DNA from: Microbacterium sulfonylureivorans
Lineage (GTDB): Bacteria > Actinomycetota > Actinomycetes > Actinomycetales > Microbacteriaceae
DNA length: 64,000 nucleotides
Reading direction: 5' to 3'
Assembly (NCBI RefSeq): GCF_003999995.1
Contig: NZ_RJAD01000001.1
Coordinates: 806,001 to 870,000 of the forward strand
The notes beneath the pieces are model-generated. The model was given only the letters and a program-made list of their open reading frames with translations, ran no database searches and was not told the DNA's origin. Made by a program: the position numbers and the translations under genes. How positions within the stretch are numbered: position 1 is the first letter of the stretch; every line of letters starts with the position of its first letter. Of the stretch, positions 1-64,000 are shown in pieces.

Positions 1-92
1 TGGACGACTACCGTGCGGCCATCGAGCACTTCGACAGGCACCCCATCGTCAACTCGATGACCGAGGAGGAGGCGGGCAGCTTCCACCACTGA
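1..92 (+). CDS. C-terminal end of an unidentified protein (partial)
   Basis: Reading from base 3, an open frame encodes 29 residues and stops with TGA at 90-92. The tail is acidic and ends in two histidines (HPIVNSMTEEEAGSFHH). The start lies outside the window. It is followed by a strong inverted repeat that looks like its terminator, which supports it as the real 3' end of a gene. The tail is too short to assign to a family, and no function is claimed. Confidence 0.6.
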   Translation, partial: DDYRAAIEHFDRHPIVNSMTEEEAGSFHH

Positions 93-110
93 CCCTCGTC
101 CACGGACCAC

Positions 111-146
111 GAGGCCCGGGCGACCCTCCGAGGGCGTCCGGGCCTC
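111..146 (+). terminator. Intrinsic terminator-like hairpin
   Basis: Arms GAGGCCCGGGCG and CGTCCGGGCCTC pair over 12 bp with one G-T pair around a 12-nt loop, 18 nt after the stop of the first gene. There is no clear U-tract, as is common in high-GC actinobacteria. Confidence 0.65.
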
Positions 147-304
147 GCCGTGTCGTCGGGGCGGTCGGAGGCCGGCCAGCCGGGGTCGTGATCCACCGGG
201 CGGGAGCAGGCATCCCGCCCGCCTGGAGGATGTCTCGATGCGGGATGCTCGACTCCGCGTCACGCAGAGGAGGACCTTCCCGCACTTCCAGGATAACGGA
301 GGGA

Positions 305-327
305 GGGGGCCTTGCCACAAGGCCCCC
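305..327 (+). promoter_or_regulatory. Rifamycin-associated element (RAE)-like palindrome
   Basis: Perfect 10-bp arms GGGGGCCTTG and CAAGGCCCCC flank a CCA spacer about 75 bp upstream of the HelR start. From memory, RAE elements upstream of rifamycin-resistance genes in actinomycetes are GC-rich inverted repeats with a CTTG...CAAG core, and HelR genes are known RAE targets. The palindrome is seen directly; its identity as an RAE is inference from shape and gene context. Confidence 0.7.
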
Positions 328-342
328 CTGAGGGCGCATACT
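312..342 (+). promoter_or_regulatory. Candidate helR promoter overlapping the palindrome
   Basis: TTGCCA at 312-317 lies inside the palindrome and CATACT at 337-342 could serve as -10, with a 19-bp spacer. If right, the palindrome covers the -35 region. The long spacer keeps confidence low. Confidence 0.35.
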
Positions 343-401
343 GGTCGGCCGTGACTTCCCGAGCGGAGCGGACGGTCGCGTGCGCGAGATGGAGCTGAGC
401 G

Positions 402-2567
402 GTGAATCCCCAGATGACGACTACTTTCGACCTGCCCGAACGCCTGGCCGCGAAGGCCGACCCGACCCTGATCACCGCCGACGAGCAGCGCTTCACGGCG
501 ATCGCCCGCAGCCTCGCCGCATCGATCGCCGACGCCGCGAGGCGCCTCGATGAGGCCCGGAAGGCGCCGGGCGGAACGGGGCAGCACGCCCTCGACCGCG
601 ACCTCGAGATCCATCGGCTCACCTCCCGGCTGAGGACCCTGCGCCGCTTCGGCCTCGACGTCGTGCTCGGGCACATCGTGCCCGACGACGGGTCCGAGCC
701 TCTCTACATCGGCCGCCTCGGGCTGAGCGACCGCGACGGCGGGCAGCTGCTGATCGATTGGCGCTCGCCGGCGGCCGAGCCGTTCTTCGGCGCCACGCAC
801 GCGAACCCGATGGGTCTCACCAGTCGGCGGCGCTACCGCTGGACGAACGGGCGCATCACGGACTACTGGGACGAGGTGTTCACGCCCGGCGCACTCGAAG
901 GACGCGCCGCCCTCGACGACCAGTCGGCGTTCATCGCGAGCCTGGGCGACACGCGCTCGAGGCGGATGCGCGACGTGCTCGCGACGATCCAGGCCGACCA
1001 GGACGCCATCATCCGGGCCGGCTCGAGCGGCGCGCTGGTCGTCGACGGCGGGCCCGGCACCGGCAAGACCGTGGTGGCCCTTCACCGCGCCGCCTACCTC
1101 CTCCACGCCGACCCGCGCGTCGACCGCAGCCGTGGCGGCCTGCTCTTCGTGGGGCCGCACCGGCCCTACCTCGACTACGTGTCCGACATCCTCCCCGGGC
1201 TCGGTGAGGAGGGCGTCCAGACCTGCACCCTCCGCGACCTCGTCCCCCAGGGCGCCGTCGCCGGCGTCGAGACCGACCCGGCGACACTGCGCCTGAAGTC
1301 TTCCGCGCGCCTCGTGGCGGCGGTCGACCGGGCGGTCCGCTACCACGAGCAGCCTCCCTCCAGGGGGATGCTCGTCGAGACCCCGTGGGCGGACGTCCGA
1401 CTCACCGCCGAGGACTGGGCCGACGCCTTCGACGCCGCCGACCGCACGACGCCCCACAACGACGCACGCGAGCAGGTGCAGGAGGAGCTGCTGTCGATCC
1501 TCGGCGCGAAGTTCGACGAGTCGGTTCCGCCGGCCCTCCTGCGGCGCTCGCTGCTGCAGAACGCCGACCTCTCCCGCGCACTCACGGCGGCGTGGCCCAC
1601 TCTCGACCCCGCGAACGTCGTCGCCGACCTGTGGTCGGTCCCCGCCTACCTCCGGCTGTGCGCGCCGTGGCTCGAGCCGCACGAGGTGGAGGCGCTGCAA
1701 CGGTCCGAGCCGCACGCCTGGACGGTGGCCGACCTCCCCCTGCTCGACGCGGCACGCCAGCGGATCGGCGACCCGGACGCGGTGCAGCGCGCGCGACGAC
1801 GGGATGCCGCGCTCGCCGCCGAGCGCGAGCTCCGCGACCGCGTGATGGACGATCTCATCGCGGCCGACGACTCCGAGATGATGATCATGTCGATGCTGCG
1901 CGGCCAGGACTTCCAGAACTCGCTGGTCGACGAGGCCGCCCTGCCGAGCGCCCCGTCGGACGAGCTGGCCGGGCCGTTCGCGCACATCGTCGTCGACGAG
2001 GCCCAGGAGCTCACGGATGCCGAGTGGCAGATGCTGCTTCTCCGGTGCCCGTCGCGGAGCTTCACGATCGTCGGCGATCGGGCGCAGGCCCGTCACGGCT
2101 TCACCGAATCCTGGCAGGAGCGTCTGACACGCGCAGGTCTGGAGCGGGCGGAGCTTGCCGCGCTCACCGTCAACTACCGCACACCGGAGGAGGTCATGGC
2201 CGTGGCGGAGCCGATCATCCGTGCGGCGATCCCGGACGCGAACGTCCCCACGTCGGTGCGCCGCAGCGGCCTGCCCGTCCTCCGAGCCACGGTCGCCGAG
2301 CGGGATGCGGTCGTGGACGGATGGCTCGCGAACCACTCCGAGGGCATCGGCTGCGTGATCGGCGACCCGACGTTCGCACCGACATCCCGGGTGCGCTCCC
2401 TGACCCCCGAGCTGGCGAAGGGACTGGAGTTCGACCTGGTCGTCGTCGTCGACCCCGACGGCTTCGGGGAGGGCATCGAAGGGGCGGTGGATCGCTATGT
2501 GGCCATGACCCGCGCGACGCAGCAGCTCGTCATCCTCACGGATCGGCAGGTGCCGTCGCCGCAGTGA
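402..2567 (+). CDS. helR: HelR/HelD-family RNA polymerase recycling motor ATPase
   Basis: A 721-residue UvrD/Rep-like SF1 ATPase that binds RNA polymerase and dislodges it from stalled or rifamycin-blocked complexes. The N-terminal ~100 residues are Arg/Asp-rich and helical, as in the HelD coiled-coil arm. A Walker A GGPGTGKT lies near residue 218, the Walker B-like IVVDEAQELTD near 530, and a late helicase motif VAMTRATQQLVILTD near 705. The length matches actinobacterial class II HelD/HelR. The GTG at 402 has GGAG 7 nt upstream; the ATG at 414 is an alternative start. The RAE-like palindrome upstream supports HelR over generic HelD and suggests induction by rifamycins. No partner gene follows in the same unit. 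Confidence 0.88.
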   Translation: MNPQMTTTFDLPERLAAKADPTLITADEQRFTAIARSLAASIADAARRLDEARKAPGGTGQHALDRDLEIHRLTSRLRTLRRFGLDVVLGHIVPDDGSEPLYIGRLGLSDRDGGQLLIDWRSPAAEPFFGATHANPMGLTSRRRYRWTNGRITDYWDEVFTPGALEGRAALDDQSAFIASLGDTRSRRMRDVLATIQADQDAIIRAGSSGALVVDGGPGTGKTVVALHRAAYLLHADPRVDRSRGGLLFVGPHRPYLDYVSDILPGLGEEGVQTCTLRDLVPQGAVAGVETDPATLRLKSSARLVAAVDRAVRYHEQPPSRGMLVETPWADVRLTAEDWADAFDAADRTTPHNDAREQVQEELLSILGAKFDESVPPALLRRSLLQNADLSRALTAAWPTLDPANVVADLWSVPAYLRLCAPWLEPHEVEALQRSEPHAWTVADLPLLDAARQRIGDPDAVQRARRRDAALAAERELRDRVMDDLIAADDSEMMIMSMLRGQDFQNSLVDEAALPSAPSDELAGPFAHIVVDEAQELTDAEWQMLLLRCPSRSFTIVGDRAQARHGFTESWQERLTRAGLERAELAALTVNYRTPEEVMAVAEPIIRAAIPDANVPTSVRRSGLPVLRATVAERDAVVDGWLANHSEGIGCVIGDPTFAPTSRVRSLTPELAKGLEFDLVVVVDPDGFGEGIEGAVDRYVAMTRATQQLVILTDRQVPSPQ

Positions 2568-2583
2568 TGAGCTCGAGCGGGTG

Positions 2584-2615
2584 TTGTCGTACATATTCAC
2601 GACTTGTATGATCAA
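2584..2615 (+). promoter_or_regulatory. FadR/GntR-type operator region
   Basis: TGT-CGT-ACA (2585-2593) is a perfect TGT-N3-ACA dyad, and TTGTATGATCAA (2604-2615) has TTG/CAA ends. The FadR subfamily commonly binds GT-N3-AC cores. The sites sit 20-50 bp before the dehydratase start, with the regulator gene directly downstream. Confidence 0.5.
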
Positions 2616-2634
2616 TGCCGACCGAAGGAGCTCC

Positions 2635-3762
2635 ATGTCAACGTCCGACGCCATCAGATCCGTCCGCCTGCGATCGGTCCGGCTTCCGCTGCCGACGCCG
2701 ATCAGCGACGCCAAGGTCCTCACCGGCAGGCAGAAGCCGATGACCGAGGTCGCCATGCTGTTCGCCGAGGTGACGACGGAGTCAGGCATCGAGGGCATCG
2801 GGTTCAGCTACTCCAAGCGCGCCGGCGGCGACGCCCAGTTCGCCCACGCCCGCGAGGTCGCGCCGGCGGTCATCGGCGAGGACCCGAGCGACATCCAGCG
2901 CCTGTGGACATCGATGGTGTGGGCAGGTGCGTCGGTCGGGCGCAGCGGCGCCTCCACCCAGGCGATCGCCGCCATCGACAACGCGCTGTGGGACGCCAAG
3001 GCCAAGCGCGCGGGCCTGTCGCTCGCGAAGCTGCTGGGCTCCCACCACGACTCGGTGCGGTGCTACAACACGTCCGGCGGGTTCCTCCACACTCCGATCG
3101 GCCAGGTGATCGACAACGCCGCCGAGGCGCTGGAGCGCGGGATCGGGGGCATCAAGATCAAGGTCGGGCAGCCCGACACGGCCGAGGACATCCGCCGCGT
3201 GCGCGCGGTGCGCGAGCACATCGGCGCGGATGCCGCCCTCATGGTCGATGCGAACCAGCAGTGGGACCGCGCCACCGCCATCCGGATGGGGCGCGCCCTC
3301 GAGGAGTTCGACCTGGTCTGGATCGAGGAGCCGCTCGACGCCTACGACACCGCAGGGCACGCGGCTCTCTCCCGGGCGCTCGACACTCCCATCGCGACCG
3401 GCGAGATGCTGACCAGTGTCCGCGAGCACCGCGACCTCATCGAGGCGGGCGCCGCCGATGTGATCCAACCCGACGCCCCGCGCGTCGGCGGCACCTCGCA
3501 GTTCCTGCGCCTGCTCTCGCTCGCCGACGAGCAGGGCCTCGATCTGGCCCCGCATTTCGCCATGGAACTCCACGTGCACCTCGCGGCGACGTACCCGCGC
3601 GAGCCGTGGGTCGAGCACTTCGAGTGGCTCGAGCCGCTGTTCGAGGAGCGGATCTCGATCTCGGGCGGCCGCATGCGGGTGCCCACGGCACCCGGTGTCG
3701 GCCTCACGCTCAGCGACGCCGTCGCGGGATGGACCGTCGCCGATGTCACGGTCGCACACTGA
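2635..3762 (+). CDS. L-talarate/galactarate dehydratase-like enolase superfamily enzyme
   Basis: A 375-residue mandelate-racemase-subgroup dehydratase, predicted to remove water from a C6 aldaric acid to give a 2-keto-3-deoxy acid. It has the KIKVGQ motif (catalytic Lys near 175), metal ligands in DANQQW (~204) and WIEEPLD (~230), the GE motif (~255) and the catalytic His segment APHFAMELHVHLA (~305). The C-terminal stretch PREPWVEHFEWLEPLFEERI closely recalls characterised TalrD/GalrD enzymes. The ATG at 2635 is preferred because GAAGGAG lies 6 nt upstream; an in-frame upstream ATG would run through the operator. The neighbouring FadR-type regulator fits sugar-acid control. Exact substrate is inferred. 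Confidence 0.8.
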   Translation: MSTSDAIRSVRLRSVRLPLPTPISDAKVLTGRQKPMTEVAMLFAEVTTESGIEGIGFSYSKRAGGDAQFAHAREVAPAVIGEDPSDIQRLWTSMVWAGASVGRSGASTQAIAAIDNALWDAKAKRAGLSLAKLLGSHHDSVRCYNTSGGFLHTPIGQVIDNAAEALERGIGGIKIKVGQPDTAEDIRRVRAVREHIGADAALMVDANQQWDRATAIRMGRALEEFDLVWIEEPLDAYDTAGHAALSRALDTPIATGEMLTSVREHRDLIEAGAADVIQPDAPRVGGTSQFLRLLSLADEQGLDLAPHFAMELHVHLAATYPREPWVEHFEWLEPLFEERISISGGRMRVPTAPGVGLTLSDAVAGWTVADVTVAH

Positions 3763-3810
3763 CCCGCGCGGATCCGCGGAGGTCGCGGCATCCGTCCCCG
3801 GCGCCGTCGC

Positions 3811-3816
3811 TAGCAT
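3811..3816 (+). promoter_or_regulatory. -10 box of a leaderless GntR gene
   Basis: TAGCAT ends exactly 7 nt before the GTG at 3824, the classical actinobacterial arrangement in which transcription starts at the start codon. Confidence 0.65.
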
Positions 3817-3823
3817 GGCGCTT

Positions 3824-4516
3824 GTGCCGCCCATCGACCCGTCCCCGCGCCCGCGTAGGTCGCAGCAGCTCGTGGCGGACCTGCTCGAGATGATCCAGCA
3901 GGACGTCGTGCGCCCCGGCACGCGCCTCCCGACGGAGGCCGAGCTGTCGGAGCGGTTCGGGGTGAGTCGCACCGTCGTGCGCGAGGCGATCGCGCAGCTG
4001 AGGTCGGACGGGATCGTGCGGTCGTCGCAGGGGCGCGGCACCTTCGTCCTCGCCGCTCCGGGCGAGCGTCGCCTCGCGCTCGCCGAGGCCGACGTCACCG
4101 ACCTGCCCGGGACGCTCGCGCTGCTGGAGTTCCGCGTCGCCGTCGAGGTCGAGGCTGCGGCGCTCGCCGCGCGCCGCCGCACCGGCCCGCAGCTCGGCGC
4201 CATCGAGCGGGCCCTGCACTCCTTCGGTGCTGCCGGGGATGCGCCGGGCGCGGCCGTCGACGCCGACTTCGCCTTCCATCTGCGCGTCGCACGGGCGAGC
4301 GGGAATCCGCACTTCGCGGCGATCCTCGACTCCCTCGGGACCGGGGCTCTCGTGATCCCGAAGGAGCGCCTGCGGAGCGGATCGGATGCCCACCGCCATG
4401 CTCTCGAGGAGCACACCGCCGTGCACGCGGCCATCGCCGCCGGCGATCCTCTCGCGGCGAGCGCCGCAATGCGCACGCACCTCGCCAATTCGGCGTCGAG
4501 GCTCCTCGCGGGCTGA
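3824..4516 (+). CDS. FadR-subfamily GntR regulator (GntR-FCD)
   Basis: A 230-residue one-component regulator. The N-terminal winged helix (residues ~10-75) has the typical RPGTRLPTEAELSERFGVSRTVVREAIAQL signature in two parts around the recognition helix, followed by an all-helical FCD ligand domain (~90-220) with the DADFAFHLRVARASGNPHF motif carrying metal-binding His and Asp. The GTG start at 3824 is chosen because a TAGCAT -10 box lies 7 nt upstream, giving a leaderless transcript; an earlier ATG at 3815 overlaps that box. It lies 61 bp after the aldarate dehydratase and probably represses it through the TGT-N3-ACA site, with a sugar acid as inducer (inference). Confidence 0.82.
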   Translation: MPPIDPSPRPRRSQQLVADLLEMIQQDVVRPGTRLPTEAELSERFGVSRTVVREAIAQLRSDGIVRSSQGRGTFVLAAPGERRLALAEADVTDLPGTLALLEFRVAVEVEAAALAARRRTGPQLGAIERALHSFGAAGDAPGAAVDADFAFHLRVARASGNPHFAAILDSLGTGALVIPKERLRSGSDAHRHALEEHTAVHAAIAAGDPLAASAAMRTHLANSASRLLAG

Positions 4517-4595
4517 GGCCGCCGCCGCGGCCGCGACCGCCCGGCTCAGGTCGCTCTCACTCGGGCCGGGCGATGTGCGCCGACGGGTTTCGCGA

Positions 4596-5102
4596 TCAAT
4601 CCGCCTCCTCACGGATCGACGGTGCCGGATGCGTCTCGGGTCGACCGGCCGCCCGGACGTCGGCGAGCGCGGCACTCAGGCGCTCGAGGGCGGGCGCGGC
4701 CGCGGCGAGCGCGGAGCGATCCGCGACGGAGAGGGATGCCGCCGCCTCCGCCACGAGGACGGCGCTGGCCTCGTCGAAGCGATCGAAGAGCGCGAGCGCC
4801 TTGGCGGAGGCGAGCACCTCGACCCGGCGGCGGTCGCCCTCCGCCGGGCGTCGTGCGACGAGCCCGGCGCTCTCCATCGCCGTGAGCAGGTTGCTGACCG
4901 TCGACCTGTTGAGCCGGAGGCGGTCGGCGAGCTCACCGGGTGACGATACGACCCCCCGCGGCAGCGCGCGGATCACCTCGATCTGCGCGTCGGGGATGTC
5001 GGGGAGGTGCTCGGCCGCGCGGGCTCCGGCGAGGAGGGCGCGGCGAAGCGGCCCGATGATGGAGGCGAGTCGGGACGCGTCGAGCCCGCCGTCGGCGCTC
5101 AC
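4596..5102 (-). CDS. MarR-family transcriptional regulator
   Basis: A 168-residue protein with a MarR winged helix. Residues ~38-105 hold the helix-turn-helix (ELADRLRLNRSTVSNLLTAM) and the wing AEGDRRRVEVLAS, whose D-R-R is typical of MarR. Flanking helices would form the dimer. Its GTG start overlaps the stop of the upstream monooxygenase by 4 nt (GTGA), so the two are translated together. It probably controls the operon in response to an aromatic ligand, using the inverted repeat before the monooxygenase. The ligand is unknown. Confidence 0.85.
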   Translation of the reverse strand: MSADGGLDASRLASIIGPLRRALLAGARAAEHLPDIPDAQIEVIRALPRGVVSSPGELADRLRLNRSTVSNLLTAMESAGLVARRPAEGDRRRVEVLASAKALALFDRFDEASAVLVAEAAASLSVADRSALAAAAPALERLSAALADVRAAGRPETHPAPSIREEAD

Positions 5103-6346
5103 GGCAGCACCGGAGTGAGCGACGAGCGGACGTTGAGCACGTCGGGGTGGAACCCTGCGGCGCGCTTGTAGCTCGCCGCGATGTCGGTCAGCTCCTCGGC
5201 CGAGATGACGTCGTGGACGTCGGCGAAGCCCTCGGGGGCGCGCTCGTGTGCGAGGAGCATGACCCGCTCGGGACCCTGTGCCCTGTTGCTCTCGATGAGA
5301 GCCGAGGTCGCGGGGCGGCGGTCCTCCTCATATGCGGCGAGCGCGGCATCCGCCGACGGCGCGGTCGCGAGGTGGAACGCGAGCGTCCGGGCGTCGAGGA
5401 TGGCCTGCGACGCGCCGTTCGAGCCGTTCGGGTACATCGCGTGCGCCGCGTCGCCGAGGAGCGTCATCCGCCCGAACGTCCACCGCGGGATCGGGTCACG
5501 GTCGACCATCGGGTATTCGAGCAGCTCGTCGGCGGCCGCGATCACGCCGGGCACGTCGAGCCCCTCGAAGCGCCAGTCGCGGAAGAGCTCGACGATGGGA
5601 GCGGCGTCGACGGAGAGGTTCCAGTCGACCGTCTCGGCTCCGGCGCCGCGCCGCTCGGCGATGAAGTTCACCCGGGCGAGGCCGGAGGCATCCGGCCCGC
5701 TCAGGGGGTAGGCGACGAACTTCTGCTCGCCGTCGCCGGCCATCACCATGGTGCGCCCGTCGAGGAATGCCGGAACGCGCGCGGTGCCGCGCCAGAGCGT
5801 CAGCCCGTTCCAGATCGGCGGACCCTGGTCGGGGTACCGCGCCGCGCGGGCCGCGGAGTGGATGCCGTCGGCGGCGACCACGAGATCGGCTGTGACGGAT
5901 GCCTCGCCCTCGGCGGTGGCGAACACCGCGGTCGCGGCATCCGCTCCCTGGTCGACGCGGATGAGGCGGTGACCGAGGCGGAGGGCGTCGAGGCCGAGCC
6001 GTTCGCGCACGGCGTCTGCGAGCACCATCTGCACCTCGCCACGGTGGACCGACAGCTGCGGCCAGCGATAGCCGGCCTCTCTCCCCCGCGGCTCGCTCCA
6101 GATCGGCTGGCCGAAGCGGTTCACGTAGGTCAGCGTCGACGGCGCGATGCCGCACCGGGCGACCCGGTCGGCGAGGCCCAGCTCGGTGAGTTCGCGCACC
6201 GCGTGCGGGAGGAGGTTGATGCCGACGCCCAGCGGGCGCAGTGCGGTGGCCCGCTCGTACACCGTGACGTCCGTCCGGCCGACCGCGTGAAGGCTCAGAG
6301 CCGCGGCGAGTCCGCCGATGCCGGCGCCGACGATGGCGATTCCCAT
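5099..6346 (-). CDS. FAD-dependent aromatic monooxygenase (salicylate hydroxylase-like)
   Basis: A 415-residue group A flavoprotein hydroxylase. It opens with the Rossmann GxGxxG (VGAGIGGLAAALSLH, residues 4-18), has the NAD(P)H/FAD motif DLVVAADGIHSAAR near 160, and the FAD motif LLGDAAHAMYPNGSNGASQ near 290. Such enzymes use NAD(P)H and O2 to hydroxylate aromatic acids; the closest general type is salicylate or 3-hydroxybenzoate hydroxylase, but the substrate cannot be read from sequence. The ATG at 6346 is chosen over one 17 codons earlier because GGGAG lies 7 nt upstream and the Rossmann fold starts right after it. It is first gene of a two-gene unit with the MarR regulator. Confidence 0.82.
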   Translation of the reverse strand: MGIAIVGAGIGGLAAALSLHAVGRTDVTVYERATALRPLGVGINLLPHAVRELTELGLADRVARCGIAPSTLTYVNRFGQPIWSEPRGREAGYRWPQLSVHRGEVQMVLADAVRERLGLDALRLGHRLIRVDQGADAATAVFATAEGEASVTADLVVAADGIHSAARAARYPDQGPPIWNGLTLWRGTARVPAFLDGRTMVMAGDGEQKFVAYPLSGPDASGLARVNFIAERRGAGAETVDWNLSVDAAPIVELFRDWRFEGLDVPGVIAAADELLEYPMVDRDPIPRWTFGRMTLLGDAAHAMYPNGSNGASQAILDARTLAFHLATAPSADAALAAYEEDRRPATSALIESNRAQGPERVMLLAHERAPEGFADVHDVISAEELTDIAASYKRAAGFHPDVLNVRSSLTPVLP

Positions 6347-6372
6347 GAACGACTCCCGTGTCGAGATCGGAT

Positions 6373-6398
6373 GTTGTCCACATAGTTTTGTACCCAAC
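6373..6398. promoter_or_regulatory. Inverted repeat, candidate MarR operator
   Basis: GTTG...CAAC ends with matching ACA positions inside (left GTTGTCCACA, right arm reverse complement GTTGGGTACA) form a 26-bp imperfect dyad 27 bp before the monooxygenase start. A TTGACG on the minus strand just upstream could be a -35. This fits a MarR-repressed promoter. Confidence 0.5.
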
Positions 6399-6567
6399 AG
6401 ATATTGCCGTCAAGACCCGGGATCCCTTGCCGCCGCACAGCGTCCGGCGACGGCGGCCCCACGTCGGGTCCGTATCCCCTCGTAGGCGGCGCCGTCGCGG
6501 GGCATAGCAGCCGCATAGGCGCGGGCGTTCGGATGGAAGCAGACAGTCAGACATCCGGGAGGAACCC

Positions 6568-7188
6568 ATGACCCCCAGCGCCCTCATCCTGGTCGGCATC
6601 GACCTCGTGGCCGCCACCATCCTGAGCTTCGGGATCTACTACCGCCGCCACCACCGGCGCGACCTCGTCGTCGCCTTCCTCGGCGTGAACGTCGGCGTGA
6701 TGGCCGTGGCCGCCGTGCTCGGCACCGCCGAGGTCGCCCTCGGCCTGGGGCTCGGGCTGTTCGGCGTGCTGTCGATCATCCGGCTGCGGTCGTCCGAGAT
6801 CTCGCAGCGCGAGGTCGCGTACTACTTCGCCGCCCTTGCGATCGGGCTCGTCGCGGGCCTCCCCCAGACCGACCCCTGGCCGGTCGCCGGCCTCATCGCG
6901 CTCGTCCTCGCCGCGCTGTGGGCCGCCGACCACCCGGCTCTGCTGGCTCGGAGCCGCCACCAGGTGGTGCGCCTCGACCGCGCCGTCGCCGACGAGGACG
7001 AGCTGCGCGCCGAGCTCGAGACCAGCCTCGGCGGACCGGTCACCTCGCTGATCGTCCAGGAGCTCGACCTCGTCAACGACACCACGCTCGTCGACGTGCG
7101 GTTCCGGGCTCCACGACGCGGCGCCGGAGCGGCCCTCGCCTCCGCTGCGCCGTCCGAGACGCGCAGCCTGCAGGGAGCGGGGCGATGA
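6568..7188 (+). CDS. DUF4956 family membrane protein
   Basis: A 206-residue protein with four to five predicted membrane helices (about residues 5-23, 32-50, 53-70, 85-97 and 103-118), then a soluble C-terminal ~85 residues with an alpha/beta pattern (RHQVVRLDRAVADEDEL...). The IIRLRSSEISQREVAYYFAALA stretch, split at its centre, is characteristic of DUF4956. The ATG at 6568 is preceded by GGGAGGAA. The ATG of the VTC-domain gene overlaps its stop (ATGA), so the two are coupled. DUF4956 proteins commonly accompany VTC-type polymerases and may handle the polymer or anchor the polymerase (inference); no activity is established here. Confidence 0.8.
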   Translation: MTPSALILVGIDLVAATILSFGIYYRRHHRRDLVVAFLGVNVGVMAVAAVLGTAEVALGLGLGLFGVLSIIRLRSSEISQREVAYYFAALAIGLVAGLPQTDPWPVAGLIALVLAALWAADHPALLARSRHQVVRLDRAVADEDELRAELETSLGGPVTSLIVQELDLVNDTTLVDVRFRAPRRGAGAALASAAPSETRSLQGAGR

Positions 7189-7976
7189 GCGCGCTCGACC
7201 GCTTCGACGGCGTCGGACTCGACGAGCTCGTCGCCGAGGCATCCCTCCTCACCCGCCTGGACCGCAAGTACGTCGTCCCCGCCGCCGACGTCGACCGCGT
7301 CCTCTCCCGGCTCGACGAGCGCACCCGCGTACTCGAGATCGAAGGCCGCCGCGCCTTCGCGTACGAGTCGGTCTACTTCGACACCCCCGACCTGCTGAGC
7401 TTCCGCATGGCGGCGCAGCCGCGCCGGCGGCGGTTCAAGGTGCGCACGCGCAGCTACCTCGACACCGGCTCCGCGTACCTCGAGCTGAAGACCCGGGGCG
7501 CGCGCGGCACGACGGTGAAGGAGCGCGACGACTACGAGCTCGCCCTCCGAGGAGAACTGACACCGGATGCCCGCCACCACGTCGGCGACGCCCTCGAGGC
7601 GATCGGGGTCGAGGCCGACCGCGCCGGCGACCTCGAAGCGACGCTCACGACCCGGTACAGCCGGGCGACGCTCCTCTCCGCCGACGGCGCGGCCCGGGCC
7701 ACCGTCGACACGGGGCTCGCATGGATCGAGCCGGACGGGAGCGGCTTCGGGCTCCCGGGGGTCGCGATCGTCGAGACCAAGTCGGGCTCCTCGGCCTCCG
7801 ATGTCGATCGCCTGCTGTGGCGGACCGGCCATCGCCCCGCGCCCGTCAGCAAATACGCGACCGGCCTCGCCGCCCTCCACCGCGAACTCCCCCGCAACCG
7901 CTGGGCCCGCCTCCTGCGCGGCCTGTTCTCACCCGACCATCGTTCCGAGGAGGAATCATGCTCCGTCGCCGCCTGA
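7185..7976 (+). CDS. VTC-domain (polyphosphate polymerase-like) protein
   Basis: A 263-residue protein of the triphosphate-tunnel fold. Basic tunnel motifs are visible: TRLDRKYVV (~25), a RRRRFKVRTRSY strand (~82), YLELKTRG (~100), and VETKSG (~195) with the metal-coordinating Glu. In yeast Vtc4 this domain makes polyphosphate from ATP at the membrane; bacterial versions act next to DUF4956 and CotH or DUF4353 proteins. It overlaps DUF4956 by 4 nt and the following lipoprotein by 19 nt, a tight three-gene operon. The exact polymer is not provable from sequence. Confidence 0.82.
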   Translation: MSALDRFDGVGLDELVAEASLLTRLDRKYVVPAADVDRVLSRLDERTRVLEIEGRRAFAYESVYFDTPDLLSFRMAAQPRRRRFKVRTRSYLDTGSAYLELKTRGARGTTVKERDDYELALRGELTPDARHHVGDALEAIGVEADRAGDLEATLTTRYSRATLLSADGAARATVDTGLAWIEPDGSGFGLPGVAIVETKSGSSASDVDRLLWRTGHRPAPVSKYATGLAALHRELPRNRWARLLRGLFSPDHRSEEESCSVAA

Positions 7977-9694
7977 TCCTGGCATCCGTCCCCCTGACCC
8001 TCGCCGCCGTCGTGCTCGCCGGATGCGCGACCGCCACCGCCGGCTCGACCACGCCGACCACGTCCGCCGTCGACGAGACGACGACCGAGGCGGCCGTCAC
8101 CATCGACTCCGACCTCGATGCCGACGCGGTGCTCGCGGCGAACGCCGACGTCACCACCGTGAACGACGACGAGTGGTCGGCGAACGATGCCGTCGACGTC
8201 GACCTCACCGGCGTCACGGCGTCCTCCGACTCGCCCGCCGTGACGGTCGACGGCTCGACCGTCACGATCACCGCGGCCGGGGTCTTCCGGCTCTCGGGCT
8301 CGCTCGACGGGCAGGTGCTCGTCGCCGCGCCCGACGACGCCCAGGTCGTGCTGCTCCTCGACGACGCCGAGATCGCGGCATCCGATTCACCCGCCATCAC
8401 CGTGCAGACCGCCGACGATGTCGCGATCGTGCTTGCCGACGGCAGTGAGAACACGGTGTCGGATGCTTCGTCCTACGCCGACGACGCCGAGGCGAACGCA
8501 GCGATCTACAGCGACGCAGACCTGACGATCTCGGGCACCGGATCTCTCGCCGTGGACGGCAACGGCGACGACGGGATCACCTCGACCGACGACCTCGTCG
8601 TCCTCTCCGGAGAGGTGACCGTCGACGCGGCCGACGATGCCCTGCGTGGCAAGGACTCGCTGACGGTGGAGGGCGGCACGCTCGACCTCGCCGCCGGCGG
8701 AGATGCGCTCAAGAGCGATCAGGCGGATGACGTCACGCAGGGCTTCATCGCCGTCGCGGGCGGCGACATCACCGCGACGAGCGGCGACGACGGGTTCGCC
8801 GCGGCGACCGACGTTGTCGTGACCGGAGGAACGCTCGACCTCACCGCCGGGACCTCCGGCAGCGCCGCTGACGCCTCGCCCCAGGGCATCTCGGCCGGCG
8901 TGGTCGTGGCGCTCGACGGCGGCGAGATCGCCGTCGAGGCGGCCGACGACGCGGTGCACTCCGACGGATCGATCGGCCTCGGCGGCGCCTCGGTGACGGT
9001 CACGGCCGGAGACGACGGCGTGCATGCCGAGCAGACGCTCGAGATCCGCGACGGGGCCGTGACGGTGACCGACGCGGTAGAAGGCCTCGAGGCGCAGAGC
9101 GTCGTCGTCGCGGGCGGCGCGGTCGATGTGACCTCGAGCGACGACGGCATCAACGCCGCGAGCGGCGCGGCCTCCTCGGATACGGACGGCCAGGGCGGCA
9201 TGGGCGGCGGGGGTGAGACCGACACCGGCGAGACGATCACCATCGCAGGCGGAACCGTGCGGGTCGCCGCGGTCGGCGACGGCCTCGACTCGAACGGCTC
9301 CATCGCGATCACCGGCGGGACGACCACGGTCTCGGGACCGAGCTCGGCCGGAGGGCAGGGAGCCGTCGACGCGAACGGCGCCGTCACGCTCGACGGCGGC
9401 GAGCTCTTCGTCGCGGGGAGCGTGCTGAAGACCCCCGACGGGGCGCAGCAGTGGGTCGCCGGCACCGCGAGCGGCTCGGTCGGCGACACGATCGAGATCA
9501 CGGATGCCGCGGGCAGCGTGATCGCGTCGTTCAGCGCCGACCAGTCCTTCGCGGCCGTGTTCTACAGCGGCCCGGGTCTCGAGGACGGCGCGAGCTACTC
9601 GATCGCGGTCGACGGCGTGATCGCGGCCACCGCCACCGAGGGAACCGGCGTCGCGTCGACCGGCGGACCGGGTGGAGGCGGACGCCGGCCCTGA
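7958..9694 (+). CDS. Secreted lipoprotein with DUF4353 carbohydrate-binding-like repeats
   Basis: A 578-residue surface protein. The signal peptide ends in the lipobox LAGC with Cys23 as the lipidated residue, followed by a Thr/Ser-rich linker. The rest is highly repetitive, Asp/Gly/Val-rich beta-helix-like sequence, with recurring units of the type 'DGG.i.v.aaDDgv.sdgsi.i.gG.vtvtagDDG', as in DUF4353 ('carbohydrate-binding domain-containing') proteins. A Gly-rich linker GGMGGGGE lies near residue 415 and the C-terminus ends GGPGGGGRRP. Start ATG 7958 has AGGAGGAA upstream. Translation is coupled to the VTC gene. It might hold polyanion or calcium at the surface; the acidic DD pairs suggest Ca2+ binding (inference). 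Confidence 0.8.
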   Translation: MLRRRLILASVPLTLAAVVLAGCATATAGSTTPTTSAVDETTTEAAVTIDSDLDADAVLAANADVTTVNDDEWSANDAVDVDLTGVTASSDSPAVTVDGSTVTITAAGVFRLSGSLDGQVLVAAPDDAQVVLLLDDAEIAASDSPAITVQTADDVAIVLADGSENTVSDASSYADDAEANAAIYSDADLTISGTGSLAVDGNGDDGITSTDDLVVLSGEVTVDAADDALRGKDSLTVEGGTLDLAAGGDALKSDQADDVTQGFIAVAGGDITATSGDDGFAAATDVVVTGGTLDLTAGTSGSAADASPQGISAGVVVALDGGEIAVEAADDAVHSDGSIGLGGASVTVTAGDDGVHAEQTLEIRDGAVTVTDAVEGLEAQSVVVAGGAVDVTSSDDGINAASGAASSDTDGQGGMGGGGETDTGETITIAGGTVRVAAVGDGLDSNGSIAITGGTTTVSGPSSAGGQGAVDANGAVTLDGGELFVAGSVLKTPDGAQQWVAGTASGSVGDTIEITDAAGSVIASFSADQSFAAVFYSGPGLEDGASYSIAVDGVIAATATEGTGVASTGGPGGGGRRP

Positions 9695-9718
9695 GCGACG
9701 GCGCAGGCTGCCGGCGTG

Positions 9719-9744
9719 GGCGGGACCGGGTGCACGGTTCCGCC
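9719..9744. terminator. Hairpin between convergent genes
   Basis: GGCGGGACCG and CGGTTCCGCC pair with one G-T pair around a 6-nt loop. An outer CGGCGCAGG/CCTGCGCCG pair (9699-9707, 9743-9751) can compete with it. It sits between the lipoprotein (+) and Lrp (-) stops and can serve both. Confidence 0.55.
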
Positions 9745-9790
9745 TGCGCCGGTTCTGCGCGCGCCCGCGTCTCGGAGCGCGTGCCGCGTG

Positions 9791-10687
9791 TCAGCCCGCG
9801 ACCACCGGCCGGAGCGTGCGGGCATAGTCCTCCTTGAGAACCGCGAGGTGGAACCAGGCCTCGAGGTGTGCGACCCCCGGCAGCGCGCGGATGCGCTCGA
9901 GGCTCGCGTAGAGCGCACCTGCGGTGGGCTCTACGAGTGTCGCGATCGCGTCGAAGCGGCCGAGCGTCCGTGCGGCGAAGTCGATGCCGCGCCAGGTGCG
10001 GAGCGCGTCGATGACCGTGTCGTCGTCGCCCGTGAGGCTCAGGCCGACGCCCATCGAGAGCTGGCGATGGGCGAGCCCGCGCGCCTCGACGGCGCTGATC
10101 TTGATGACACCGCCGTCGATGAGCCGCTGCACGCGGGTCGTCACCGCCGAGGGCGAGAGGCGCACCGCTTCGCCGAGCGCGCGGAAGCTCTTGCGCCCGT
10201 CGCGCTGGAGCTGCTCGATGAGGGCGGTGTCGGTCGCGTCGATCGTCACGTCGCCCTGGTAGTCGGAGACGAAGAAGCCCTTGACGACCGTCGAGTAGAT
10301 CAGCGTATTGATGTCGGCCACGCGAGGCAGTGCGCGGAACTGGGCGAGCAGGTCGTGGAGGGCCGACATCGATCCGAGCCGCACCTCGGTGACCAGGTCG
10401 TGCGCTCCGCCGACGGCCGAGACGAGGACGGTCTCGCTCACACCGCGCAGGTGCTGGGCGACAGGCTCGGCGGGGCCGTCGGTGCGGACCGACACATGGG
10501 CGAGCACATGCTGGCCGAGGAAGACCGGGTCGACGGCCGCGACGACACGGACGGTGCCGTCGGCGAGCATCGCGTTCAGGCGGGCCGACACGGCGGCGCG
10601 CGACTGGCCCAGCTCGGTCGAGAGCGAGTGGATACTGGCGCGCCCGTTGACCTGGAGGGCGCGGATGAGTTCGGCGTCGAAGTCCAT
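9791..10687 (-). CDS. Tandem (double-module) Lrp/AsnC family regulator
   Basis: A 298-residue protein, about twice the usual Lrp length. It contains two consecutive modules, each a helix-turn-helix plus a RAM-like ligand domain: HTH 1 at residues ~1-45 (AELIRALQVNGRASIHSLS), effector domain ~60-135, HTH 2 at ~150-195 (DTALIEQLQRDGRKSFRAL) and effector domain ~205-285. The ATG at 10687 begins exactly at the first HTH; an upstream extension would be Arg-rich and lack homology. It is divergent from the MFS/amidohydrolase/decarboxylase/ureohydrolase operon and is its likely regulator, with an amino acid or its keto acid as effector (inference). Confidence 0.85.
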   Translation of the reverse strand: MDFDAELIRALQVNGRASIHSLSTELGQSRAAVSARLNAMLADGTVRVVAAVDPVFLGQHVLAHVSVRTDGPAEPVAQHLRGVSETVLVSAVGGAHDLVTEVRLGSMSALHDLLAQFRALPRVADINTLIYSTVVKGFFVSDYQGDVTIDATDTALIEQLQRDGRKSFRALGEAVRLSPSAVTTRVQRLIDGGVIKISAVEARGLAHRQLSMGVGLSLTGDDDTVIDALRTWRGIDFAARTLGRFDAIATLVEPTAGALYASLERIRALPGVAHLEAWFHLAVLKEDYARTLRPVVAG

Positions 10688-10901
10688 GATTCCCGTCGAT
10701 CGGCGATTTTCCGTGGAACGCTTGACCCGGACGACAATAGTCCAGTCGAGGAACCGCTTGATAGGACGCTCCGCGTGATTCTGGCATCCGCGACGACCAG
10801 AAGTCCACTGAACAGCGTCCCGTGCTGGAGTTGTGCGCTTGCCATGCCGCTCCGGGCTCCCTAGCATCCAACGCAACTCGACATACCGCGAAGGAGCGGC
10901 A

Positions 10902-12224
10902 ATGACCTCCACCTCCACCCGGGCACGGCGCGCAGGATTCGCCGCGTTCGTCGGCACCACCATCGAGTGGTACGACTTCTACGTCTACGCGACGGCGGCC
11001 GCGCTGGTCTTCGGACCCCTCTTCTTCCCGAGCGGCGACCCGCTCGCCGAGACCGCCGCGGCGTTCGCCACGTTCGCGGTCGCCTTCCTCGTGCGGCCCC
11101 TCGGCGGCATCATCTTCGGCCACATCGGCGACAAGCTCGGCCGGCGCGTGTCCCTCGTGATCACGCTTCTCCTGATGGGCGTGGCGACGGTGCTCGTCGG
11201 CTGCCTCCCGACGTACGAGAGCATCGGCATCCTGGCCCCGATCCTGCTGATCCTGCTGCGTGCGCTGCAGGGCCTCGCGGTCGGCGGCGAGTGGGGCGGT
11301 GCGGTTCTCATGAGCGTCGAGCACGCCCCCGAGAAGTCCAAGACCTTCTACGGCGGCTTCACCCAGCTCGGCAACCCCGCCGGCGCACTGCTGGCCTCGG
11401 GCATCTTCGCGATCATGTCGCGCTTCGGCGACGACTTCATCATGAACGGCGGATGGCGCATCCCGTTCCTGCTGTCGATCGTGCTCATCGCCGTCGGCCT
11501 GTGGGTCCGCTACCGCGTCGAGGAGTCGCCGGTCTTCGAGAGCAAGATCGAGGGCCGCAAGCAGTCGATGCCCCTCGCGTACGCCCTGCGCGTCAACTGG
11601 CGCCCGATCCTCCTCGGCATCGGCATCCTGCCGATCTCGACCGGCGGCTACTACCTCGCGACGACCTTCGCCACGGCGTACGCCACCGGCGAGCCCATCG
11701 CGATGAGCCCCCAGCTGATCCTCGACGCGATGACGATCGCCTCGTTCATCGAGTTCGTGGTGACCCTGCCGGTCGCGTGGCTCGGAGACAAGTGGGGCCG
11801 CAAGAACATCATGTACATCGGTCTCGCGACGTCGGTGCTGACCTTCGTGCCGTTCCTGCTCATCCTGCCGGGCGAGGTCGCTCCGCTCATCTTCCTGTTC
11901 GCTTCGCTGACCCGCGTCGCGATGAGCGCGACCTATGCCCCCCTCGCCGCCCTGCTGGCCCAGATGTTCCGCCCGCAGGCGCGCTACACGTCGCTCGCAC
12001 TGTCCTACGGCGTCGGCGCCGCGATCTGGGCGGGCTTCTCCCCCTGGTTCGCGACGCAGCTGATCGCGTGGACGGGCAGCGTGTGGTCGGTCATCGCGAT
12101 GTTCACGGGCATGGCCGTGCTCGCGGCGATCTGCACGAAGCTCGCGCCGCAGCACTCCGACGAGGCACCGGTGACCGAATCGTTCACCGCCCGCACCGAC
12201 ACCACGACGAACCGCGTCGCATGA
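10902..12224 (+). CDS. MHS-family MFS transporter
   Basis: A 440-residue proton symporter of the metabolite:H+ symporter group, with 12 predicted membrane helices. Family marks are the N-terminal GTTIEWYDFYVYATAAAL motif, the loop 2-3 signature GDKLGRR, and LRALQGLAVGGEWGGAVL. The family imports organic acids, betaine-like or amino-acid-derived compounds. ATG 10902 has GAAGGAGC upstream. It heads a four-gene operon and overlaps the amidohydrolase by 4 nt (ATGA). In this context it probably imports the guanidino or amide substrate used downstream (inference). Confidence 0.87.
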   Translation: MTSTSTRARRAGFAAFVGTTIEWYDFYVYATAAALVFGPLFFPSGDPLAETAAAFATFAVAFLVRPLGGIIFGHIGDKLGRRVSLVITLLLMGVATVLVGCLPTYESIGILAPILLILLRALQGLAVGGEWGGAVLMSVEHAPEKSKTFYGGFTQLGNPAGALLASGIFAIMSRFGDDFIMNGGWRIPFLLSIVLIAVGLWVRYRVEESPVFESKIEGRKQSMPLAYALRVNWRPILLGIGILPISTGGYYLATTFATAYATGEPIAMSPQLILDAMTIASFIEFVVTLPVAWLGDKWGRKNIMYIGLATSVLTFVPFLLILPGEVAPLIFLFASLTRVAMSATYAPLAALLAQMFRPQARYTSLALSYGVGAAIWAGFSPWFATQLIAWTGSVWSVIAMFTGMAVLAAICTKLAPQHSDEAPVTESFTARTDTTTNRVA

Positions 12225-13891
12225 GGAAGCTCGCAGCCTTCGACCGGCCGTCGCAGTCGGTCACCCGCCTCGTCACCGCGCGCGTCATCCGCACCCTCGA
12301 CTCCGGCGACTCCGCCGCCACCGCGATGCTCATCGATCGCGGCCGGGTCCTCGCCACGGGCACGCGCCACGAGTGCGCCGCGGTGGCCGAGCGGTCGGGA
12401 CTGGATGCCGAGCACGTCGACTTCGGCGACGCGGTGATCGTCCCGGGCTTCGTCGACGCCCATGCCCATCCGCTGATGTACGGCCAGCTGATGACGTGGG
12501 TGGACTGCGGGCCGGCGAAGGCGTCGAGCATCCCCGAGATCGTGGCCCTGCTCAGGGCCGCGGCGGAACGCCTCCCGGCCGGCCGACCGGTGCGCGGCTA
12601 CGGCTACGAGCACCGCAACCTGGCCGAGCAGCGGCATCCCACCCGCTTCGAACTCGACGCGGTGGCGACCGACCGCGAGGTGTACCTCATGAACGCGTCG
12701 GGTCACGGCGGGGTCGTCAACTCGTTCACCTTCGCGAAGAACGGCGTCACGCGCGACACTCCCGATCCCGACGGCGGCGAGATCTTCCGCGACGCGGAGG
12801 GCGAGCTGACGGGAGAGATCTCGGATGCCGCGTGCAACATGCTCACGGGAGTCCACGGCGTGAAGATCGGCCATCACGGCCCCAACTTCCACCTGGCCGA
12901 CGAGCCGGAGGAGCACCTGCGTCAGCTCGACGTGGCGACGCAGCGGTTCCTGGCCGGAGGCGTGACCACCATCGGCGACGCGCAGGTGTCGCGCCGCGAG
13001 TTCGACATGTACCTGCGCCTCGCGGAGGCCGGACGCCTCGACGTGCGCGTGTCGATGTACCTGCTCTCGCACCTCCTCGACGACGCGCTGGAGATGGGCC
13101 TCGTGGGGCAGTTCGGCAACGCGCACCTCAGCTTCGCCGGCATCAAGCTCTACGCGGACGGCACGCTGGGCGGCTGGACGGCCTACTTTCCCGACGGCTA
13201 CGTCGGCGATCCGTGCCGCACCGGCCAGCTGTACCACGAGCCGGCGGACTATGCGGAGCTCATCCGCAAGGCGCACGCGGCGGGACTGCAGACCGCGACC
13301 CACGCCCAGTCGCCGACGGCCATCGAGATGGTGGTCTCGGCGATCGAGGCGGCACTCGAGGAGCGTCCCGATGCCGACGCCCGGCACCGCATCGAGCACT
13401 GTGGCCTGCCGACGCCCGAGCAGATCCGCCGCATGGCCGCCTCCGGCATCCGGCCGGTCAACCAGCCTCAGCACTACTTCAACTGGGGCGAGGGCGTCGA
13501 GCAGGCGATCGGCACCCCCGGCGAGCGCTTCAACCCGCTCGGAGAGTTCGAGGCCGCCGGCGTGCCCTTCACGATCTCATCGGACGCGCCGGTCGCCGAG
13601 CCGCTCCCGCTCGAAGCCATCCAGACCGCGGCGACGCGCGTCACACGACGGGGCCACAAGCTGGGCGCCGACGACCTGCGGGTGTCGGCATCGGCCGCGC
13701 TGCGGGCCCACACCATCGAGGGGGCGGTGTCGCTCGGGCGCGAAGACGATCTGGGGTCGCTCGAGGTCGGGAAGTACGCCGACTTCGCCGTGCTCGGCGA
13801 CGACCCGCTGACGGCAGCGCACGAGGACATCGCGAAGATCGCCGTGCTCGAGACCTGGGTCGGCGGCGAGCGTCGCCACCGGGCCGCCTGA
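12221..13891 (+). CDS. YtcJ-like amidohydrolase (amidohydrolase_3)
   Basis: A 556-residue cytoplasmic metal-dependent hydrolase. It has a small beta-sandwich start (RLVTARVIRTLDSG), the metal motif FVDAHAHP near residue 80, HAQSPTAIE near 360, HRIEHCG near 390, and the metal/catalytic ISSDAPVAEPLP near 455. These match the amidohydrolase_3/YtcJ group, which hydrolyses amides or formamides of unknown exact nature. Translation is coupled to the MFS transporter by an ATGA overlap. It could release the amino or guanidino acid from an N-acyl precursor before the decarboxylase step (inference). Confidence 0.83.
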   Translation: MRKLAAFDRPSQSVTRLVTARVIRTLDSGDSAATAMLIDRGRVLATGTRHECAAVAERSGLDAEHVDFGDAVIVPGFVDAHAHPLMYGQLMTWVDCGPAKASSIPEIVALLRAAAERLPAGRPVRGYGYEHRNLAEQRHPTRFELDAVATDREVYLMNASGHGGVVNSFTFAKNGVTRDTPDPDGGEIFRDAEGELTGEISDAACNMLTGVHGVKIGHHGPNFHLADEPEEHLRQLDVATQRFLAGGVTTIGDAQVSRREFDMYLRLAEAGRLDVRVSMYLLSHLLDDALEMGLVGQFGNAHLSFAGIKLYADGTLGGWTAYFPDGYVGDPCRTGQLYHEPADYAELIRKAHAAGLQTATHAQSPTAIEMVVSAIEAALEERPDADARHRIEHCGLPTPEQIRRMAASGIRPVNQPQHYFNWGEGVEQAIGTPGERFNPLGEFEAAGVPFTISSDAPVAEPLPLEAIQTAATRVTRRGHKLGADDLRVSASAALRAHTIEGAVSLGREDDLGSLEVGKYADFAVLGDDPLTAAHEDIAKIAVLETWVGGERRHRAA

Positions 13892-13905
13892 CGAAGGGCC
13901 GACCG

Positions 13906-15504
13906 ATGACCGCACAGCAGTACGCCGACACCGCGGGACGCGCGATCCTGGAGACGATCCGCGCGTACGGTGTGACCACGATCTTCGGGATCCCGGGCAC
14001 GCACAACCTCGAGCTCTACCGCCCGCTCGCCGAGCTCGGCATCCGCGCGGTCACCAGCCGGCATGAGCAGGGCGCCGGCTATGCCGCCGACGGATGGTCG
14101 CAGCAGACCGGGCTGCCGGGGGTCGTCATCACGACGTCGGGACCCGGACTCCAGAACGCGATGAGCGCGATCGGCACGGCGTTCTGCGAGTCCCGTCCGC
14201 TGCTCGTGATCTCGCCCGGCGTCCCGCTCGGCGCGGAGTTCCGCGACATCGGCACCCTCCACGAGACCAAGGACGCGACGGCGATGGTCGGCGCGATCGC
14301 AGAGTGGTCGCGTCGTGTCGAGACGGCCGCCGATGCCGTCGACGCCGTCCACGACGCGTTCGCGCTCTTCCGGTCGGGCCGGCCCCGCCCCGTGCACATC
14401 GAGGTCCCGCTGGATGTGCTCGAAGCGCCTGCCGAGGTCGCGGCCGACGCGCGGGCGGCGCGCCCCGCGCCGGCACCCGCGCGCGGCGAGGCGGCCGCCG
14501 TCCGCGAGGCGGCGGCCCTCATCGCGACCGCGCAGTCGCCCGTCATCGTCGCCGGCGGCGGTGCCGCGCGCGCCGGGCGGCAGGTGACCGCGCTCGCCGA
14601 GCGGCTGGGCGCTCCGGTCGTGACGACGCTCAACGGCAAGGGCGCCGTCGATGAGCGGCATCCGCTCTCGCTCGGCTCCAACCTGCGCCTCGCCGCCGCG
14701 CGGGAGGTCGCCGAGGAGGCCGACGTGCTCATCGTCCTCGGCTCGAAACTGGGCGAGGCGGAGCTGTGGGCTCCCTCGCTGGCCGCCCGCGGCAGGGTGG
14801 TGCGCGTCGACATCTCGCCCGCGCAGCTCCACAAGAACCTCGATGCGACGGTCGGCATCGCCGGCGACTGCGCCGCCGTCGTCGAGGCGCTCCTCGCCGC
14901 CCTCCCCGCCTCGGGGCGCGCCCAGCCGGATCTCGAAGAACTCCGCGCCGCGATCACCGCCGAGATCCGAGCCGCCGCCCCCGAGACGGCGGCCCTCGCG
15001 GAGGTCATCGCCGCGGCCCTGCCCGACGGCGCGATCGTCGCCGGCGACTCGTCGCAGATCGTGTACCTGGGGCTCGCGAACGTGCTGCGCCAGCCGCGCC
15101 CGCACTCGATGCTCTACACCCCCACCTACGCCACGCTCGGGTACGGGCTGCCCGCCGCGATCGGCGCCCGCGTGGCGCAGACCGAGCGCCCGGTCGTCTG
15201 CGTGATCGGCGACGGCGCGCTCATGTTCTGCGTCAACGAACTGGCCACCGCCGTCGAGCAGGGCCTCGACCTGACCGTCGTGTGCGTCGACAACGGCGGC
15301 TACGCCGAGATCCGCCAGAACGAGGTGGATCGAGGCATCCGCCCCATCGGAGTCGACCTCGTCCAGCCGGACTGGGTCGCCCTCGCGGATGCGTTCGGTG
15401 CGACCGGCCGACGCGCGGAGTCCGCCCTTCAGATCGCCGACGCGATACACGCCGCGGTGGCGGCGGGCGGTGTGCAGCTCGTGCACGTGCCGCAGGCCAC
15501 CTGA
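13906..15504 (+). CDS. ThDP-dependent decarboxylase, 5-guanidino-2-oxopentanoate decarboxylase-like
   Basis: A 532-residue acetolactate-synthase-fold enzyme with three domains: N-terminal Pyr domain with the ThDP-activating Glu in [15 protein letters not shown] (~53), central domain ~190-320, and PP domain with the GDG...N motif ([16 protein letters not shown], then VDNGGYAE, ~435-470). The Gly-Ile-Pro-Gly-Thr-His start ([15 protein letters not shown]) is typical of AruI-like decarboxylases rather than valine-pathway IlvB. AruI turns 2-ketoarginine into 4-guanidinobutyraldehyde. The ureohydrolase immediately downstream fits that pathway. A benzoylformate-type alternative cannot be excluded. 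Confidence 0.72.
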
Positions 15505-15548
15505 ACACCGAACCCGCCACGAGCGGCCATCGAGACGAGAGGAACGTC

Positions 15549-16514
15549 ATGACCGACAACATCGGCCCTGTCGATGCATCCGCCAACCCGCGCTACTCCG
15601 GCATCGCGACATTCGCACGACTGCCCCGCATCGAGGACGTCGCGAGCGCCGACATCGCGATCGTCGGCGTCCCGTTCGACGCCGGGGTGAGCTATCGCCC
15701 GGGCGCACGCTTCGGGCCTTCGCACGTGCGCGAATCGTCGCGCCTGCTGCGTCCCTACAACCCGGCGCAGGACGTGTCGCCGTTCTCGGCGGCGCAGGTG
15801 GTCGACGCCGGCGACATCCCGGCGAACCCGTTCGACATCGACGCGGCCGTCGAGGAGATCGAGAGTGCGGCACTCGACCTCGGCGGGCGGGTGCAGCGCA
15901 TCGTCACCGTCGGCGGCGATCACACCATCGCCCTGCCCCTCCTGCGCGCAGTGGCGAAGCAGCACGGCCCCGTGGCGGTGCTGCACTTCGACGCGCACCT
16001 CGACACGTGGGACACCTACTTCGGCGCTCCCGTGACGCACGGCACGCCGTTCCGCCGCGCGAGCGAGGAGGGGCTCATCGACCTCACGGCGAGCTGCCAC
16101 GTCGGCACGCGCGGCCCGCTGTATTCGAAGCAGGATCTCGAGGACGACGAGCGCCTCGGCTTCTCCATCGTCTCGAGCGTCGACATCGAGACGCAGGGAG
16201 TCGAGGCCGCGATCGACCGGATGCTGCGCCGCCTCGGCGATCGACCGGTGTACGTCTCGATCGACATCGACGTGCTCGATCCCGCGCACGCACCCGGCAC
16301 CGGAACGCCGGAGGCGGGCGGGATGACGAGCCGTGAGCTGCTCCGGATGCTCCGCAGCCTCAGCGTCTGCGACATCGTCGGCGCGGACGTGGTCGAGGTC
16401 TCCCCCGCGTACGACCACGCCCAGGTCACCGGCATCGCAGCGAGTCACGTCGTCTACGAGCTCGTCACGCTCATGGCCGCCCGGATCGCGACGCACGGCG
16501 GCGCTCGCGCCTGA
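15549..16514 (+). CDS. Agmatinase/guanidinobutyrase-type ureohydrolase
   Basis: A 321-residue Mn2+-dependent ureohydrolase that splits urea from a guanidino compound. All metal motifs are present: [11 protein letters not shown] (~121), [10 protein letters not shown] (~146) and [19 protein letters not shown] (~237). The N-terminal [22 protein letters not shown] is typical of the agmatinase group. Start ATG 15549 follows GAGAGGAA. As last gene of the operon after a ketoarginine-type decarboxylase, guanidinobutyrase is the likeliest role (product 4-aminobutyrate plus urea); agmatinase is the alternative. No urease gene is nearby. Confidence 0.83.
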
Positions 16515-16541
16515 ACGGCGCAGGGCGGACGGATGCTCCGC

Positions 16542-17492
16542 TCAGCGGTCGACCGGAACGCCGCTCTCGAGCAGCGCGACGTCCTGCAGCGTGGGCGCGC
16601 CCTCCCACTCGCCCGTGACCATGCAGGTCAGCGCACCGCACGAGTTCGCCATCTCGAGAGCCGTCTCGATCGTCCCCCCGCGTATGCGGCGGGAGAGGTA
16701 CCCCGCGACGAACGCGTCGCCGGCACCGATCCGGTCGAGCACCCGCACCGGGTGGCCGGCGGCATCCCACCGTCCTTCGGCGGCACCGGTGGTCGCGCCG
16801 TCCTTGCCCTGCTTGATGATCACTTCCTTCGGTCCCAGCGCGAGGACCGCGGCGATCACCTCGTCGACCGACGGCGTTCCGCCGAGCAGCAGCCGGAACT
16901 CGTCGAGGCTGCCGAACACGACCTGCGCGCGTCGGACCATCGTCATATACAGCTCGGCCGCGTCGGCCGGGCTGATCAGCCCCGGCCGGTGGTCGATGTC
17001 GAACGACAGGCGCGCACCCACCGACTCCACCAGATCGGCGGCCTGCACGGCGGCCCTGCGAGCCGACTCGGAGATCGCCATCGTGACGCCGGTCGTGTGG
17101 ACGACGCTCGACGGGCGCAGCGGGAGCGCAACCACATCGGACGGGCCCAGCATCGATCCCGCGCTGCCCGTGCGGTAGTAGGTCACCCGCACGCGGTCCT
17201 CGAGACGACGCTCCTTGACCATCAGCCCGGTCGACGCGGCATGGGTCGTCCGGGCGATGACCGTCACACCCTCACCGCGGATGCCGTCACGCACGATCCG
17301 GCCGAAGGGGTCCTGCCCGAGCACGCCCACCCATCCGGCGCGCAGACCGAGGCGCGTCGCGGCGATCGCCACGTTGGACTCGGGACCTCCGAAGGAGATC
17401 CGAGTCGCGCTCGTCGCCGAGAGCGGCCCGATCGACCACGGGTCGATGAGCCCCAGGGCTTCGCCCACGCACCACAGCTCGACGTCGCTCAC
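16542..17492 (-). CDS. PfkB-family sugar kinase (KDG kinase-like)
   Basis: A 316-residue ribokinase-fold enzyme. It has the N-terminal substrate motif FGGPESNVAIAATRLG (~37) and the PfkB signature 2 DRIGAGDAFVAGYLS (~258) with the catalytic Asp. The arrangement and WCVGEALGLIDP start resemble 2-keto-3-deoxygluconate or fructokinase-type members; the substrate is not certain. GTG 17492 is preferred because GAGGGGAG lies 5 nt upstream; longer starts add a low-complexity Arg/Pro stretch. It is convergent with the ureohydrolase (27 bp gap) and has its own candidate promoter about 60 bp upstream. Confidence 0.78.
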   Translation of the reverse strand: MSDVELWCVGEALGLIDPWSIGPLSATSATRISFGGPESNVAIAATRLGLRAGWVGVLGQDPFGRIVRDGIRGEGVTVIARTTHAASTGLMVKERRLEDRVRVTYYRTGSAGSMLGPSDVVALPLRPSSVVHTTGVTMAISESARRAAVQAADLVESVGARLSFDIDHRPGLISPADAAELYMTMVRRAQVVFGSLDEFRLLLGGTPSVDEVIAAVLALGPKEVIIKQGKDGATTGAAEGRWDAAGHPVRVLDRIGAGDAFVAGYLSRRIRGGTIETALEMANSCGALTCMVTGEWEGAPTLQDVALLESGVPVDR

Positions 17493-17551
17493 GCGCACTC
17501 CCCTCACCCATGACGGCGGAGGGCACGGGCGCCTCCTGCGCCGCCGGTCCG

Positions 17552-17557
17552 ATGCTA
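17552..17557 (-). promoter_or_regulatory. -10 box candidate for the PfkB kinase gene
   Basis: TAGCAT on the minus strand, 59 bp before the GTG start, within GGTAGCATCGGACC. No good -35 is visible. Confidence 0.4.
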
Positions 17558-17607
17558 CCGCCGGGAGCGTGCGTCGACAGGGGTCGACAGTCCGCGTCCG
17601 GTGCGGG

Positions 17608-18438
17608 CTAGCGCAGCCGCTCCAGTGTCTCGAGCAGGAACGCGTGGGTATCGGCATCGGCAGCGGCGATCAGTCCGTGCCCGCCCGTGTGCAGCTCTCC
17701 ACCGGCGAGGTTGGTGACGACCGCGCCGGCGGCGCGGCAGAGCGCGATCGCGGCGGTCCAGTGCACGCTGCCGCGGAGTTCGCCGCCGGTGAGGTAGCCC
17801 GCCTGCCGGCCGGTGGCCACCCATGCGAGCGCCAGCGTGCTCGACAGGCATCGCGGGCTGAACCTGGAGCGGAACGCCTCGTCCACCAGCAGCCGCGTGA
17901 CGACCGGACCGGGGTAGCCGCTCTCGAGGTTGACGGTCACCAGCCGCGAGGCCGGGGTCGGCGCGAGGGGCCGGTCCGTGCCGCCGCCGGCCACGGCTGA
18001 GGCATCCCGCTGCCATGCGCCCGCGCCGTCGGCCCAGTACGTCTCCTCCGCGACCGGGTCGACGACAGCCGCCGCGGCGGTGACGCCGTCGACATCGAGC
18101 GCCACGTTCACGGCGAACAGCGGCAGCCCTGCGGCGAAGTTGAGCGTGCCGCAGATCGGGTCGACCAGCCAGCGCCGGGCAGCCCCGCCGCTCGCCCCGA
18201 GTTCCTCGCCGACGATCCCGTCACCGGGCCGCAGTTCGGCGAGGACGCCGCGGATGGCCCGCTCCGCGGCGACGTCGGCGTCCGTCGAGAAGTCGACTCC
18301 GCCGTGCTCGACGCGTCGCAGGCCGGTGCCGTAGCGGGCTCGGGCGACAGCGGCGCCCGCCCGCGCCGCGCGCACAGCCACATCGGCATCCGTGTGTGCT
18401 TCCGCGGGCTCCCGACCGATCGTCACTCGTCCAGTCAA
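17608..18438 (-). CDS. Inositol monophosphatase-like protein lacking canonical metal ligands
   Basis: A 276-residue protein with the IMPase fold: STDADVAAERAI (~51), GEE motif (77-79), LVDPICGTLNFAAGLPLFAV (from ~91) and a C-terminal CRAAGAVVTNLAGGEL. In canonical enzymes the second block is DPxDGTxNF and the last is WDxAAG. Here the second Asp of the first block is Cys96 and the WD is WT (HWTAAI), so two of the metal-binding acids are missing. Either it is catalytically weak or uses altered chemistry. The start is a TTG at 18438 or the GTG four codons later. It is followed by the PfkB gene after a 115-bp gap. Confidence 0.7.
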   Translation of the reverse strand: MTGRVTIGREPAEAHTDADVAVRAARAGAAVARARYGTGLRRVEHGGVDFSTDADVAAERAIRGVLAELRPGDGIVGEELGASGGAARRWLVDPICGTLNFAAGLPLFAVNVALDVDGVTAAAAVVDPVAEETYWADGAGAWQRDASAVAGGGTDRPLAPTPASRLVTVNLESGYPGPVVTRLLVDEAFRSRFSPRCLSSTLALAWVATGRQAGYLTGGELRGSVHWTAAIALCRAAGAVVTNLAGGELHTGGHGLIAAADADTHAFLLETLERLR

Positions 18439-18674
18439 CCAGCCCCGCGCAACGGTGCCCGGCAGCGGGCGTCACGATCGCCGGTCGCGCGGAGAACTCT
18501 CCCGATCGCCGGAAACGCGAGATGACCGGGCATCGCGAGGACGGCACTGTACCGCCCCGAGCGGCTGAGCGGAAGGGCAGATCGAGGTTCGGCGACCCCG
18601 CCCTAGCCTGTCATCCGCATCTCAGTGCGTGCGCCGCACCCCCCAGACGGCGCGCACAACCCGAAGGAGAAATC

Positions 18675-18953
18675 ATGCTCTGGACGATTCTCGGCCTCAT
18701 CGTCATCGGCCTCATCGCGGGCCTCATCGCGCGCGCGATCATCCCCGGAAAGCAGAGCCTCGGCATCCTGCTCACCATCGTGCTCGGAATCGTCGGCTCG
18801 TTCGTCGGGGGCTTCCTCGGATTCCTGATCTTCGGAAGCGACCCGAACGGCGGGTTCCTGCAGCCCTCCGGCATCATCGGCTCGATTCTGGGCTCGATCA
18901 TCGTGCTCGGCCTCTACGTGTTCTTCGCCCGCCGCGGCGCCGCACGCGCCTGA
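18675..18953 (+). CDS. GlsB/YeaQ/YmgE-family stress membrane protein
   Basis: A 92-residue very hydrophobic protein with three membrane helices (about 3-20, 31-53, 66-85) and the Gly-rich pattern GLIAGLIARAIIPGKQSLG. This is the transglycosylase-associated/YeaQ family, small inner-membrane proteins induced by general stress; molecular function is not known. ATG 18675 has GAAGGAGAA at good spacing. It is monocistronic and ends in a strong hairpin. Confidence 0.85.
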   Translation: MLWTILGLIVIGLIAGLIARAIIPGKQSLGILLTIVLGIVGSFVGGFLGFLIFGSDPNGGFLQPSGIIGSILGSIIVLGLYVFFARRGAARA

Positions 18954-18972
18954 TCCTCGGAGGATCCCACCG

Positions 18973-19014
18973 CGGTAGCCGGTGACCGGGCGGCGAGCCC
19001 GTCGCCGGCTACCG
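18973..19014. terminator. Bidirectional terminator hairpin
   Basis: CGGTAGCCGG and CCGGCTACCG pair perfectly and the stem continues inward through TGACCGGG/CCCGTCG with a bulge. It lies between the convergent YeaQ-type and EI24-type genes and overlaps the last codons of the latter. Confidence 0.7.
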
Positions 19015-19752
19015 TGCGTGTGCAGGAGAGTCCTCGACGAACGATCGAGCGAGGAGCGTCGCTCCCGCCACAGCTGCCGGCATGGTGGCGACCGCGCCCA
19101 GCGGCACGAGGAAGCAGAGCTGCGTGGCGACGCCGAAGCCCAGCGCCCGCGCGCGGTGGCGGCGCATCAGCCTCCGCCGATCGGCCGGAGCGAGCCCGCG
19201 CGCGGTGAGCGCACGCGAGGTCAGCTCGTACGCGAGCAGCCAGCCCGTGAAGACGACGGCGAACACCGTGGCGACGACTCCGCCCACCACCGGCACGAGC
19301 CCGATCAACGCGGCGGCGAGAGCGACGGCCAGGCCGCGCACGAGGAGCCGCAGCCCGTCGCCGAGCGATCGCCAGAAGCCGTCGTCGGCGGTGAGGTCGT
19401 CGGCGCCGAGATCGGCCTCGACGGCCGACCAGATGCGGTCGTAGAAGGGCTCTCCGATGAGGAGCGTGAGCGCGGTGAACGACACCGCGACGAGCACCAG
19501 CGCACCACCGATGAGCGCGGTGCCGACCGCGACGCGGATGACGGTCGCCCAAAGGCCGGGCCATCCGTCGGCGAACGGGGTCACCGCCTCGGTGATGCCC
19601 GGGAGCGAAACCCCGAGCGCGACCAGCCCTGCGAGGAAGAACGCCGCCACGATCGCAGCGGGCAGAAGGCCGAGCGCCATGAGGCCCGGCCGGCGAGGCC
19701 AGTAGGCGAACCCGCGACCCAGCAGGACGGCTCCTCGGGCGAATTCGCGCAT
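19009..19752 (-). CDS. EI24/CysZ-like multi-pass membrane protein
   Basis: A 247-residue membrane protein with about five hydrophobic segments (roughly 22-50, 74-100, 135-165, 200-225) and the EI24-domain pattern FARGAVLLGRGFAYWPRRPGL at the start and LIGEPFYDRI in the middle. E. coli CysZ of this family is a sulfate channel; actinobacterial members are uncharacterised. ATG 19752 is chosen because a TACACT -10 box ends exactly 7 nt upstream, indicating a leaderless transcript; an earlier in-frame start would precede the promoter. Confidence 0.72.
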   Translation of the reverse strand: MREFARGAVLLGRGFAYWPRRPGLMALGLLPAAIVAAFFLAGLVALGVSLPGITEAVTPFADGWPGLWATVIRVAVGTALIGGALVLVAVSFTALTLLIGEPFYDRIWSAVEADLGADDLTADDGFWRSLGDGLRLLVRGLAVALAAALIGLVPVVGGVVATVFAVVFTGWLLAYELTSRALTARGLAPADRRRLMRRHRARALGFGVATQLCFLVPLGAVATMPAAVAGATLLARSFVEDSPAHAR

Positions 19753-19759
19753 CCGGTCC

Positions 19760-19765
19760 AGTGTA
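19760..19765 (-). promoter_or_regulatory. -10 box of a leaderless gene (EI24-like)
   Basis: TACACT on the minus strand with a 7-nt spacer to ATG 19752, the same geometry as other leaderless genes in this window. Confidence 0.6.
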
Positions 19766-19863
19766 GGCGGAGCGCCGAACGCGGGACGGGCCCGCCGACG
19801 CAGCATTCGGGGATGCGCGTCGACGGACCCAGGGAGGCCGTGCGGCCCGTTGGGGGCGAACCA

Positions 19864-20451
19864 CTACGGCGCCGGGACGAGAACCCGGTCGATGGTGTGG
19901 ATGACGCCGTTGGACGCCGGGATGTTGAGCGCCCACAGCACCAGCCGCGGATCCCGCAGTGAGCTTGTCTCGTCGCGCAGGGTGATGCCGCGCGGCTGCA
20001 CCACACCGCCGTTCGCCATGGTGAGCGACCGCGAGATGAGCACCTTCACCGGGCCGAGCTTCTTGCCCGCGACCACGTGGTAGAGCAGGATGTCGGCGAT
20101 CTGCTCGGTCGTGAAGGCCGAGGTGATCGTCGCGAGAGCCGCCGCCTCGCTGGCCGGGGCGGTTCCGGTGAGATCGGTGACGAGTCGCAGGAAGGCTCGG
20201 TCGTTGGGCGCGAACACGGTGTACTTCTGCGTGGTGTCCGCAAGGGCGCCGTCGAGCCCCGTGGCGAGCACTGCCTGCACCAGGATGTCGTAGTCCCGCG
20301 GATTGCCGTCCGGAGTGCCGCCTCCGGACGCGGCCACCGCGACGTCGACGATCGTTCGCGACGGCGTGCCGCCGGTCGCGTGCGCGGGGGTGGCCGAGAA
20401 CACCAGTGCGAGTGCGGCGACCGCCGCCACGGCGATACGGGTCTTCTTCAT
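19864..20451 (-). CDS. Secreted fasciclin-domain protein
   Basis: A 195-residue exported protein. The signal peptide (KKTRIAVAAVAALALVFSATPAHA, broken at its centre by the hydrophobic core) ends about residue 26 at an AHA cleavage site. Residues ~55-195 form one FAS1 domain with H1 motif KYTVFAPNDRAFLRL and H2 motif NGVIHTIDRVLVP, and the conserved YHVV. The family resembles mycobacterial MPT70/MPT83, cell-surface or secreted adhesive proteins. It is divergent from an ECF sigma gene and carries a promoter of the same form as that sigma gene, so it is a likely target of that sigma factor. Confidence 0.87.
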   Translation of the reverse strand: MKKTRIAVAAVAALALVFSATPAHATGGTPSRTIVDVAVAASGGGTPDGNPRDYDILVQAVLATGLDGALADTTQKYTVFAPNDRAFLRLVTDLTGTAPASEAAALATITSAFTTEQIADILLYHVVAGKKLGPVKVLISRSLTMANGGVVQPRGITLRDETSSLRDPRLVLWALNIPASNGVIHTIDRVLVPAP

Positions 20452-20509
20452 CGTTCAGCTCCTTCGATGCGATGACGTCACGCCGTCCCGATGGAGGGCG
20501 CACTGGGGT

Positions 20510-20537
20510 ATTCCCCCGCGAGGGCCGGCACGGATGC
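20510..20537 (-). promoter_or_regulatory. ECF-type promoter of the fasciclin gene
   Basis: On the minus strand AGGTGCATCCG (GCATCC at 20537-20532) is followed after 17 bp by GGAAT (20514-20510). The same two blocks with the same spacing precede the sigma gene on the other strand. Start site expected ~50 nt before the ATG. Confidence 0.65.
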
Positions 20538-20591
20538 ACCTTCCGGCGAATCGTGCGGAGGAGCACGTTCGGGAATCGATCGGGCCCAGGT

Positions 20592-20619
20592 GCATCCGCC
20601 ACGTCATCGGCGGCGGAAT
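20592..20619 (+). promoter_or_regulatory. ECF-type autoregulated promoter of the sigma factor gene
   Basis: GCATCC (20592-20597), 17-bp spacer, GGAAT (20615-20619), preceded by AGGT as in the fasciclin promoter. A CATCC -35 block recalls SigK-type promoters (from memory). Confidence 0.62.
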
Positions 20620-20705
20620 CCCTTCTCGACGGCCGACCGCGTCACGGCGGCACCACTGTGCGGACGACCGCCGAGGGCTAGCGTGGATCGGGGAGCGAGG
20701 ATCGC

Positions 20706-21263
20706 ATGGACCGGAACGCCGACGACGAGGCGCTTCTCGACGCGCGCTTCACCGCCGGCGACGAGCGCGCTCTGGAGGAGCTCTACCGGCGGTGGTCTCC
20801 CGTGGTCTACACGCTCGCACTCCGCTCTCTCGGAGACCGCGGCGACGCCGAGGACGTGACACAGCGCACCTTCGTGTCGGCGTGGGCCTCGCGGGCCACG
20901 TTCGACCCGCACAAGGGGCGCCTCTCGACCTGGTTGATCGCGATCGCGAAGCGCCGCATCGCCGACACGCACGAGTCTCGCGCCAAGGTCCGCGCGATAC
21001 AGGCGGAGATCCAGCGGATCACCCGCCCCGACGACCTCGTGCGCGAGCCGCCCGATCTCGCCGAGACCCTGCTGCTGGCGAGCGAGCTCGAGCATCTCGA
21101 GCCCGACGCGGAGGCGGTGATGAGGCTGGCGTTCTTCGACGACCTCACCCACCAGCAGATCGCCCATCGGCTGGGGATGCCGCTGGGTACCGTGAAGAGT
21201 CACATCCGGCGGAGTCTCACCCGTATGCGCAATCGTCTGGAGGCCTCCCGTGTCGCACCTTGA
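20706..21263 (+). CDS. ECF RNA polymerase sigma factor (SigK-like)
   Basis: A 185-residue sigma-70-family factor with region 2 (LYRRWSPVVYTLALRSLGD..DAEDVTQRTFVSAW, residues ~28-62) and region 4 (EAVMRLAFFDDLTHQQIAHRLG, ~138-160, ending GTVKSHIRRSLTRM). Region 2 is followed by the WLIAIAKRRIADTH segment. The next gene is a membrane anti-sigma factor overlapping by 14 nt, and a fasciclin gene lies divergently, the partnership known for SigK/RskA in mycobacteria. Start ATG 20706 follows GGGGAGCGAGG. It probably reads its own promoter and the fasciclin promoter. Confidence 0.88.
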   Translation: MDRNADDEALLDARFTAGDERALEELYRRWSPVVYTLALRSLGDRGDAEDVTQRTFVSAWASRATFDPHKGRLSTWLIAIAKRRIADTHESRAKVRAIQAEIQRITRPDDLVREPPDLAETLLLASELEHLEPDAEAVMRLAFFDDLTHQQIAHRLGMPLGTVKSHIRRSLTRMRNRLEASRVAP

Positions 21264-21981
21264 CCCGGAGCTCCTCGCCCTGCTCGCGCTCGACGAGCCC
21301 GTCGAGACGGACGCCGATCGCGCGCACCTCGCCTCGTGCCCCTCGTGCACCGCGGACCTGTCCGCGCTGCGCCACGCCGCCGTCGTGGGCCGGGCGGCGG
21401 TCGACGGCGCGAACCTCGAAGTCCCCCACGAGCGGGTATGGGACCGCATCGCCGACGAGCTCGAGCTCGGCGCACGCCACACGGCACCGGACCCGGAACC
21501 CGGCCCTGGCAGCGCCGCCGAGCCCACGCCCGCCGCCCGGCCCCGGCGGCGCCGGCGGACCGCCTGGGTCCTCGCCGCATGCCTGGCGTTCGTCGTGGCG
21601 ATCGCGGCCGGCGCGTGGACGGTGTCGCGCACGCTGCTCCCGACAGAGGTGGCCGCGGCATCCCTCATCGCCTTCCCCGAGCATCAGGGCGCGGCCGGCA
21701 CCGCCGTCGCGGAGGAGTCGCGAGACGGCACCGTCCGCCTCACCGTGACCCTCGACGGCGACACCGATCCGGACGGCTACCGGGAGGTGTGGCTCATCCG
21801 CGGCGACGCGTCCGCGCTGATCAGCCTCGGTGTGCTGGAGGGCGATGCCGGGTCCTTCACGGTGCCTGCCGGGATCGACCTGACCGAGTACAGCCTCGTC
21901 GACATCTCCGTCGAACCGCTCGACGGCGACCCCCTCCATTCCGGCAACTCGATCGTCCGCGGAGAGCTCGCACCCGCGTGA
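21250..21981 (+). CDS. Membrane anti-sigma factor (RskA-like, with zinc-type N-terminus)
   Basis: A 243-residue single-pass protein. The cytoplasmic N-terminus holds the ZAS motif HxxxCxxC (His26, Cys30, Cys33) that would bind the sigma factor; an Arg-rich stop precedes one TM helix at about residues 104-124 (WVLAACLAFVVAIAAGAW); the extracellular ~115 residues form an RskA-type beta domain (GYREVWLIRGDASALISLG). GTG 21250 overlaps the sigma stop by 14 nt, so both are made in step. Release is expected by regulated proteolysis, as in other RskA proteins. Confidence 0.85.
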   Translation: MSHLDPELLALLALDEPVETDADRAHLASCPSCTADLSALRHAAVVGRAAVDGANLEVPHERVWDRIADELELGARHTAPDPEPGPGSAAEPTPAARPRRRRRTAWVLAACLAFVVAIAAGAWTVSRTLLPTEVAAASLIAFPEHQGAAGTAVAEESRDGTVRLTVTLDGDTDPDGYREVWLIRGDASALISLGVLEGDAGSFTVPAGIDLTEYSLVDISVEPLDGDPLHSGNSIVRGELAPA

Positions 21982-22027
21982 GGGCGCCGCTGCGGCCCTC
22001 GGGCCCGGGCGCCGGGCGGCATGGTGC

Positions 22028-22708
22028 TCAGTCCGGCGGTGCGGTCGCGGTGCGCGCGGCACGGCGCCGGCGGATCGTCTCGACGACCGCCCACGCCAGG
22101 ATCCCCACAGCCACGCCCAGGAAGATGCCGCCGATGACGTCGGTCAGCCAGTGCGCCGCGAGGTAGGTGCGGCTCCAGGCCATCCAGAGGACCCACACCG
22201 CTCCGAGCAACCACCACAGCCAATGGCGGAACAGCAGCGCGAGCACCGTCGCCATGGCGGCCGCGAACGCGACGTGACCCGAAGGGAACGATGTCGGGAC
22301 CACCTCGGCGAGCGAGTCCTCCGGCCGGATCCGCGCCACCACCCTTGCGAGCGGCGCGGCGATCGCGATGCACAGCACCAGGGCCGCGGCGACGGTGATG
22401 GCAGCCCACCACCACCGGAGGATCAGGAGGGTTCCGACGATCACCAGGCCGGTGACGGCGGCAAGGACGGGGCCGCCGAGGTGGCCGGGGATCCACGCGA
22501 GGACGAGTCCGGCATCCGTCCGGTTCGCCACCATCAGCTCGTGCCACCAGAGGTCGACCGGGAACGGCTGGTCCCGGCGGACCGAGGTCACCACCCACAG
22601 CACGATGATCGCGGCGATGGTGGCGGCCGCGCCGATGATGATCGGCGTGAGCCGCGAGAGATCGGGGCGCTCGTGGGGAGGCTGTACGCGGGCGATCTTC
22701 GCAGTCAT
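22028..22708 (-). CDS. PAP2-family membrane phosphatase
   Basis: A 226-residue protein with about six membrane helices and the three PAP2 active-site blocks: ARVVARIRP (K/RxxxxxRP-type, ~130), PSGH (FPSGHVAFAAA, ~145) and SRTYLAAHWLTDVIGG (SRxxxxxHxxxD, ~184). It dephosphorylates phosphatidate or undecaprenyl pyrophosphate at the outer membrane face; which one is not readable. It lies just downstream of a diacylglycerol-kinase-like gene on the same strand (62 bp), pointing to phosphatidate turnover. Confidence 0.85.
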   Translation of the reverse strand: MTAKIARVQPPHERPDLSRLTPIIIGAAATIAAIIVLWVVTSVRRDQPFPVDLWWHELMVANRTDAGLVLAWIPGHLGGPVLAAVTGLVIVGTLLILRWWWAAITVAAALVLCIAIAAPLARVVARIRPEDSLAEVVPTSFPSGHVAFAAAMATVLALLFRHWLWWLLGAVWVLWMAWSRTYLAAHWLTDVIGGIFLGVAVGILAWAVVETIRRRRAARTATAPPD

Positions 22709-22770
22709 CGTGCCTCGACTCCGGTCGATTCGGCGCCGGTGTCAGGGCCGCGCAGCTGTCCGGGCATCCG

Positions 22771-23703
22771 TCACCTCACCCGGATCGCGGAAGGCTGGAT
22801 CGTGACGGTGAACGCGGTGGTCTCGCCGACCTCTTCGCCGTCGATCTCGAACGCGCGCGGCTCGGGCAGCGTGACGGTGACGCTCGATGCCCGGCCGTGC
22901 TCGAGCGAGTCGGTGTCGGTGACATCGTCGGACTTGCCGATCAGCCGCTTCAGCCCGTTGTCCCACATCATCGTCTTCAGCGTCCCCATCCACTGGGCGA
23001 GCCCCTCGGCGCTCAGCAGGAGGTAGTCCAGCTCCCCGTCCGCCGGGTCGGCTTCGGGCAGGAGCGTCACACCGCCCTGCAGCGTTCCGCAGTTCGCGAC
23101 GAGGAACGTGTGCGCCTCGGCGTTCCTCGCGGGCTCGTCATCCGCGGCGATCGTGAACGGGATGACGTCGCTGGCCGACAGCGCGCGTCCGAGCGACTCG
23201 ACGTAGGCGAGCCACCCCGCCTTGTCCTTCAGGGCGTCGTCGGTCTCGGCGATCATGTGGGCGTCGATGCCGAACCCGACCATGACGACGAAGCCGTGCC
23301 GCTCCGACCCGGCCGTCGACTCCACCTCGACCCACCCGACGTCGACGGTGCGTGCCTCGCCGGCGATCGCCCTCACGAAGGCCGCGGGAACATCGTCGAT
23401 GGGGACGTCGAGGTTCCGGGCGAAGAGGTTGCCGGTGCCGAGGGGGATGATCGCCATCTTGACATCGGCCGACACGTCGGCGAGATGCTCCGCCACCGCC
23501 CGAACCGTGCCGTCGCCACCCGCGACGACGAGCAGCTCCGCACCGCCGGCGAGCGCCGCCGCGGCGACGCCCTGCCCCGGATCCTCCTCGGTGGTCTCCC
23601 ACCACGCCACCTCGACCGGCGACTCGCCGACGGCGTCGGCGAGTCCCGCCTCGAGCGCGCCCTTCTCGGTCTTCGACGGATTCCAGACGATCGCGATCCG
23701 CAT
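22771..23703 (-). CDS. Diacylglycerol/lipid kinase (DagK-type)
   Basis: A 310-residue cytosolic lipid kinase. It has the glycine-rich nucleotide motif VVAGGDGTVRAVAEHL (~77) and PLGTGNLFARNL (~108), followed by a beta-sandwich domain with the characteristic EPRAFEIDGEEVGE segment near the end. The family phosphorylates diacylglycerol or similar lipids with ATP. Its ATG shares one base with the stop of the PPK2 gene upstream (TGATG), so it is co-translated with PPK2. Together with the PAP2 gene it suggests a small lipid/phosphate cluster. Confidence 0.85.
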   Translation of the reverse strand: MRIAIVWNPSKTEKGALEAGLADAVGESPVEVAWWETTEEDPGQGVAAAALAGGAELLVVAGGDGTVRAVAEHLADVSADVKMAIIPLGTGNLFARNLDVPIDDVPAAFVRAIAGEARTVDVGWVEVESTAGSERHGFVVMVGFGIDAHMIAETDDALKDKAGWLAYVESLGRALSASDVIPFTIAADDEPARNAEAHTFLVANCGTLQGGVTLLPEADPADGELDYLLLSAEGLAQWMGTLKTMMWDNGLKRLIGKSDDVTDTDSLEHGRASSVTVTLPEPRAFEIDGEEVGETTAFTVTIQPSAIRVR

Positions 23704-24548
23704 CAGGACCCCTTCTGCTTCTTCGTGCCGCCCAGGTCGGCGGCGATGTCGGGGACGTAGCGGAACTGATCGACGGGCGGGCGCTCGTAGTCGTCCGCGC
23801 CGGGCCGGTCGGGGATCTCGACGTCGTCCGATTCGAGGCTCTGGTACGGGATGCTGCTCAGCAGGTGACTGATCACGTTGAGGCGCGCGCTGCGCTTGTC
23901 GTCGCTCTCGACCGTCCACCACGGCGACTCCGTGGTGTCGGTCGCGGCGAACATCGCATCCTTCGCGCGGGAATAGTCCTCCCACCGGAGGATCGACTCG
24001 AGATCCGTCGGAGACAGCTTCCACCGGCGCAGCGGATCTTCCAGCCGCGACGCGAAGCGGGCCTGCTGCTCGTCGTCGGAGACCGAGAACCAGTACTTGA
24101 TCAGGATGATGCCGTCCTCGATGAGGAGGTGCTCCACGATCGGCGTCTGGCGGAGGAATGTCTGATACTCCGCGTCCGTGCAGAAGCCCAGGACGCGCTC
24201 GACGCCCGCCCGGTTGTACCACGAGCGATCCATCAGGACGATCTCGCCGGCGGCGGGGAGCCGCGCGATGTATCGCTGGTAATACCACTGCCCGCGCTCC
24301 TCCTTCGAAGGCTTCGGGAGCGCGACCACCCTGGCATGACGAGGGTTCAGGTATTGCCGCACCCGCTTGATCGCGCCGCCCTTGCCCGCGGCATCCCGGC
24401 CCTCGAAGATCACGAGCACCCGAGCGCCGGAGGAGACCACCCACTGCTGCATGTCGACGAGCTCGACCTGGAGCCGTTGCAGCTCGTCCTTGTACGGACC
24501 TTTGGGGATGCGCTTGACGGACGACTTCGCGGGTTTCTTCTTCGACAT
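23703..24548 (-). CDS. ppk2: Polyphosphate kinase 2 (PPK2)
   Basis: A 281-residue P-loop kinase that moves phosphate between polyphosphate and nucleotides. Walker A FEGRDAAGKGGAIKR (~50), lid region around KPSKEERGQWYYQRY (~80) and Walker B MDRSWYNRAGVERVLGF (~107) are intact, all typical of single-domain PPK2. The Lys-rich N-terminus (KKKPAKSSVKR) is common in actinobacterial members. ATG 24548 is chosen over the GTG one codon earlier because GAGGTGAAG is then 4-6 nt upstream. First gene of a PPK2-DagK unit; polyP and lipid phosphorylation may be linked (inference). Confidence 0.9.
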   Translation of the reverse strand: MSKKKPAKSSVKRIPKGPYKDELQRLQVELVDMQQWVVSSGARVLVIFEGRDAAGKGGAIKRVRQYLNPRHARVVALPKPSKEERGQWYYQRYIARLPAAGEIVLMDRSWYNRAGVERVLGFCTDAEYQTFLRQTPIVEHLLIEDGIILIKYWFSVSDDEQQARFASRLEDPLRRWKLSPTDLESILRWEDYSRAKDAMFAATDTTESPWWTVESDDKRSARLNVISHLLSSIPYQSLESDDVEIPDRPGADDYERPPVDQFRYVPDIAADLGGTKKQKGS

Positions 24549-24794
24549 CACTTCACCTCACATCGGGAGAGCGAGCGCGCATCCTCGGCACCCACGCCGG
24601 ACACGGCGGGGGCTCCGTCTCGTCGATGCGACGTCGCGGCGGTCAACAGCGTGCGGGTGCGATCGTGATGATCCCAGTCGATGCCCGGTGCACTGGTTCG
24701 CCGCGGCGCCCACACTACGCCGGGCCCTGCTGCGGGAGGCAAGGGTTGACAACGGCGGGCGGATCGGCGAGGGCACCGGCCGTGCCGTGACGTG

Positions 24795-25376
24795 TCAGCG
24801 TCCGGCGGCGTCCGCAGAAGCGGGGTGCCCCAGCTCCCAGCGGCCGGCCGCACGGGCATCGTGCGTCAGCAGCCGATCGAGCCGGACGAAGTCCCGCGCC
24901 AGGATCCTCTGCATCACCCGCCCCGGGACCCAGCCGAGCTGCCAGCGGAGCGAATCGCTGAGCTCCCCGGCGTAGTCCGCGCGGATGCGCGTGCCGTCGG
25001 CGGACGGTCCGCAGGCGTACTCGACGCGCGAGTTCCAGGGTGCCGACGACAGCCAGACCACGCGCCGGTTCTCGTCCAGCGCCTCGAGGCGGTCGATGAA
25101 GTGGATCCGGAACGGGCCGATGCGGTCGGTCGCCATCCACGTTGCGCCGACCCGGATGGGCCCGGTGTCGATCCGCCTCCGGAAGACCACGGCGGGCGCG
25201 AAGTCGTGCCACTTATCGGGGTCGGCCAAATAGGGGAAGACCGCCTCTGTCCGATGGGGGACCGTCGCGTCGACGACCACGCGGCGGGCCCAGCGGCTCT
25301 CGGTCGCTCTCACGCGCAACCGGACGGTCGCCGACCGTCGATCGAGGTCTCGCCCCCCAGGAGCGTGGTTCTCCAC
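24795..25376 (-). CDS. SRPBCC-fold (START/polyketide cyclase-like) protein
   Basis: A 193-residue single-domain protein. The pattern RRVVVDATVPHRTEAVFPYLADPDKW...FAPAVV followed by VGATWMATDRIGPFRIHFIDRLEALDENRRVVW (two parts of one domain) is typical of the SRPBCC hydrophobic-cavity fold, with no catalytic residue defined. It likely binds a small hydrophobic ligand. GTG 25376 is selected because a TACGCT -10 box ends 7 nt upstream, giving a leaderless transcript. The downstream 246 bp toward PPK2 hold no gene I can support. Confidence 0.65.
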   Translation of the reverse strand: MENHAPGGRDLDRRSATVRLRVRATESRWARRVVVDATVPHRTEAVFPYLADPDKWHDFAPAVVFRRRIDTGPIRVGATWMATDRIGPFRIHFIDRLEALDENRRVVWLSSAPWNSRVEYACGPSADGTRIRADYAGELSDSLRWQLGWVPGRVMQRILARDFVRLDRLLTHDARAAGRWELGHPASADAAGR

Positions 25377-25383
25377 GGTCGAG

Positions 25384-25389
25384 AGCGTA
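25384..25389 (-). promoter_or_regulatory. -10 box of a leaderless gene (SRPBCC)
   Basis: TACGCT on the minus strand with a 7-nt spacer to GTG 25376, matching the other leaderless genes here. Confidence 0.55.
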
Positions 25390-25548
25390 CGGCGCACTCC
25401 GCCTGACGGGCAAGGTCGGCGCGGCGGCCGCACACCGTCGCCTGACGCTCCGGCTGATGCGGCGGCGAGGCCACGGGCGTAGGATGCCGCTGTCCGCGAC
25501 GTACGGGGCGTCTGTGTCGATGCCCCCGGCGAGATCGGGGGATCCGAC

Positions 25549-26283
25549 ATGGCCACGAAGCTGCCGTCATCCGGGTCGGTGCCCGAAGGTCAGATCCCCG
25601 GCTGCGACACGTCCGGCATGATCCTCGTTCATCGCATCTTCCGCTGGCTGTACGGCCAGCTCCCGCAGCTCGTCCGCGAGGTCAGGGCCGGAGACCTCGA
25701 CCGTGCCGCGATCGTCGGCGACTACGCGAGGCTCGACTTCTTCGCGCTCCACCTCCATCACGAGACGGAGGACACCGTGCTGTGGGATCGGCTGGCCGCG
25801 CGCGATCCCGCGTGCGTCGCGCACGTCGACCAGATGCGCGCACAGCACGCCGAGGTCGGCAGGCAGCTCGCCCGCATCGAGCCGCAGCTCGCCCCCTGGG
25901 TCGCATCGGCGGATGCCGGGCTTCGCGATGCGTTCGCCGGCGACATCGAGGTGCTCCGCGACACCCTGTTCGGGCATCTCGGGCAGGAGGAGCAGGACAT
26001 CCTCCCGGTCGCCGGTTCCGTCCTCTCACAACAGGAGTGGGACCAGCTGGAGGCACACACGCGCGCCACGCTGATGGCGCGTCGGAAGGAGCTGCCGAAG
26101 GACGTGATGTCGCTTCAGCTCGGCCTGCTGCTCGCGAGCGTTCCCGAGGCCGACCGGGAGGACTGGTTCCGCGCGAACGTTCCCGCACCGATCCGGGTGC
26201 TGTATCTGCTTCTCATGAAGCGCCGGTACAACCGGGCGATGCGGGAGCTCTATCCCGATCGCCCCGTCCCGGCGATGGTGTGA
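25549..26283 (+). CDS. Hemerythrin-like domain protein
   Basis: A 244-residue four-helix-bundle protein. Predicted diiron ligands are His28 in MILVHRIFRW, His-His-x-x-Glu in ALHLHHETEDTVLW (~65-72), a His in RAQHAEVG (~101) and HLGQEEQDILP (~143). The C-terminal ~60 residues carry MSLQLGLLLASVPEADREDWFRANVP, a feature of actinobacterial hemerythrin proteins thought to sense O2 or NO. ATG 25549 follows a purine-rich GGGGGAT and a small GC hairpin. It is divergent from the SRPBCC gene, with no operon partner. Confidence 0.8.
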   Translation: MATKLPSSGSVPEGQIPGCDTSGMILVHRIFRWLYGQLPQLVREVRAGDLDRAAIVGDYARLDFFALHLHHETEDTVLWDRLAARDPACVAHVDQMRAQHAEVGRQLARIEPQLAPWVASADAGLRDAFAGDIEVLRDTLFGHLGQEEQDILPVAGSVLSQQEWDQLEAHTRATLMARRKELPKDVMSLQLGLLLASVPEADREDWFRANVPAPIRVLYLLLMKRRYNRAMRELYPDRPVPAMV

Positions 26284-26313
26284 CCGCCGGCGCTCGCGTC
26301 CGCTCGCGCGCCG

Positions 26314-26952
26314 TCAGAGTAGGCCGTACTGCTCCCATACCTGCCGGAGGGTCACGCCGGACAGGAGGTCACCGAGCACCTGAGACTCCCCCGCGGCGCG
26401 AGCGTTCGCGATCGCGAGGACCTCTTCTTCGACGGCCTGGGGAACCACCACGGCACCGTCGTCGTCGGCCATGACGAGGTCGCCCGGCGAGATCACGACG
26501 CCGCCGATGGTCACCGGTTCCTGCGTCGCCGAGATCACCATGCGCCCGCGGTAGTCGATCGGGCGCGCGCTGCGCGCGAAGGCTCCGAAGCCGAGTGCCT
26601 GGATCTTGTCGCCGTCACGGAGGTTGCCGTCCGTGATCATCCCGACCGCACCGCGGCCGCGAGCCGCGGCGCTGAACAGCTCGCCCCAGAACGCCGAGGC
26701 ATTCGACTCCGCAGTGGCGATCACGATCAGGTCACCCGGGGCCGTCGCGTCGATGAAGTCGATCGCGGCGTCATACGGATGCGCGGGATCGACCTCGAGC
26801 GTCGGCACGAACTGCGCGGTGCGCGCGCGCCCGACGATCCGCGTCCCGGGGACGACGCACGTGAGGCGGTGCGAGAGCACCTGGTCGCGTCGACCGACCT
26901 TGTCGAGCGAATCGGAGAGAATCGCGGTCGTCAGTGACGGATGGATGTTCAC
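26314..26952 (-). CDS. RraA-family aldolase/dimethylmenaquinone methyltransferase-like protein
   Basis: A 212-residue protein of the RraA / HMG (4-hydroxy-4-methyl-2-oxoglutarate) aldolase fold. The active-site signature is present: FWGELFSAAARGRGAVGMITDG splits into the ribose-like GELFS and the loop GAVGMITDGNLRD with catalytic Arg/Asp, then ISPGDLVMADDDGAVVVP, the usual end motif. In sugar-acid clusters such proteins act as class II pyruvate aldolases. GTG 26952 overlaps the upstream dehydratase stop by 4 nt, with GGAGG before it. It could cleave the 2-keto-3-deoxy product of that dehydratase (inference). Confidence 0.78.
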   Translation of the reverse strand: MNIHPSLTTAILSDSLDKVGRRDQVLSHRLTCVVPGTRIVGRARTAQFVPTLEVDPAHPYDAAIDFIDATAPGDLIVIATAESNASAFWGELFSAAARGRGAVGMITDGNLRDGDKIQALGFGAFARSARPIDYRGRMVISATQEPVTIGGVVISPGDLVMADDDGAVVVPQAVEEEVLAIANARAAGESQVLGDLLSGVTLRQVWEQYGLL

Positions 26953-28052
26953 AGCACCTCCACGGTGGCGTCGTCGATGGCGTCCCAGTCGTAGACCGCA
27001 CCGAGTCCCGCGGACTCGGGGGCGTACGCGTAGCCGTCTCGGATGTCGAGCGGCTCGGCTAGGCCGAAGGAGAAGTCCTCGAGCGGATAGAGAAGCTCGA
27101 ACCATTCGGTGTTCGAGATCGAGAGCGCGACGTGCAGGTTCGCGAGCTCGAGCGGGTGGGCGATCGTGGTGTGCAGCTCGCACGACATCCCGAACGCCTC
27201 GGCGAGGTGCGCCGTCTTGAGCGCGGACGTGATCCCGCCACGCCACGAGGCATCGGTGCGCACGATGTCGACCGCGCCGCTCGCGATGTACTGGGCGGTC
27301 AGCTGGCTGCCGCCCACGATCGTCTCGGTGCCCGCGATCGGGATGTCGAGCTCTCGGGTCAGCTTGATCAGCGTCGCGACGTCGTAGTCGTAGACGGGCT
27401 CCTCGAACCAGAGGTAGCCGAGCGACTCGAGGTGACGCCCGACGCGAAGCGCCTCTTCGAAGGTGTGGGTGGCGACAGGGTCCGCCATCAGCGGATAGTC
27501 GGGGCCGACGGCATCCCGCACCGCGGTGTAGACCTCCAGGTCGACCTCGGTCGGCCCCGGCGGGTGCACCTTGTAGCCGCGGATGCCGCGCGCCTTCACC
27601 TCGCGCGCCTCGACGGCATACTGGGCCGGATCCGCGTGGAACATCGAGCTCACGTACACCGCCCGCTTCTCCGCGCTCGACCCCAGGAGCTGGTGGATCG
27701 GCAGTTCGGCCTTCTTGCCCGCGATGTCCCAGGTCGCCACGTCGAACGGCCCGTACGCGTAGATCGGGGTGTGGTTCCACCGCCGGTCGAAGTGGCGGAA
27801 CTCCCGGGCGTTCTGCTCGCGCGCCATCGGGTCGCGCCCGATGAAGAAGGGCCGCACCTGCGCGAACACGCGCGCGTTCAATCGCGAGTCGAGCCCGCCG
27901 AGCCCGAACGATACGCCCGTGACGCCCTCGTCGGTCTTCATGGAGAGGACGACGGCGTCCGGTGTCTTGCCGCCGCGGAGCTTCGCGCGATCGACGGCGC
28001 CCGAGTCGTCGGTCACGCGCACGGCGCGGATCTCGATGTCTGTGATCTTCAC
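26949..28052 (-). CDS. Mandelate racemase/enolase superfamily sugar-acid dehydratase (second)
   Basis: A 367-residue MR-subgroup enzyme. The Lys motif is of the KxH type (GYKVHPPG, ~160), metal ligands are in LMADPVATHTF (~192) and LWFEEPVYDYD (~217), with TETIVGG (~242), and the catalytic His region is CELHTTIAH (~293). It should dehydrate an aldonic or aldaric acid to a 2-keto-3-deoxy acid; KxH instead of KxK suggests a different stereochemistry from the galactarate enzyme at 2.6 kb. Substrate unknown. It follows the ABC permeases on the same strand (49-bp gap) and is coupled to RraA. Confidence 0.8.
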   Translation of the reverse strand: MKITDIEIRAVRVTDDSGAVDRAKLRGGKTPDAVVLSMKTDEGVTGVSFGLGGLDSRLNARVFAQVRPFFIGRDPMAREQNAREFRHFDRRWNHTPIYAYGPFDVATWDIAGKKAELPIHQLLGSSAEKRAVYVSSMFHADPAQYAVEAREVKARGIRGYKVHPPGPTEVDLEVYTAVRDAVGPDYPLMADPVATHTFEEALRVGRHLESLGYLWFEEPVYDYDVATLIKLTRELDIPIAGTETIVGGSQLTAQYIASGAVDIVRTDASWRGGITSALKTAHLAEAFGMSCELHTTIAHPLELANLHVALSISNTEWFELLYPLEDFSFGLAEPLDIRDGYAYAPESAGLGAVYDWDAIDDATVEVL

Positions 28053-28101
28053 TTACGGTCCATTCTTCGAGTCGAGGGGCGGCCAGGCCCGGAGCGAGCG
28101 G

Positions 28102-29043
28102 TCAGCTCTTCACCGATCCGGCGAGGACGCCTCGCACCAGCAGCCTCGACGAGGCGACGAACACGATCAGGATCGGCAGCGCGACGATGAGACCCGCGAG
28201 TGCGATCTCGGGCTGCCGGATCGGGAGGATGCTCGCACCGAGGCCGGGGTTGAGCGCCGGCGTCGCGCTGAAGAGCACGCCGAGCCCGACGGGCAGCGTC
28301 AGCACTTCACCCGAGTTGACCATCACGTAGGGCAGGAAGTAGTTCACCCATGCGCCCGTGAAGCTGAAGAATGCGAGCATTCCGAGAAGGCCCTTCGAGA
28401 GGGGCAGCGCGACGCGCCAGAAGGTGGAGAACTCGCCGCATCCATCGATGCGGGCCGCCTCGTACAGCTCCTTCGGGATCGACGTCGCGAAGTAGATGTA
28501 GGCGAGGAAGACGCCGAACGGATAGAACGAGCTGGTCAGGATGATCGCCCAGGGCGTGTTGTAGATGCCGATCGCCGTCACCTCGATGAACAGCGGCAGC
28601 ACGAGCGCGACAGGGGGCACGATCATCGCGATGAGCGTCGTCATGAGCAGTGCCCGGCGGAACGGCAGCGGTGCGGTGGCGAGCGCGTAGCCCGCGAGCA
28701 TCGCCGTCGCGCACGAGAGGAAGACGATCGTCGCGGTGTACCAGACGGAGTTCCACACCCAGGTGAGGAGCCGTCCGTCCTGGAACAGCATGAGGTTGTT
28801 CCACGCGATCACGTACTGATCGAACGAGCCGAAAGCGAACGGGCTCAGCGAGGTCAGTTCCGCCGCCGTCTTGGACGGCGCGAGGATGAGCCAGAGCATC
28901 GGGATGATGCTCACCACGGCGAATCCGAGCAGGATCGCCCACGTGAAGATGCGGCCGGGGGCGCGGCGGATGCTGATCCCTCGCGTCCGCTCCGGCGTGC
29001 TGCGCCCTGTGACGGTGCGCAGCGTCATCGTCGAGGTGGTCAT
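28102..29043 (-). CDS. Sugar ABC transporter permease (CUT1, MalG-like)
   Basis: A 313-residue inner-membrane permease with six helices. The EAA loop, which docks to the ATPase, is at YEAARIDGCGEFSTFWRVALP (read as EAARIDG...LP, ~200). The N-terminal ~30 residues are basic and cytoplasmic. It overlaps the MalF-like gene by 4 nt (ATGA). The operon has no ATPase gene; a shared MsmK-type ATPase elsewhere is expected. Confidence 0.87.
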   Translation of the reverse strand: MTTSTMTLRTVTGRSTPERTRGISIRRAPGRIFTWAILLGFAVVSIIPMLWLILAPSKTAAELTSLSPFAFGSFDQYVIAWNNLMLFQDGRLLTWVWNSVWYTATIVFLSCATAMLAGYALATAPLPFRRALLMTTLIAMIVPPVALVLPLFIEVTAIGIYNTPWAIILTSSFYPFGVFLAYIYFATSIPKELYEAARIDGCGEFSTFWRVALPLSKGLLGMLAFFSFTGAWVNYFLPYVMVNSGEVLTLPVGLGVLFSATPALNPGLGASILPIRQPEIALAGLIVALPILIVFVASSRLLVRGVLAGSVKS

Positions 29044-29987
29044 ATCGCGCTCCCTGCCTGCATGGCGGCCCGTCGGGCTTCCTTCTTGGGTTTGGTCTTC
29101 GCCGAACGCGCCTCCTCGAAGAAGTCGGTCCGGAAGATCGCGATGAGTGCCGCGATGATGCAGACGACGAGGAGCATGAGCGACAGCGCCGCCGATGCAC
29201 CGAGGTTGGCCGATTCGAAGGCGAACGAGTAGCTGAGCTGATTGAGCGACCAGTTGTCGGCGAGTCCCGGATAGACGGTGGAGGAGATCAGGTACGGCTC
29301 GACGAAGATCTGGAGGCCGGCGGCGAACGTCAGGATCGCCATGTAGATGAGGTAGCGACGGATGAGCGGCAGCTTGATCTTCAGACCGATCTGCCAGCTG
29401 CTGGCGCCGTCGATGCGCGCCGCTTCGAGGATGTCGTCGGGGATGGACTGGAGCGAGCCGTACTGCACGATGATCCAGTTGCCCGCTCCGGTGAAGAAGG
29501 CCATGAGCACGAAGATCCACACGAGGTTGCCGGTGTTCCAGATCTGGCTGCCCTCCGTGATGCCGAGCGCATGCAGCAGCGGCGCGAACGGGCTGTAGGT
29601 CGGCTCGAGCATGAAGTACCACACGAGGATCGCGACGGCGCCCGAGATGGACGCGGGGACGATGTACGCGGCGCGGAGCGAGACGGTCCAGCGAGCGCGG
29701 ACGGCGTCGAGGAGCAGCGACATGAACGCCACCACGACCACCATCAGGGGCACGTAGATCACGAGGAACGTGGCGACGTTGGTGAGAGCCGGGAGGAACC
29801 GGAAGTCCTGGAGCACCAGGAGGTAGTTCTGGAAGCCGCCCGCCGGGTTCGCGAGCGACGGCTTGAGGGCGGTGAAGAACGCCAGCACGACCGGAACGAG
29901 CCCGAATGCGATGAGGAGGATGAAGTACGGGGCGAACATGAGCGCCCCCGAGAGGGCCCCCATCCGCCGGATTCTGGAGCGCGTCAT
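29040..29987 (-). CDS. Sugar ABC transporter permease (CUT1, MalF-like)
   Basis: A 315-residue permease with six membrane helices (first ~15-36) and EAA loop LEAARIDGASSWQIGLKIKLP (EAARIDGA...LP, ~195). The C-terminal tail is basic (AKTKPKKEARR). It starts 27 nt after a perfect hairpin that separates it from the solute-binding protein gene, consistent with lower expression of the permeases. Confidence 0.87.
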   Translation of the reverse strand: MTRSRIRRMGALSGALMFAPYFILLIAFGLVPVVLAFFTALKPSLANPAGGFQNYLLVLQDFRFLPALTNVATFLVIYVPLMVVVVAFMSLLLDAVRARWTVSLRAAYIVPASISGAVAILVWYFMLEPTYSPFAPLLHALGITEGSQIWNTGNLVWIFVLMAFFTGAGNWIIVQYGSLQSIPDDILEAARIDGASSWQIGLKIKLPLIRRYLIYMAILTFAAGLQIFVEPYLISSTVYPGLADNWSLNQLSYSFAFESANLGASAALSLMLLVVCIIAALIAIFRTDFFEEARSAKTKPKKEARRAAMQAGSAI

Positions 29988-30013
29988 CGCGGCAGCCGGT
30001 CCTTTCTGTTGAT

Positions 30014-30053
30014 GACCGGAGAGTCGGCGCCTGGCTACGCCGACTCTCCGGTC
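30014..30053 (-). terminator. Perfect 16-bp hairpin between binding protein and permease genes
   Basis: Arms GACCGGAGAGTCGGCG and CGCCGACTCTCCGGTC pair without mismatch around CCTGGCTA. It begins 12 nt after the binding-protein stop, without a U-tract, so it could be a partial terminator or a 3' mRNA stabiliser. Confidence 0.8.
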
Positions 30054-30065
30054 GTTGGCGAGGTC

Positions 30066-31358
30066 TTACTCCTCGACCACCTTGTAGCCCGAGCCCGGTG
30101 CGAGCTGGATCAGCGACTCCTGGAAGGCCACGACCGCGTCAGCGATCGGGGCTCCCGCGTTGATCTCGGTCTGGAGCACGGCACCGATCTGCGCCTGGTT
30201 GGCGTAGCGGACCGGGCGCTCGGTCGGGTTGATCAGCGTCGCCTGCTCGACGAGCGCCGGCACGATGTCGGACGCGTAGTACTCGTCACCGCTGATGCGC
30301 TCGGCCCAGGCCTCGAAGGCCGGACCCGAGCCGGGGAACGTCACAGATGCCGCCATCACCTCGACGTCGGTCGAGAGGAAGGTCGCTGCCTCGGCGGCCG
30401 CCTCAGGGAACTTCGCGTGCGACGAGACGACCCAGATGCCGCCGCCCCACTCGCCCGAGTACGCCTTGTCGTTGCCGTCCCAGATGGGCATCGGCGCCGC
30501 GGCGACGTGTCCGGCCGGGATCGCCCACGAGCTCTCGGGCTTGAGCACGAACTCGCCGAACCACGACGGGCCGAGGGTCATGACGACCTTGCCCTTCTGA
30601 GCGACGTCGGCGAGGAAGCCGGCGTCGAAGGACGAACGGGTGTCGAGCACCTTGGCGTCGACGAGCGGCTGGACGAGCTCCGACACGCGCGTGCACTCGA
30701 CGGCTTCGGGGGCGATGCGCACCGTCGACTGGTCGAGGGTCTCGGCCATCGGGCAGCCGCTGGGCCACAGGTAGCTGGAGTAGAAGTTCTGGTCGCCGAT
30801 CGCTCCGGCGACGTAGCCGGTGCCCTCGAGCTTCATCGCCTCGGTCGCGAACTCGTCCATCGTCGTCGGCACGCTGAGGCCGAGCTCCTCCATGAGCGGG
30901 GCGTCGTACCAGAGCACGCTCTGGGCGAGGTCGTTCTTGAGGCAGTAGAACTTGTCGTCGATGAGGCACCAGTCGTTGGCGCCGTTGTAGGCCTCGAACA
31001 CGGCCGGGTCGACCAGGTCGGTCAGATCGGCCGCGTAGCCGTTGGACGGGTCGGCCCATGCCGCCACGTCGTTGGGCTGCGCGAAGACCACATCGGGCCA
31101 GCCGCTGCCGGTCGTGTTGAAGAGCGCGATCTTCGTCGGGAGATCGGCGACGTCGACGACCTCGATCGTGACGTCGACCTCGCCCTTGACGGCCTCTTTG
31201 TACGCCTTCGCGGCCGGTTCGCGGACGGAGTCGGTCCACACCAGGACCTCGGGCGTGGCACCCGGGTCGGTGGTGGCGTCCGGGCCACCGGACGGGGCGC
31301 AGCCGGTGACCCCGAGGGCCACGACGGCGGCCGTCAGAAGTGCAAGACGTTTGTTCAT
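30066..31358 (-). CDS. Sugar ABC transporter solute-binding lipoprotein
   Basis: A 430-residue CUT1 binding protein. The signal peptide ends in the lipobox VTGC (Cys20: MNKRLALLTAAVVALGVTGC), so it is a lipoprotein anchored outside the membrane. The family-1 pattern of two alpha/beta lobes is seen, with a cysteine-rich patch (NDWCLIDDKFYCLKND, LWPSGCPM, VECTR) that is unusual and may form disulfides. Its operon with two permeases and two sugar-acid enzymes suggests an oligo- or monosaccharide (acid) ligand. A TCCTATA-type tandem site lies ~85 bp upstream. Confidence 0.87.
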   Translation of the reverse strand: MNKRLALLTAAVVALGVTGCAPSGGPDATTDPGATPEVLVWTDSVREPAAKAYKEAVKGEVDVTIEVVDVADLPTKIALFNTTGSGWPDVVFAQPNDVAAWADPSNGYAADLTDLVDPAVFEAYNGANDWCLIDDKFYCLKNDLAQSVLWYDAPLMEELGLSVPTTMDEFATEAMKLEGTGYVAGAIGDQNFYSSYLWPSGCPMAETLDQSTVRIAPEAVECTRVSELVQPLVDAKVLDTRSSFDAGFLADVAQKGKVVMTLGPSWFGEFVLKPESSWAIPAGHVAAAPMPIWDGNDKAYSGEWGGGIWVVSSHAKFPEAAAEAATFLSTDVEVMAASVTFPGSGPAFEAWAERISGDEYYASDIVPALVEQATLINPTERPVRYANQAQIGAVLQTEINAGAPIADAVVAFQESLIQLAPGSGYKVVEE

Positions 31359-31442
31359 GGGCTTCCCTTTCGTGCGGTGCTGTGCAGGGACGAAGGAAAG
31401 CTCCTTCGCTCACTGGAAAGGACTGTACACCAAAATCGCGTT

Positions 31443-31456
31443 TCCTATATCCTATT
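31443..31456. promoter_or_regulatory. Tandem TCCTATA/TCCTATT site (site A)
   Basis: Two adjacent heptamers, TCCTATA then TCCTATT, upstream of the binding-protein gene. The same heptamer recurs at 32.6, 39.8, 39.9, 40.7 and 42.9 kb. Confidence 0.6.
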
Positions 31457-31459
31457 TCG

Positions 31460-31473
31460 GTAAATCCGTTTAC
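31460..31473. promoter_or_regulatory. GTAAA-N4-TTTAC dyad, candidate LacI site
   Basis: GTAAATCCGTTTAC, with minus-strand AAACGGATTTACC, resembles AAACGGTTTACC at 39829-39840. It overlaps the end of the dehydratase gene and is close to site A. Confidence 0.4.
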
Positions 31474-32576
31474 TTCTCATCTTCGGGGCTGCGGATTCCG
31501 ATGTCCAGGAGTTCCTGGGGAGCGCCGCCGACCGCCCACTGCGACTCCCACCCGACCCCCGGCGCGGTGAGGGCGTGAACGTCGCCGTTCGCGTCGACTT
31601 CGGCCGGGCGCACGACCTGCGGCGAGTCGACGAGCGCCTCGTAGTAGGTGGTGTTCTTGATCGCCATGCACAGGTGCGTGTTCACCAGGCCGCCGCCGTG
31701 GACCTCCGCACGCAGGTGGAACGAATCGGCCAGATGGGCGATGCGCATCGCACCTGTGACTCCCCCACGCAGCAGCGAGCCGGCCCTCACGGCGGACGCG
31801 CAGCCGCTGGCGATGTAGTCGGCCGTCGCCATATGGGCGCCTTCGGCGACCTCGCACACGAGAAGCGGCACATCGACCCGCTCGGCGAGCCTCTGGTACG
31901 CCGTGACGCTGAACTCCTTCATCGGCTCCTCGTACCAGAGGTAGTCCGCCTCGCTCAGCGCACGGCCGAGATACGTCGCATCGAGCAGGTCGAAGGCGGC
32001 CGATCCGTCGTACATCAGCGGAACGTCGGGGCCGACGTGCTCGCGCAGGGCGAGGCTGAGCTCGGCGTCACGCCGCGCGTCCCCCCACGCGTGCAGCTTG
32101 ATCGCGGGAAAGCCCAGCTCGAGGCACTGATCGGCCACATCGAGGTACTCCTCGATCGACCCGAACGTGACGGTCGACGCGTAGGCGGGGATCGATGTGC
32201 GGAACGAGCCGAGCAGCTGTGCGAGCGGGAGCTTCGCGGCCTTCGCGCCGATGTCCCAGATCGCGATGTCGACGACCCCGATGATGTGCACCGGGAAGCG
32301 GTCGATGCGATCGATCTCCCACAGGCGATGCCACAGGTATTCGCGGGCCAGCGGATCCTGGCCGAGGAGCTCGGCACGCAGTCGCCGATCCACGATGTCC
32401 TGGAGGATCGCGCCGCGCAGCGTGAAGCTGAGACCGTCGATCCCCTCGTCGGTGCGGACCACGAGCCACGCGCCGTCGAGTTCCGGCTCCGAGCCGGGAA
32501 GCCCGTCTCGCCACACGAATGCGGGGCTGTAGGCGGGGATGCGGACACGAACGACCTCGACGGCGATGATCTTCAC
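31470..32576 (-). CDS. Enolase superfamily sugar-acid dehydratase (third)
   Basis: A 368-residue MR-type dehydratase. The Lys motif is KLH (FPAIKLHAWGD, ~165), metal ligands lie in LMYDGSAAFD (~193) and LWYEEPMKEF (~219), followed by LLVCEVAEGAH (~245) in place of the usual GE motif, and the catalytic His region is RAEVHGGGLVNTH (~292). It probably dehydrates a 6-deoxy or pentonic sugar acid such as L-fuconate or L-rhamnonate, given the hydrolase and dehydrogenase genes nearby (inference). It heads the minus-strand ABC unit and shares a palindromic promoter with the divergent FAH gene. Confidence 0.8.
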   Translation of the reverse strand: MKIIAVEVVRVRIPAYSPAFVWRDGLPGSEPELDGAWLVVRTDEGIDGLSFTLRGAILQDIVDRRLRAELLGQDPLAREYLWHRLWEIDRIDRFPVHIIGVVDIAIWDIGAKAAKLPLAQLLGSFRTSIPAYASTVTFGSIEEYLDVADQCLELGFPAIKLHAWGDARRDAELSLALREHVGPDVPLMYDGSAAFDLLDATYLGRALSEADYLWYEEPMKEFSVTAYQRLAERVDVPLLVCEVAEGAHMATADYIASGCASAVRAGSLLRGGVTGAMRIAHLADSFHLRAEVHGGGLVNTHLCMAIKNTTYYEALVDSPQVVRPAEVDANGDVHALTAPGVGWESQWAVGGAPQELLDIGIRSPEDEK

Positions 32577-32578
32577 CG

Positions 32579-32593
32579 TCCTATAGTATAGGA
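32579..32593. promoter_or_regulatory. Palindromic TCCTATA-G-TATAGGA operator (site B)
   Basis: A perfect 15-bp palindrome between divergent genes, 2 bp from one start and 45 bp from the other. It also contains -10-like TATAGT and TATACT on the two strands, so it can be operator and promoter at once. Confidence 0.7.
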
Positions 32594-32638
32594 TCCAACC
32601 ACATTTCTGTTCCCGATTCGTCGGGGTGAGGGGAACCC

Positions 32639-33499
32639 ATGCGTCTCATGCGAATTGGCGCCGCCGGTGCCGAGAAGCCGGCCGTCGCGGTCGGCGACGA
32701 CGGCTACGTCGACGTCTCCGATGTCGTCGATGACTTCGACGAGGCGTTCTTCGGCAGCGGTCGCATCGACGAGCTGGAGGCGCTCGCCGACGAGCGCGCA
32801 GCCGCCGGCCAGGTGCGTCGGCTCGCCGACGAGCGCATCGGCTCCCCCATCGCCCGTCCCCACCAGATCCTGTGCATCGGCCTCAACTACAGCGACCACG
32901 CCGCAGAGACCGGCGCGGAGGTCCCCGCCGAGCCGATCCTCTTCACGAAGTCGCCGAACACGATGATCGGCCCGAACGACGACGTGCGCATCCCCCGCGG
33001 ATCGTCCAAGACCGATTGGGAGGTCGAGCTCGGCATCGTCATCGGACGGCGAGCGAGCTACCTCGACTCGGAGGAAGAGGCCCGCGATGCCGTCGCCGGC
33101 TTCGTGCTGGTCAACGACGTCAGCGAGCGCGAGTTCCAGATCGAGCGCGGCGGCCAGTGGTCCAAGGGCAAGTCCGCCGAGACGTTCAACCCCACCGGCC
33201 CGTGGCTGGCCACGCCCGACGAGATCGACGATGTCCTCGACCTGGGCATGTGGCTGGACGTGAACGGTCAGCGGCGACAGACCGGGTCCACCTCCACCAT
33301 GATCTTCGATCCGTACTTCATCGTGCGATACCTGAGCCGGTTCCTCGTGCTCGAGCCGGGCGACCTGATCAACACCGGGACTCCGCCCGGCGTCGGGCTG
33401 GGCATGAAGCCCCCCGTCTACCTCGCCCCCGGCGACGTGATGGAGCTCGGCATCCAGGGTCTCGGCGTGCAGCGCCAGACCGTCATCGCGCCGCGCTGA
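32639..33499 (+). CDS. Fumarylacetoacetate hydrolase-family diketo-acid hydrolase
   Basis: A 286-residue FAH-fold enzyme. It shows HQILCIGLNYSDHA (~75), WEVELGIVIG with a metal-binding Glu (~125), FVLVNDVSERE (metal Asp, ~155), GKSAETFNPTGPWLA (~178) and the end INTGTPPGVGLGM (~245). The GKSAETFNPTGPWL block is typical of 2,4-diketo-3-deoxy-L-fuconate/rhamnonate hydrolases, which split the diketo acid into pyruvate and lactate. Start ATG 32639 follows GAGGGGAA; an ATG three codons later is possible. It is divergent from the dehydratase and ends in a strong convergent terminator. Confidence 0.83.
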   Translation: MRLMRIGAAGAEKPAVAVGDDGYVDVSDVVDDFDEAFFGSGRIDELEALADERAAAGQVRRLADERIGSPIARPHQILCIGLNYSDHAAETGAEVPAEPILFTKSPNTMIGPNDDVRIPRGSSKTDWEVELGIVIGRRASYLDSEEEARDAVAGFVLVNDVSEREFQIERGGQWSKGKSAETFNPTGPWLATPDEIDDVLDLGMWLDVNGQRRQTGSTSTMIFDPYFIVRYLSRFLVLEPGDLINTGTPPGVGLGMKPPVYLAPGDVMELGIQGLGVQRQTVIAPR

Positions 33500-33511
33500 C
33501 GTCCGGCCCAC

Positions 33512-33547
33512 CGACGGCGCCCCCGAGTCAGCGCGGGGGCGCCGTCG
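33512..33547. terminator. Bidirectional terminator between convergent genes
   Basis: Perfect 14-bp arms CGACGGCGCCCCCG and CGGGGGCGCCGTCG around an 8-nt loop. It overlaps the last codons of the LacI gene and follows the FAH gene by 12 nt. Confidence 0.78.
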
Positions 33548-34538
33548 ACGCTCGGATCGTCAGCGCGAACGGCGGTTCGCTGACGACGTGGTGCACCACA
33601 TCGCCGTCGACTCCCTGATCGAGCAGGAGGGCCACCGCCGTCGCGCCGAGCTCGGCGAGCGGTGCTTTCACGGTCGTGATCGGCGGCCAGGTCGCGTCCG
33701 CGTACCAGACGTCGTGCAGGGCGACCAGCGATACGTCGTCGGGCACCCGGAACCCGCGCTTGTGCAGCTCCGCGAGCACCCCGAGTGCGGCATCCACGTT
33801 CGCGACCACCAGTGCCGTCGGCAACTCGCCGCGCTCGACGAGGACCTCTGCGGCTCGGCGTCCGTCCGCGCCGGAGAAGCCGAGCTCGAGAAGCAGATCG
33901 CCGGGAACGTCGAGGCCCCGCTCGGCCATCGCCGCGCGGAACCCCTCCCGCCGGCGATCGGCGGTCGGTGTGCCCGCCGTACCGCCGATGAAGCCGATGG
34001 AGCGATGGCCGAGATCGTGCAGGTGCGCCACCGCGGGACGCATGCTCAGCGCGTCATCGAGCACGACTGTCGTGATCGGCCCGGTGTCCGCGGAGTTGAT
34101 GAGCACGATCGGAAGCGGTTCGCCGATCATCTCGAGGATCCGCTCCGGCGCGACTCCGTCCGGCAGCTGGAGGATCACACCGTCGACGCGCCCCGAGGCG
34201 ACGACGCTCCGGAGCCACGTCTCGTCCTCTTGGAGTCGCGCGGCGCGGGCGAGCACGAGGTTGACGCTCCGCTCCCCCGCCGCCGACTCCACACCCCGCG
34301 CGAGCTCCGCGACGACGGCGCTGGTCACCTCGGGCAGGACCAGCGCGAGGGCGCTCGCCCGTGAGGTGCGCAGCGCGCGCGCCGCGTGGCTGGGCACGTA
34401 GTTGAGGGATGCCGCCGCCTCCTCGACACGACGGCGGGTCTCGTCTCCCACTCGCAGCGTGGGATCGCGCGAGAGCACCCGGGAGACCGCGCCCACCGAG
34501 ACGCCGGCGAGCGCAGCCACGTCACGTATGTTCGCCAC
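33528..34538 (-). CDS. LacI-family regulator of the sugar-acid/CoA operon
   Basis: A 336-residue repressor. The N-terminal HTH and hinge are NIRDVAALAGVSVGAVSRVL (~3-22) and YVPSHAARALRTSRA (~50); a periplasmic-binding-protein-like ligand domain follows (VDGVILQLPDG, LVALHDVWYADATWPPIT). The GTG at 34538 shares one base with the stop of the oxidoreductase (TAGTG), so it is the last gene of a seven-gene unit and probably autoregulatory. Candidate dyads with AAACGG-TTTACC lie at 39.83 and 31.46 kb. Effector unknown; a sugar or sugar acid is likely. Confidence 0.85.
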   Translation of the reverse strand: MANIRDVAALAGVSVGAVSRVLSRDPTLRVGDETRRRVEEAAASLNYVPSHAARALRTSRASALALVLPEVTSAVVAELARGVESAAGERSVNLVLARAARLQEDETWLRSVVASGRVDGVILQLPDGVAPERILEMIGEPLPIVLINSADTGPITTVVLDDALSMRPAVAHLHDLGHRSIGFIGGTAGTPTADRRREGFRAAMAERGLDVPGDLLLELGFSGADGRRAAEVLVERGELPTALVVANVDAALGVLAELHKRGFRVPDDVSLVALHDVWYADATWPPITTVKAPLAELGATAVALLLDQGVDGDVVHHVVSEPPFALTIRASTAPPR

Positions 34539-35614
34539 TATTCGAGCCGCACCACCTGATTCGTGTCCATCGAACGGTAGAGCGCCTCCACGAGCTCCAC
34601 CGTCTTCACGTTGTCCCGCGCAGAACTCCGCGGGGTGGAGCCCGTCGCGATCGCGTCGAGCACCGAGCCCATCGTGCCGATGAATGCGTGGGGGAACCAC
34701 CGCTGGGTGACCGGGTAGGGCACCCAGCCGTCCGTCGGCAGCGAAGAGCTGAAGACCTCGAGCGTATCGGTCCGGCCGTCGGGGTAGTCGTAGAGGAGAC
34801 CCAGCGTGCCGCGGATGGCGCCGGCGACGCCGTCGATGCGGAACTCGGCCGAGTTGTCGCCACCGCGATTGACGTGGTTCACGTGCACGACGGCGGTCGC
34901 GTCGGCGAACCGGTACGAGCTCACCGTGCGGGTCTCCCCGATCGGGAACTGACCGGGAGTCCTCCCCGCCATGGCGTACACCGACGTCGGCTCACCCAGG
35001 AACCACCGGACGATGTCGTGGTAGTGGATCGAGTGCACCATGATCTCGAGTCGCTCGAGCTGCCTCGCCCACTCCCACAGCTCCCACTGCGTCGCGATGT
35101 TCACGGTGAGCGAGAACGAGGTGACCTCGCCGATCCACCCGAGCTGGACCATGCGATGCGCCGCGGCGATGCCCTCGTCGAACCGCAGCTGCTGGTTGAC
35201 GCCGGCGACGAGGCCCGCCTCCTCGGCCAGGTCCGCGAGCTCCTTCGCGATCTCGGGCGAGACCGCGAAGGGCTTCTGCGCGAGGATGTGCTTGCCCGCG
35301 GCGATCGCCGCGCGGAAGATCGCGGGCTGCTCGCTCGCCGGGACGGCGATGTCGACCACCTCGACGTCGGCGTCCGCGAGCAGTTCCTCGAGCGACCCGT
35401 AGACCCTCGGGATGCCGTGTCGTTCGGCGACGGCACGCGCACGGTCGAGGTCGACATCGGTGATCCCGACGACGCTCAGCCCCGCCAGCGCGTAGGCCGG
35501 GAGATGGGCGCCGTCGACGATGCCGCCGGCGCCGACGATCGCGATCGGCCGGCGCTGCGCTTCGGGGATCTCGAGCCGGCAGTAGTCGGAGATCTCGCGG
35601 AACTGGTCGATCAC
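34538..35614 (-). CDS. Gfo/Idh/MocA family oxidoreductase
   Basis: A 358-residue NAD(P)-dependent sugar dehydrogenase-like protein. The Rossmann start is [17 protein letters not shown] (~24), the catalytic Lys is in [10 protein letters not shown] (~108; the usual EKP reads QKP), and the substrate-side His motif is [13 protein letters not shown] (~192). It would oxidise a cyclic sugar or inositol derivative; the substrate is not readable. Start at 35614 overlaps the hot-dog gene's stop by 4 nt. Sandwiched between CoA-type enzymes and a LacI gene, it may feed the sugar-oxidation pathway of the region. Confidence 0.82.
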
Positions 35615-36147
35615 GAGGACTCCCCGGGGATCTCGAGGCGAGCGGTCGCGGCATCCCGGTACTTCACGGTCTGCAGGTGCTCGCAGTACAGCACGAGCTC
35701 CTCATCGTCGGCCCGGAAGACCTCGTACGACACCCTGATGAGACCCAGGTCGTCGTACTTCGGCGTCTTCTCGAGGAGGGTCCGCATGGCGTAGATCGTG
35801 TCGCCGAGGAACACCGGCTTGATGAAGCGGAGCCTGTCGTAGCCGTAGCTGAAGGTGTTCACGTTGTTGTGGGCGAAGAGGCCCATCCCGAACGTGAAGA
35901 CCAGCGCGCCGGGGACGAGCCGCTTGCCGAAAAGCCCCTCTTCACGAGCGAAGATGTCGTCGGCGACATAGGGGTGGAGGTCCATGAGCAGGCTGCTGAA
36001 GAGCATGCTCTCGCCCTCGGAGATCGTGCGCCGGATCGAGCGGTCGACGTCGCCGACGACGAAGTCCTCGTACAGATTGACTTCCTGGTTCCACACCGGC
36101 ACGGCGTAGCGGGCCTGCGGGTCGGTGTTCTGGTTCTTCATCCTCAT
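35611..36147 (-). CDS. MaoC-like hot-dog dehydratase/hydratase (first)
   Basis: A 178-residue MaoC-fold protein. The hot-dog hydratase pattern is visible: [23 protein letters not shown] (the D/H region of hydratase 2 is altered here) and [20 protein letters not shown], a strongly conserved second half. The family hydrates enoyl-CoA or dehydrates beta-hydroxyacyl-CoA. ATG 36147 overlaps the CoA-transferase stop (ATGA); an ATG two codons later is also possible. Two such proteins flank the CoA-transferase/amidohydrolase pair; they may act as a heterodimer (inference). Confidence 0.8.
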
Positions 36148-37325
36148 CCTGCCTTCACGATGAACTCGCGCCGCAGCGCATCGGTGTGCTCGCCCAGCCG
36201 GGGCGCGCCCGTGGGGTTCTTGATCGGCTCGCCGTCGAATCGCAGCGGCGAGCGCGTCGTGTAGATCGACACCGGATCGCCGCCGTCCAGCGCATCCCGA
36301 TCGACCCGCTGGGCCATGTCGAGCGCGGTGAAGCCTTCGTGCTGCACGAGCTCGGGGAGGCTGAAGACGGGGGCGCACCACACGTCGGCGGCATCCAGGA
36401 TCTCGAGCCAGTGCCCGGTCGTCTCAGTGGCGAGATGCGCCGCGAGGGATGCCGTGATCTCGGCCTGCGCGGTCCACCACGTGTCGGGATCGACGTACTG
36501 CTCGAGGTCGAGTCCGATCAGGCGGCCGAGGTCGGGAACCGACGTCATCGCGATGGCCAGGTACCCGTCGCTCGTCGGATACGTGCCGTACGGCGCCTGG
36601 AGGAATGCGTGGGCGGCGTTGCGGGGTCCGCGCTTGACCACCACCGACGGGTCGGTGAGATGCGCGCTGACCAGCTCGAACTGCAGGTCGAGCATGGACT
36701 CGAGCAGGCTCACGTCCACCCGGCCGCCCTCACCGGTTCGCTCGCGGCGCAGCAGCGCCGCGGTCACGCCGTGCGCGATGTGGATCGAGGTGATGATGTC
36801 CGCCAGTGCGATGCCCACCGGGATCGGGGGATCCTCCGACGACCCGTTGAGCCACGGGAGTCCCGAGATCGACTGAGCGAGGAGGTCCTGCCCGGGGCGA
36901 TCCTTCATCGGGCCCGTCGCGCCGTAGCCGGTCGCGCTGGCGTAGACGATGCCGGGGTTGATCTCGCGCACCTGCTCGTATCCGAAGCCGAGTCGCTCCA
37001 TGACGCCGGGGCGGAAGTTCTGCACGATCACGTCGGCCCGTTCGATGAGGGCGCGCACCTCGTCGCGATCGTCGGCGACCTTGAGGTCGGCGGTGAAGCT
37101 CTCCTTGTCGCGGTTGGCGATGTGGAACGAGAGCGTGTCGCCGTCGCGCTCGATACCGCCGAACGCGAGCCGTCGGCCGATGTCGCCGCCCTGGGGGCGC
37201 TCGATCTTGATCACGCGTGCGCCGAGGTCCGCCAGTCTGGTCGTCGACAGCGGGCCGGCGAGGAACTGGGTGAAGTCGAGGACCAGGATGCCGTCGAGCG
37301 GCAGGGATCGCTCGTGCGTGCTCAT
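36144..37325 (-). CDS. CaiB/BaiF class III CoA-transferase
   Basis: A 393-residue family III CoA-transferase. The start [27 protein letters not shown] and RRDGD...[11 protein letters not shown] region are typical, and the catalytic Asp sits in [15 protein letters not shown] (~143). The enzyme moves CoA between a donor acyl-CoA and an organic acid. In this operon it would activate a hydroxy or unsaturated acid for the two MaoC enzymes. It shares one base with the amidohydrolase gene upstream and 4 nt with the hot-dog gene downstream. Substrate not identifiable from sequence. Confidence 0.85.
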
Positions 37326-38185
37326 CAGAACTCCAGGCCGTAGACCGAGGCCGCCGTGCCCCAGCGGACAGCCTCCCGCTCAGCCTCGGTGCGGCCCGAG
37401 ATCACCTCGAGCTGCGCGTTCCAGACGCGCGTGAGGTCGCCGGCGAGGATGATGACAGGCCAGTCGCTGCCCAGCATCGTTCGGTCGGCCGTGAAGACCT
37501 CGAGCACGTGGTCGACGTACGGCTGCCAGTCGGCGGCGGTCCACTCGGCGCCGGACGCCGTGTTCAGGCCCGAGATCTTGATGAAGACGTTCGGGAGGGC
37601 GGCGGCGGCGCGGATCTGGGTCGCCCATGGCTCCCACGCGCCGGAGGCGATGTCGGGCTTGGCCATGTGGTCGATCACGATCTTGAGATCGGGATGCCTG
37701 CCCGCGAGCTCCGGCACGAGCTCGAGGTGCTCCGCGGTCGTGGCCACATAGTCGAGTGCGAGACCCCGGGGCGCCAGGAGCGAGATCGACTCGGCGACGT
37801 CGTCCCGGAGGATCCACCGGGGGTCTTCGTAGGTGTGGGTGAGCGCGCGCACGCCCTTGACGTACGGCGACGGCGCGTAGAGGTCGAGGGCTGCCTCGGC
37901 CTCACCGGGGCGGTCGAGCGGAACCCAGCCGACGACGCCCTTCACGCGCTCCTCGCGGGCGGCGACGCTCAGCATGTAGAACGTGTCCTCGTATGTGTCC
38001 GCCGCCTGGACGAGCACCGTGGCGCTGATGCCGACCGCGTCGGCCTCGTCCGCGATGTCCTCCGGACCGAAGTCGGCGTACAGCGGGCCGTACGCCGGCA
38101 CGATCCAGTCGTACGCTCGCTCCGACATCATCCACAGGTGCTGGTGGGTGTCGACCACTCGGGTCGCCTGGTTCGGATCGGTCAT
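37325..38185 (-). CDS. Amidohydrolase_2 family lactonase (L-fuconolactonase-like)
   Basis: A 286-residue TIM-barrel hydrolase of the COG3618 type. The metal motif is DTHQHLW (residues 12-18), the central strand is DLKIVIDHMAKPDI (~168), FIKISGL (~202), and the final Asp motif is LGSDWPV (~240). Family members open sugar lactones such as L-fucono-1,5-lactone or 4-sulfomuconolactone. With a neighbouring mutarotase, aldose dehydrogenase, dehydratase, SDR and FAH hydrolase, the lactonase step of an oxidative 6-deoxyhexose path is the best guess. It is inside an operon of CoA enzymes, which is unusual for this pathway. Confidence 0.78.
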   Translation of the reverse strand: MTDPNQATRVVDTHQHLWMMSERAYDWIVPAYGPLYADFGPEDIADEADAVGISATVLVQAADTYEDTFYMLSVAAREERVKGVVGWVPLDRPGEAEAALDLYAPSPYVKGVRALTHTYEDPRWILRDDVAESISLLAPRGLALDYVATTAEHLELVPELAGRHPDLKIVIDHMAKPDIASGAWEPWATQIRAAAALPNVFIKISGLNTASGAEWTAADWQPYVDHVLEVFTADRTMLGSDWPVIILAGDLTRVWNAQLEVISGRTEAEREAVRWGTAASVYGLEF

Positions 38186-38652
38186 CGGAGTTCTCCTTCT
38201 TGTGAGGGCGATGCGGCGACTGTTCGCCGGTCGACGATGTAGAGCTTCACCAGTGCGAGCACAGTCTCGCCGCGCTGGTTCACGACGTCGAGGCTCTCCT
38301 CGACGATCCCGGCGTCGGCGCGCTTGGCGTGATCGCGCGTGGCGACGATGGTGGCGCGCCCGCGGATCGTGTCGCCGATGAGCACGGGACGGACGAACCG
38401 CACCCGGTCGTAGCCGTAGCTCATCGCCTTCTCATTGATCTCGCCGGCGAGCATTCCGACCGCCATCGAGAGGATGAGCGTGCCGTGGGCGATCCGCTGA
38501 CCGGACGGGAGGGACTTCGCGAACTCGGCGTCGACGTGGTGGGGGTAGAAGTCGCCGGTCTGGCCGGCGTGGGCGACGATGTCGGCCTCGGTCACGGTCC
38601 GGCCGAAGCTCGTCCGCTCGGTTCCGACGACATACTCCTCGAAGTACGTCAT
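38182..38652 (-). CDS. MaoC-like hot-dog dehydratase/hydratase (second)
   Basis: A 156-residue compact MaoC protein with the full family pattern: FGRTVTEADIVAHAGQTGDFYPHHVDAEFAK (Asp and His of the hydratase 2 motif, ~22-45), GQRIAHGTLILSMAVGML (~61) and SYGYDRVRFVRPVLIGDTI (~87). It acts on a CoA-bound acid, adding or removing water. It overlaps the amidohydrolase by 4 nt and the binding-protein-like gene by 4 nt. Unlike its partner at 35.6 kb it keeps the D...H pair, so this copy is the likelier catalyst. Confidence 0.83.
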   Translation of the reverse strand: MTYFEEYVVGTERTSFGRTVTEADIVAHAGQTGDFYPHHVDAEFAKSLPSGQRIAHGTLILSMAVGMLAGEINEKAMSYGYDRVRFVRPVLIGDTIRGRATIVATRDHAKRADAGIVEESLDVVNQRGETVLALVKLYIVDRRTVAASPSQEGELR

Positions 38653-39809
38653 GCGACGGGCTCTCTCAGGTGGAGGTCCGCGAGCGCCTCGAGTCGGTCG
38701 ATGGCCCCGGGCGCGACCCGGCGCTCGACGAGGCAGTCGTGGACGATGTGCGACATCGCCAACTGCATCTCGGGCCAGCCGAGCCGGCGCGGCCGGATCC
38801 ACGCCCCTTCCAGAGTGCGCAGCGTGTTGCCGAAGAAGTTTCGGGTGAGGTCGTTGAGCGCCGCGCTCTTCCATGCTCGGAGGTTTCCCGGCTGACCCCC
38901 GCCCACCGTGTACGAGCCGACCTGGGCGCCCGCGCCGGCGAGCGTGACCGCGACCGCTGCGGCGAGCTCGGGATGCTTCGTGGCCGACGACACCGCGACG
39001 CCGGCGCCGCCGAGAGTGGCGCCGGTGGCGCGCCCGTCGTAGGACGCGATGTCGTCGTACGCCAGCTCGTGCGGCCGGAAGCCCGGACGCGAATAGTTCG
39101 TGTAGCCGTACAGCGCCACCGCGTGGCTGAAGTCGGACTCGGTCGAGAGCACCTCTGCGACATCGATCGGGTTGGCGTCCTTGCACCAGGAGGGGACGAC
39201 AGCCGCGAGTTCGATCATCGTGTCGAGAGCGACGGCCGCGGCATCACCGTCCAGGAAGCGATCGGGCTCGGCGAGCGGGGCACCCAGCTGCGCCAGCAGG
39301 GTGGCGAAGGTGCTGAAGGCGTCGACGGGCTTGTACGGCCACAGCATCCTGCCTCGACGCGCGATCTCGAACACGTCGTCCCAGTAGACGGCTGCGCCAT
39401 CGGCGAGGTCGGGCCGGAAGGCCGAGACCTGCGCGGCGGCGTCGACGGCGAGCGCCCACTGCCGACCTCGATAGAGATAGGAATCGTGCGACCCGCCGAC
39501 GCTCTCGCGCTGCAGCGTCGCCAGGGTCTCGGCGTCGAGGAGCTCGTCGAGCGGGATGATCGCATCGCTGTGGACGGCGTCGGGGACGTGCGGGTGGTCG
39601 ATCACCATGACGTCGTAATCGGAGGCGAACTCGCCGATGAGCTGGTCGCCGAAGGCCAGGAGCGACCGGGCCTCCCATTCCACACGGACACCGTGGAGCT
39701 CGGTGACGAGTTCGTCCGATGCGCGGAGGCCATCGACTCCCCGCGGGTGATCCCAGGTCATGCCCTGCAGGACGATCGGTGTCGTCTGGGCGTCTACGTT
39801 GTCACTCAT
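38649..39809 (-). CDS. Solute-binding-protein-like protein without signal peptide
   Basis: A 386-residue protein with the overall look of a family-1 sugar-binding protein: an N-terminal strand GMTWDHPRGVDGL, YDVMVIDHPHVPDA (~72), LYRGRQWALAVDAAAQVSAFRPD (~115, start of the ligand cleft) and a helical end. No signal peptide or lipobox precedes it: the ATG at 39809 begins MSDNVDAQTTP, which is polar. It is therefore predicted to stay in the cytoplasm. No permease genes are in its operon; the next gene overlaps by 4 nt. It might bind or present a substrate to the CoA enzymes, sense it, or be an enzyme. Function unknown. Confidence 0.7.
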   Translation of the reverse strand: MSDNVDAQTTPIVLQGMTWDHPRGVDGLRASDELVTELHGVRVEWEARSLLAFGDQLIGEFASDYDVMVIDHPHVPDAVHSDAIIPLDELLDAETLATLQRESVGGSHDSYLYRGRQWALAVDAAAQVSAFRPDLADGAAVYWDDVFEIARRGRMLWPYKPVDAFSTFATLLAQLGAPLAEPDRFLDGDAAAVALDTMIELAAVVPSWCKDANPIDVAEVLSTESDFSHAVALYGYTNYSRPGFRPHELAYDDIASYDGRATGATLGGAGVAVSSATKHPELAAAVAVTLAGAGAQVGSYTVGGGQPGNLRAWKSAALNDLTRNFFGNTLRTLEGAWIRPRRLGWPEMQLAMSHIVHDCLVERRVAPGAIDRLEALADLHLREPVA

Positions 39810-39818
39810 GATTCGAAA

Positions 39819-39825
39819 TCCTATA
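39819..39825. promoter_or_regulatory. TCCTATA half-site (site C1)
   Basis: One heptamer, 10 bp before the binding-protein-like gene start. On the minus strand it forms TAGGAT, which could also be the -10 box with TTGTTT 17 bp upstream. Confidence 0.5.
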
Positions 39826-39826
39826 T

Positions 39827-39840
39827 TAAAACGGTTTACC
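39827..39840. promoter_or_regulatory. TAAAACGGTTTA dyad, candidate LacI operator
   Basis: TAAAACGGTTTACC carries a near-symmetric AAAC(C)GTTT core typical of LacI operators, in the promoter of the operon whose last gene is a LacI regulator. Confidence 0.45.
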
Positions 39841-39871
39841 AAACAAGGTTTCCCGCATATTGTGCTCCGAA

Positions 39872-39885
39872 TCCTGTATCCTATT
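39872..39885. promoter_or_regulatory. Tandem TCCTGTA/TCCTATT site (site C2)
   Basis: Nearly the same 14-bp tandem as site A (TCCTATA/TCCTATT), 49 bp before the SDR gene. Confidence 0.6.
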
Positions 39886-39933
39886 TGAAATCGCTGCGGC
39901 TACTCCCCCTCCGCGCGAGGAAGGAATGCTTCG

Positions 39934-40683
39934 ATGACTGACGGACTGCAGGGCTTGATCGCGGTGGTGACCGGCGCGGCTTCCGGAATCGGCCTCGCCA
40001 CCGCACGACGCCTCCACAGCGAGGGCGCGCGAGTGATCGGACTCGACCTGGTGCCCGGCGCCGTCGACACGTTCGCGACCTGGATCCGCTGCGACGTCGG
40101 CTCGGCCGAAGAGGTCGAGAAGACGTTCCGCGAGGTCGCCGACCACGTCGAGCGCATCGACATCCTGGTGAACAACGCGGGCATCGGCGCCGTGGGAGAC
40201 GTCGAGTCGGCCGTCGAGGACGACTGGGTGCGTGTCTTCAACGTCAACGTCATGGGCGTCGCGCGCGTCTCGCGGGCCGCGCTCCCCCTGCTGCGCAAGA
40301 GCTCACACGCGTCCATCGTCAACATCTGCTCGATCGCCGCGACCGTCGGACTTCCCGACCGTGCGGTCTACAGCGCCAGCAAGGGCGCGATCCAGTCGAT
40401 GACCATGGCGATGGCCGCCGACCATGCCCGTGAGGGGATCCGCGTCAACTGCGTCAATCCGGGCACTGCCGACACCCCTTGGGTGAACCGACTCCTCGAT
40501 CAGGCCGCCGACCCTGCTGCCGAGAAGGCGCGGCTCTCCGCCCGGCAGCCCATCGGGCGCCTGATCACGGCGGACGAGGTCGCATCGGCCGTCGCCTACC
40601 TCGCGAACCCGGCCCAGGCGTCCACGACGGGCATCGCTCTGGCCGTCGACGGCGGAATGAACGGGCTGCGCCTCCCCGCCTGA
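39934..40683 (+). CDS. Short-chain dehydrogenase (2-keto-3-deoxy-L-fuconate dehydrogenase-like)
   Basis: A 249-residue classical SDR. Cofactor motif TGAASGIGLATA (residues 14-25), NNAGIG (~80), the catalytic Ser in CSIAATVGLP (~129) and YSASKGAIQS (Tyr/Lys, ~147-151). The C-terminal GIALAVDGGMNG is typical. The pocket resembles 2-keto-3-deoxy-L-fuconate/rhamnonate dehydrogenases that oxidise C4 to give a 2,4-diketo acid, which the FAH gene at 32.6 kb would cleave. Divergent from the binding-protein-like operon over a 124-bp promoter region holding sites C1 and C2. Confidence 0.83.
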   Translation: MTDGLQGLIAVVTGAASGIGLATARRLHSEGARVIGLDLVPGAVDTFATWIRCDVGSAEEVEKTFREVADHVERIDILVNNAGIGAVGDVESAVEDDWVRVFNVNVMGVARVSRAALPLLRKSSHASIVNICSIAATVGLPDRAVYSASKGAIQSMTMAMAADHAREGIRVNCVNPGTADTPWVNRLLDQAADPAAEKARLSARQPIGRLITADEVASAVAYLANPAQASTTGIALAVDGGMNGLRLPA

Positions 40684-40723
40684 ACTCGATTCTCGCGGCC
40701 CGCGCGTTCAGTCACGCGAATAC

Positions 40724-40730
40724 AATAGGA
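40724..40730. promoter_or_regulatory. AATAGGA half-site (site D)
   Basis: Reverse complement of TCCTATT, 69 bp before the GntR gene start, in a short AT-rich patch. Confidence 0.45.
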
Positions 40731-40798
40731 AATGCGCCAGTGTGGTAAGGCTGACCGCAGGCCCCACCGGGGCGACGAGCCTCAGGAGTGATGCGACG

Positions 40799-41563
40799 AT
40801 GACGAACAATGCAGCAGCCACCGGTGGAGTTCGCCGACCCTCCCGCTCCGTTCTGTCGGACGAGACCCACGAAGCGATCCGCGGGATGCTTCTCGATCAC
40901 AGCATCCAGCCCGGCGAGCACATCAACATCGATGCCCTCGCCCGGCAGCTCGACGTGTCGCAGACGCCGGTGCGCGAAGCCCTCGCACGCCTCGAATCCG
41001 ACGGCCTCGTCGTCAAGCGAGCGCTGCGCGGGTACAGCGCGACCGAACTCCTCACGGTCGACCAGATCGACGACCTCTTCCAGTTCCGCGCTCTGATCGA
41101 GCCCTGGTCCGCAGCCCAGGCGGCCGAGCGGCATTCCGACGAAGACGCCGCCGCGCTCTCGGCGGAGATCGAGACGGGGCGCGGCACCAGCAAGCTCGAG
41201 CTGACCGAGGCGTACGCGGCGATGGCGGAGCACGACGAGCGGTTCCACAAGCTCATCGCGCGCATGTCGGGCAGCGAGTTCGTCGAAGAGGCGTTCATCC
41301 GCACCCACTGCCACCTTCACCTCTTCCGCCTGTACCAGGCGGGTCAGGCAGAGGTGCGCGACTCCCCCGACTCCGAGTTCGTCGACACGCTGTTCAGCGC
41401 GTACTACGAGCCCGAGGGCGGATTCCTCGCCGTTCGGGAGCACGCCGCGATCGCCGACGCGGTCCTGTCCGGCCAGGCCAACGCGGCCTCGGCGCTGATG
41501 CTCGACCACATCCAGTCCTCACGCCGGCGCTTCTCGCCGACGCTGAACGCCATCGCGAGCTAG
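40799..41563 (+). CDS. GntR-FCD regulator, candidate controller of the TCCTATA regulon
   Basis: A 254-residue GntR-family regulator. The winged helix (residues ~20-85) has IQPGEHINIDALARQLDVSQTPVREALARLES, given here in two parts around its turn, and the FCD domain (~95-240) contains the metal-ligand helix EHDERFHKLIARMSGSEF. ATG 40799 follows an AGGAG patch; an upstream GTG at 40742 would add a poor N-terminus. It sits among genes that all carry TCCTATA half-sites, and has one itself, so it probably controls them. Its stop overlaps the opposite AKR stop (CTAG). Confidence 0.82.
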   Translation: MTNNAAATGGVRRPSRSVLSDETHEAIRGMLLDHSIQPGEHINIDALARQLDVSQTPVREALARLESDGLVVKRALRGYSATELLTVDQIDDLFQFRALIEPWSAAQAAERHSDEDAAALSAEIETGRGTSKLELTEAYAAMAEHDERFHKLIARMSGSEFVEEAFIRTHCHLHLFRLYQAGQAEVRDSPDSEFVDTLFSAYYEPEGGFLAVREHAAIADAVLSGQANAASALMLDHIQSSRRRFSPTLNAIAS

Positions 41564-42564
41564 GCGAACTGCGGGAGCGGGGCTGCGGCATCCAGATAGC
41601 CCTCGCTCACCAGCTCCGCCCAGAGCGCGTCCGGGACGGCCTTCTCGAACAGCGAGGCATTGCGCTCGACCTGCGCGCGCGAACGGGCGCCGAGGCAGAC
41701 GGTGGCGATCGCCGGATGCCCCCGCACGAACTGCGCAGCCGCGACCGGCAGCGTCACCCCATGGGCCTCGCAGATCTCCGCGATTCTGTTCACGCGCTCG
41801 ACGATCTCCGGGGCGGCAGGCTGGTAGCGGTAGTGCGACGCGGCGGTGGCCCGTTCGGAGGCGAGGATGCCCGAGTTGAACACGCCCGCCGCGATGACCG
41901 AGACACCGCGCTCGAGCGCGACGGGCAGCAGATCGTCGAGCGCCGGCTGGTCGAGCAGGGAGTAGCACCCTGCTGCCATGACGACGTCGAGGTCGGTGTT
42001 GCGGATGAAGTCGGCGAGCATCTCGGACTGGTTCATCCCGGCCCCATACGACCGGATCACCCCGGCCGCACGCAGTTCCTCGAGGGCGGGGAAGGCTCCG
42101 TCCATCGCCTCCCGGTAGTGATCGTCGGGATCGTGCACCAGCACGATGTCGATCCGGTCGAGCCCGGACCGGCCGAGCGAGTCCTCGATCGATCGGAGCA
42201 CGCCGTCGCGCGAGTAGTCCAGGACGCGGATGCGGTCCTTCGGCACGTCGAAGCCCTGGTCGTCCGTCTCGCCGGGAAAGGCGTCGGTGTCGACGATGAG
42301 CCGGCCGACCTTCGTCGACACGATGAACTCGTCACGTGGCCGCTCGGCGAGCGCGGCGCCGAGCCGCTCCTCGGCGAGCCCGAGGCCGTAGTGGGGCGCC
42401 GTGTCGAAATAGCGGACGCCCGCCTGCCACGCGGCATCGACCGACTCGGCCGCGTCGGCGGCCGACACGGCGCGGTAGAGATTGCCCAGCGCCGCGACTC
42501 CGAAGGAGTGCGATCCGACCGTCAAACCCGCTCTGCCCAGGGGCCTCATGGCCGCTCCACTCAT
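41560..42564 (-). CDS. Aldo/keto reductase (L-fucose / D-threo-aldose dehydrogenase-like)
   Basis: A 334-residue TIM-barrel AKR that oxidises a free aldose to its lactone with NAD(P)+. The tetrad is visible: RYFDTAPHYGLGLAEERLG (Asp, Tyr, ~49-56), STKVGRLI (Lys, ~78) and VLVHDPDDHY (His, ~130). The PLGNLYR-like start and FDTAPHYGLG segment match L-fucose and pyridoxal 4-dehydrogenases. ATG 42564 has GCGGAG 6 nt upstream; ATG codons at 42582 and 42549 also exist. It follows the mutarotase on the same strand (32 bp), forming a two-gene unit for the first two pathway steps. Confidence 0.82.
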   Translation of the reverse strand: MSGAAMRPLGRAGLTVGSHSFGVAALGNLYRAVSAADAAESVDAAWQAGVRYFDTAPHYGLGLAEERLGAALAERPRDEFIVSTKVGRLIVDTDAFPGETDDQGFDVPKDRIRVLDYSRDGVLRSIEDSLGRSGLDRIDIVLVHDPDDHYREAMDGAFPALEELRAAGVIRSYGAGMNQSEMLADFIRNTDLDVVMAAGCYSLLDQPALDDLLPVALERGVSVIAAGVFNSGILASERATAASHYRYQPAAPEIVERVNRIAEICEAHGVTLPVAAAQFVRGHPAIATVCLGARSRAQVERNASLFEKAVPDALWAELVSEGYLDAAAPLPQFA

Positions 42565-42596
42565 GTTGCTCCGCCCAGACATCGCCGTGCTCGCCC

Positions 42597-42920
42597 TCAG
42601 TCGAGGTGGAAGACCTCGGGGATCGCCTTCCACCACTCGCCCTCGGCACGGTCGTCGAGCGGCCGCTGCAGCGGCTTGCAGGCATCCCACCACTGCTGGG
42701 TGATCGGATCGGCGGCCATCGCGGCCATGTCGCCCTCGAAGTCGTCTCCCGCGTACTCCATGTAGGAGAACAGAAGATCGCCGTGGCGATAGATCGAGTA
42801 GTTCACGACGTTGCTGGCCGTGAGGCGCTCGAGCACTGCGGGCCACGCATCGGCGTGGAGCCGCTCGTACTCGGCGCGGTTCTCGGGCGGCAGCCCGATG
42901 ACGGAGGCGAATCGCTGCAT
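42597..42920 (-). CDS. L-rhamnose mutarotase-family protein
   Basis: A 107-residue dimeric alpha/beta-barrel mutarotase. It has the family pattern GLPPENRAEYERLHADAWP with catalytic His at ~22, NYSIYRHGDLLFSYMEY (~40-56) and the C-terminal Trp-rich QQWWDACKPLQ (~75). The family interconverts alpha and beta L-rhamnose or L-fucose pyranoses. The ATG at 42920 has AAAGGA upstream, right after an operator-like TCCTATAGGA. It is first gene of the AKR unit, and fits an L-6-deoxyhexose substrate for the whole region. Confidence 0.85.
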   Translation of the reverse strand: MQRFASVIGLPPENRAEYERLHADAWPAVLERLTASNVVNYSIYRHGDLLFSYMEYAGDDFEGDMAAMAADPITQQWWDACKPLQRPLDDRAEGEWWKAIPEVFHLD

Positions 42921-42931
42921 CGCGAATCCTT

Positions 42932-42941
42932 TCCTATAGGA
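42932..42941. promoter_or_regulatory. TCCTATAGGA palindrome (site E)
   Basis: A perfect 10-bp palindrome of the same half-site, 12 bp upstream of the mutarotase start. Confidence 0.6.
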
Positions 42942-43106
42942 CATACGATTCGACATGGTACACCGTTCTTGCCCGGCTCGACAGCGAAAGCGAGAGCGTT
43001 GGCTCGGGACCTTCGGCACTACCCGGCCCGCTCGAGTGGGCCTCAACTGAACATGGGGGATCACCCAAGCGTGCTCCATCGACGCACCATCGGAAGGCGG
43101 CTCGCC

Positions 43107-43829
43107 ATGACGACAACGGAGAATGCGACCATCGCGGCGAAGACGGCGGCGGACGCAGCGGCTCAGGCGGCGGAATCAGCAGCCCACGCGGAAAGCGCAA
43201 AAGACGAGACCGAGAAGCTCGTGCGAGAGGCGACGGCACTGATCGCCAAGGCCGAACAGGAGACGGATGTCACGATGGCGCGGCTCCTCGTGTGCCTGGA
43301 GAGCGCAGCGCACTGGGCCGAGGAGATGCCGAAGTACGCAGCCCGCGAGAAGCGGAAAGGCAACGGCTGGGCCATCTCGTCGGGGGCTCTCGCAGCGCTG
43401 ACCGGCCTCGCCGTCTGGCCGCTGATCAACGAGCAGACACCCCCTCTCGTCGCTGCGGGGCTCGTATCGGCCATCGCGTTCGCATCGGCGATCTGCGCAC
43501 TCGTGCTCAAGGTCAATCGGTACACCGAGATGGCCGAACGCGGACAGGAGTTGGCGGGCCTGTACGGCCAGGCGCTCGGGCTCCTTCTCGACCTGACCGT
43601 CGCGGACGGGACGATCGATCAGCACAAGGCGCACGCCGCGGTCGCCGTGTTCCAGCAGGCGAAAGTGAGGAAGGACAAGCTCGACCGGAATCCGCCTCGC
43701 GGAGGAAGGGGAACGCCGCAGCGGCCCGACTTCGCGCACAGCCTCAAGAATGCGCGCGATATGGTCGCGGTGGCTCGGGAACAGCAGTCGGCGGCGAAGG
43801 CATCGGCGGCTGACGCAGTCACGCGGTAA
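43107..43829 (+). CDS. Two-TM protein with coiled-coil arm (SLATT-like)
   Basis: A 240-residue protein of unclear family. Residues 1-70 are Ala/Glu/Lys-rich and helical (TAADAAAQAAESAAHAES). Two adjacent membrane helices follow at about 93-112 and 118-137 (WAISSGALAALTGLAVWPL, VAAGLVSAIAFASAICALV). A helical tail (YTEMAERGQELAGLYGQAL, then VFQQAKVRKDKLD) ends with a basic disordered stretch. The order 'helix, Lys/Arg, 2TM hairpin, amphipathic helix' resembles SLATT effectors of nucleotide-signalling conflict systems, but no nucleotidyltransferase or SLOG gene is next to it. ATG 43107 has GGAAGG upstream. Function unproven. Confidence 0.6.
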   Translation: MTTTENATIAAKTAADAAAQAAESAAHAESAKDETEKLVREATALIAKAEQETDVTMARLLVCLESAAHWAEEMPKYAAREKRKGNGWAISSGALAALTGLAVWPLINEQTPPLVAAGLVSAIAFASAICALVLKVNRYTEMAERGQELAGLYGQALGLLLDLTVADGTIDQHKAHAAVAVFQQAKVRKDKLDRNPPRGGRGTPQRPDFAHSLKNARDMVAVAREQQSAAKASAADAVTR

Positions 43830-43886
43830 CCGGAGGACTGCTCGCGCGTGCGACGACCGAGCTGAGCGAGCACGGCGACGGCGCCG

Positions 43887-44855
43887 TCATACGGCTGCAT
43901 CGATGACGAGCGCTAACCGGGTCGCTTCGCCGGCTCGGAACAGCCTGCACCACGTCGGCGTCGGGCTTCTCGCCGCCCGCGTGACGTCGGAGATCTGTTC
44001 CGCGAGCAGGCCCATCTCCTGCGGCGCTGTCACGGCGTGCCGGATGGCCGCGGTCTCTGCGAGTCGCGTGCGCAACAGGCGTCTGACGACCGGGACGAGA
44101 ATCCACCGAGGCAGAAAGCGGACGAGGAGAAGTCGGGTGGGTGTGAGCCTGTGGCCCCGGTCCTGCAGAGCTCGCCAGAGTTCCCGCGCCGCATCCACCA
44201 ACTCGCGCACCAGGTCCGGGCGCTCGGCGAGCGATGACCCCGAAGCCCGCGCCGAATAGATGGCGTAGGCGACAGGTGTCACCCAAGCGGCGTGGTACTT
44301 GTACCAGGCGTCCATGTTCCGCTCGACCGCCACAGGGAACCCCGCCGATCGAAGCGCGGCGCGGGCTGCGCGAATCCTGGGGGTCTCGGAACCACCGGGT
44401 TCGCCGATTGTCGTGGGTTGAAGCAACCTCGGCAGGACGACGTACTTCACGGTGTCCCCCTCCCTGTACCCGCCCGCGCCGGCAAAGCCCAGCATCAGCC
44501 GCCCCGCCCCAACCGTTCGCGAGAGCGGCTGGTAGCCCGCAGGATTGTTGACCATGAACAGGAGGCTTCCGCTTGCTCGATGCTCGGCGAGGTGGCGGGC
44601 GGCTTCCGCCAACTGGTCGCCTCGGACGAACACGAGCACCAGATCGTAGGGGGTTTCGGCGCCTACCACCCCGATCACCGGAACCCGTACCGTCTCCTTC
44701 ACTCCGGTCGAGGCACGCTCAAGCTGGACGCCGTCCGCGGTCAGCACCGCAAGCCGGTTTCCCCTGGCGAACAGGGTGACGTCGTGACCCGCCTCGTGAA
44801 GGCGGGCGGCGTAAAGGCTGCCCAGCACGCCCGCGCCGAAGACCAGGATTCTCAT
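43887..44855 (-). CDS. Ketopantoate reductase-like (ApbA/PanE family) oxidoreductase
   Basis: A 322-residue NADPH-dependent 6-phosphogluconate-fold enzyme. Rossmann motif FGAGVLGSLYAARL (residues 5-18), central VNNPAGYQPLSR (~102) and catalytic Lys candidate in MDAWYKYHAAWVTP (~186). The C-terminal helical domain is longer and more basic than in true PanE (LRDRGHRLTPTRLLLVRFLPRW region), so it may act on another 2-keto acid. The gene before it on the same strand ends ~300 bp upstream, with no operon. No pan genes are near, so panE is not claimed. Confidence 0.72.
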   Translation of the reverse strand: MRILVFGAGVLGSLYAARLHEAGHDVTLFARGNRLAVLTADGVQLERASTGVKETVRVPVIGVVGAETPYDLVLVFVRGDQLAEAARHLAEHRASGSLLFMVNNPAGYQPLSRTVGAGRLMLGFAGAGGYREGDTVKYVVLPRLLQPTTIGEPGGSETPRIRAARAALRSAGFPVAVERNMDAWYKYHAAWVTPVAYAIYSARASGSSLAERPDLVRELVDAARELWRALQDRGHRLTPTRLLLVRFLPRWILVPVVRRLLRTRLAETAAIRHAVTAPQEMGLLAEQISDVTRAARSPTPTWCRLFRAGEATRLALVIDAAV

Positions 44856-45153
44856 GAGCTCGTCCTAGCCGACCGATGCGGAGTGCTCCCGCAGTTCAAC
44901 CGAGCGAGACGTCGTGCGGTTCCGGGGCAGGTCGGGCATTCGGATGTCGCGGATTCTGAGCGCCCTGGCCACGACCGTCTCCTTCGTGTTGCCACCAGCG
45001 TGGCGGTGCGGCCGGTGAGGCAAGAGGACGAAGGTCCCACCTCGATGCGCCCCCGCATCCCCGACCGCTGCGAGTACTCCGAGGAAAGACTGCGGGACTG
45101 ATGCGCTCAGCCTTCATTCGGGCATGGCCGAAGACGATCTGCCGTCTTGCCGG
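44856..45153. other. Intergenic region, no gene supported
   Basis: 298 bp between two minus-strand genes. Short frames on both strands lack family motifs and start signals. No repeat, clear terminator or promoter was seen. Confidence 0.5.
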
Positions 45154-46452
45154 TCACGCGCTCAGTTCGGCGAACGCCTGTCTCATGCCGGTGGCGAACG
45201 CCGCGCCCGGAATGTGAGCGGCATCGAAATGGATGCCGCACGACAGCCGCCCCGCGTAGGAGACCGCCGCCACGCCGCACCGGACGTTGGCCGCGAGCAC
45301 CGCAACGGGCCAGATCGCCGCCACCGGAGCGCCGCCCAGGCGGAGCATGCCGCTCGGTCCGGGCACGTCCGTGACGAATCCCGCGACGAGTCGCTGGTGC
45401 CTGCCGAAGCCGTCCATGATGCGCGCGCCGATCGGGCCGCGCATGAGCTCCAGCGTTCCGAGCGCCCTCGCCTGGGGCTTGTCCCGCGTCGTCTGGAGGG
45501 CGATGAGCCGTAGGCGTCGGTCGGTGTCGGGCTCACTGAGCGGCAGACGCACGAGCATCACTCCGACCTGGTTCGCCGACCGATCGCGCCGCCTGAGTCC
45601 GACCGGGACCGAGACCGTCAGCCAGTCCGGAACCGGCTCACCCACGGCCGGCAGCAGCGCCCGATACCCGGCTGCGACCGCGCAGAGGAGGGCATCGTTC
45701 ACCGTGGCGCCGACCGTGCGTGCGTGCGATGCCAGATTCGCGAGATCGCAATCGACCAACTCGACGCCGTGAGTGGCGCTGCGGCGCCCGAGAAGGACGG
45801 TCCGCCCCGCACGGCGATGGATGAAGGTCACACGGATGCGGTGCAGATTCCCGCGCCATCGACGGGCAGCGCTGAGTGGGGTGCCGAGCGATGTCTCCGG
45901 TGATCTGCCGTGCTCGGGTCGGGGGACGGACGGCACCGGCGCGCTCTCCTCGAAGAGCTGCCGGACGATCGCGACAGCCGCGATCCCGTCGGCGATCGCG
46001 TGATGGATGCGAAGCACCATCCCGTTCCTGTCCGCGCTCGCACCCGGGACGATCAGCAGCTCCCACAGCGGTCGATCCATAGGGAGGGGCGTGTCCATGA
46101 GCGCGGCGCAGACGCGCTCGAGTCCGGCGAGACCCTCCACCGCGGGAGCGAGCCGGACGTGGTGGTCGAGGTCGGGGGCGACGTCCGTCCACATGTGCCT
46201 GCGGCCCACAGGGACAGCCACGCGCCGCAGTGCGGGGAGAGTCGCGATGCGGGTGCTCACGGCGCGACGCAACAGATCCATATCCGGGATGCCGCGGGCA
46301 CTGAGGAACCCACCGGGCCCGAGCAGCCCGGCGATGAGGAAGACATTCACCTGGCCGGCATGGTCAAGGGTCAGATTCGCCTCGTCGGCGGCGGCGAGCC
46401 TCGTTCCCGGGCGCAGTCCAGCACCTGCGCGGCGGGATGGCGTGGAGCCCAT
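45154..46452 (-). CDS. WS/DGAT-family wax ester synthase/diacylglycerol acyltransferase
   Basis: A 432-residue acyltransferase. The condensation-type catalytic motif HHAIADG (~149-155) is intact, with PLWELLIVP just before it and the C-terminal domain markers TVNDALLCAVAAGYRALL (~255) and NVRCGVAAVSYAGRLSCGIHFD near 395. It transfers fatty acyl groups from acyl-CoA to diacylglycerol or alcohols, forming triacylglycerol or wax esters at the membrane. Such genes are common in mycolate relatives and less so in Microbacteriaceae. An upstream extension is not needed: the first ~25 residues are already poorly conserved. Confidence 0.82.
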   Translation of the reverse strand: MGSTPSRRAGAGLRPGTRLAAADEANLTLDHAGQVNVFLIAGLLGPGGFLSARGIPDMDLLRRAVSTRIATLPALRRVAVPVGRRHMWTDVAPDLDHHVRLAPAVEGLAGLERVCAALMDTPLPMDRPLWELLIVPGASADRNGMVLRIHHAIADGIAAVAIVRQLFEESAPVPSVPRPEHGRSPETSLGTPLSAARRWRGNLHRIRVTFIHRRAGRTVLLGRRSATHGVELVDCDLANLASHARTVGATVNDALLCAVAAGYRALLPAVGEPVPDWLTVSVPVGLRRRDRSANQVGVMLVRLPLSEPDTDRRLRLIALQTTRDKPQARALGTLELMRGPIGARIMDGFGRHQRLVAGFVTDVPGPSGMLRLGGAPVAAIWPVAVLAANVRCGVAAVSYAGRLSCGIHFDAAHIPGAAFATGMRQAFAELSA

Positions 46453-46717
46453 GCCACGATCCTCGGCCCCCAGACCCTGGAGGCTGAGGCCGAAGGTCCT
46501 GGCCTGGCGCTACACGATCGTATGTGAGCCGGGTTGACCCTGACGCTGCGTCAGACCTGCACGACCTCGACCGCGAACTGGACCGGCATGGCGCCGGTCG
46601 GGATCGTCCGGACCCCGCCGGCGGCAGCACCCAGCGAGCGGGTCGAGGTCACAGGATTCGCGCCGGGGGTCACCTCGCTGAGTGGGCGTGCGATGACCCC
46701 CGGCTGACGGCAAGACG
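46453..46717. other. Intergenic region with an unexplained coding-like tail
   Basis: 265 bp between two minus-strand genes. On the minus strand, bases ~46700-46551 encode an in-frame stretch that reads like the end of a protein (PGVIARPLSEVTPG...TGAMPVQFAVEVVQV, stop at 46551) without a start. It may be a gene remnant. Nothing else was seen. Confidence 0.35.
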
Positions 46718-47437
46718 TCAGCGTGTGCCGGCGCCGAGGGCCACAGGGGCTGCGGAGCTCGCGGCGGTGACGATCACGTCGGCGACGGTGCGGGCCTGCG
46801 TGATGAACAGGGCATGACTGCCGGGCACGTTGGTGATGTCGGCGCCGATGCGGCTGGCCATGTGCTGCAGCATCGCCTGATCGAAGGCCCTGTCCTCGGT
46901 GGCGATGACGGCCCAGCTCGGCTTGTCGCGCCACGCGGCCGCGCTGACCGCTGTGCCGAAGACGGCCATGTCGATCGGAACCTGACTGTCGGCCATGAAG
47001 GCCGCGTCGGCGTCGCTGACATCGGCGGCGAACCCTGCCTGGAAGGCGTCGCGGTTGATGTAGCCGTACCCGTCGTCGCCGACGTCGATGACGAAATCGG
47101 GGGTTGGCGCGAATCCCTCGTACTGCTGAGCGGTGGTCTCGCCGGCGTCGGGGGCGAGCGCAGACACGTAGACGAGGCCGGCGACCTTGGGGTGCACACC
47201 TGCTTCGGTGATGACCGTGCCACCCCACGAGTGGCCGACCAGGATGGCGGGGCCGTCCTGGAGGTCGAGGACGCGGGTGGTCGCGGCGACATCGGCCTCG
47301 AGAGAAGTGAGCGGGTTCTGCACGATCGAGACGCGGTAGCCGCGCGCCGTCAGCAGCTCGTATACCCGGCGCCAGCCGGATCCGTCCGCAAAGGCACCGT
47401 GCACGAGGACGACGTTCTTGATCTCTTCGGTGGACAT
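46718..47437 (-). CDS. Alpha/beta hydrolase
   Basis: A 239-residue alpha/beta-hydrolase. Oxyanion HG near residue 13 (LVHGAFADGSGW), nucleophile elbow GHSWGG (Ser69), acid candidate ATEDRAFD (~185), and catalytic His in PGSHALFITQ (~212). The pattern matches small cytoplasmic EstV/pyrethroid-hydrolase-like esterases whose substrates are unknown. It is divergent from a GntR regulator through a region with two copies of AATATATTGC, and is probably controlled by it. Confidence 0.85.
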   Translation of the reverse strand: MSTEEIKNVVLVHGAFADGSGWRRVYELLTARGYRVSIVQNPLTSLEADVAATTRVLDLQDGPAILVGHSWGGTVITEAGVHPKVAGLVYVSALAPDAGETTAQQYEGFAPTPDFVIDVGDDGYGYINRDAFQAGFAADVSDADAAFMADSQVPIDMAVFGTAVSAAAWRDKPSWAVIATEDRAFDQAMLQHMASRIGADITNVPGSHALFITQARTVADVIVTAASSAAPVALGAGTR

Positions 47438-47507
47438 GACTCTTCCTTCCAGATTCGGCTCCGCAGAGCCGCGCGGGTTGCGTTAGGAGGTGTAACACCG
47501 GTGATAC

Positions 47508-47519
47508 GCAATATATTGC
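47508..47519. promoter_or_regulatory. GCAATATATTGC palindrome (GntR operator, copy 1)
   Basis: Perfect 12-bp palindrome between the hydrolase and GntR genes. Confidence 0.65.
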
Positions 47520-47577
47520 ACATTAGATTTCAAGCCGCAGTACGCGTGTCGACTTGCCATCAGCCCCTCGCGGAAGC

Positions 47578-47589
47578 CGAATATATTGC
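47578..47589. promoter_or_regulatory. GAATATATTGC site (GntR operator, copy 2)
   Basis: CGAATATATTGC, differing from copy 1 in the first bases, directly abuts the ATG at 47590, so a bound repressor would block its own gene. Confidence 0.55.
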
Positions 47590-48255
47590 ATGCCGATTCC
47601 ACAGAATGCTCCAGGGGTGGACCGCTCACTGCTGCGGGATGACGTCTTCCGCCGACTGCGCGATGCCATCGTCGACGGCACCTTCCTCCCCGGCGAGCAG
47701 CTGAGAGACGCGGATCTCGCCGCGTGGCTCGGGGTGAGTCGGACGCCGGTGCGAGAAGCCCTGCTGCGTCTTGGCACGAGCGGGCTGGTGGTCGCCAGAC
47801 CAGGCCGATCAACGACGGTGAGCACCATCGATCCGAAGGCAGTCCGCGATGCCCGTGATGTCGTGGCCGCAATGCATGTGTTGGCTGTTCGGGAGATGGC
47901 AGGGAACCTCACGGACGCTGAGGTGGAGCGCATGAAGGATGCGAATCGCCGGTTCGCGGCGGCGCTGAGCGCGGGCGACATCGGCGCGGCGATCGACGCC
48001 GACGAAGAGTTCCACCGGGTTCCGGTGACGGCACTCGGGAATGGCGCGATCGCGTCGGTGCTCGATCAGTTCGGGCCCGTGATCCGCCGTGCGGAGCGCG
48101 CCCGCTTCGCCGCGGACGGGCAGGCATCCCGCGAACGGCACGAGCAGCTCATCGCGCTGCTGATCAGCGGTGACGTCCAAGGGGCGTCAGACCTGACCTT
48201 CGATACGTGGCACACGCTGTCTGTCGACGACGACTCGTCGGCCGCGCAGAGCTGA
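47590..48255 (+). CDS. GntR-FCD regulator of the divergent hydrolase
   Basis: A 221-residue GntR-FCD protein. The HTH (residues ~12-75) includes FLPGEQLRDADLAAWLGVSRTPVREALLRL, split here at LAAW, and the FCD domain (~85-205) has IDADEEFHRVPVTALGN with the metal ligands. ATG 47590 is chosen since the upstream ATG would begin inside the operator region; no strong RBS is visible, so a short-leader transcript is possible. It likely represses itself and the hydrolase by the AATATATTGC sites. Confidence 0.8.
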   Translation: MPIPQNAPGVDRSLLRDDVFRRLRDAIVDGTFLPGEQLRDADLAAWLGVSRTPVREALLRLGTSGLVVARPGRSTTVSTIDPKAVRDARDVVAAMHVLAVREMAGNLTDAEVERMKDANRRFAAALSAGDIGAAIDADEEFHRVPVTALGNGAIASVLDQFGPVIRRAERARFAADGQASRERHEQLIALLISGDVQGASDLTFDTWHTLSVDDDSSAAQS

Positions 48256-48339
48256 CCCGGCCGACCTCTCGAGGCTGGGCTGCGACGCACTGCTTCTGTC
48301 GACCTCTTTTCCGCAAGCATCTGCTCAGCCCATGCCAGA

Positions 48340-50379
48340 TCAGTCGCTGAGGGTGACATGATCGACCATCAGATGACCCCAGTCCCCCGTCGCGTCGTCA
48401 AGGATCTGGAAGTGCGCGGTGCGCCCGGCGAATTCGCGCACGTCCCATTCCACGTGCCGCAGCGAAGCCGAGTCGGCCCCGGTCGCCGTCCGCACCGGGA
48501 TTCCATCGATGAGCAGTTGGACGGATGTCGCCGGCTCCACGCCGAGCGCGTGTTCGCCGCCGCCGATAAGGAAGTGGACGAAGTTGCGGTCGATCGCGAA
48601 TGGCGGCGAGGTGATCGCCCCTGTTGCGGCATCCCCGCCACCGGCGAAGGTGTCCGCCGTCCGCGATCCGACCTGGCCCGGGAGCGCGGACGACGAGGGA
48701 GCTGCCGCCGCGAGGCTCCCGGTCGCTGTCCAGCCGTCTCCCCACGTCGTGCCTTCGAAGTCGCCGAGGATCCTCGCGGGGCGCTGCACGACGCTGCCGT
48801 ATTCGGTGATCGAGAGGTCGTGGAACGTCGCCGCCCCGTCGGAAGTGTAGAGCGCGATCCCCTCGTCGCCCGGTGGCGCGAACACCTGGCTCGAGTGGAC
48901 GAACCTGCCGTCGTCGACGAAGAGCTCGATGGTGGTGCGGTCGACGAGGATCCTCAGTCGCACCGTCCCGGCCGCGCCATCACGCGGGGTCCGGCTCTCC
49001 GTCTTCCACGTTCCGGCGGGGTAGCCGGTCTGACCCCGATTGAGGTACGCGTAGCCCGCGGTCGCACCGGCGTCCGCGTGGCGCGATCCATCTGCCGATC
49101 GACGCAGCTGAAGCCCGACGTTGGTGGCGGTGTCCCATGTCACCGTGGTCTCGAGCTGGTATGCGTCGCCTTCGTAGGCGAGTGGCAGGAATCCGTCGAC
49201 CGTCACGTCGCCCAGATCCACGCGGCTCGTCCGGATGTCCTGCAGCGCGTCGAGCGGTTGAGAGACGAGACTGAACGTCGACCCGTACCTCTTCAATCGG
49301 ATCTCTCGAGTGATCGAGTCGGTGCCGTTGAAGCCGTCCGCATCCCAGGTCGGCGTCGAATGCGCATAGTCCCAGTTGTTCATCCACCCGACGGCGTACC
49401 GCCGATCGAGCGGCGAGGCAGGATCCTCCCATGTCACGGCGCCATACCAGTCGAATCCATGGTCCAGCCACTGGGGTGCGGCGTGGTCGGGCGAGAACGC
49501 GGTGCCGTCGAAGGAGCCCGTCCAGTATGCGAAAGTGGCCGGCTCGTTGGTGGCGTACCCGTTCGCACTGACCCCGAACACCCATTTGACCGTTCCGTCA
49601 TCGGCGCGGATCTGAAACAGGTCGGGGCACTCGATCGTGCCGATCCCGGTGTTGACGTACTCCCATGTCCGCGTCCAGGTCTTGAGGTCCGGTGAGGTGT
49701 AGAAGCTCACCCGATCGCGTTCGGCGATCAGGGCGATCCACTGGCCACGGTCGGCGTCCCACACCACCTTCGGGTCGCGAAAGTCCCTCCGGCCGTCGTT
49801 GGGGATCACGGGCTGGTCGCCATGCGGTCGGAAGTTGCGCCCGCCGTCGGTCGAGTACCAGAGGAACTGGGCCTGAGGACCGGATGCCGTCGCCTGCTGC
49901 GCGAGCGTCGGGTGATCCATCTGGGTGACGAGCATGACCACGGCACCGGCCCCGAACCCGGCGGTGTCGGTGTGGTCGACGACTGCCGAGCCCGACCAGA
50001 GGTCGTAGTTCGCGTTCGTGTTCTTGGGTGCGGCGATGCCCTGGTCGGCGAAGAGCACACCGTCGTAGCTCGTCGCCAGCCGCCATGCCGTGCCGAAGTT
50101 CGCGGACGGGTCAGCGTCGTAGTCGCCGTTGTAGAGGTAGTAGTAGTTGAACTTCCCGTCGACGTGGACAGGGCGCTGGGGATCGTTCTTCCAGTCGTCG
50201 GGCACGGTGAAGTGATACTGGGCGCGGTACTCGTCCGGTGACCCGACCGCCGAGGCGTCAGCCGAAACGGGCGAGACTGCGCCGCCCGCCACGCCGGCGG
50301 ACAGGCCGATCGCTGCCATTGCGGAGGCGCCGATCAGGGAGCGCACGTACTTCAGAGGGATAGCTGACGTCATCGTCAT
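48340..50379 (-). CDS. Secreted GH32 fructan hydrolase (levanase/inulinase-like)
   Basis: A 679-residue exported enzyme. Signal peptide to about residue 40 (AVSPVSADA). Catalytic residues of GH32 are present: nucleophile Asp66 in DDWKNDPQRP (the usual WMNDPNG altered but keeping NDP), transition-state Asp in RRDFRDPKVV (~199), and the acid/base Glu in GTIECPDLF (~250). The beta-sandwich follows, ending with VDRTTIELFVDDG (~490), then an extra ~150-residue C-terminal module seen in levanases (HFQILDDATGDWGHLMVDHV). It releases fructose or short fructans outside the cell. Last gene of a minus-strand fructan unit, 70 bp after the GH32-like gene. Confidence 0.85.
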   Translation of the reverse strand: MTMTSAIPLKYVRSLIGASAMAAIGLSAGVAGGAVSPVSADASAVGSPDEYRAQYHFTVPDDWKNDPQRPVHVDGKFNYYYLYNGDYDADPSANFGTAWRLATSYDGVLFADQGIAAPKNTNANYDLWSGSAVVDHTDTAGFGAGAVVMLVTQMDHPTLAQQATASGPQAQFLWYSTDGGRNFRPHGDQPVIPNDGRRDFRDPKVVWDADRGQWIALIAERDRVSFYTSPDLKTWTRTWEYVNTGIGTIECPDLFQIRADDGTVKWVFGVSANGYATNEPATFAYWTGSFDGTAFSPDHAAPQWLDHGFDWYGAVTWEDPASPLDRRYAVGWMNNWDYAHSTPTWDADGFNGTDSITREIRLKRYGSTFSLVSQPLDALQDIRTSRVDLGDVTVDGFLPLAYEGDAYQLETTVTWDTATNVGLQLRRSADGSRHADAGATAGYAYLNRGQTGYPAGTWKTESRTPRDGAAGTVRLRILVDRTTIELFVDDGRFVHSSQVFAPPGDEGIALYTSDGAATFHDLSITEYGSVVQRPARILGDFEGTTWGDGWTATGSLAAAAPSSSALPGQVGSRTADTFAGGGDAATGAITSPPFAIDRNFVHFLIGGGEHALGVEPATSVQLLIDGIPVRTATGADSASLRHVEWDVREFAGRTAHFQILDDATGDWGHLMVDHVTLSD

Positions 50380-50404
50380 CCAATCTGCTGGCTGTCTGTC
50401 TGTG

Positions 50405-50430
50405 CCGGGCTCGCGCCATCACGAGCCCGG
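50405..50430 (-). terminator. Intergenic hairpin before the secreted GH32 gene
   Basis: CCGGGCTCG and CGAGCCCGG pair perfectly around CGCCATCA, between two genes of the same strand. Confidence 0.55.
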
Positions 50431-50448
50431 GTTCGCTGAGCCCGGCGA

Positions 50449-51402
50449 CTATTCGTCGTGATCCACGATGAGCCGGTCCCCCTCCCACCTGACCGGCATC
50501 GGGTCGGTGACTCCCCCGACGAACGTCCCGTCCTCGCCGATGTTGCGGAACGCGAAGAGCAGCCACCGTCCGTCGTCCCGCCGTCGGAGGAGCCGACCGA
50601 CGTAGAGACTCTCGTCGGTCAACGGGTACGCGGCGGCGACATCGAAGGGCCCGAGCAGGGACTGGGCCGGCATCGCCCACGTGCCGCCCGCCTGCCCCTT
50701 CCGGCCCTCGGTCGCGTGCTCGTCGAGGCACGAGAAGATCAGAACGGGTCTTCCGTCGACCACTTCCACCTGAATCACCTCGAGCTGGCCGAAGCCCTCG
50801 GCACTCGGTGCGGTGAGCGGTTCGCGCAGCTCCCAGTTCCGGAGGTCGGCCGACCACGCGTGGCCGATGACACCGCGCCCGTCGACTGGGCCCTCGGGCG
50901 CGCGCGCGGTGATCAGCATGTGCCAGCCACGGCCGTCCGGGTCGGCGAACACCCAAGGATCACGGAAGGCCTCGTCATGCCACGCGCCGCTGTCCAGTGT
51001 CTCGTACCACGGGCCGCGCGCTTCGAGCACGGGCGTGCCGGACTTCGTCCAGGTCTCGAGGTCCGTCGACGTGGCGTACCCGATCCGCTGGATGTTCTTC
51101 CCGTCCGGCGCGAGCGACGAACCCGTGTAGAAGAGGAACCACGTGCCGTCGGGATGCCGCACCACCGACCCCGTCCACGTGGCGAGATCGTCGAACGATG
51201 GAGCGTCGCTCCGAACGAGAGCGTCGGCGACCTGCGTCCATTCGACGAGGTCGGCCGACACGGCGTGGCCGACGGACGCACGATAGTGGCGCGCCTCCGG
51301 ATCGTGCAGCGCTCGGGAGGCGTAGAGGAAGTAGAGGTGGTAGCGGTCGCCGTCGTCGGTGAACCAGAAGTCCCATACCCAGGAGCCGGGGAGGTCGAAC
51401 AA
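50449..51402 (-). CDS. Cytoplasmic GH32/GH43-superfamily glycosidase
   Basis: A 317-residue five-bladed propeller protein without a signal peptide. The first blade is LPGSWVWDFWFTDDGDRYHLYFLYAS (Asp in VWDFW as likely nucleophile, more like GH68/GH43 than the NDPNG of GH32), then EAFRDPWVFADPDG (~155) with the stabilising Asp, and FGQLEVIQVEVVDG (~205) with the acid/base Glu. There is no GH32 beta-sandwich. The start is taken as TTG 51402, since GAAGGA lies 6 nt upstream and the domain begins at once. It probably splits imported fructo-oligosaccharide or sucrose. Placed between fructokinase and the levanase. Confidence 0.75.
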   Translation of the reverse strand: MFDLPGSWVWDFWFTDDGDRYHLYFLYASRALHDPEARHYRASVGHAVSADLVEWTQVADALVRSDAPSFDDLATWTGSVVRHPDGTWFLFYTGSSLAPDGKNIQRIGYATSTDLETWTKSGTPVLEARGPWYETLDSGAWHDEAFRDPWVFADPDGRGWHMLITARAPEGPVDGRGVIGHAWSADLRNWELREPLTAPSAEGFGQLEVIQVEVVDGRPVLIFSCLDEHATEGRKGQAGGTWAMPAQSLLGPFDVAAAYPLTDESLYVGRLLRRRDDGRWLLFAFRNIGEDGTFVGGVTDPMPVRWEGDRLIVDHDE

Positions 51403-51487
51403 GAGTGTTCCTTCATCTCGTCGGCACGGTTGTCCGTGTCGGTGGGTCAGTGGTGGCGGGCGGGTTCGCGCCGCGCGGCGGATCGGC

Positions 51488-52423
51488 TCAGCGCGCTGCA
51501 CCCGCCAGTTCGGCGAAGTGGGGAGGATCGGCGCCGGGTCGCGACACTGTGATCGCCGCCGCGCGGGCAGCGCGGGTGAGGATCGCCTCGAGGGTTGCCG
51601 GTGGGATGCCGCCCCCCGGCCGTCGCAGGGCTGCCCCGACTCCGTCAAGAGCCGCCACCCCGTCGATGAGCGCCCCCATGAACGTGTCTCCGGCACCGAC
51701 GGTGTCGACGACCACGGCATGCTCGCCGGGAATCCGCGTGACACCATCCCGTGTCACGGCGAGTGCGCCGTCGGGCCCGAGAGTCACGACCACCAGCGAG
51801 GGACCGCGGGCCAGCCACTCGAGAGCCACTTCGTCGAGATCGCGCCCAGGCTCGAGCCACCGCACGTCGTCGTCGCTCGCCTTGACGATGTCCGCCAGGC
51901 CGATGAGCTCACCGACCCGCCTCCTCACCGACGCCGGATCACTCACGAGGACGGCGCGGATGTTGGGGTCGTAGGTGATCGATGCCCGCTCACGCACGGC
52001 GCGGACCAGTTCCAGCACCTGAGTCGCTCCCGGCTCGAGCACTGCGGCGACGGAGCCGACATGCACGAGATCAGCCGACATCACGATCGCAGCATCGAGT
52101 CCGTCGAGGTCCCAGTCCAGATCGAACCGGTAGTCGGCGGCTCCTGCCTCGTCGAGATGAGCCTCGGCGGCGGAGGTGCGGAGCGACGCGACCGCCACCA
52201 CGGTGACGTCCGATTCGTCCAGCCACGCCAGTATCCGGGAACCGCGATCGTCGTCTGCCAGCCTGGTGACGAGCGTGGGGGCACGGCCGAGTCGCCCGAG
52301 CGTGAGCGCCACGTTCGCCGGACTGCCGCCGGGAGCCTCGTCGACGTCACCCGACTGGCGGTGCACGACGTCGACGAGCGCCTCTCCGATCACGACGATT
52401 CGGGCGGCGTCCTCGCCCGTCAT
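51488..52423 (-). CDS. Fructokinase (PfkB family)
   Basis: A 311-residue ribokinase-fold kinase. Substrate motif APGGSPANVALTLGRLG (~30), the second PfkB signature VVDTVGAGDTFMGALIDG (~232) with catalytic Asp. The VVIGEALVDVV start and APGGSPANVA segment are typical of fructokinase. It would convert fructose to fructose 6-phosphate after import. Its ATG overlaps the permease stop by 4 nt (ATGA), so it is translationally linked to the ABC importer. Confidence 0.85.
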   Translation of the reverse strand: MTGEDAARIVVIGEALVDVVHRQSGDVDEAPGGSPANVALTLGRLGRAPTLVTRLADDDRGSRILAWLDESDVTVVAVASLRTSAAEAHLDEAGAADYRFDLDWDLDGLDAAIVMSADLVHVGSVAAVLEPGATQVLELVRAVRERASITYDPNIRAVLVSDPASVRRRVGELIGLADIVKASDDDVRWLEPGRDLDEVALEWLARGPSLVVVTLGPDGALAVTRDGVTRIPGEHAVVVDTVGAGDTFMGALIDGVAALDGVGAALRRPGGGIPPATLEAILTRAARAAAITVSRPGADPPHFAELAGAAR

Positions 52424-53370
52424 CCCTTCACTCCGCTGGCTGCGATGCTGCTCACGAACGCACGCTGGAAGATGAGGAAGACGATCAGCACGGGGAGGGT
52501 GATGAGCGACGTGTAGGCCATGACCTCGCCCCAGGCGGTGTTGAGCTGGAAGAAGTACTGCATGCCGACCATGACCGGGCGGAGCTCCTCCTTCTGGACG
52601 ACCATCAGCGGCCACAGGTACTGGTTCCAGGCGGGCAGGAACGTGAGGATCGCCACGGTCGCGAACGCCGGACCGGAGAGGGGCACGAGGATGCGGCGGT
52701 AGATCGTGAACCAGCTGGCGCCGTCGATCCGCGCAGCCTCGTCGAGCGATTTCGGGATCGTGGAGAAGTACTGCGTGAAGAGGAAGATCGAGAACGCATT
52801 CGCGATGAACGGCACGATCTGCACTTCGTAGGTGTTCAGCCAGCCGAAGTCGTACTTCGGCACGCCGCCTTCGACCACGAGCGTCGGAAGCTGCGCCACC
52901 CAATAGACCATGGGCACCGCGATCGTCTCGAACGGCACGATGAGCGTGGCGATCACGAGCGCCAGCACGACCAGTCGTCCCTTCCACTCCAGCCTCGACA
53001 GGGCGAACCCCGCCATGGAGTTCACGATCAGGCCCAGCCCGACGGTGAGGACCGTGACGAGCACCGAGTTGAACATGAACTGCGCCACGGGGACCCGGTC
53101 GAAGACGCCGAAGTAGTTGTCGAGGCTGATGTCGCCCACCGGCAGGAACGCGTTCACGGAGTCGATGTCCTGGAGGATCTGGCTGTCCGGCTTGAGGCTC
53201 GAGACGAACATGAACACGAGCGGGAACAGGAAGATGACGCCGAAGAGCGACATCGCCACGTACAGCAGGATCTTGCCCCGCAGACGGTGCGACTTCTCGC
53301 TGGCGACGGGCATCCGTGCCGAGCGTCCCGTGCGCGGCCGCGCTGTGGTGAGGGTTCTGGTGGCGGACAT
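52420..53370 (-). CDS. Fructan/sugar ABC permease (CUT1, MalG-like)
   Basis: A 316-residue permease with six membrane helices and EAA loop LDEAARIDGASWFTIYRRIL (~205). The cytoplasmic N-terminus (residues 1-32) is basic. It overlaps the fructokinase by 4 nt and starts 3 nt after the MalF-like gene. Partner of the binding protein at 54.4 kb. Confidence 0.87.
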   Translation of the reverse strand: MSATRTLTTARPRTGRSARMPVASEKSHRLRGKILLYVAMSLFGVIFLFPLVFMFVSSLKPDSQILQDIDSVNAFLPVGDISLDNYFGVFDRVPVAQFMFNSVLVTVLTVGLGLIVNSMAGFALSRLEWKGRLVVLALVIATLIVPFETIAVPMVYWVAQLPTLVVEGGVPKYDFGWLNTYEVQIVPFIANAFSIFLFTQYFSTIPKSLDEAARIDGASWFTIYRRILVPLSGPAFATVAILTFLPAWNQYLWPLMVVQKEELRPVMVGMQYFFQLNTAWGEVMAYTSLITLPVLIVFLIFQRAFVSSIAASGVKG

Positions 53371-53373
53371 CGG

Positions 53374-54315
53374 TCAGTCCTTCTCTCGCGTCAGGCGGCG
53401 CTGAATGAGCGCGATGATGAGCACGGCGACGAAGAAGATCAGCGAGATCGCGGCGGCGTAGCCGATCTCCTGCTGCTCGTAGCCCTTGCGCACCGCGTAG
53501 TAGACGATCGTCGAGGTGGAGTTCACCGGACCGCCCTGTGTCATCACGTCCACCTGCACGAACAGACCGAGCGCAGCGATCGTGATGGTCACGAGCACGA
53601 AGACCATCGTGGGACGCAGGCCCGGCCACGTGACGTTCGTGAACTGACGCCAGGGGCTGGCGCCGTCCATCTTCGCGGCTTCGTAGAGCTCTTCGGGGAT
53701 CGTCTGCAGCCCCGACAGCCAGATGATCATGTGGAAGCCGACGGCCTGCCAGATCGAAAGCACGATGATGGCGCCCAGGGCCGTGTGGGGATCGTTGAGC
53801 CAATCGACGCCCGACCACGCCCCGAAGGTCAGTGCGTCGATCATCGAGTTGATCAGACCGTCCTGCTGGTACATGAACTTCCAGAGGATCGACACCACGA
53901 CGATCGACGTGACGACCGGGATGAAGAAGATCACGCGGAACGCCGTGACTCCGCGCATCCGACGGTTCACCAGCACAGCCAGCAGCAGCCCGAGCCCCGC
54001 CTGAACCGGCACGACCACCAGCGCGAACACGGCGGTGTTCCCCACGGACTGGATGAACACCGGGTCAGCCGTGAAGGCGCGGATGAAGTTGTCGAATCCC
54101 ACGAAGCGCGGCGGGTTCGGCGAGATGAGGCGCGCGTTCGTGAACGACAGCGTGAACGCGAGGATCACCGGGACGATGAGGAACAGGACCAGGAGGATGC
54201 CGGCGGGGGCGATCATTCCGAGCCCCGCCCACGTCTCGCGGCTCTTGATGGAGCGGAGGCGACGGGTGGCGCGCCGAGGCAGCTCGGCCGCGACCGTCGG
54301 GGGTGTGACAGTCAT
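53374..54315 (-). CDS. Fructan/sugar ABC permease (CUT1, MalF-like)
   Basis: A 313-residue permease with six helices and EAA loop LYEAAKMDGASPWRQFTNVTWP (~218; EAAKMDG..P). Starts 18 nt after a strong hairpin which follows the binding-protein gene, as in the other ABC operon at 30 kb. No ATPase gene is in the operon. Confidence 0.87.
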   Translation of the reverse strand: MTVTPPTVAAELPRRATRRLRSIKSRETWAGLGMIAPAGILLVLFLIVPVILAFTLSFTNARLISPNPPRFVGFDNFIRAFTADPVFIQSVGNTAVFALVVVPVQAGLGLLLAVLVNRRMRGVTAFRVIFFIPVVTSIVVVSILWKFMYQQDGLINSMIDALTFGAWSGVDWLNDPHTALGAIIVLSIWQAVGFHMIIWLSGLQTIPEELYEAAKMDGASPWRQFTNVTWPGLRPTMVFVLVTITIAALGLFVQVDVMTQGGPVNSTSTIVYYAVRKGYEQQEIGYAAAISLIFFVAVLIIALIQRRLTREKD

Positions 54316-54333
54316 GAGGGGTCTCTCTGAGTG

Positions 54334-54368
54334 TGCGCCGGCGGGGGCGCGACGCCCCCGCCGGCGCA
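54334..54368 (-). terminator. Perfect 16-bp hairpin between binding protein and permease genes
   Basis: Arms TGCGCCGGCGGGGGCG and CGCCCCCGCCGGCGCA around a 3-nt loop CGA, 5 nt after the binding-protein stop. Same position as the hairpin in the other ABC operon. Confidence 0.8.
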
Positions 54369-54373
54369 GCGGA

Positions 54374-55663
54374 TCACTGGAAGCCGTACCCGTCGTTCGA
54401 CGCGATGTTCGCGTCGATTTCGGAGACCGCTCGATCGAGCGTGTCCTGCACGTCGGCGCCGTTCATGATGTCCTTGGCAGCCGTTTCGAACGTCGATGAG
54501 ATGACGGCGTAGGCGGGCGTCTCCGGGCGAAGGACCGCGTACTCCTGCGAGAATTCGACGAACGGGCGGAGGGCGCCGTCGTCACCGAAGTACTGCGACG
54601 CCTGGGCGGCGGCTTCGGTGGCGGGGATGACGACCTGCTTGTCGGCGAACTCGGTGATGTACTCGTCCTGGAAGCTGAACTCGAGGTACTCCCGGGCACC
54701 GTCGGCGTCATTGCACTCCGATGAGATCGCCCACTGCCACGAGCCGCCGCCGATCTTCGGCCCGGCGCCAAGGTCCGGCGGGGGCAGGATGAGCAGGTCG
54801 TCGCCGACCGCGTCGAGCGCTGCGACGGCATTCCACACGCCGGTGTAGCTCAGCGCAACCTCGTCGTCGATGAACTCCTGGTTTCCGACGGTGCCGCCGT
54901 TGCCGGCATAGCCGTCCGCGAACAGGCCTGCGAACCACTCGCCCCATGCCAGCGCCTCAGGGCCGTTCAAGGCGCCGTCCGAACTGAGCATGGTCGAGCG
55001 GTCGATGAGGTCGCCGCCGAAGCTCTGAAGGAACGGCGAGTAAGCGTAGGGCCACCATTCCCCGGTGTCCTCGGCGCCGATGTCGATCGGCGTCTCGTAT
55101 CCGCCGGCCTTCAGCGTCGCCAGAGCTTCGTCGAACTCATCCGCGGTCCAGGGCTCCTCCATCGTCGGGACTCGGATGCCGTTCTCCGTGAGCACGGATT
55201 CACGAGCGAAGATCGCGAGCGCGGCATCCCAATAGCCCGCCGAATAGATCTGGTCGTCCCACACGCCGACGGCGGTCGGCAGCAGCGAATCGGTGAGCTC
55301 GCTCGGCAGCTCCAGCGGCTGCAGGTAGCCCGCCCACGCCCAGTTGGGCATGATCGGGCCGTCCAGGTCGAGGAGGCAGGGCAGGTCCCCGGATGCCGCA
55401 GCCGCGACGATCGCGTCGTTGTAGGCACCTTGAGGGAAGGACTCGTGGACGACCTCGTACTGATCCTGCGAGTCGTTGAAGTCGGAGATGATCCGCTCGT
55501 AGACCTCGAGCTCAGCCGGGTTCCCGGCGGAATGCGTCCACATGGTGAGCTCGGTGCGGCCATCCTCTGTCGTGGCATCGCCTTGACCCGCCTGCCCGCA
55601 TCCGGTCAGGACGATCGCCCCGACCAACCCGACCGATACGAAGATCGGCGTCGTTCTGCGCAT
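54374..55663 (-). CDS. Fructan ABC transporter solute-binding lipoprotein
   Basis: A 429-residue CUT1 binding protein. Lipobox LTGC with Cys22 (IFVSVGLVGAIVLTGC); SBP features are ELTMWTHSAGNPAE (~42), QGAYNDAIVAAAASGDLPCLLDLDGP in two blocks around residue 90 and YGFQ at the end. It should bind sucrose or fructo-oligosaccharide, judged from the neighbours (fructokinase, GH32 enzymes, levansucrase). An inverted repeat precedes it, and the LacI gene lies upstream on the same strand. Confidence 0.85.
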   Translation of the reverse strand: MRRTTPIFVSVGLVGAIVLTGCGQAGQGDATTEDGRTELTMWTHSAGNPAELEVYERIISDFNDSQDQYEVVHESFPQGAYNDAIVAAAASGDLPCLLDLDGPIMPNWAWAGYLQPLELPSELTDSLLPTAVGVWDDQIYSAGYWDAALAIFARESVLTENGIRVPTMEEPWTADEFDEALATLKAGGYETPIDIGAEDTGEWWPYAYSPFLQSFGGDLIDRSTMLSSDGALNGPEALAWGEWFAGLFADGYAGNGGTVGNQEFIDDEVALSYTGVWNAVAALDAVGDDLLILPPPDLGAGPKIGGGSWQWAISSECNDADGAREYLEFSFQDEYITEFADKQVVIPATEAAAQASQYFGDDGALRPFVEFSQEYAVLRPETPAYAVISSTFETAAKDIMNGADVQDTLDRAVSEIDANIASNDGYGFQ

Positions 55664-55684
55664 AGTTGTGGTTTCCTTTTGTTG

Positions 55685-55708
55685 GTGGCCGGCGCGCGCG
55701 TCGGCCAC
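55685..55708 (-). terminator. Hairpin between LacI and binding-protein genes
   Basis: GTGGCCG and CGGCCAC around a GC-rich loop, within the 59-bp gap. Confidence 0.45.
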
Positions 55709-55722
55709 TGATCGGAGGCTGC

Positions 55723-56790
55723 CTACGGCAGCCGTTCGGTGAGTGAAGCCCGTCGCCGGTTCGGTTTGGCGACTTGCGCCGGCGGCGGGCCTACGGAGTC
55801 TCGTCGGATGACGGGGCACTCCATCAGGTGCGTGGCGTCCTCATCCCCTTCTGCGCGGACGCCGAGCGCGACCTCCATCGCCCATCGCCCCATGGCGTAA
55901 TGGGGCAGAGCGACGGTGGTCAATGGGGGATCCTGCTCCGCTGCGATGAGCTGCTGGTCGTCATAGCCGACGACGGACAGATCGCGCGGAATCTCGAGTC
56001 CGCGATGGTGGGCGGCGGTGTAGACGCCGACGGCCATGCGGTCGTTGAAGCAGAAGATCGCGGTGGGCCGTCGGCGCTCCGGAAGATCGAGCAGCCTCTC
56101 GGTGGCCAGACGACCCCCGTGCGCCGAGGTGTCACCGTTCACGTGGAGCGCAGGATCCACGGGGATGCCCGCTTCAGTGAGCGCCTCGACATAGCCGGCG
56201 TGCCGCAGGCTCGACGCGATCGGGGAGTCATCGGTGTCGAGATAGGCGATCCTGCGGTGACCGGCCGCAACGAGCTCGCGCGCCGCGGCAAGACCCCCGG
56301 CACGGTCGTCGGGAACGACACTGCGATATCCGCCCGCCACAGGGCGGCAGTCGAGGAAGACCGTCGAGGCCGGGAGGCCCGCAGGAGCATCCACAACGCG
56401 ATGCCACATGCAGGCGTAGATCATCGCATCGACCTGCTGAGCCATCAGAGCCCTGATCGCGTCACGCTCGATCCCGGCATCGCCATCGGTGTCGACGAGG
56501 AAGACGAGGTGCCCGCTCTCGCGCGCTGCGTCCTGCGCGCCGGCCAGCATGCGACCCGCGAACGGAGTGGTCGCGATCTGGTCGGAGATGAGTCCGACCG
56601 TGTGCGTCTGCTGCATCCGGAGACCGCGTGCCACCGAGCTCGGGGCGTAGCCGACAGCGCGGGCAGCGTCGCGAACGCGCTGGCGGGTCTGCTCGGGGAT
56701 CCGCGCCTCGACGTCGTTCATGACGAGGGAGACGGTCGATGCCGACACGCCTGCCGCCGCTGCGACATCTGAGATCCTGGCCCTGGGCAC
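55723..56790 (-). CDS. LacI-family regulator of the fructan operon
   Basis: A 355-residue repressor. HTH ARISDVAAAAGVSASTVSLVM (read at residues 4-23 with a central turn) and hinge YAPSSVARGLRMQQ (~50); ligand domain with TPFAGRMLAGAQDAARESGH and GYDDQQLIAAEQDPPLTTV. GTG 56790 has AAGGATGTGG upstream and directly precedes the HTH. It is divergent from the levansucrase, with a 28-bp palindrome at the levansucrase side and a TAAATCGATTGA site at its own side. Effector probably sucrose, fructose or a phosphate ester (inference). Confidence 0.86.
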   Translation of the reverse strand: MPRARISDVAAAAGVSASTVSLVMNDVEARIPEQTRQRVRDAARAVGYAPSSVARGLRMQQTHTVGLISDQIATTPFAGRMLAGAQDAARESGHLVFLVDTDGDAGIERDAIRALMAQQVDAMIYACMWHRVVDAPAGLPASTVFLDCRPVAGGYRSVVPDDRAGGLAAARELVAAGHRRIAYLDTDDSPIASSLRHAGYVEALTEAGIPVDPALHVNGDTSAHGGRLATERLLDLPERRRPTAIFCFNDRMAVGVYTAAHHRGLEIPRDLSVVGYDDQQLIAAEQDPPLTTVALPHYAMGRWAMEVALGVRAEGDEDATHLMECPVIRRDSVGPPPAQVAKPNRRRASLTERLP

Positions 56791-56808
56791 CGACCCACAT
56801 CCTTGTGC

Positions 56809-56820
56809 TAAATCGATTGA
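56809..56820. promoter_or_regulatory. TAAATCGATTGA site (secondary LacI operator)
   Basis: Shares the AATCGATT core with the 28-bp palindrome, located 19 bp before the LacI start. Confidence 0.5.
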
Positions 56821-56946
56821 ACAACTGCGTCGATTATGGACGGACCCCGCTCCATCCGTCAAGCACGGGATCTTGGGCACACGTCGTCGAGCCCTGTCCC
56901 CCGAACGGCCGACGTGCGCGAACTCAACTCGCATGTCACGATGGTC

Positions 56947-56974
56947 GTGTGATGCAAATCGATTTGCATCACAC
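56947..56974. promoter_or_regulatory. 28-bp perfect palindrome, main LacI operator
   Basis: Left half GTGTGATGCAAATC is followed by its exact reverse complement, with the AATCGATT core at the centre (LacI sites have a central CG). It lies 24 bp before the levansucrase start. Confidence 0.8.
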
Positions 56975-56997
56975 TCTCACAACAAGGAGCAACGACC

Positions 56998-58602
56998 ATG
57001 AACACGCCCCCGAAGCGTCCACGCCGCCTCCTGGCAGGTGGGCTGACCGCGGCGGCCCTGGTGGCCACCGCACTGATCGGCCTGCCCTCCGCCGCCGGTG
57101 CAGCACCGACTGCGGCGGCCGCGCCTGATCTCCAGGACGGCCCCGAGCCCACCGTCCACACCCAGGAAGCGTTCGCCCCAGAGGCGGACTTCACCGCGAA
57201 GTGGACGCGGGCCGACGCCCGTCAGCTCAAGCGTCTGTCCGACCCCGCTGCGGGATCGAAGCAGAACTCGATGCCTGCCGAGCTCACGATGCCCGCGATT
57301 CCGCAGGACTTCCCGGATATGAGCAACGAGGAGGTCTGGGTCTGGGATTCCTGGCCGCTGACGGATGCGGACGCCAACCAGTACAGCGTCAACGGCCAGG
57401 AGATCATCTTCTCCCTCGTCGCCGACCGCGACCTCGTGTTCGACGAGCGCCACGTGTTCGCGAAGATCGGCTACTTCTACCGCCCGGCCGGCATCCCCGC
57501 CGACGAGCGTCCGCAAAACGGCGGCTGGACATACGGCGGCCTGGTCTTCGACGAGGGGGTGACCGGTCAGATCTTCCCCGACCAGTCGTACAGCCACCAG
57601 ACCCAGTGGTCGGGTTCGGCGCGCATCTCGAAGGGCGGCAAGATCAAGCTGTTCTTCACGGATGTCGCGTTCTACCGCAACGAGGACGGCAGCAACCGCA
57701 AGCCCTACGACCCGCGCATCGCGCTCAGCGTCGGCAAAGTGCACGCCAACAAGAAGGGCGTGAGCTTCACGGGCTTCAACAAGGTGATCGACCTCCTCCA
57801 GGCCGACGGCACCTACTACCAGACCGGGGCGCAGAACGAGTTCTTCAACTTCCGCGACCCGTTCACGTTCGAGGACCCGGCGCACCCGGGTGAGACGTAC
57901 ATGGTCTTCGAAGGGAACTCGGCCATGCCGCGCGAATCTGCGGCGTGCACCTCGGAGGATCTGGGCTACCGCGATGGCGACCCGTACGCCGAGACCGTCG
58001 AGCAGGTCAACGCCTCGGGCGCGACCTACCAGATCGGCAATGTCGGCCTCGCGAAGGCGAAGAACAAGGAGCTCACGGAATGGGAGTTCCTGCCCCCGAT
58101 CCTCTCGGCGAACTGCGTCACGGACCAGACCGAGCGTCCGCAGATCTACCAGAAGGACGGCAAGTACTACCTCTTCACCATCAGTCACCGCGGCACCTTC
58201 GCGTCTGGCATCGACGGCCCTGAGGGGGTCTACGGCTTCGTCGGCGACGGTGTGCGCAGCGACTATCAGCCGATGAACTCCGGCTCCGGCCTCGCGCTCG
58301 GAAACCCGACGAACCTCAACTTCGCCGGCGGCCAGCCGTTCGCTCCGGACTACAACCAGCCGATCGGACACTTCCAGGCGTACTCGCACTACGTCATGCC
58401 CGGCGGCCTCGTGCAGTCCTTCATCGACACGGTCGGCACCGAGGGCGACTTCCGCCGCGGCGGCACGCTCGCTCCGACCGTGAAGATCGACATCGACGGC
58501 GCCTCCTCGGCGGTGGACTACACCTACGGGACGGACGGACTCGGCGGCTACGCCGACATCCCGGCGAACGTCAATGTGAACAGCGGCGGAAAGATCAAGT
58601 AA
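56998..58602 (+). CDS. Levansucrase (GH68), secreted
   Basis: A 534-residue exported fructosyltransferase that makes levan from sucrose and can hydrolyse sucrose. Signal peptide to about residue 36 (ending AAGAA). The catalytic triad is visible: nucleophile Asp117 in VWVWDSWPL, stabilising Asp287 in NFRDPFTF, and acid/base Glu379 in TDQTERPQIY. Length and WDSWPL motif match GH68 levansucrases of actinobacteria. ATG 56998 follows AAGGAG. A 28-bp palindrome 24 bp upstream, plus a divergent LacI gene, indicate sugar-controlled expression. Followed by a 17-bp hairpin and a GH32 gene. Confidence 0.9.
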   Translation: MNTPPKRPRRLLAGGLTAAALVATALIGLPSAAGAAPTAAAAPDLQDGPEPTVHTQEAFAPEADFTAKWTRADARQLKRLSDPAAGSKQNSMPAELTMPAIPQDFPDMSNEEVWVWDSWPLTDADANQYSVNGQEIIFSLVADRDLVFDERHVFAKIGYFYRPAGIPADERPQNGGWTYGGLVFDEGVTGQIFPDQSYSHQTQWSGSARISKGGKIKLFFTDVAFYRNEDGSNRKPYDPRIALSVGKVHANKKGVSFTGFNKVIDLLQADGTYYQTGAQNEFFNFRDPFTFEDPAHPGETYMVFEGNSAMPRESAACTSEDLGYRDGDPYAETVEQVNASGATYQIGNVGLAKAKNKELTEWEFLPPILSANCVTDQTERPQIYQKDGKYYLFTISHRGTFASGIDGPEGVYGFVGDGVRSDYQPMNSGSGLALGNPTNLNFAGGQPFAPDYNQPIGHFQAYSHYVMPGGLVQSFIDTVGTEGDFRRGGTLAPTVKIDIDGASSAVDYTYGTDGLGGYADIPANVNVNSGGKIK

Positions 58603-58607
58603 CTCGC

Positions 58608-58648
58608 TCGTCGTGCGCCAGGCGGATCGCTCGCCTGGCGCACGACGA
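58608..58648 (+). terminator. Perfect 17-bp hairpin after the levansucrase gene
   Basis: Arms TCGTCGTGCGCCAGGCG and CGCCTGGCGCACGACGA around GATCGCT, 5 nt after the stop. Third hairpin of this kind placed within an operon-like gene pair. Confidence 0.78.
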
Positions 58649-58750
58649 TCTCCAGCGACCCTGTGGGGCAGGTCCGGCACCCGCTCGCTTGTTCCCCGCC
58701 GCGCTCCGAACGACTCTGCCCTACCCGAATCCGAACCCCCGAAGGATGGC

Positions 58751-60427
58751 ATGATCTCCGACTCGCAGACCTCTCCGCCGGCCTTCCGCCGACGCAGCCT
58801 CGTCATCATCACCGTGGGAGCAATCATCACGCTGGCGCTGCTGGCCGCGGTGTTCGCGCTGGCTCCACGCGGTGACGACGGGCGCGGCGCCCCTTCGCCG
58901 AGTGCGACCTCCGCGCCACCCACGGCGTTCGAGCGCCCCTCGGACTGGGAACCGAACCGACCGGCTATCCACTTCACCCCCGCCGAGAACTGGATGAACG
59001 ACCCGCAGAAGCCCTTCTTCCTCGACGGGCTCTGGCATTACTACTACCTGTACAACGCCGACCATCCCGACGGCAACGGCACTGCCTGGTATCACTCGAC
59101 ATCCTCCGACCTGATCCACTGGAAGGATCAGGGCGTCGCGATCGACAAGTACGCCAACGGGCTCGGCGACATCTGGACGGGCACCGCAGTGGTCGACCAC
59201 GACGACACGGCCGGATTCGGAGCGGGCGCCGTGATCGCACTGGTCACGCAGCAGACCGATGGGGTCCAGCGCCAGTCGCTCTTCGTGTCACGTGACGGCG
59301 GGTACGACTTCGAGTCGTATGAAGGCAACCCGGTCATGGACAACCCCGGCGTCGCGGACTGGCGCGACCCGCGGGTCTTCTGGGACGAGGCGTCCACGCA
59401 GTGGGTGATGGCCCTTGCCGAACACGATCGCATCGGCTTCTACACCTCCCCCGACCTCAAGAAGTGGACGTACCGATCTGACTTCATCACCACCGACCTC
59501 GGCGTGCTCGAGTGCCCCGACCTCTTTCCACTGGCCGTCGACGGCGACCCCGAAGATGTCAGGTGGGTGCTCGCTGCCGGCGCCAACGGGACGGCCGAAG
59601 GGATGACCACCGGAACCGTCTACTGGATCGGCGACTGGGACGGCGAGCGCTTCACGGCCGACGGGACGGATCACCGGTGGCTCGACCACGGCTCCGACTA
59701 TTACGCCGCCGTGACGTGGGACGACCCTCGACTCCCGGAAGACGAGCGCCTCTCCGAGCGCTACGGCATCGGCTGGATGAACAACTGGGCTTACGCCGCA
59801 AGCTTCCCGACCGAGGACTGGCAGGGCGGATCCGACTCGATCGTCCGCAGCATCCGGCTCGTCTCCGGCGACGGCCGCGTGGCACTTCGCTCGACCCCGG
59901 CGGCGGAGCTGCGCGCGCTCGAGGGCGACCCGCAGCCCATCGATGACATGCGCCTCGATCCCGGAAGCGTCGTCGACATCGCCACGCCGACAGCCGACGC
60001 CTACCGGCTGCGGCTCGAAGTCTCGGCCGGCGATGCGTCGGCCGGCGAGGTCCGGCTGAAGATCGACACGGGCGGCGGCCGCTTCGCGACGGTCGGGTAC
60101 GACTTCGACGCGGGGGTCGCGTTCGTGACGCGGGATGCCGACGCCGTCGCTGCGGGGATGCCCGAGGAGTACCGGGAAGTGCGCACCGCGCCGGTCTCCG
60201 CATCCGCCGGACGGGTGCGTCTCGACGTCCTCGTCGACGTCGCGTCGATCGAGGTCTTCGCCGGCGACGGAGAGGCCGCGCTCACCACAGCCACCTTCGG
60301 TACCACGGGCAGGCGGGGGCTGCAGATCGAGGCCGTTCGCGGCCCGGTTGCTGTGACAGCGGCGAGCGTGACCCCGCTGCGAGTCGCCCCGGTGGAGCGG
60401 ATCTCGCCTGATCAGCGAGGCGGTTAG
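58751..60427 (+). CDS. Membrane-anchored GH32 hydrolase
   Basis: A 558-residue GH32 enzyme with an N-terminal anchor helix at about 17-37 (RRSLVIITVGAIITLALL) and no AxA-type cleavage site, so probably held at the cell surface. Catalytic residues: Asp84 in NWMNDPQKP, Asp in DWRDPRVF (~207), Glu in GVLECPDLF (~255). The C-terminal beta-sandwich ends near VDVASIEVFAGDGE (~515). It may trim levan made by the neighbouring levansucrase. ATG 58751 follows GAAGGA. It lies 148 bp after the levansucrase with a hairpin between, and converges with the LacI gene; their stops overlap (TTAG). Confidence 0.85.
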   Translation: MISDSQTSPPAFRRRSLVIITVGAIITLALLAAVFALAPRGDDGRGAPSPSATSAPPTAFERPSDWEPNRPAIHFTPAENWMNDPQKPFFLDGLWHYYYLYNADHPDGNGTAWYHSTSSDLIHWKDQGVAIDKYANGLGDIWTGTAVVDHDDTAGFGAGAVIALVTQQTDGVQRQSLFVSRDGGYDFESYEGNPVMDNPGVADWRDPRVFWDEASTQWVMALAEHDRIGFYTSPDLKKWTYRSDFITTDLGVLECPDLFPLAVDGDPEDVRWVLAAGANGTAEGMTTGTVYWIGDWDGERFTADGTDHRWLDHGSDYYAAVTWDDPRLPEDERLSERYGIGWMNNWAYAASFPTEDWQGGSDSIVRSIRLVSGDGRVALRSTPAAELRALEGDPQPIDDMRLDPGSVVDIATPTADAYRLRLEVSAGDASAGEVRLKIDTGGGRFATVGYDFDAGVAFVTRDADAVAAGMPEEYREVRTAPVSASAGRVRLDVLVDVASIEVFAGDGEAALTTATFGTTGRRGLQIEAVRGPVAVTAASVTPLRVAPVERISPDQRGG

Positions 60428-61473
60428 CGGCCGGGCGGCGGCGCCACCGACTCGCGCTCGACGAGCCATCCGCGCAGCAGGTGCGGCCCCTCCTCCACGG
60501 GTGGCGGCGTGCCGTCGATGCGCTCGAGCAGCCGATCCATCCCCCAGCGCCCCATCTCGGCGTGAGGCAGGGCGATGGTGGTCAAGGCCGGGTCGAGGGC
60601 GTCGGCTACGGGGTGAAGATCATCGATCCCAATGATCGAGAGCCCGCTCGGAACGAGGACCCCGCGCCGCGCAGCCGCTTGCATCACGCCCATCGCGATC
60701 TGGTCGTTGAAGCAGATGATCGCCGTCGGCGGAACATCCTGGTCGAGCAGCTCTGCCCCTGCTTGACGACCGCCGACCGCGTCCGATGCGCAGAACGCGA
60801 GGCGGCCTTCGCCGAGGGCGATACCGACGTCGCCGAGCGCGGAGCGGACTCCGATGAGACGCCCGCGCGCCGCGCGCGATTCGTCGACGGTGCCGACATA
60901 GGCGATCTCGCGGTGGCCCTCCCGGGCAAGGCGATCGCATGCGAGCGTGGCGATCTGAGCCTCGTCGGGCACCACGGCGTCGACATTCCATCCGCGCTCG
61001 GGTGCGGCATCGACGAGGACGACCGGGAAGTCCTCGGGGACCGCCGGTCGGTCCACGCGCTGGTGGTACATGCGTGCGATGAGCAGGCCGTCAACGCGCT
61101 GAGCGAGGAAGCGCTCGACGAGGTCTCGCTCGGCATTCGCGTCTCCACCGCTCTCCGCGACCATCAGCAGCACGTCATGCTCGAGCCCTGCACGACGAGC
61201 ACCCTCGATGATCCGACCAGCGAACGGCGTCGTGGCGAGATCGTCGCCGATGAGCCCCACGACGCCGGTGCGACGTCGGCGGAGACCGCTCGCGACGCGG
61301 TCGGGGACGTAGCCGAGTTCGCGGGCGACAGAGAGGATGCGCTCGCGGGTCTCGGCGTTGACGGCGCGCGCGCCGCTGAGCGCGTGCGACACGGTGGTCT
61401 GTGACACACCAGCAGCCGCCGCCACGTCGCTCACACGAGCGCGCGACCGGCGCCCAGCCGTCTCCGATGCCAC
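60424..61473 (-). CDS. LacI-family regulator (second of the fructan island)
   Basis: A 349-residue repressor related to the one at 55.7 kb. HTH RARVSDVAAAAGVSQTTVSH (~11-30), hinge YVPDRVASGLRRRR (~58), ligand domain including TPFAGRIIEGARRAG and GIDDLHPVADALDPALTTI. GTG 61473 is used because a TAGTCT -10 box ends 7 nt upstream, so the mRNA is leaderless. It has no divergent partner; targets unknown, perhaps the GH32 or levansucrase promoter. Stop overlaps the convergent GH32 stop. Confidence 0.85.
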   Translation of the reverse strand: MASETAGRRSRARVSDVAAAAGVSQTTVSHALSGARAVNAETRERILSVARELGYVPDRVASGLRRRRTGVVGLIGDDLATTPFAGRIIEGARRAGLEHDVLLMVAESGGDANAERDLVERFLAQRVDGLLIARMYHQRVDRPAVPEDFPVVLVDAAPERGWNVDAVVPDEAQIATLACDRLAREGHREIAYVGTVDESRAARGRLIGVRSALGDVGIALGEGRLAFCASDAVGGRQAGAELLDQDVPPTAIICFNDQIAMGVMQAAARRGVLVPSGLSIIGIDDLHPVADALDPALTTIALPHAEMGRWGMDRLLERIDGTPPPVEEGPHLLRGWLVERESVAPPPGR

Positions 61474-61480
61474 GGATCTC

Positions 61481-61486
61481 AGACTA
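61481..61486 (-). promoter_or_regulatory. -10 box of the leaderless LacI gene
   Basis: TAGTCT on the minus strand, 7-nt spacer to GTG 61473. Confidence 0.6.
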
Positions 61487-61909
61487 CGCGCCGGGCCGCG
61501 GCCAGCCGAAGGAACGATGATCGCGCCCAGCTTTCGCGTGCGCGCTCCATGTCGTCGGGACATGCGGCCCCTGTGGTGTTGGCGGAGAGATCGGCAAGCA
61601 CGCCTGCCGTAGCTCCGACTGCAACTGCACGCGCGTTCGTTGATGGATGGCGCTCCACGGGGCGTCGTGCATCACCACCACATCGCCGCTCGTGCGTGGC
61701 TCCGACCAGCCGACGACCGACGACCGACGACCGACGGCGAACCCATCCACCCGTACGACTTCCGCGGCACGAACACGCCGTCGACCGCAAACCACTACCC
61801 CGGCTACTGGAAGCTCAGCCTCGTCGACTCCGTCGGCACCCCGCATGGCGACGGCTGGATCTTCGCTCCCAACCACCCGGTCGCCAGCCGGGATGGAATG
61901 GGCAGGGGT
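61487..61909. other. Degenerate intergenic region with a tandem heptamer
   Basis: 423 bp without an intact gene. On the plus strand, ~61750-61900 encodes an orphan protein-like stretch (NHYPGYWKLSLVDSVG, then HGDGWIFAPNHPV) that loses frame around 61895, so it looks like a decayed fragment of unknown origin. At 61711-61738 a 7-bp unit CGACGAC is repeated about four times. No other element was seen. Confidence 0.4.
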
Positions 61910-62187
61910 TCAACCCCGCCGACAATCAGTCGCAGAACGGATGCGCTCGGCAGTCTCACTCAGGGTCTGTGCGGAGCCGAGCAGCGAGACGGCGGCGGCG
62001 GCAGAGTCCGCGGTCGACGGGTCCACGACGATTCGCGACGAGCCGGAGAGGGTGAGCGAGCCGGTCCCGCCCATCCACTCCCTGGATCCCGGGGACCGAC
62101 CAGTCGTGCCGCGTTGGCGGCGACCGCGGCGGTTGCGACGAACATCGGGGAGAGGGTGACGCTCGCAGCGATCAGGGCGAGCAGCAT
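61910..62187 (-). pseudogene. Frameshifted remnant of a secreted glycosidase (GH20-like N-terminus)
   Basis: An ATG at 62187, 14 nt after the MurQ-kinase gene, opens a signal-peptide-like stretch (MLLALIAASVTLSPMFVAT). A second frame, reached by a one-base shift near 62087, reads EWMGGTGSLTLSGSSRIVVD and then SLLGSAQTLSETAERI before stopping at 61910. Such a W.GGTGS..L...SRIVVD start is seen in secreted beta-N-acetylhexosaminidases (GH20). The catalytic part is absent. The position after a murein-recycling gene fits an amino-sugar function, now lost. GH20 assignment is tentative. Confidence 0.45.
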
Positions 62188-62201
62188 GGTGCAGCGGCGG
62201 G

Positions 62202-64000
62202 TCAGAGGTCGTTCTCCTCGTTGAGAGTTTCCAGGTGGGCGTTGATCACAGCGGGCAGCGTGTCCTCACGCAGGGCTCGAGCGACGAGCGCAGACCCGAC
62301 CTCAGCGGGGGCTGCAGCCGGCGTGAGTTCGATCAGACGTGCGAGACGCTCTCGCATCGGACTGTCCGCAGCGACGAGACCCCCGGTGGCAACCGTTGGT
62401 CCGGCGATGCCCGCGCCGGCGGCGCGCAGCGTGTGGGCGAGTTCGGCGGCGGCGTCCTGGAGGATCTGATCGGCGGTCGCGTCACCGGCGGATGCGACAT
62501 CGATCACGGAGGGCACAAACGATGCGAGGATCGCGGAGCGATCGGTCGATCCATACAGTTCCCGCACGAGCTCGTCGAGGTCGCCGAACCGGATGCGCAG
62601 CGCATCCATGAGAGCCTCGGACGAACCGGGCCGGCTCGTCATCGAACCGGTGGCCGCATCGAGTGCGTGACGGCCGATCCAGGCTCCCGCACCGCGGTCT
62701 CCGAGGAGGTGACCGAGACCATCGACTCGTCGATAGATGTCCCGCATGTCGGTTCCGACCGCGATCGCGCCCGTCCCGGCCGCCAACACCGCGCCGGGTG
62801 AGAATCCGACCGCGCCGACGAAGGAGGGGACGATGTCCGACGCGACGGAGATCGAGCGGGCTCCGGTCAGCGTGCGAAGGTCACGAGCCAGAGCGGCGGT
62901 GAAAGCCGGGAAGTGGGCTACTCCCGCCAGGCCCACGACGATCCCGTCGATGTCGACCGCTTCGTGCCGTGCCTCGATCGCCCGAAGCGCGCCAGCCAGC
63001 TCTCGCACGACGGCATCCACGCGAACCCCGTCGCCGACGATGGCGGGCCGGGACGCGCCGCGCTCGTGCGCGATCGTCCGGGCTGCGTCCATCAGCGCGA
63101 TGCGGAACCCGCTCGCTCCGATGTCGAGGCCGAGCCAGTGCGTACCGGCTGCGGCTCGGCGTGCGCGGGTTTCCGCGTGCGCGATGGCGGCACGCACGTC
63201 GCCTGCCCCCTCGACCAGTTCTTGGCGTGCGGCGGCGGCGTCGAGACCGGCGAGCAGCATGACCAGGGCGGTCTTGGTATCGCCTCGGGTCTCGTTCAAC
63301 GCGGCGGCCGCATCGTCGTTGCTGGCACCGGAAGCCTCGCTGAGCAGGCGCACGACGCGTCTGCGCAGCTTCTCGTTCGTCGGGACGACATCGATCATCA
63401 GGTTCGAGAACGTGCGGCCGAGTTTGACCATGAGAGCAGTGGAGAAGGAGTGCAGGACGAGCTTCTGCGCCGTGCCCGCCTTCATACGGGTGGAGCCAGT
63501 CACGACCTCCTCCGCTGTGTTCACGCAGAGATGGGTGTCTGCGTGTCGCGCGATGGGCGCGTCAGGGTTCGAGGTGACCGCGATCGTGTAGGCGCCGATC
63601 TCCTTGGCCTTCGCGAGCGCCGCGGCGATGTAGGGGGTGCGACCTGAGGCTGCGAGGCCGAAGACGATGTCGGCGGCCGAAACGCTGGCGGCCGCTTCTG
63701 CGGCGCCGGCGGTTTCGCTGTCCTCCGCGTCTTCGACGGCGGCCAGCATCGCGCGCTCCCCACCTGCGAGGTGAGCGGTGAACAGGTCGGTCGATACCCC
63801 GTACGTCGGCGGGACCTCCGCAGCATCGAGCACGCCGAAGCGCCCCGAGGTGCCCGCACCGAAGTAGTGCACGCGCCCACCCCGGTCGATCGCTGCGGCT
63901 GCGATGTCGACGACCTCGGCGAGCTGCGGCAGAAGTGCTCCGACAGCCCCCGGCACAGTGGCGTCCTCCTGATTGATGAGTGTGAGCAGTTGCAGGGTCG
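62202..64000 (-). CDS. MurQ-sugar kinase fusion: MurNAc-6-P etherase plus BadF-type GlcNAc/MurNAc kinase (5' end missing)
   Basis: At least 598 residues are in the window; the frame stays open to the edge and LLTLINQEDATVPGA matches the MurQ N-terminus, so the start lies beyond base 64000. The first half has the SIS-fold etherase marks YFGAGTSGRFGVLDAAE, ASGRTPYIAAALA, VTGSTRMKAGTAQKLVLH and PTNEKLRRR. After about residue 285 of the visible part a BadF/BadG-type ASKHA kinase begins (HWLGLDIGASGFRIALMD), with VLAAGTGAIAVG and LGDRGAGAWIGRHAL. It would phosphorylate MurNAc or GlcNAc and cleave the lactyl ether in one polypeptide, recycling cell-wall sugars. Confidence 0.85.
   Translation of the reverse strand, partial: TLQLLTLINQEDATVPGAVGALLPQLAEVVDIAAAAIDRGGRVHYFGAGTSGRFGVLDAAEVPPTYGVSTDLFTAHLAGGERAMLAAVEDAEDSETAGAAEAAASVSAADIVFGLAASGRTPYIAAALAKAKEIGAYTIAVTSNPDAPIARHADTHLCVNTAEEVVTGSTRMKAGTAQKLVLHSFSTALMVKLGRTFSNLMIDVVPTNEKLRRRVVRLLSEASGASNDDAAAALNETRGDTKTALVMLLAGLDAAAARQELVEGAGDVRAAIAHAETRARRAAAGTHWLGLDIGASGFRIALMDAARTIAHERGASRPAIVGDGVRVDAVVRELAGALRAIEARHEAVDIDGIVVGLAGVAHFPAFTAALARDLRTLTGARSISVASDIVPSFVGAVGFSPGAVLAAGTGAIAVGTDMRDIYRRVDGLGHLLGDRGAGAWIGRHALDAATGSMTSRPGSSEALMDALRIRFGDLDELVRELYGSTDRSAILASFVPSVIDVASAGDATADQILQDAAAELAHTLRAAGAGIAGPTVATGGLVAADSPMRERLARLIELTPAAAPAEVGSALVARALREDTLPAVINAHLETLNEENDL

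Follow-up and report, generated by a model that had tools for sequence, protein, structure and literature searches.

The window analyzed here, a stretch of 64,000 nucleotides from Microbacterium sulfonylureivorans, carries seven minus-strand genes between positions 39809 and 33528; all seven were found as described in an earlier note on this DNA, with each junction overlapping by 1-4 nt. In operon order, Pfam assigned SBP_bac_1, MaoC, Amidohydro_2, CoA_transf_3, MaoC, GFO_IDH_MocA and LacI/Peripla_BP_3. The overlaps are 4 nt at cSBP/MaoC1 (38649-38652), MaoC1/amidohydrolase (38182-38185), CaiB/MaoC2 (36144-36147, abolished if an alternative ATG two codons later is used) and MaoC2/Gfo (35611-35614), and 1 nt at amidohydrolase/CaiB (37325) and Gfo/LacI (34538). 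The operon and its surroundings comprise the following features.

26314..26970, minus: RraA-like aldolase family protein (start approximate)
26949..28052, minus: enolase-superfamily protein 2
28102..29040, minus: ABC importer permease
29040..29987, minus: ABC importer permease
30066..31358, minus: lipoprotein SBP of ABC importer, signal peptide present (no Pfam match; own profile f25, 456 bits)
31443..31472, no strand: operator-like sites, two TCCTATW and one TAAATCCGTTTA, before the importer operon (motif scan)
31470..32576, minus: enolase-superfamily sugar-acid dehydratase-like protein 1 (profile matches)
32579..32593, no strand: TCCTATAGTATAGGA palindrome between enolase 1 and FAH
32639..33499, plus: FAH-family hydrolase, 2,4-didehydro-3-deoxy-L-rhamnonate hydrolase-like
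33528..34538, minus: LacI-family regulator with a GTG start that overlaps the stop codon of Gfo (Pfam)
34538..35614, minus: Gfo/Idh/MocA oxidoreductase (Pfam)
35611..36147, minus: MaoC2, hot-dog protein, D56 and H58 conserved, V61 replacing H39 of MaoC1 (Pfam, alignment)
36144..37325, minus: CaiB, class III CoA-transferase family (Pfam, tree)
37325..38185, minus: amidohydrolase, L-fucono-1,5-lactonase relative under the curated cut-off (Pfam, profile)
38182..38652, minus: MaoC1, hot-dog hydratase-type protein, D34 and H39 conserved (Pfam, alignment)
38649..39809, minus: cSBP, signal-less CUT1-type sugar-binding protein, 386 aa, motif GMTWDHPRG (Pfam, model)
39819..39838, no strand: operator-like sites TCCTATA and TAAAACGGTTTA, before cSBP (motif scan)
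39879..39885, no strand: TCCTATT between cSBP and SDR
39934..40683, plus: SDR oxidoreductase, divergent from cSBP
40742..41563, plus: GntR/FCD regulator
41560..42582, minus: aldo/keto reductase (AKR; Pfam; start picked by eye)
42597..42920, minus: rhaM-family (L-rhamnose mutarotase) protein, below the NCBIfam equivalog cut-off

The SBP-like protein had been described as lacking a permease partner, which is true within the operon and fails for its surroundings, where two ABC permeases and a lipoprotein SBP lie downstream on the same strand. The N-terminus of this lipoprotein is MNKRLALLTAAVVALGVTGCAP, and f25 represents an importer-SBP family of related loci. The island that holds the cSBP operon also includes an ABC importer whose SBP is of the ordinary secreted kind, and operator-like motifs are common to both. 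These shared sites, and the membership of cSBP in the fold family of importer SBPs, would suit a role of cSBP inside the cell in sensing or buffering for the importer, by trans-inhibition or sugar signaling; we regard this role as quite improbable, because no ABC permease was annotated or detected in the examined flanks of two Bacteroidota loci with RhaT (one also with TonB/SusD), and because the most constant neighbor of cSBP is CaiB. Conservation of the operator-like motifs was unsupported among the five class A relatives scanned: the LacI-like site was absent from all five and TCCTATW from L003 and L083, while L084 and L114 each had one TCCTATW near the start of the importer SBP, and L085 had three.

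The cSBP itself, with the N-terminus MSDNVDAQTTPIVLQGMTWDHPRG, matched SBP_bac_1 at 28.0 bits (cut-off 26), and its sequence and predicted model indicate a full two-lobe CUT1 (SBP_bac_1) sugar-binding protein fold. Unlike the CUT1 sugar-binding proteins LpqY, SmoF and MalE3, it has neither the signal peptide or lipobox nor the permease as constant partner that mark an ABC-importer binding protein. A missed upstream start with a signal peptide, which the earlier note had named among the findings that would refute its reading, was ruled out for the window cSBP and its relatives by start inspection and signal scoring. Initiation at the sole earlier in-frame start, TTG at 39842, would extend the protein by MVNRFNIGFRI without creating a signal peptide. 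Passes were counted at five limits, and at a limit of 1.5 none of 112 distinct cSBPs passed, versus 25 of 26 secreted SBPs of neighboring importers (family secSBP16, >500 bits; f25 importer SBPs were not among these controls); a limit of 2.0 was over-strict, with 16 of the 26 controls passing. An earlier scan scored the 152 of 240 proteins that fitted the motif pattern, of which one (P0009) passed a loose limit of 1.6; the other 88 were judged by eye, some being truncated at MTWDHPRG and one (P0157) having an unrelated N-terminal stretch. The absence of a signal, as originally proposed, is thus supported in the window and across relatives, and cSBP is therefore most likely cytoplasmic.

Four cSBP residues, H72, D123, Q306 and R341, were kept in 99-100% of 97 cSBPs and differ in three aligned sugar SBPs. 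This pattern, together with the existence of cytoplasmic SBP-fold enzymes (MqnA, Thi5), raises the possibility that cSBP is itself the enzyme for one pathway step, preceded or followed by those of CaiB and the hydratase; the four residues, and perhaps H21 and R23, would then be candidate catalytic residues gained in the cleft. We consider this unlikely, if still a serious contender, because the model is that of an ordinary sugar-binding protein, every proposed step can be assigned to another gene, and we know of no catalytic precedent within the CUT1 cluster. Loss of the signal peptide might instead mark a decaying, non-functional SBP copy carried in the operon, an explanation that is hardly credible in view of intact relatives in several phyla, the invariant residues, and co-retained CaiBs compatible with one clade. 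Unusual conservation of cSBP as a whole was considered and rejected: in 23 alphaproteobacterial loci its mean identity was 61%, versus 72% for the adjacent secreted SBP, and hence it is not unusually constrained.

The co-occurrence suggested at the outset was supported: signal-less SBP homologues from several phyla were found together with CaiB and an enzyme of the enoyl-CoA-hydratase type, and at least five bacterial phyla have a signal-less cSBP gene in the neighborhood of a CoA-transferase gene. The locus survey covered the best 80 of at least 584 matches and is biased towards relatives of the window; further sampling by even draws across families and phyla, with the E-value limit set by us at 1e-40, added 38 stretches, and the neighborhoods examined do not include Bacillota or Chloroflexota. 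Neighbor and conservation counts were based on 120 cSBP genes above 250 bits, minus 8 sequence duplicates and 24 genes with a flank shorter than 3 kb. Linkage to CaiB was near-obligate: only 12 of the 120 genes (duplicates included) had no CaiB within 5 kb, and 9 of these 12 had short flanks. Hydratase families (MaoC or crotonase) and lactonase-like families are interchangeable among the loci; a crotonase is present at L117, for example. No cSBP-CaiB fusion was found among the 8000 scored candidates sharing most words; the search returned six proteins of 430-607 aa, none with a CaiB Pfam label, and one of them (P0246) looks like a frameshifted sequence. Among the open-licence papers listed, we found none joining CaiB, MaoC and a signal-less SBP.

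CaiB has a full-length Pfam CoA_transf_3 match and the conserved Asp, presumably the catalytic one, which places it in the class III CoA-transferase family. Because racemases share this fold, and because enolase-superfamily proteins are present in many cSBP loci, the window included, so that dehydration of the aldonate may already be provided for, the CoA module may serve a non-sugar hydroxy acid or act as an epimerase/racemase, with cSBP binding the compound concerned. We think this improbable, slightly more so than an enzymatic cSBP. The neighbors of cSBP loci include lactonase-like and sugar dehydrogenase-like proteins, mutarotase families, RhaT and sugar importers; CaiB scored 182-193 bits with formyl/YfdE-type transferases versus 104 bits with racemases; and it reads PGQD, with Gln at what is probably the position of the presumed catalytic His in the GHD motif of alpha-methylacyl-CoA racemases. 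A tree of 66 linked CaiBs (65 of the 97 remaining after filtering at 85% identity, and that of the window) and 20 unlinked ones, hand-picked from better-scoring matches and several with long branches, was compatible with one clade for the linked proteins; in a free quick tree with low support and long branches, nine linked CaiBs, mostly from crotonase-type loci, fell among the unlinked. One unlinked row (L134) sits about 19 kb from a cSBP.

As for the two hot-dog hydratases claimed, MaoC1 qualifies and MaoC2 is doubtful: D34 and H39 of MaoC1, shared by at least 93% of 80 aligned rows, form the Asp/His pair that we take to be catalytic in MaoC (R)-specific enoyl-CoA hydratase, an assignment open to MaoC1 only, whereas MaoC2 has Val for the second His of MaoC1. 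A RipB_Ich profile also matched, under its cut-off. The amidohydrolase scored 150.7 bits against L-fucono-1,5-lactonase (NF052480; curated cut-off 400), and FAH scored 341 bits against 2,4-didehydro-3-deoxy-L-rhamnonate hydrolase (NF053535; curated cut-off 500). The non-phosphorylating L-fucose/L-rhamnose pathway consists of a dehydrogenase, a lactonase, an enolase-type dehydratase, an SDR and an FAH hydrolase. The AKR, amidohydrolase, enolase, SDR, FAH and rhaM proteins of the window resemble this route, several of them below curated cut-offs, but we know of no place in it for CaiB, the two MaoCs, Gfo or cSBP. One published account describes sulfofucose degradation that uses a lactonase and an enolase-type dehydratase (PMC12421959).

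The linkage of a signal-less SBP with a CoA-transferase suggests an undescribed intracellular breakdown of sugar acids, and the route envisaged in the earlier note, from a sugar acid to a CoA thioester with involvement of an SBP fold, is plausible. In the scheme that we infer, in which the substrate, each reaction and what cSBP does are all proposals, a sugar would enter via an ordinary transporter and be oxidized at C1 by an AKR, SDR or Gfo type enzyme, and a lactonase-like enzyme (amidohydrolase, SMP-30 or metallo-beta-lactamase fold) would open the lactone to the aldonic acid. CaiB would transfer CoA onto this acid. Elimination of the 3-hydroxyl from the aldonyl-CoA by an enzyme of hydratase fold (MaoC or crotonase) would give the 2-hydroxy-2-enoyl-CoA, which is the enol of the 2-keto-3-deoxy acyl-CoA, and CaiB would then pass its CoA on to a further molecule of the acid. 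The free 2-keto-3-deoxy acid would then be converted by FAH-type or aldolase enzymes to pyruvate and a small acid. A cSBP derived from a sugar-binding protein and retained in the cytoplasm would bind the sugar acid or its CoA ester, serving CaiB as a specificity or delivery subunit. That cSBP and CaiB form such a conserved intracellular unit for CoA-dependent sugar-acid dehydration is the reading we favor, tentatively; slightly more doubtful is the broader proposal that a class III CoA-transferase has cSBP as an obligate subunit in the cytoplasm, for substrate presentation or catalysis, in a general CoA-dependent sugar-acid dehydration across at least five phyla. We know of no demonstrated use of sugar acids by a CaiB of this type, and, given the enolase-superfamily proteins mentioned above, a second dehydration system looks redundant, which counts against the scheme.

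The scheme would transfer to sugar acids the logic of the carnitine cycle, in which the class III CoA-transferase CaiB and the crotonase-fold CaiD dehydrate a 3-hydroxy acid via a recycled CoA ester. The pairing of CoA-transferase and hydratase genes is common to both; cSBP loci differ in their sugar-catabolic neighbors, an often MaoC-fold hydratase and a constant SBP-fold partner, which the carnitine operon is not known to have. Itaconate degradation by RipA/RipB (Ict/Ich) likewise combines a CaiB-type transferase with a MaoC hydratase, but its substrate is a dicarboxylic acid, and to our knowledge it includes no SBP, lactonase or sugar dehydrogenases. MqnA/MqnD and Thi5/NMT1 are enzymes with an SBP-type fold inside the cell, as is suggested for cSBP, but they belong to other SBP clusters, and we know of no sugar cluster or CoA-transferase linkage for them.

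If the mechanism is true, CoA activation, usually associated with fatty, aromatic and dicarboxylic acids, would enter sugar catabolism, and CoA-dependent dehydration would join the enolase-type and IlvD/EDD-type sugar-acid dehydratases. Many proteins whose present annotation is "extracellular solute-binding protein" or "multiple sugar transport system substrate-binding protein" would be metabolic proteins of the cytoplasm under a wrong name. The Sinorhizobium meliloti plasmid pSymB carries CaiB and cSBP as an overlapping two-gene unit with no adjacent sugar permease, small enough for direct testing.

The seven genes attributed in the earlier note to one overlapping operon were found as claimed, with junctions of 4, 4, 1, 4, 4 and 1 nt. 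The features concerned are:

38649..39809, minus strand: cSBP, a CUT1-type sugar-binding protein (SBP)
39809 to 33528, minus strand: operon of cSBP, MaoC1, amidohydrolase, CaiB, MaoC2, Gfo/Idh/MocA and LacI
35611-36147, minus strand: MaoC2
30066..31358, minus strand: lipoprotein SBP of an importer

In the cSBP model the first beta strand already starts at residue 12, which leaves no space for a signal peptide at the annotated start, and the only earlier in-frame start, TTG 39842, does not add one. The protein is signal-less, as had been suspected.

Named-genome neighbourhoods were taken from the best 80 of 584 matches, among which the closest to the window locus was L003, from a Microbacteriaceae bacterium (69% identity). 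An even draw of genomes, matched at E <= 1e-40, gave 35 of 199 in the family and 3 of 296 in the phylum, and 38 stretches were taken. In the 88 loci left after removal of duplicates and short flanks, CaiB lay within 5 kb of cSBP in 85, and in 68 loci the two genes share a strand and are no more than 200 bp apart; the other three have a CaiB 8-10 kb off, on the same stretch (L025, L026) or the same contig (L120). CaiB matches are scarce, at 1 to 5 per genome in 29 genomes carrying cSBP; where a genome has a single CaiB, no more than 1.4 kb separates it from cSBP (7 of 7 genomes), and the 3.79-Mb window genome has two CaiBs and two cSBPs, paired at distances of 1.4 and 3.6 kb. CaiB also occurs without cSBP, with at least one PF02515 match in 22 of 29 cSBP-negative genomes. 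The co-occurrence expected in the earlier note is borne out by the 85 of 88 loci, and the linkage of cSBP to CaiB is shown; the reaction discussed below is a proposal.

A quick tree of 66 CaiBs linked to cSBP and 20 unlinked ones, several of the latter long-branched, required 2 label changes versus a shuffled mean of 18.4, and 0 of 500 shuffles were as low. In the free tree, a poorly supported group joined 9 linked CaiBs to 15 unlinked ones; forcing all linked CaiBs into one clade gave a likelihood higher by 4.14 (p-AU 0.59). Label counts and constrained-tree likelihood are compatible with a single CaiB subfamily that would travel with cSBP.

The gene orders around cSBP are:

Type A (window, L083-L085 and others): cSBP, MaoC1, amidohydrolase, CaiB, MaoC2, Gfo, LacI
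Type A' (Alphaproteobacteria): MaoC2, cSBP, CaiB; MaoC1 and Gfo divergent; then secreted SBP, permeases, MalK-type ATPase
Type B: CaiB, cSBP, MaoC, LacI, then AKR and other genes
Type C (families named from one or two members apiece): CaiB, cSBP, crotonase, FAH-type protein, aldehyde dehydrogenase; upstream either DUF4432 and SDR or metallo-beta-lactamase fold and Gfo
Further type (L102 and the window genome's paralogue L002): SMP-30 precedes cSBP
L122 (Rufibacter plasmid, Bacteroidota): TonB/SusD, cSBP, CaiB, CaiB, second SBP-like protein, Gfo, MaoC, RhaT
L080 (Bacteroidota): MaoC, cSBP, CaiB, CaiB, amidohydrolase, RhaT, Gfo
L123 (Pseudosulfitobacter plasmid), one array: secreted SBP, two permeases, two ATPases, Gfo, isomerase, epimerase, SDR, CaiB, cSBP, crotonase, FAH

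Of the 88 loci, 67 have a MaoC gene no farther than 5 kb from cSBP and another 17 a crotonase gene no farther than 2 kb; L025, L026 (MaoC at 7.9 kb), L089 and L120 have neither in range. On pSymB of S. meliloti the genes for CaiB and cSBP share 4 nt, and in the record searched neither MaoC nor crotonase was found in its 25 kb. Overall, cSBP and CaiB are the most constant parts of the system, and the hydratase and lactonase-like protein are swapped by non-orthologous replacement. A different second SBP-like protein, akin to the secreted SBP16 family and without evident signal, sits inside CaiB/MaoC/Gfo clusters at L050:6825-8198 and L122:13667-14794. An ABC permease was neither annotated nor detected in the examined flanks of L080 and L122.

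The earlier note had seen no permease partner. This fails for the island, though it is right for the operon itself; cSBP is distinct from the importer's lipoprotein SBP. The operon is followed 3' on the same strand by an enolase-superfamily gene, the lipoprotein SBP (clear signal, no Pfam match, 456 bits against a family of importer SBPs from related loci), genes for two ABC permeases, another member of the enolase superfamily and one gene resembling RraA. The plus strand carries FAH, SDR and GntR genes, and AKR and rhaM are farther out. The 64 kb contain 9 copies of TCCTATW (0.84 expected), always between 31.4 and 42.95 kb, over five intergenic regions, and TAAAWCSGTTTA matches exactly solely at 31461 and 39827, with three further matches at two mismatches each. 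Two operator-like motifs are therefore common to the cSBP and importer operons; the counts are not independent tests, because both motifs were picked after the intergenic sequences had been read. Elsewhere in the window are a perfect 18-bp palindrome, ATGCAAATCGATTTGCAT, at 56952-56969 just 5' of an ORF at 56998, and a wax ester synthase/diacylglycerol acyltransferase gene (WS_DGAT) at 45154-46452.

Against structures, CaiB scores higher with formyl-CoA-transferase/YfdE-type proteins (182-193 bits) than with racemases (104 bits), and its motif reads PGQD, with Gln where racemases typically have His. MaoC1, whose best structure match is 4ffu (180.9 bits; its deposited name is 'oxidase'), retains D34/H39 (80 rows); the strongly conserved MaoC2 retains D56/H58 and has V61 in place of the second active-site His, H39 in MaoC1 (47 rows). 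CaiB and CaiD remove water from carnitine through a CoA cycle, and by the same logic the simplest scheme would be a CoA cycle that removes water from an aldonic acid. Most simply, cSBP would bind the acid inside the cell and work with CaiB, although it may itself be catalytic. The proposed dehydration cycle fits L123, where the CoA module lies between dehydrogenase and FAH and an enolase-type protein was neither annotated nor detected; against it, many other loci also carry enolase-superfamily genes. The core suspicion of the earlier note holds and gains strength. The pieces are already known, their combination is not. Nine actinobacterial loci (e.g., L014:6249-8957; Pfam was run on L021 only) have a PEP synthase/PPDK-like gene in the vicinity of AKR and cSBP, which is consistent with a pathway yielding pyruvate.

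Several features hint at a 6-deoxy-L-hexose as substrate: rhaM (Pfam, 104.6 bits; but NCBIfam L-rhamnose mutarotase model 45 versus a cut-off of 99.6), FAH and lactonase relatives (both under the curated cut-off), RhaT in L080 and L122, and, in the second cSBP cluster of the window genome (L086:15257-18814), a GH29 alpha-L-fucosidase and a GH20 enzyme encoded 3' of the lipoprotein SBP and permeases there. As a single query, this GH29 matched no other locus.

Among 112 distinct cSBP loci, 42 of the named ones belong to Actinomycetota and 34 to Pseudomonadota; 2 are from Candidatus Dormiibacterota, and Planctomycetota and Bacteroidota have 1 each. The Rufibacter plasmid is a second Bacteroidota case beyond that tally. 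Judged from protein names alone, cSBP matches also include Roseiflexaceae, Paenibacillus and Ammoniphilus, members of Chloroflexota and Bacillota.
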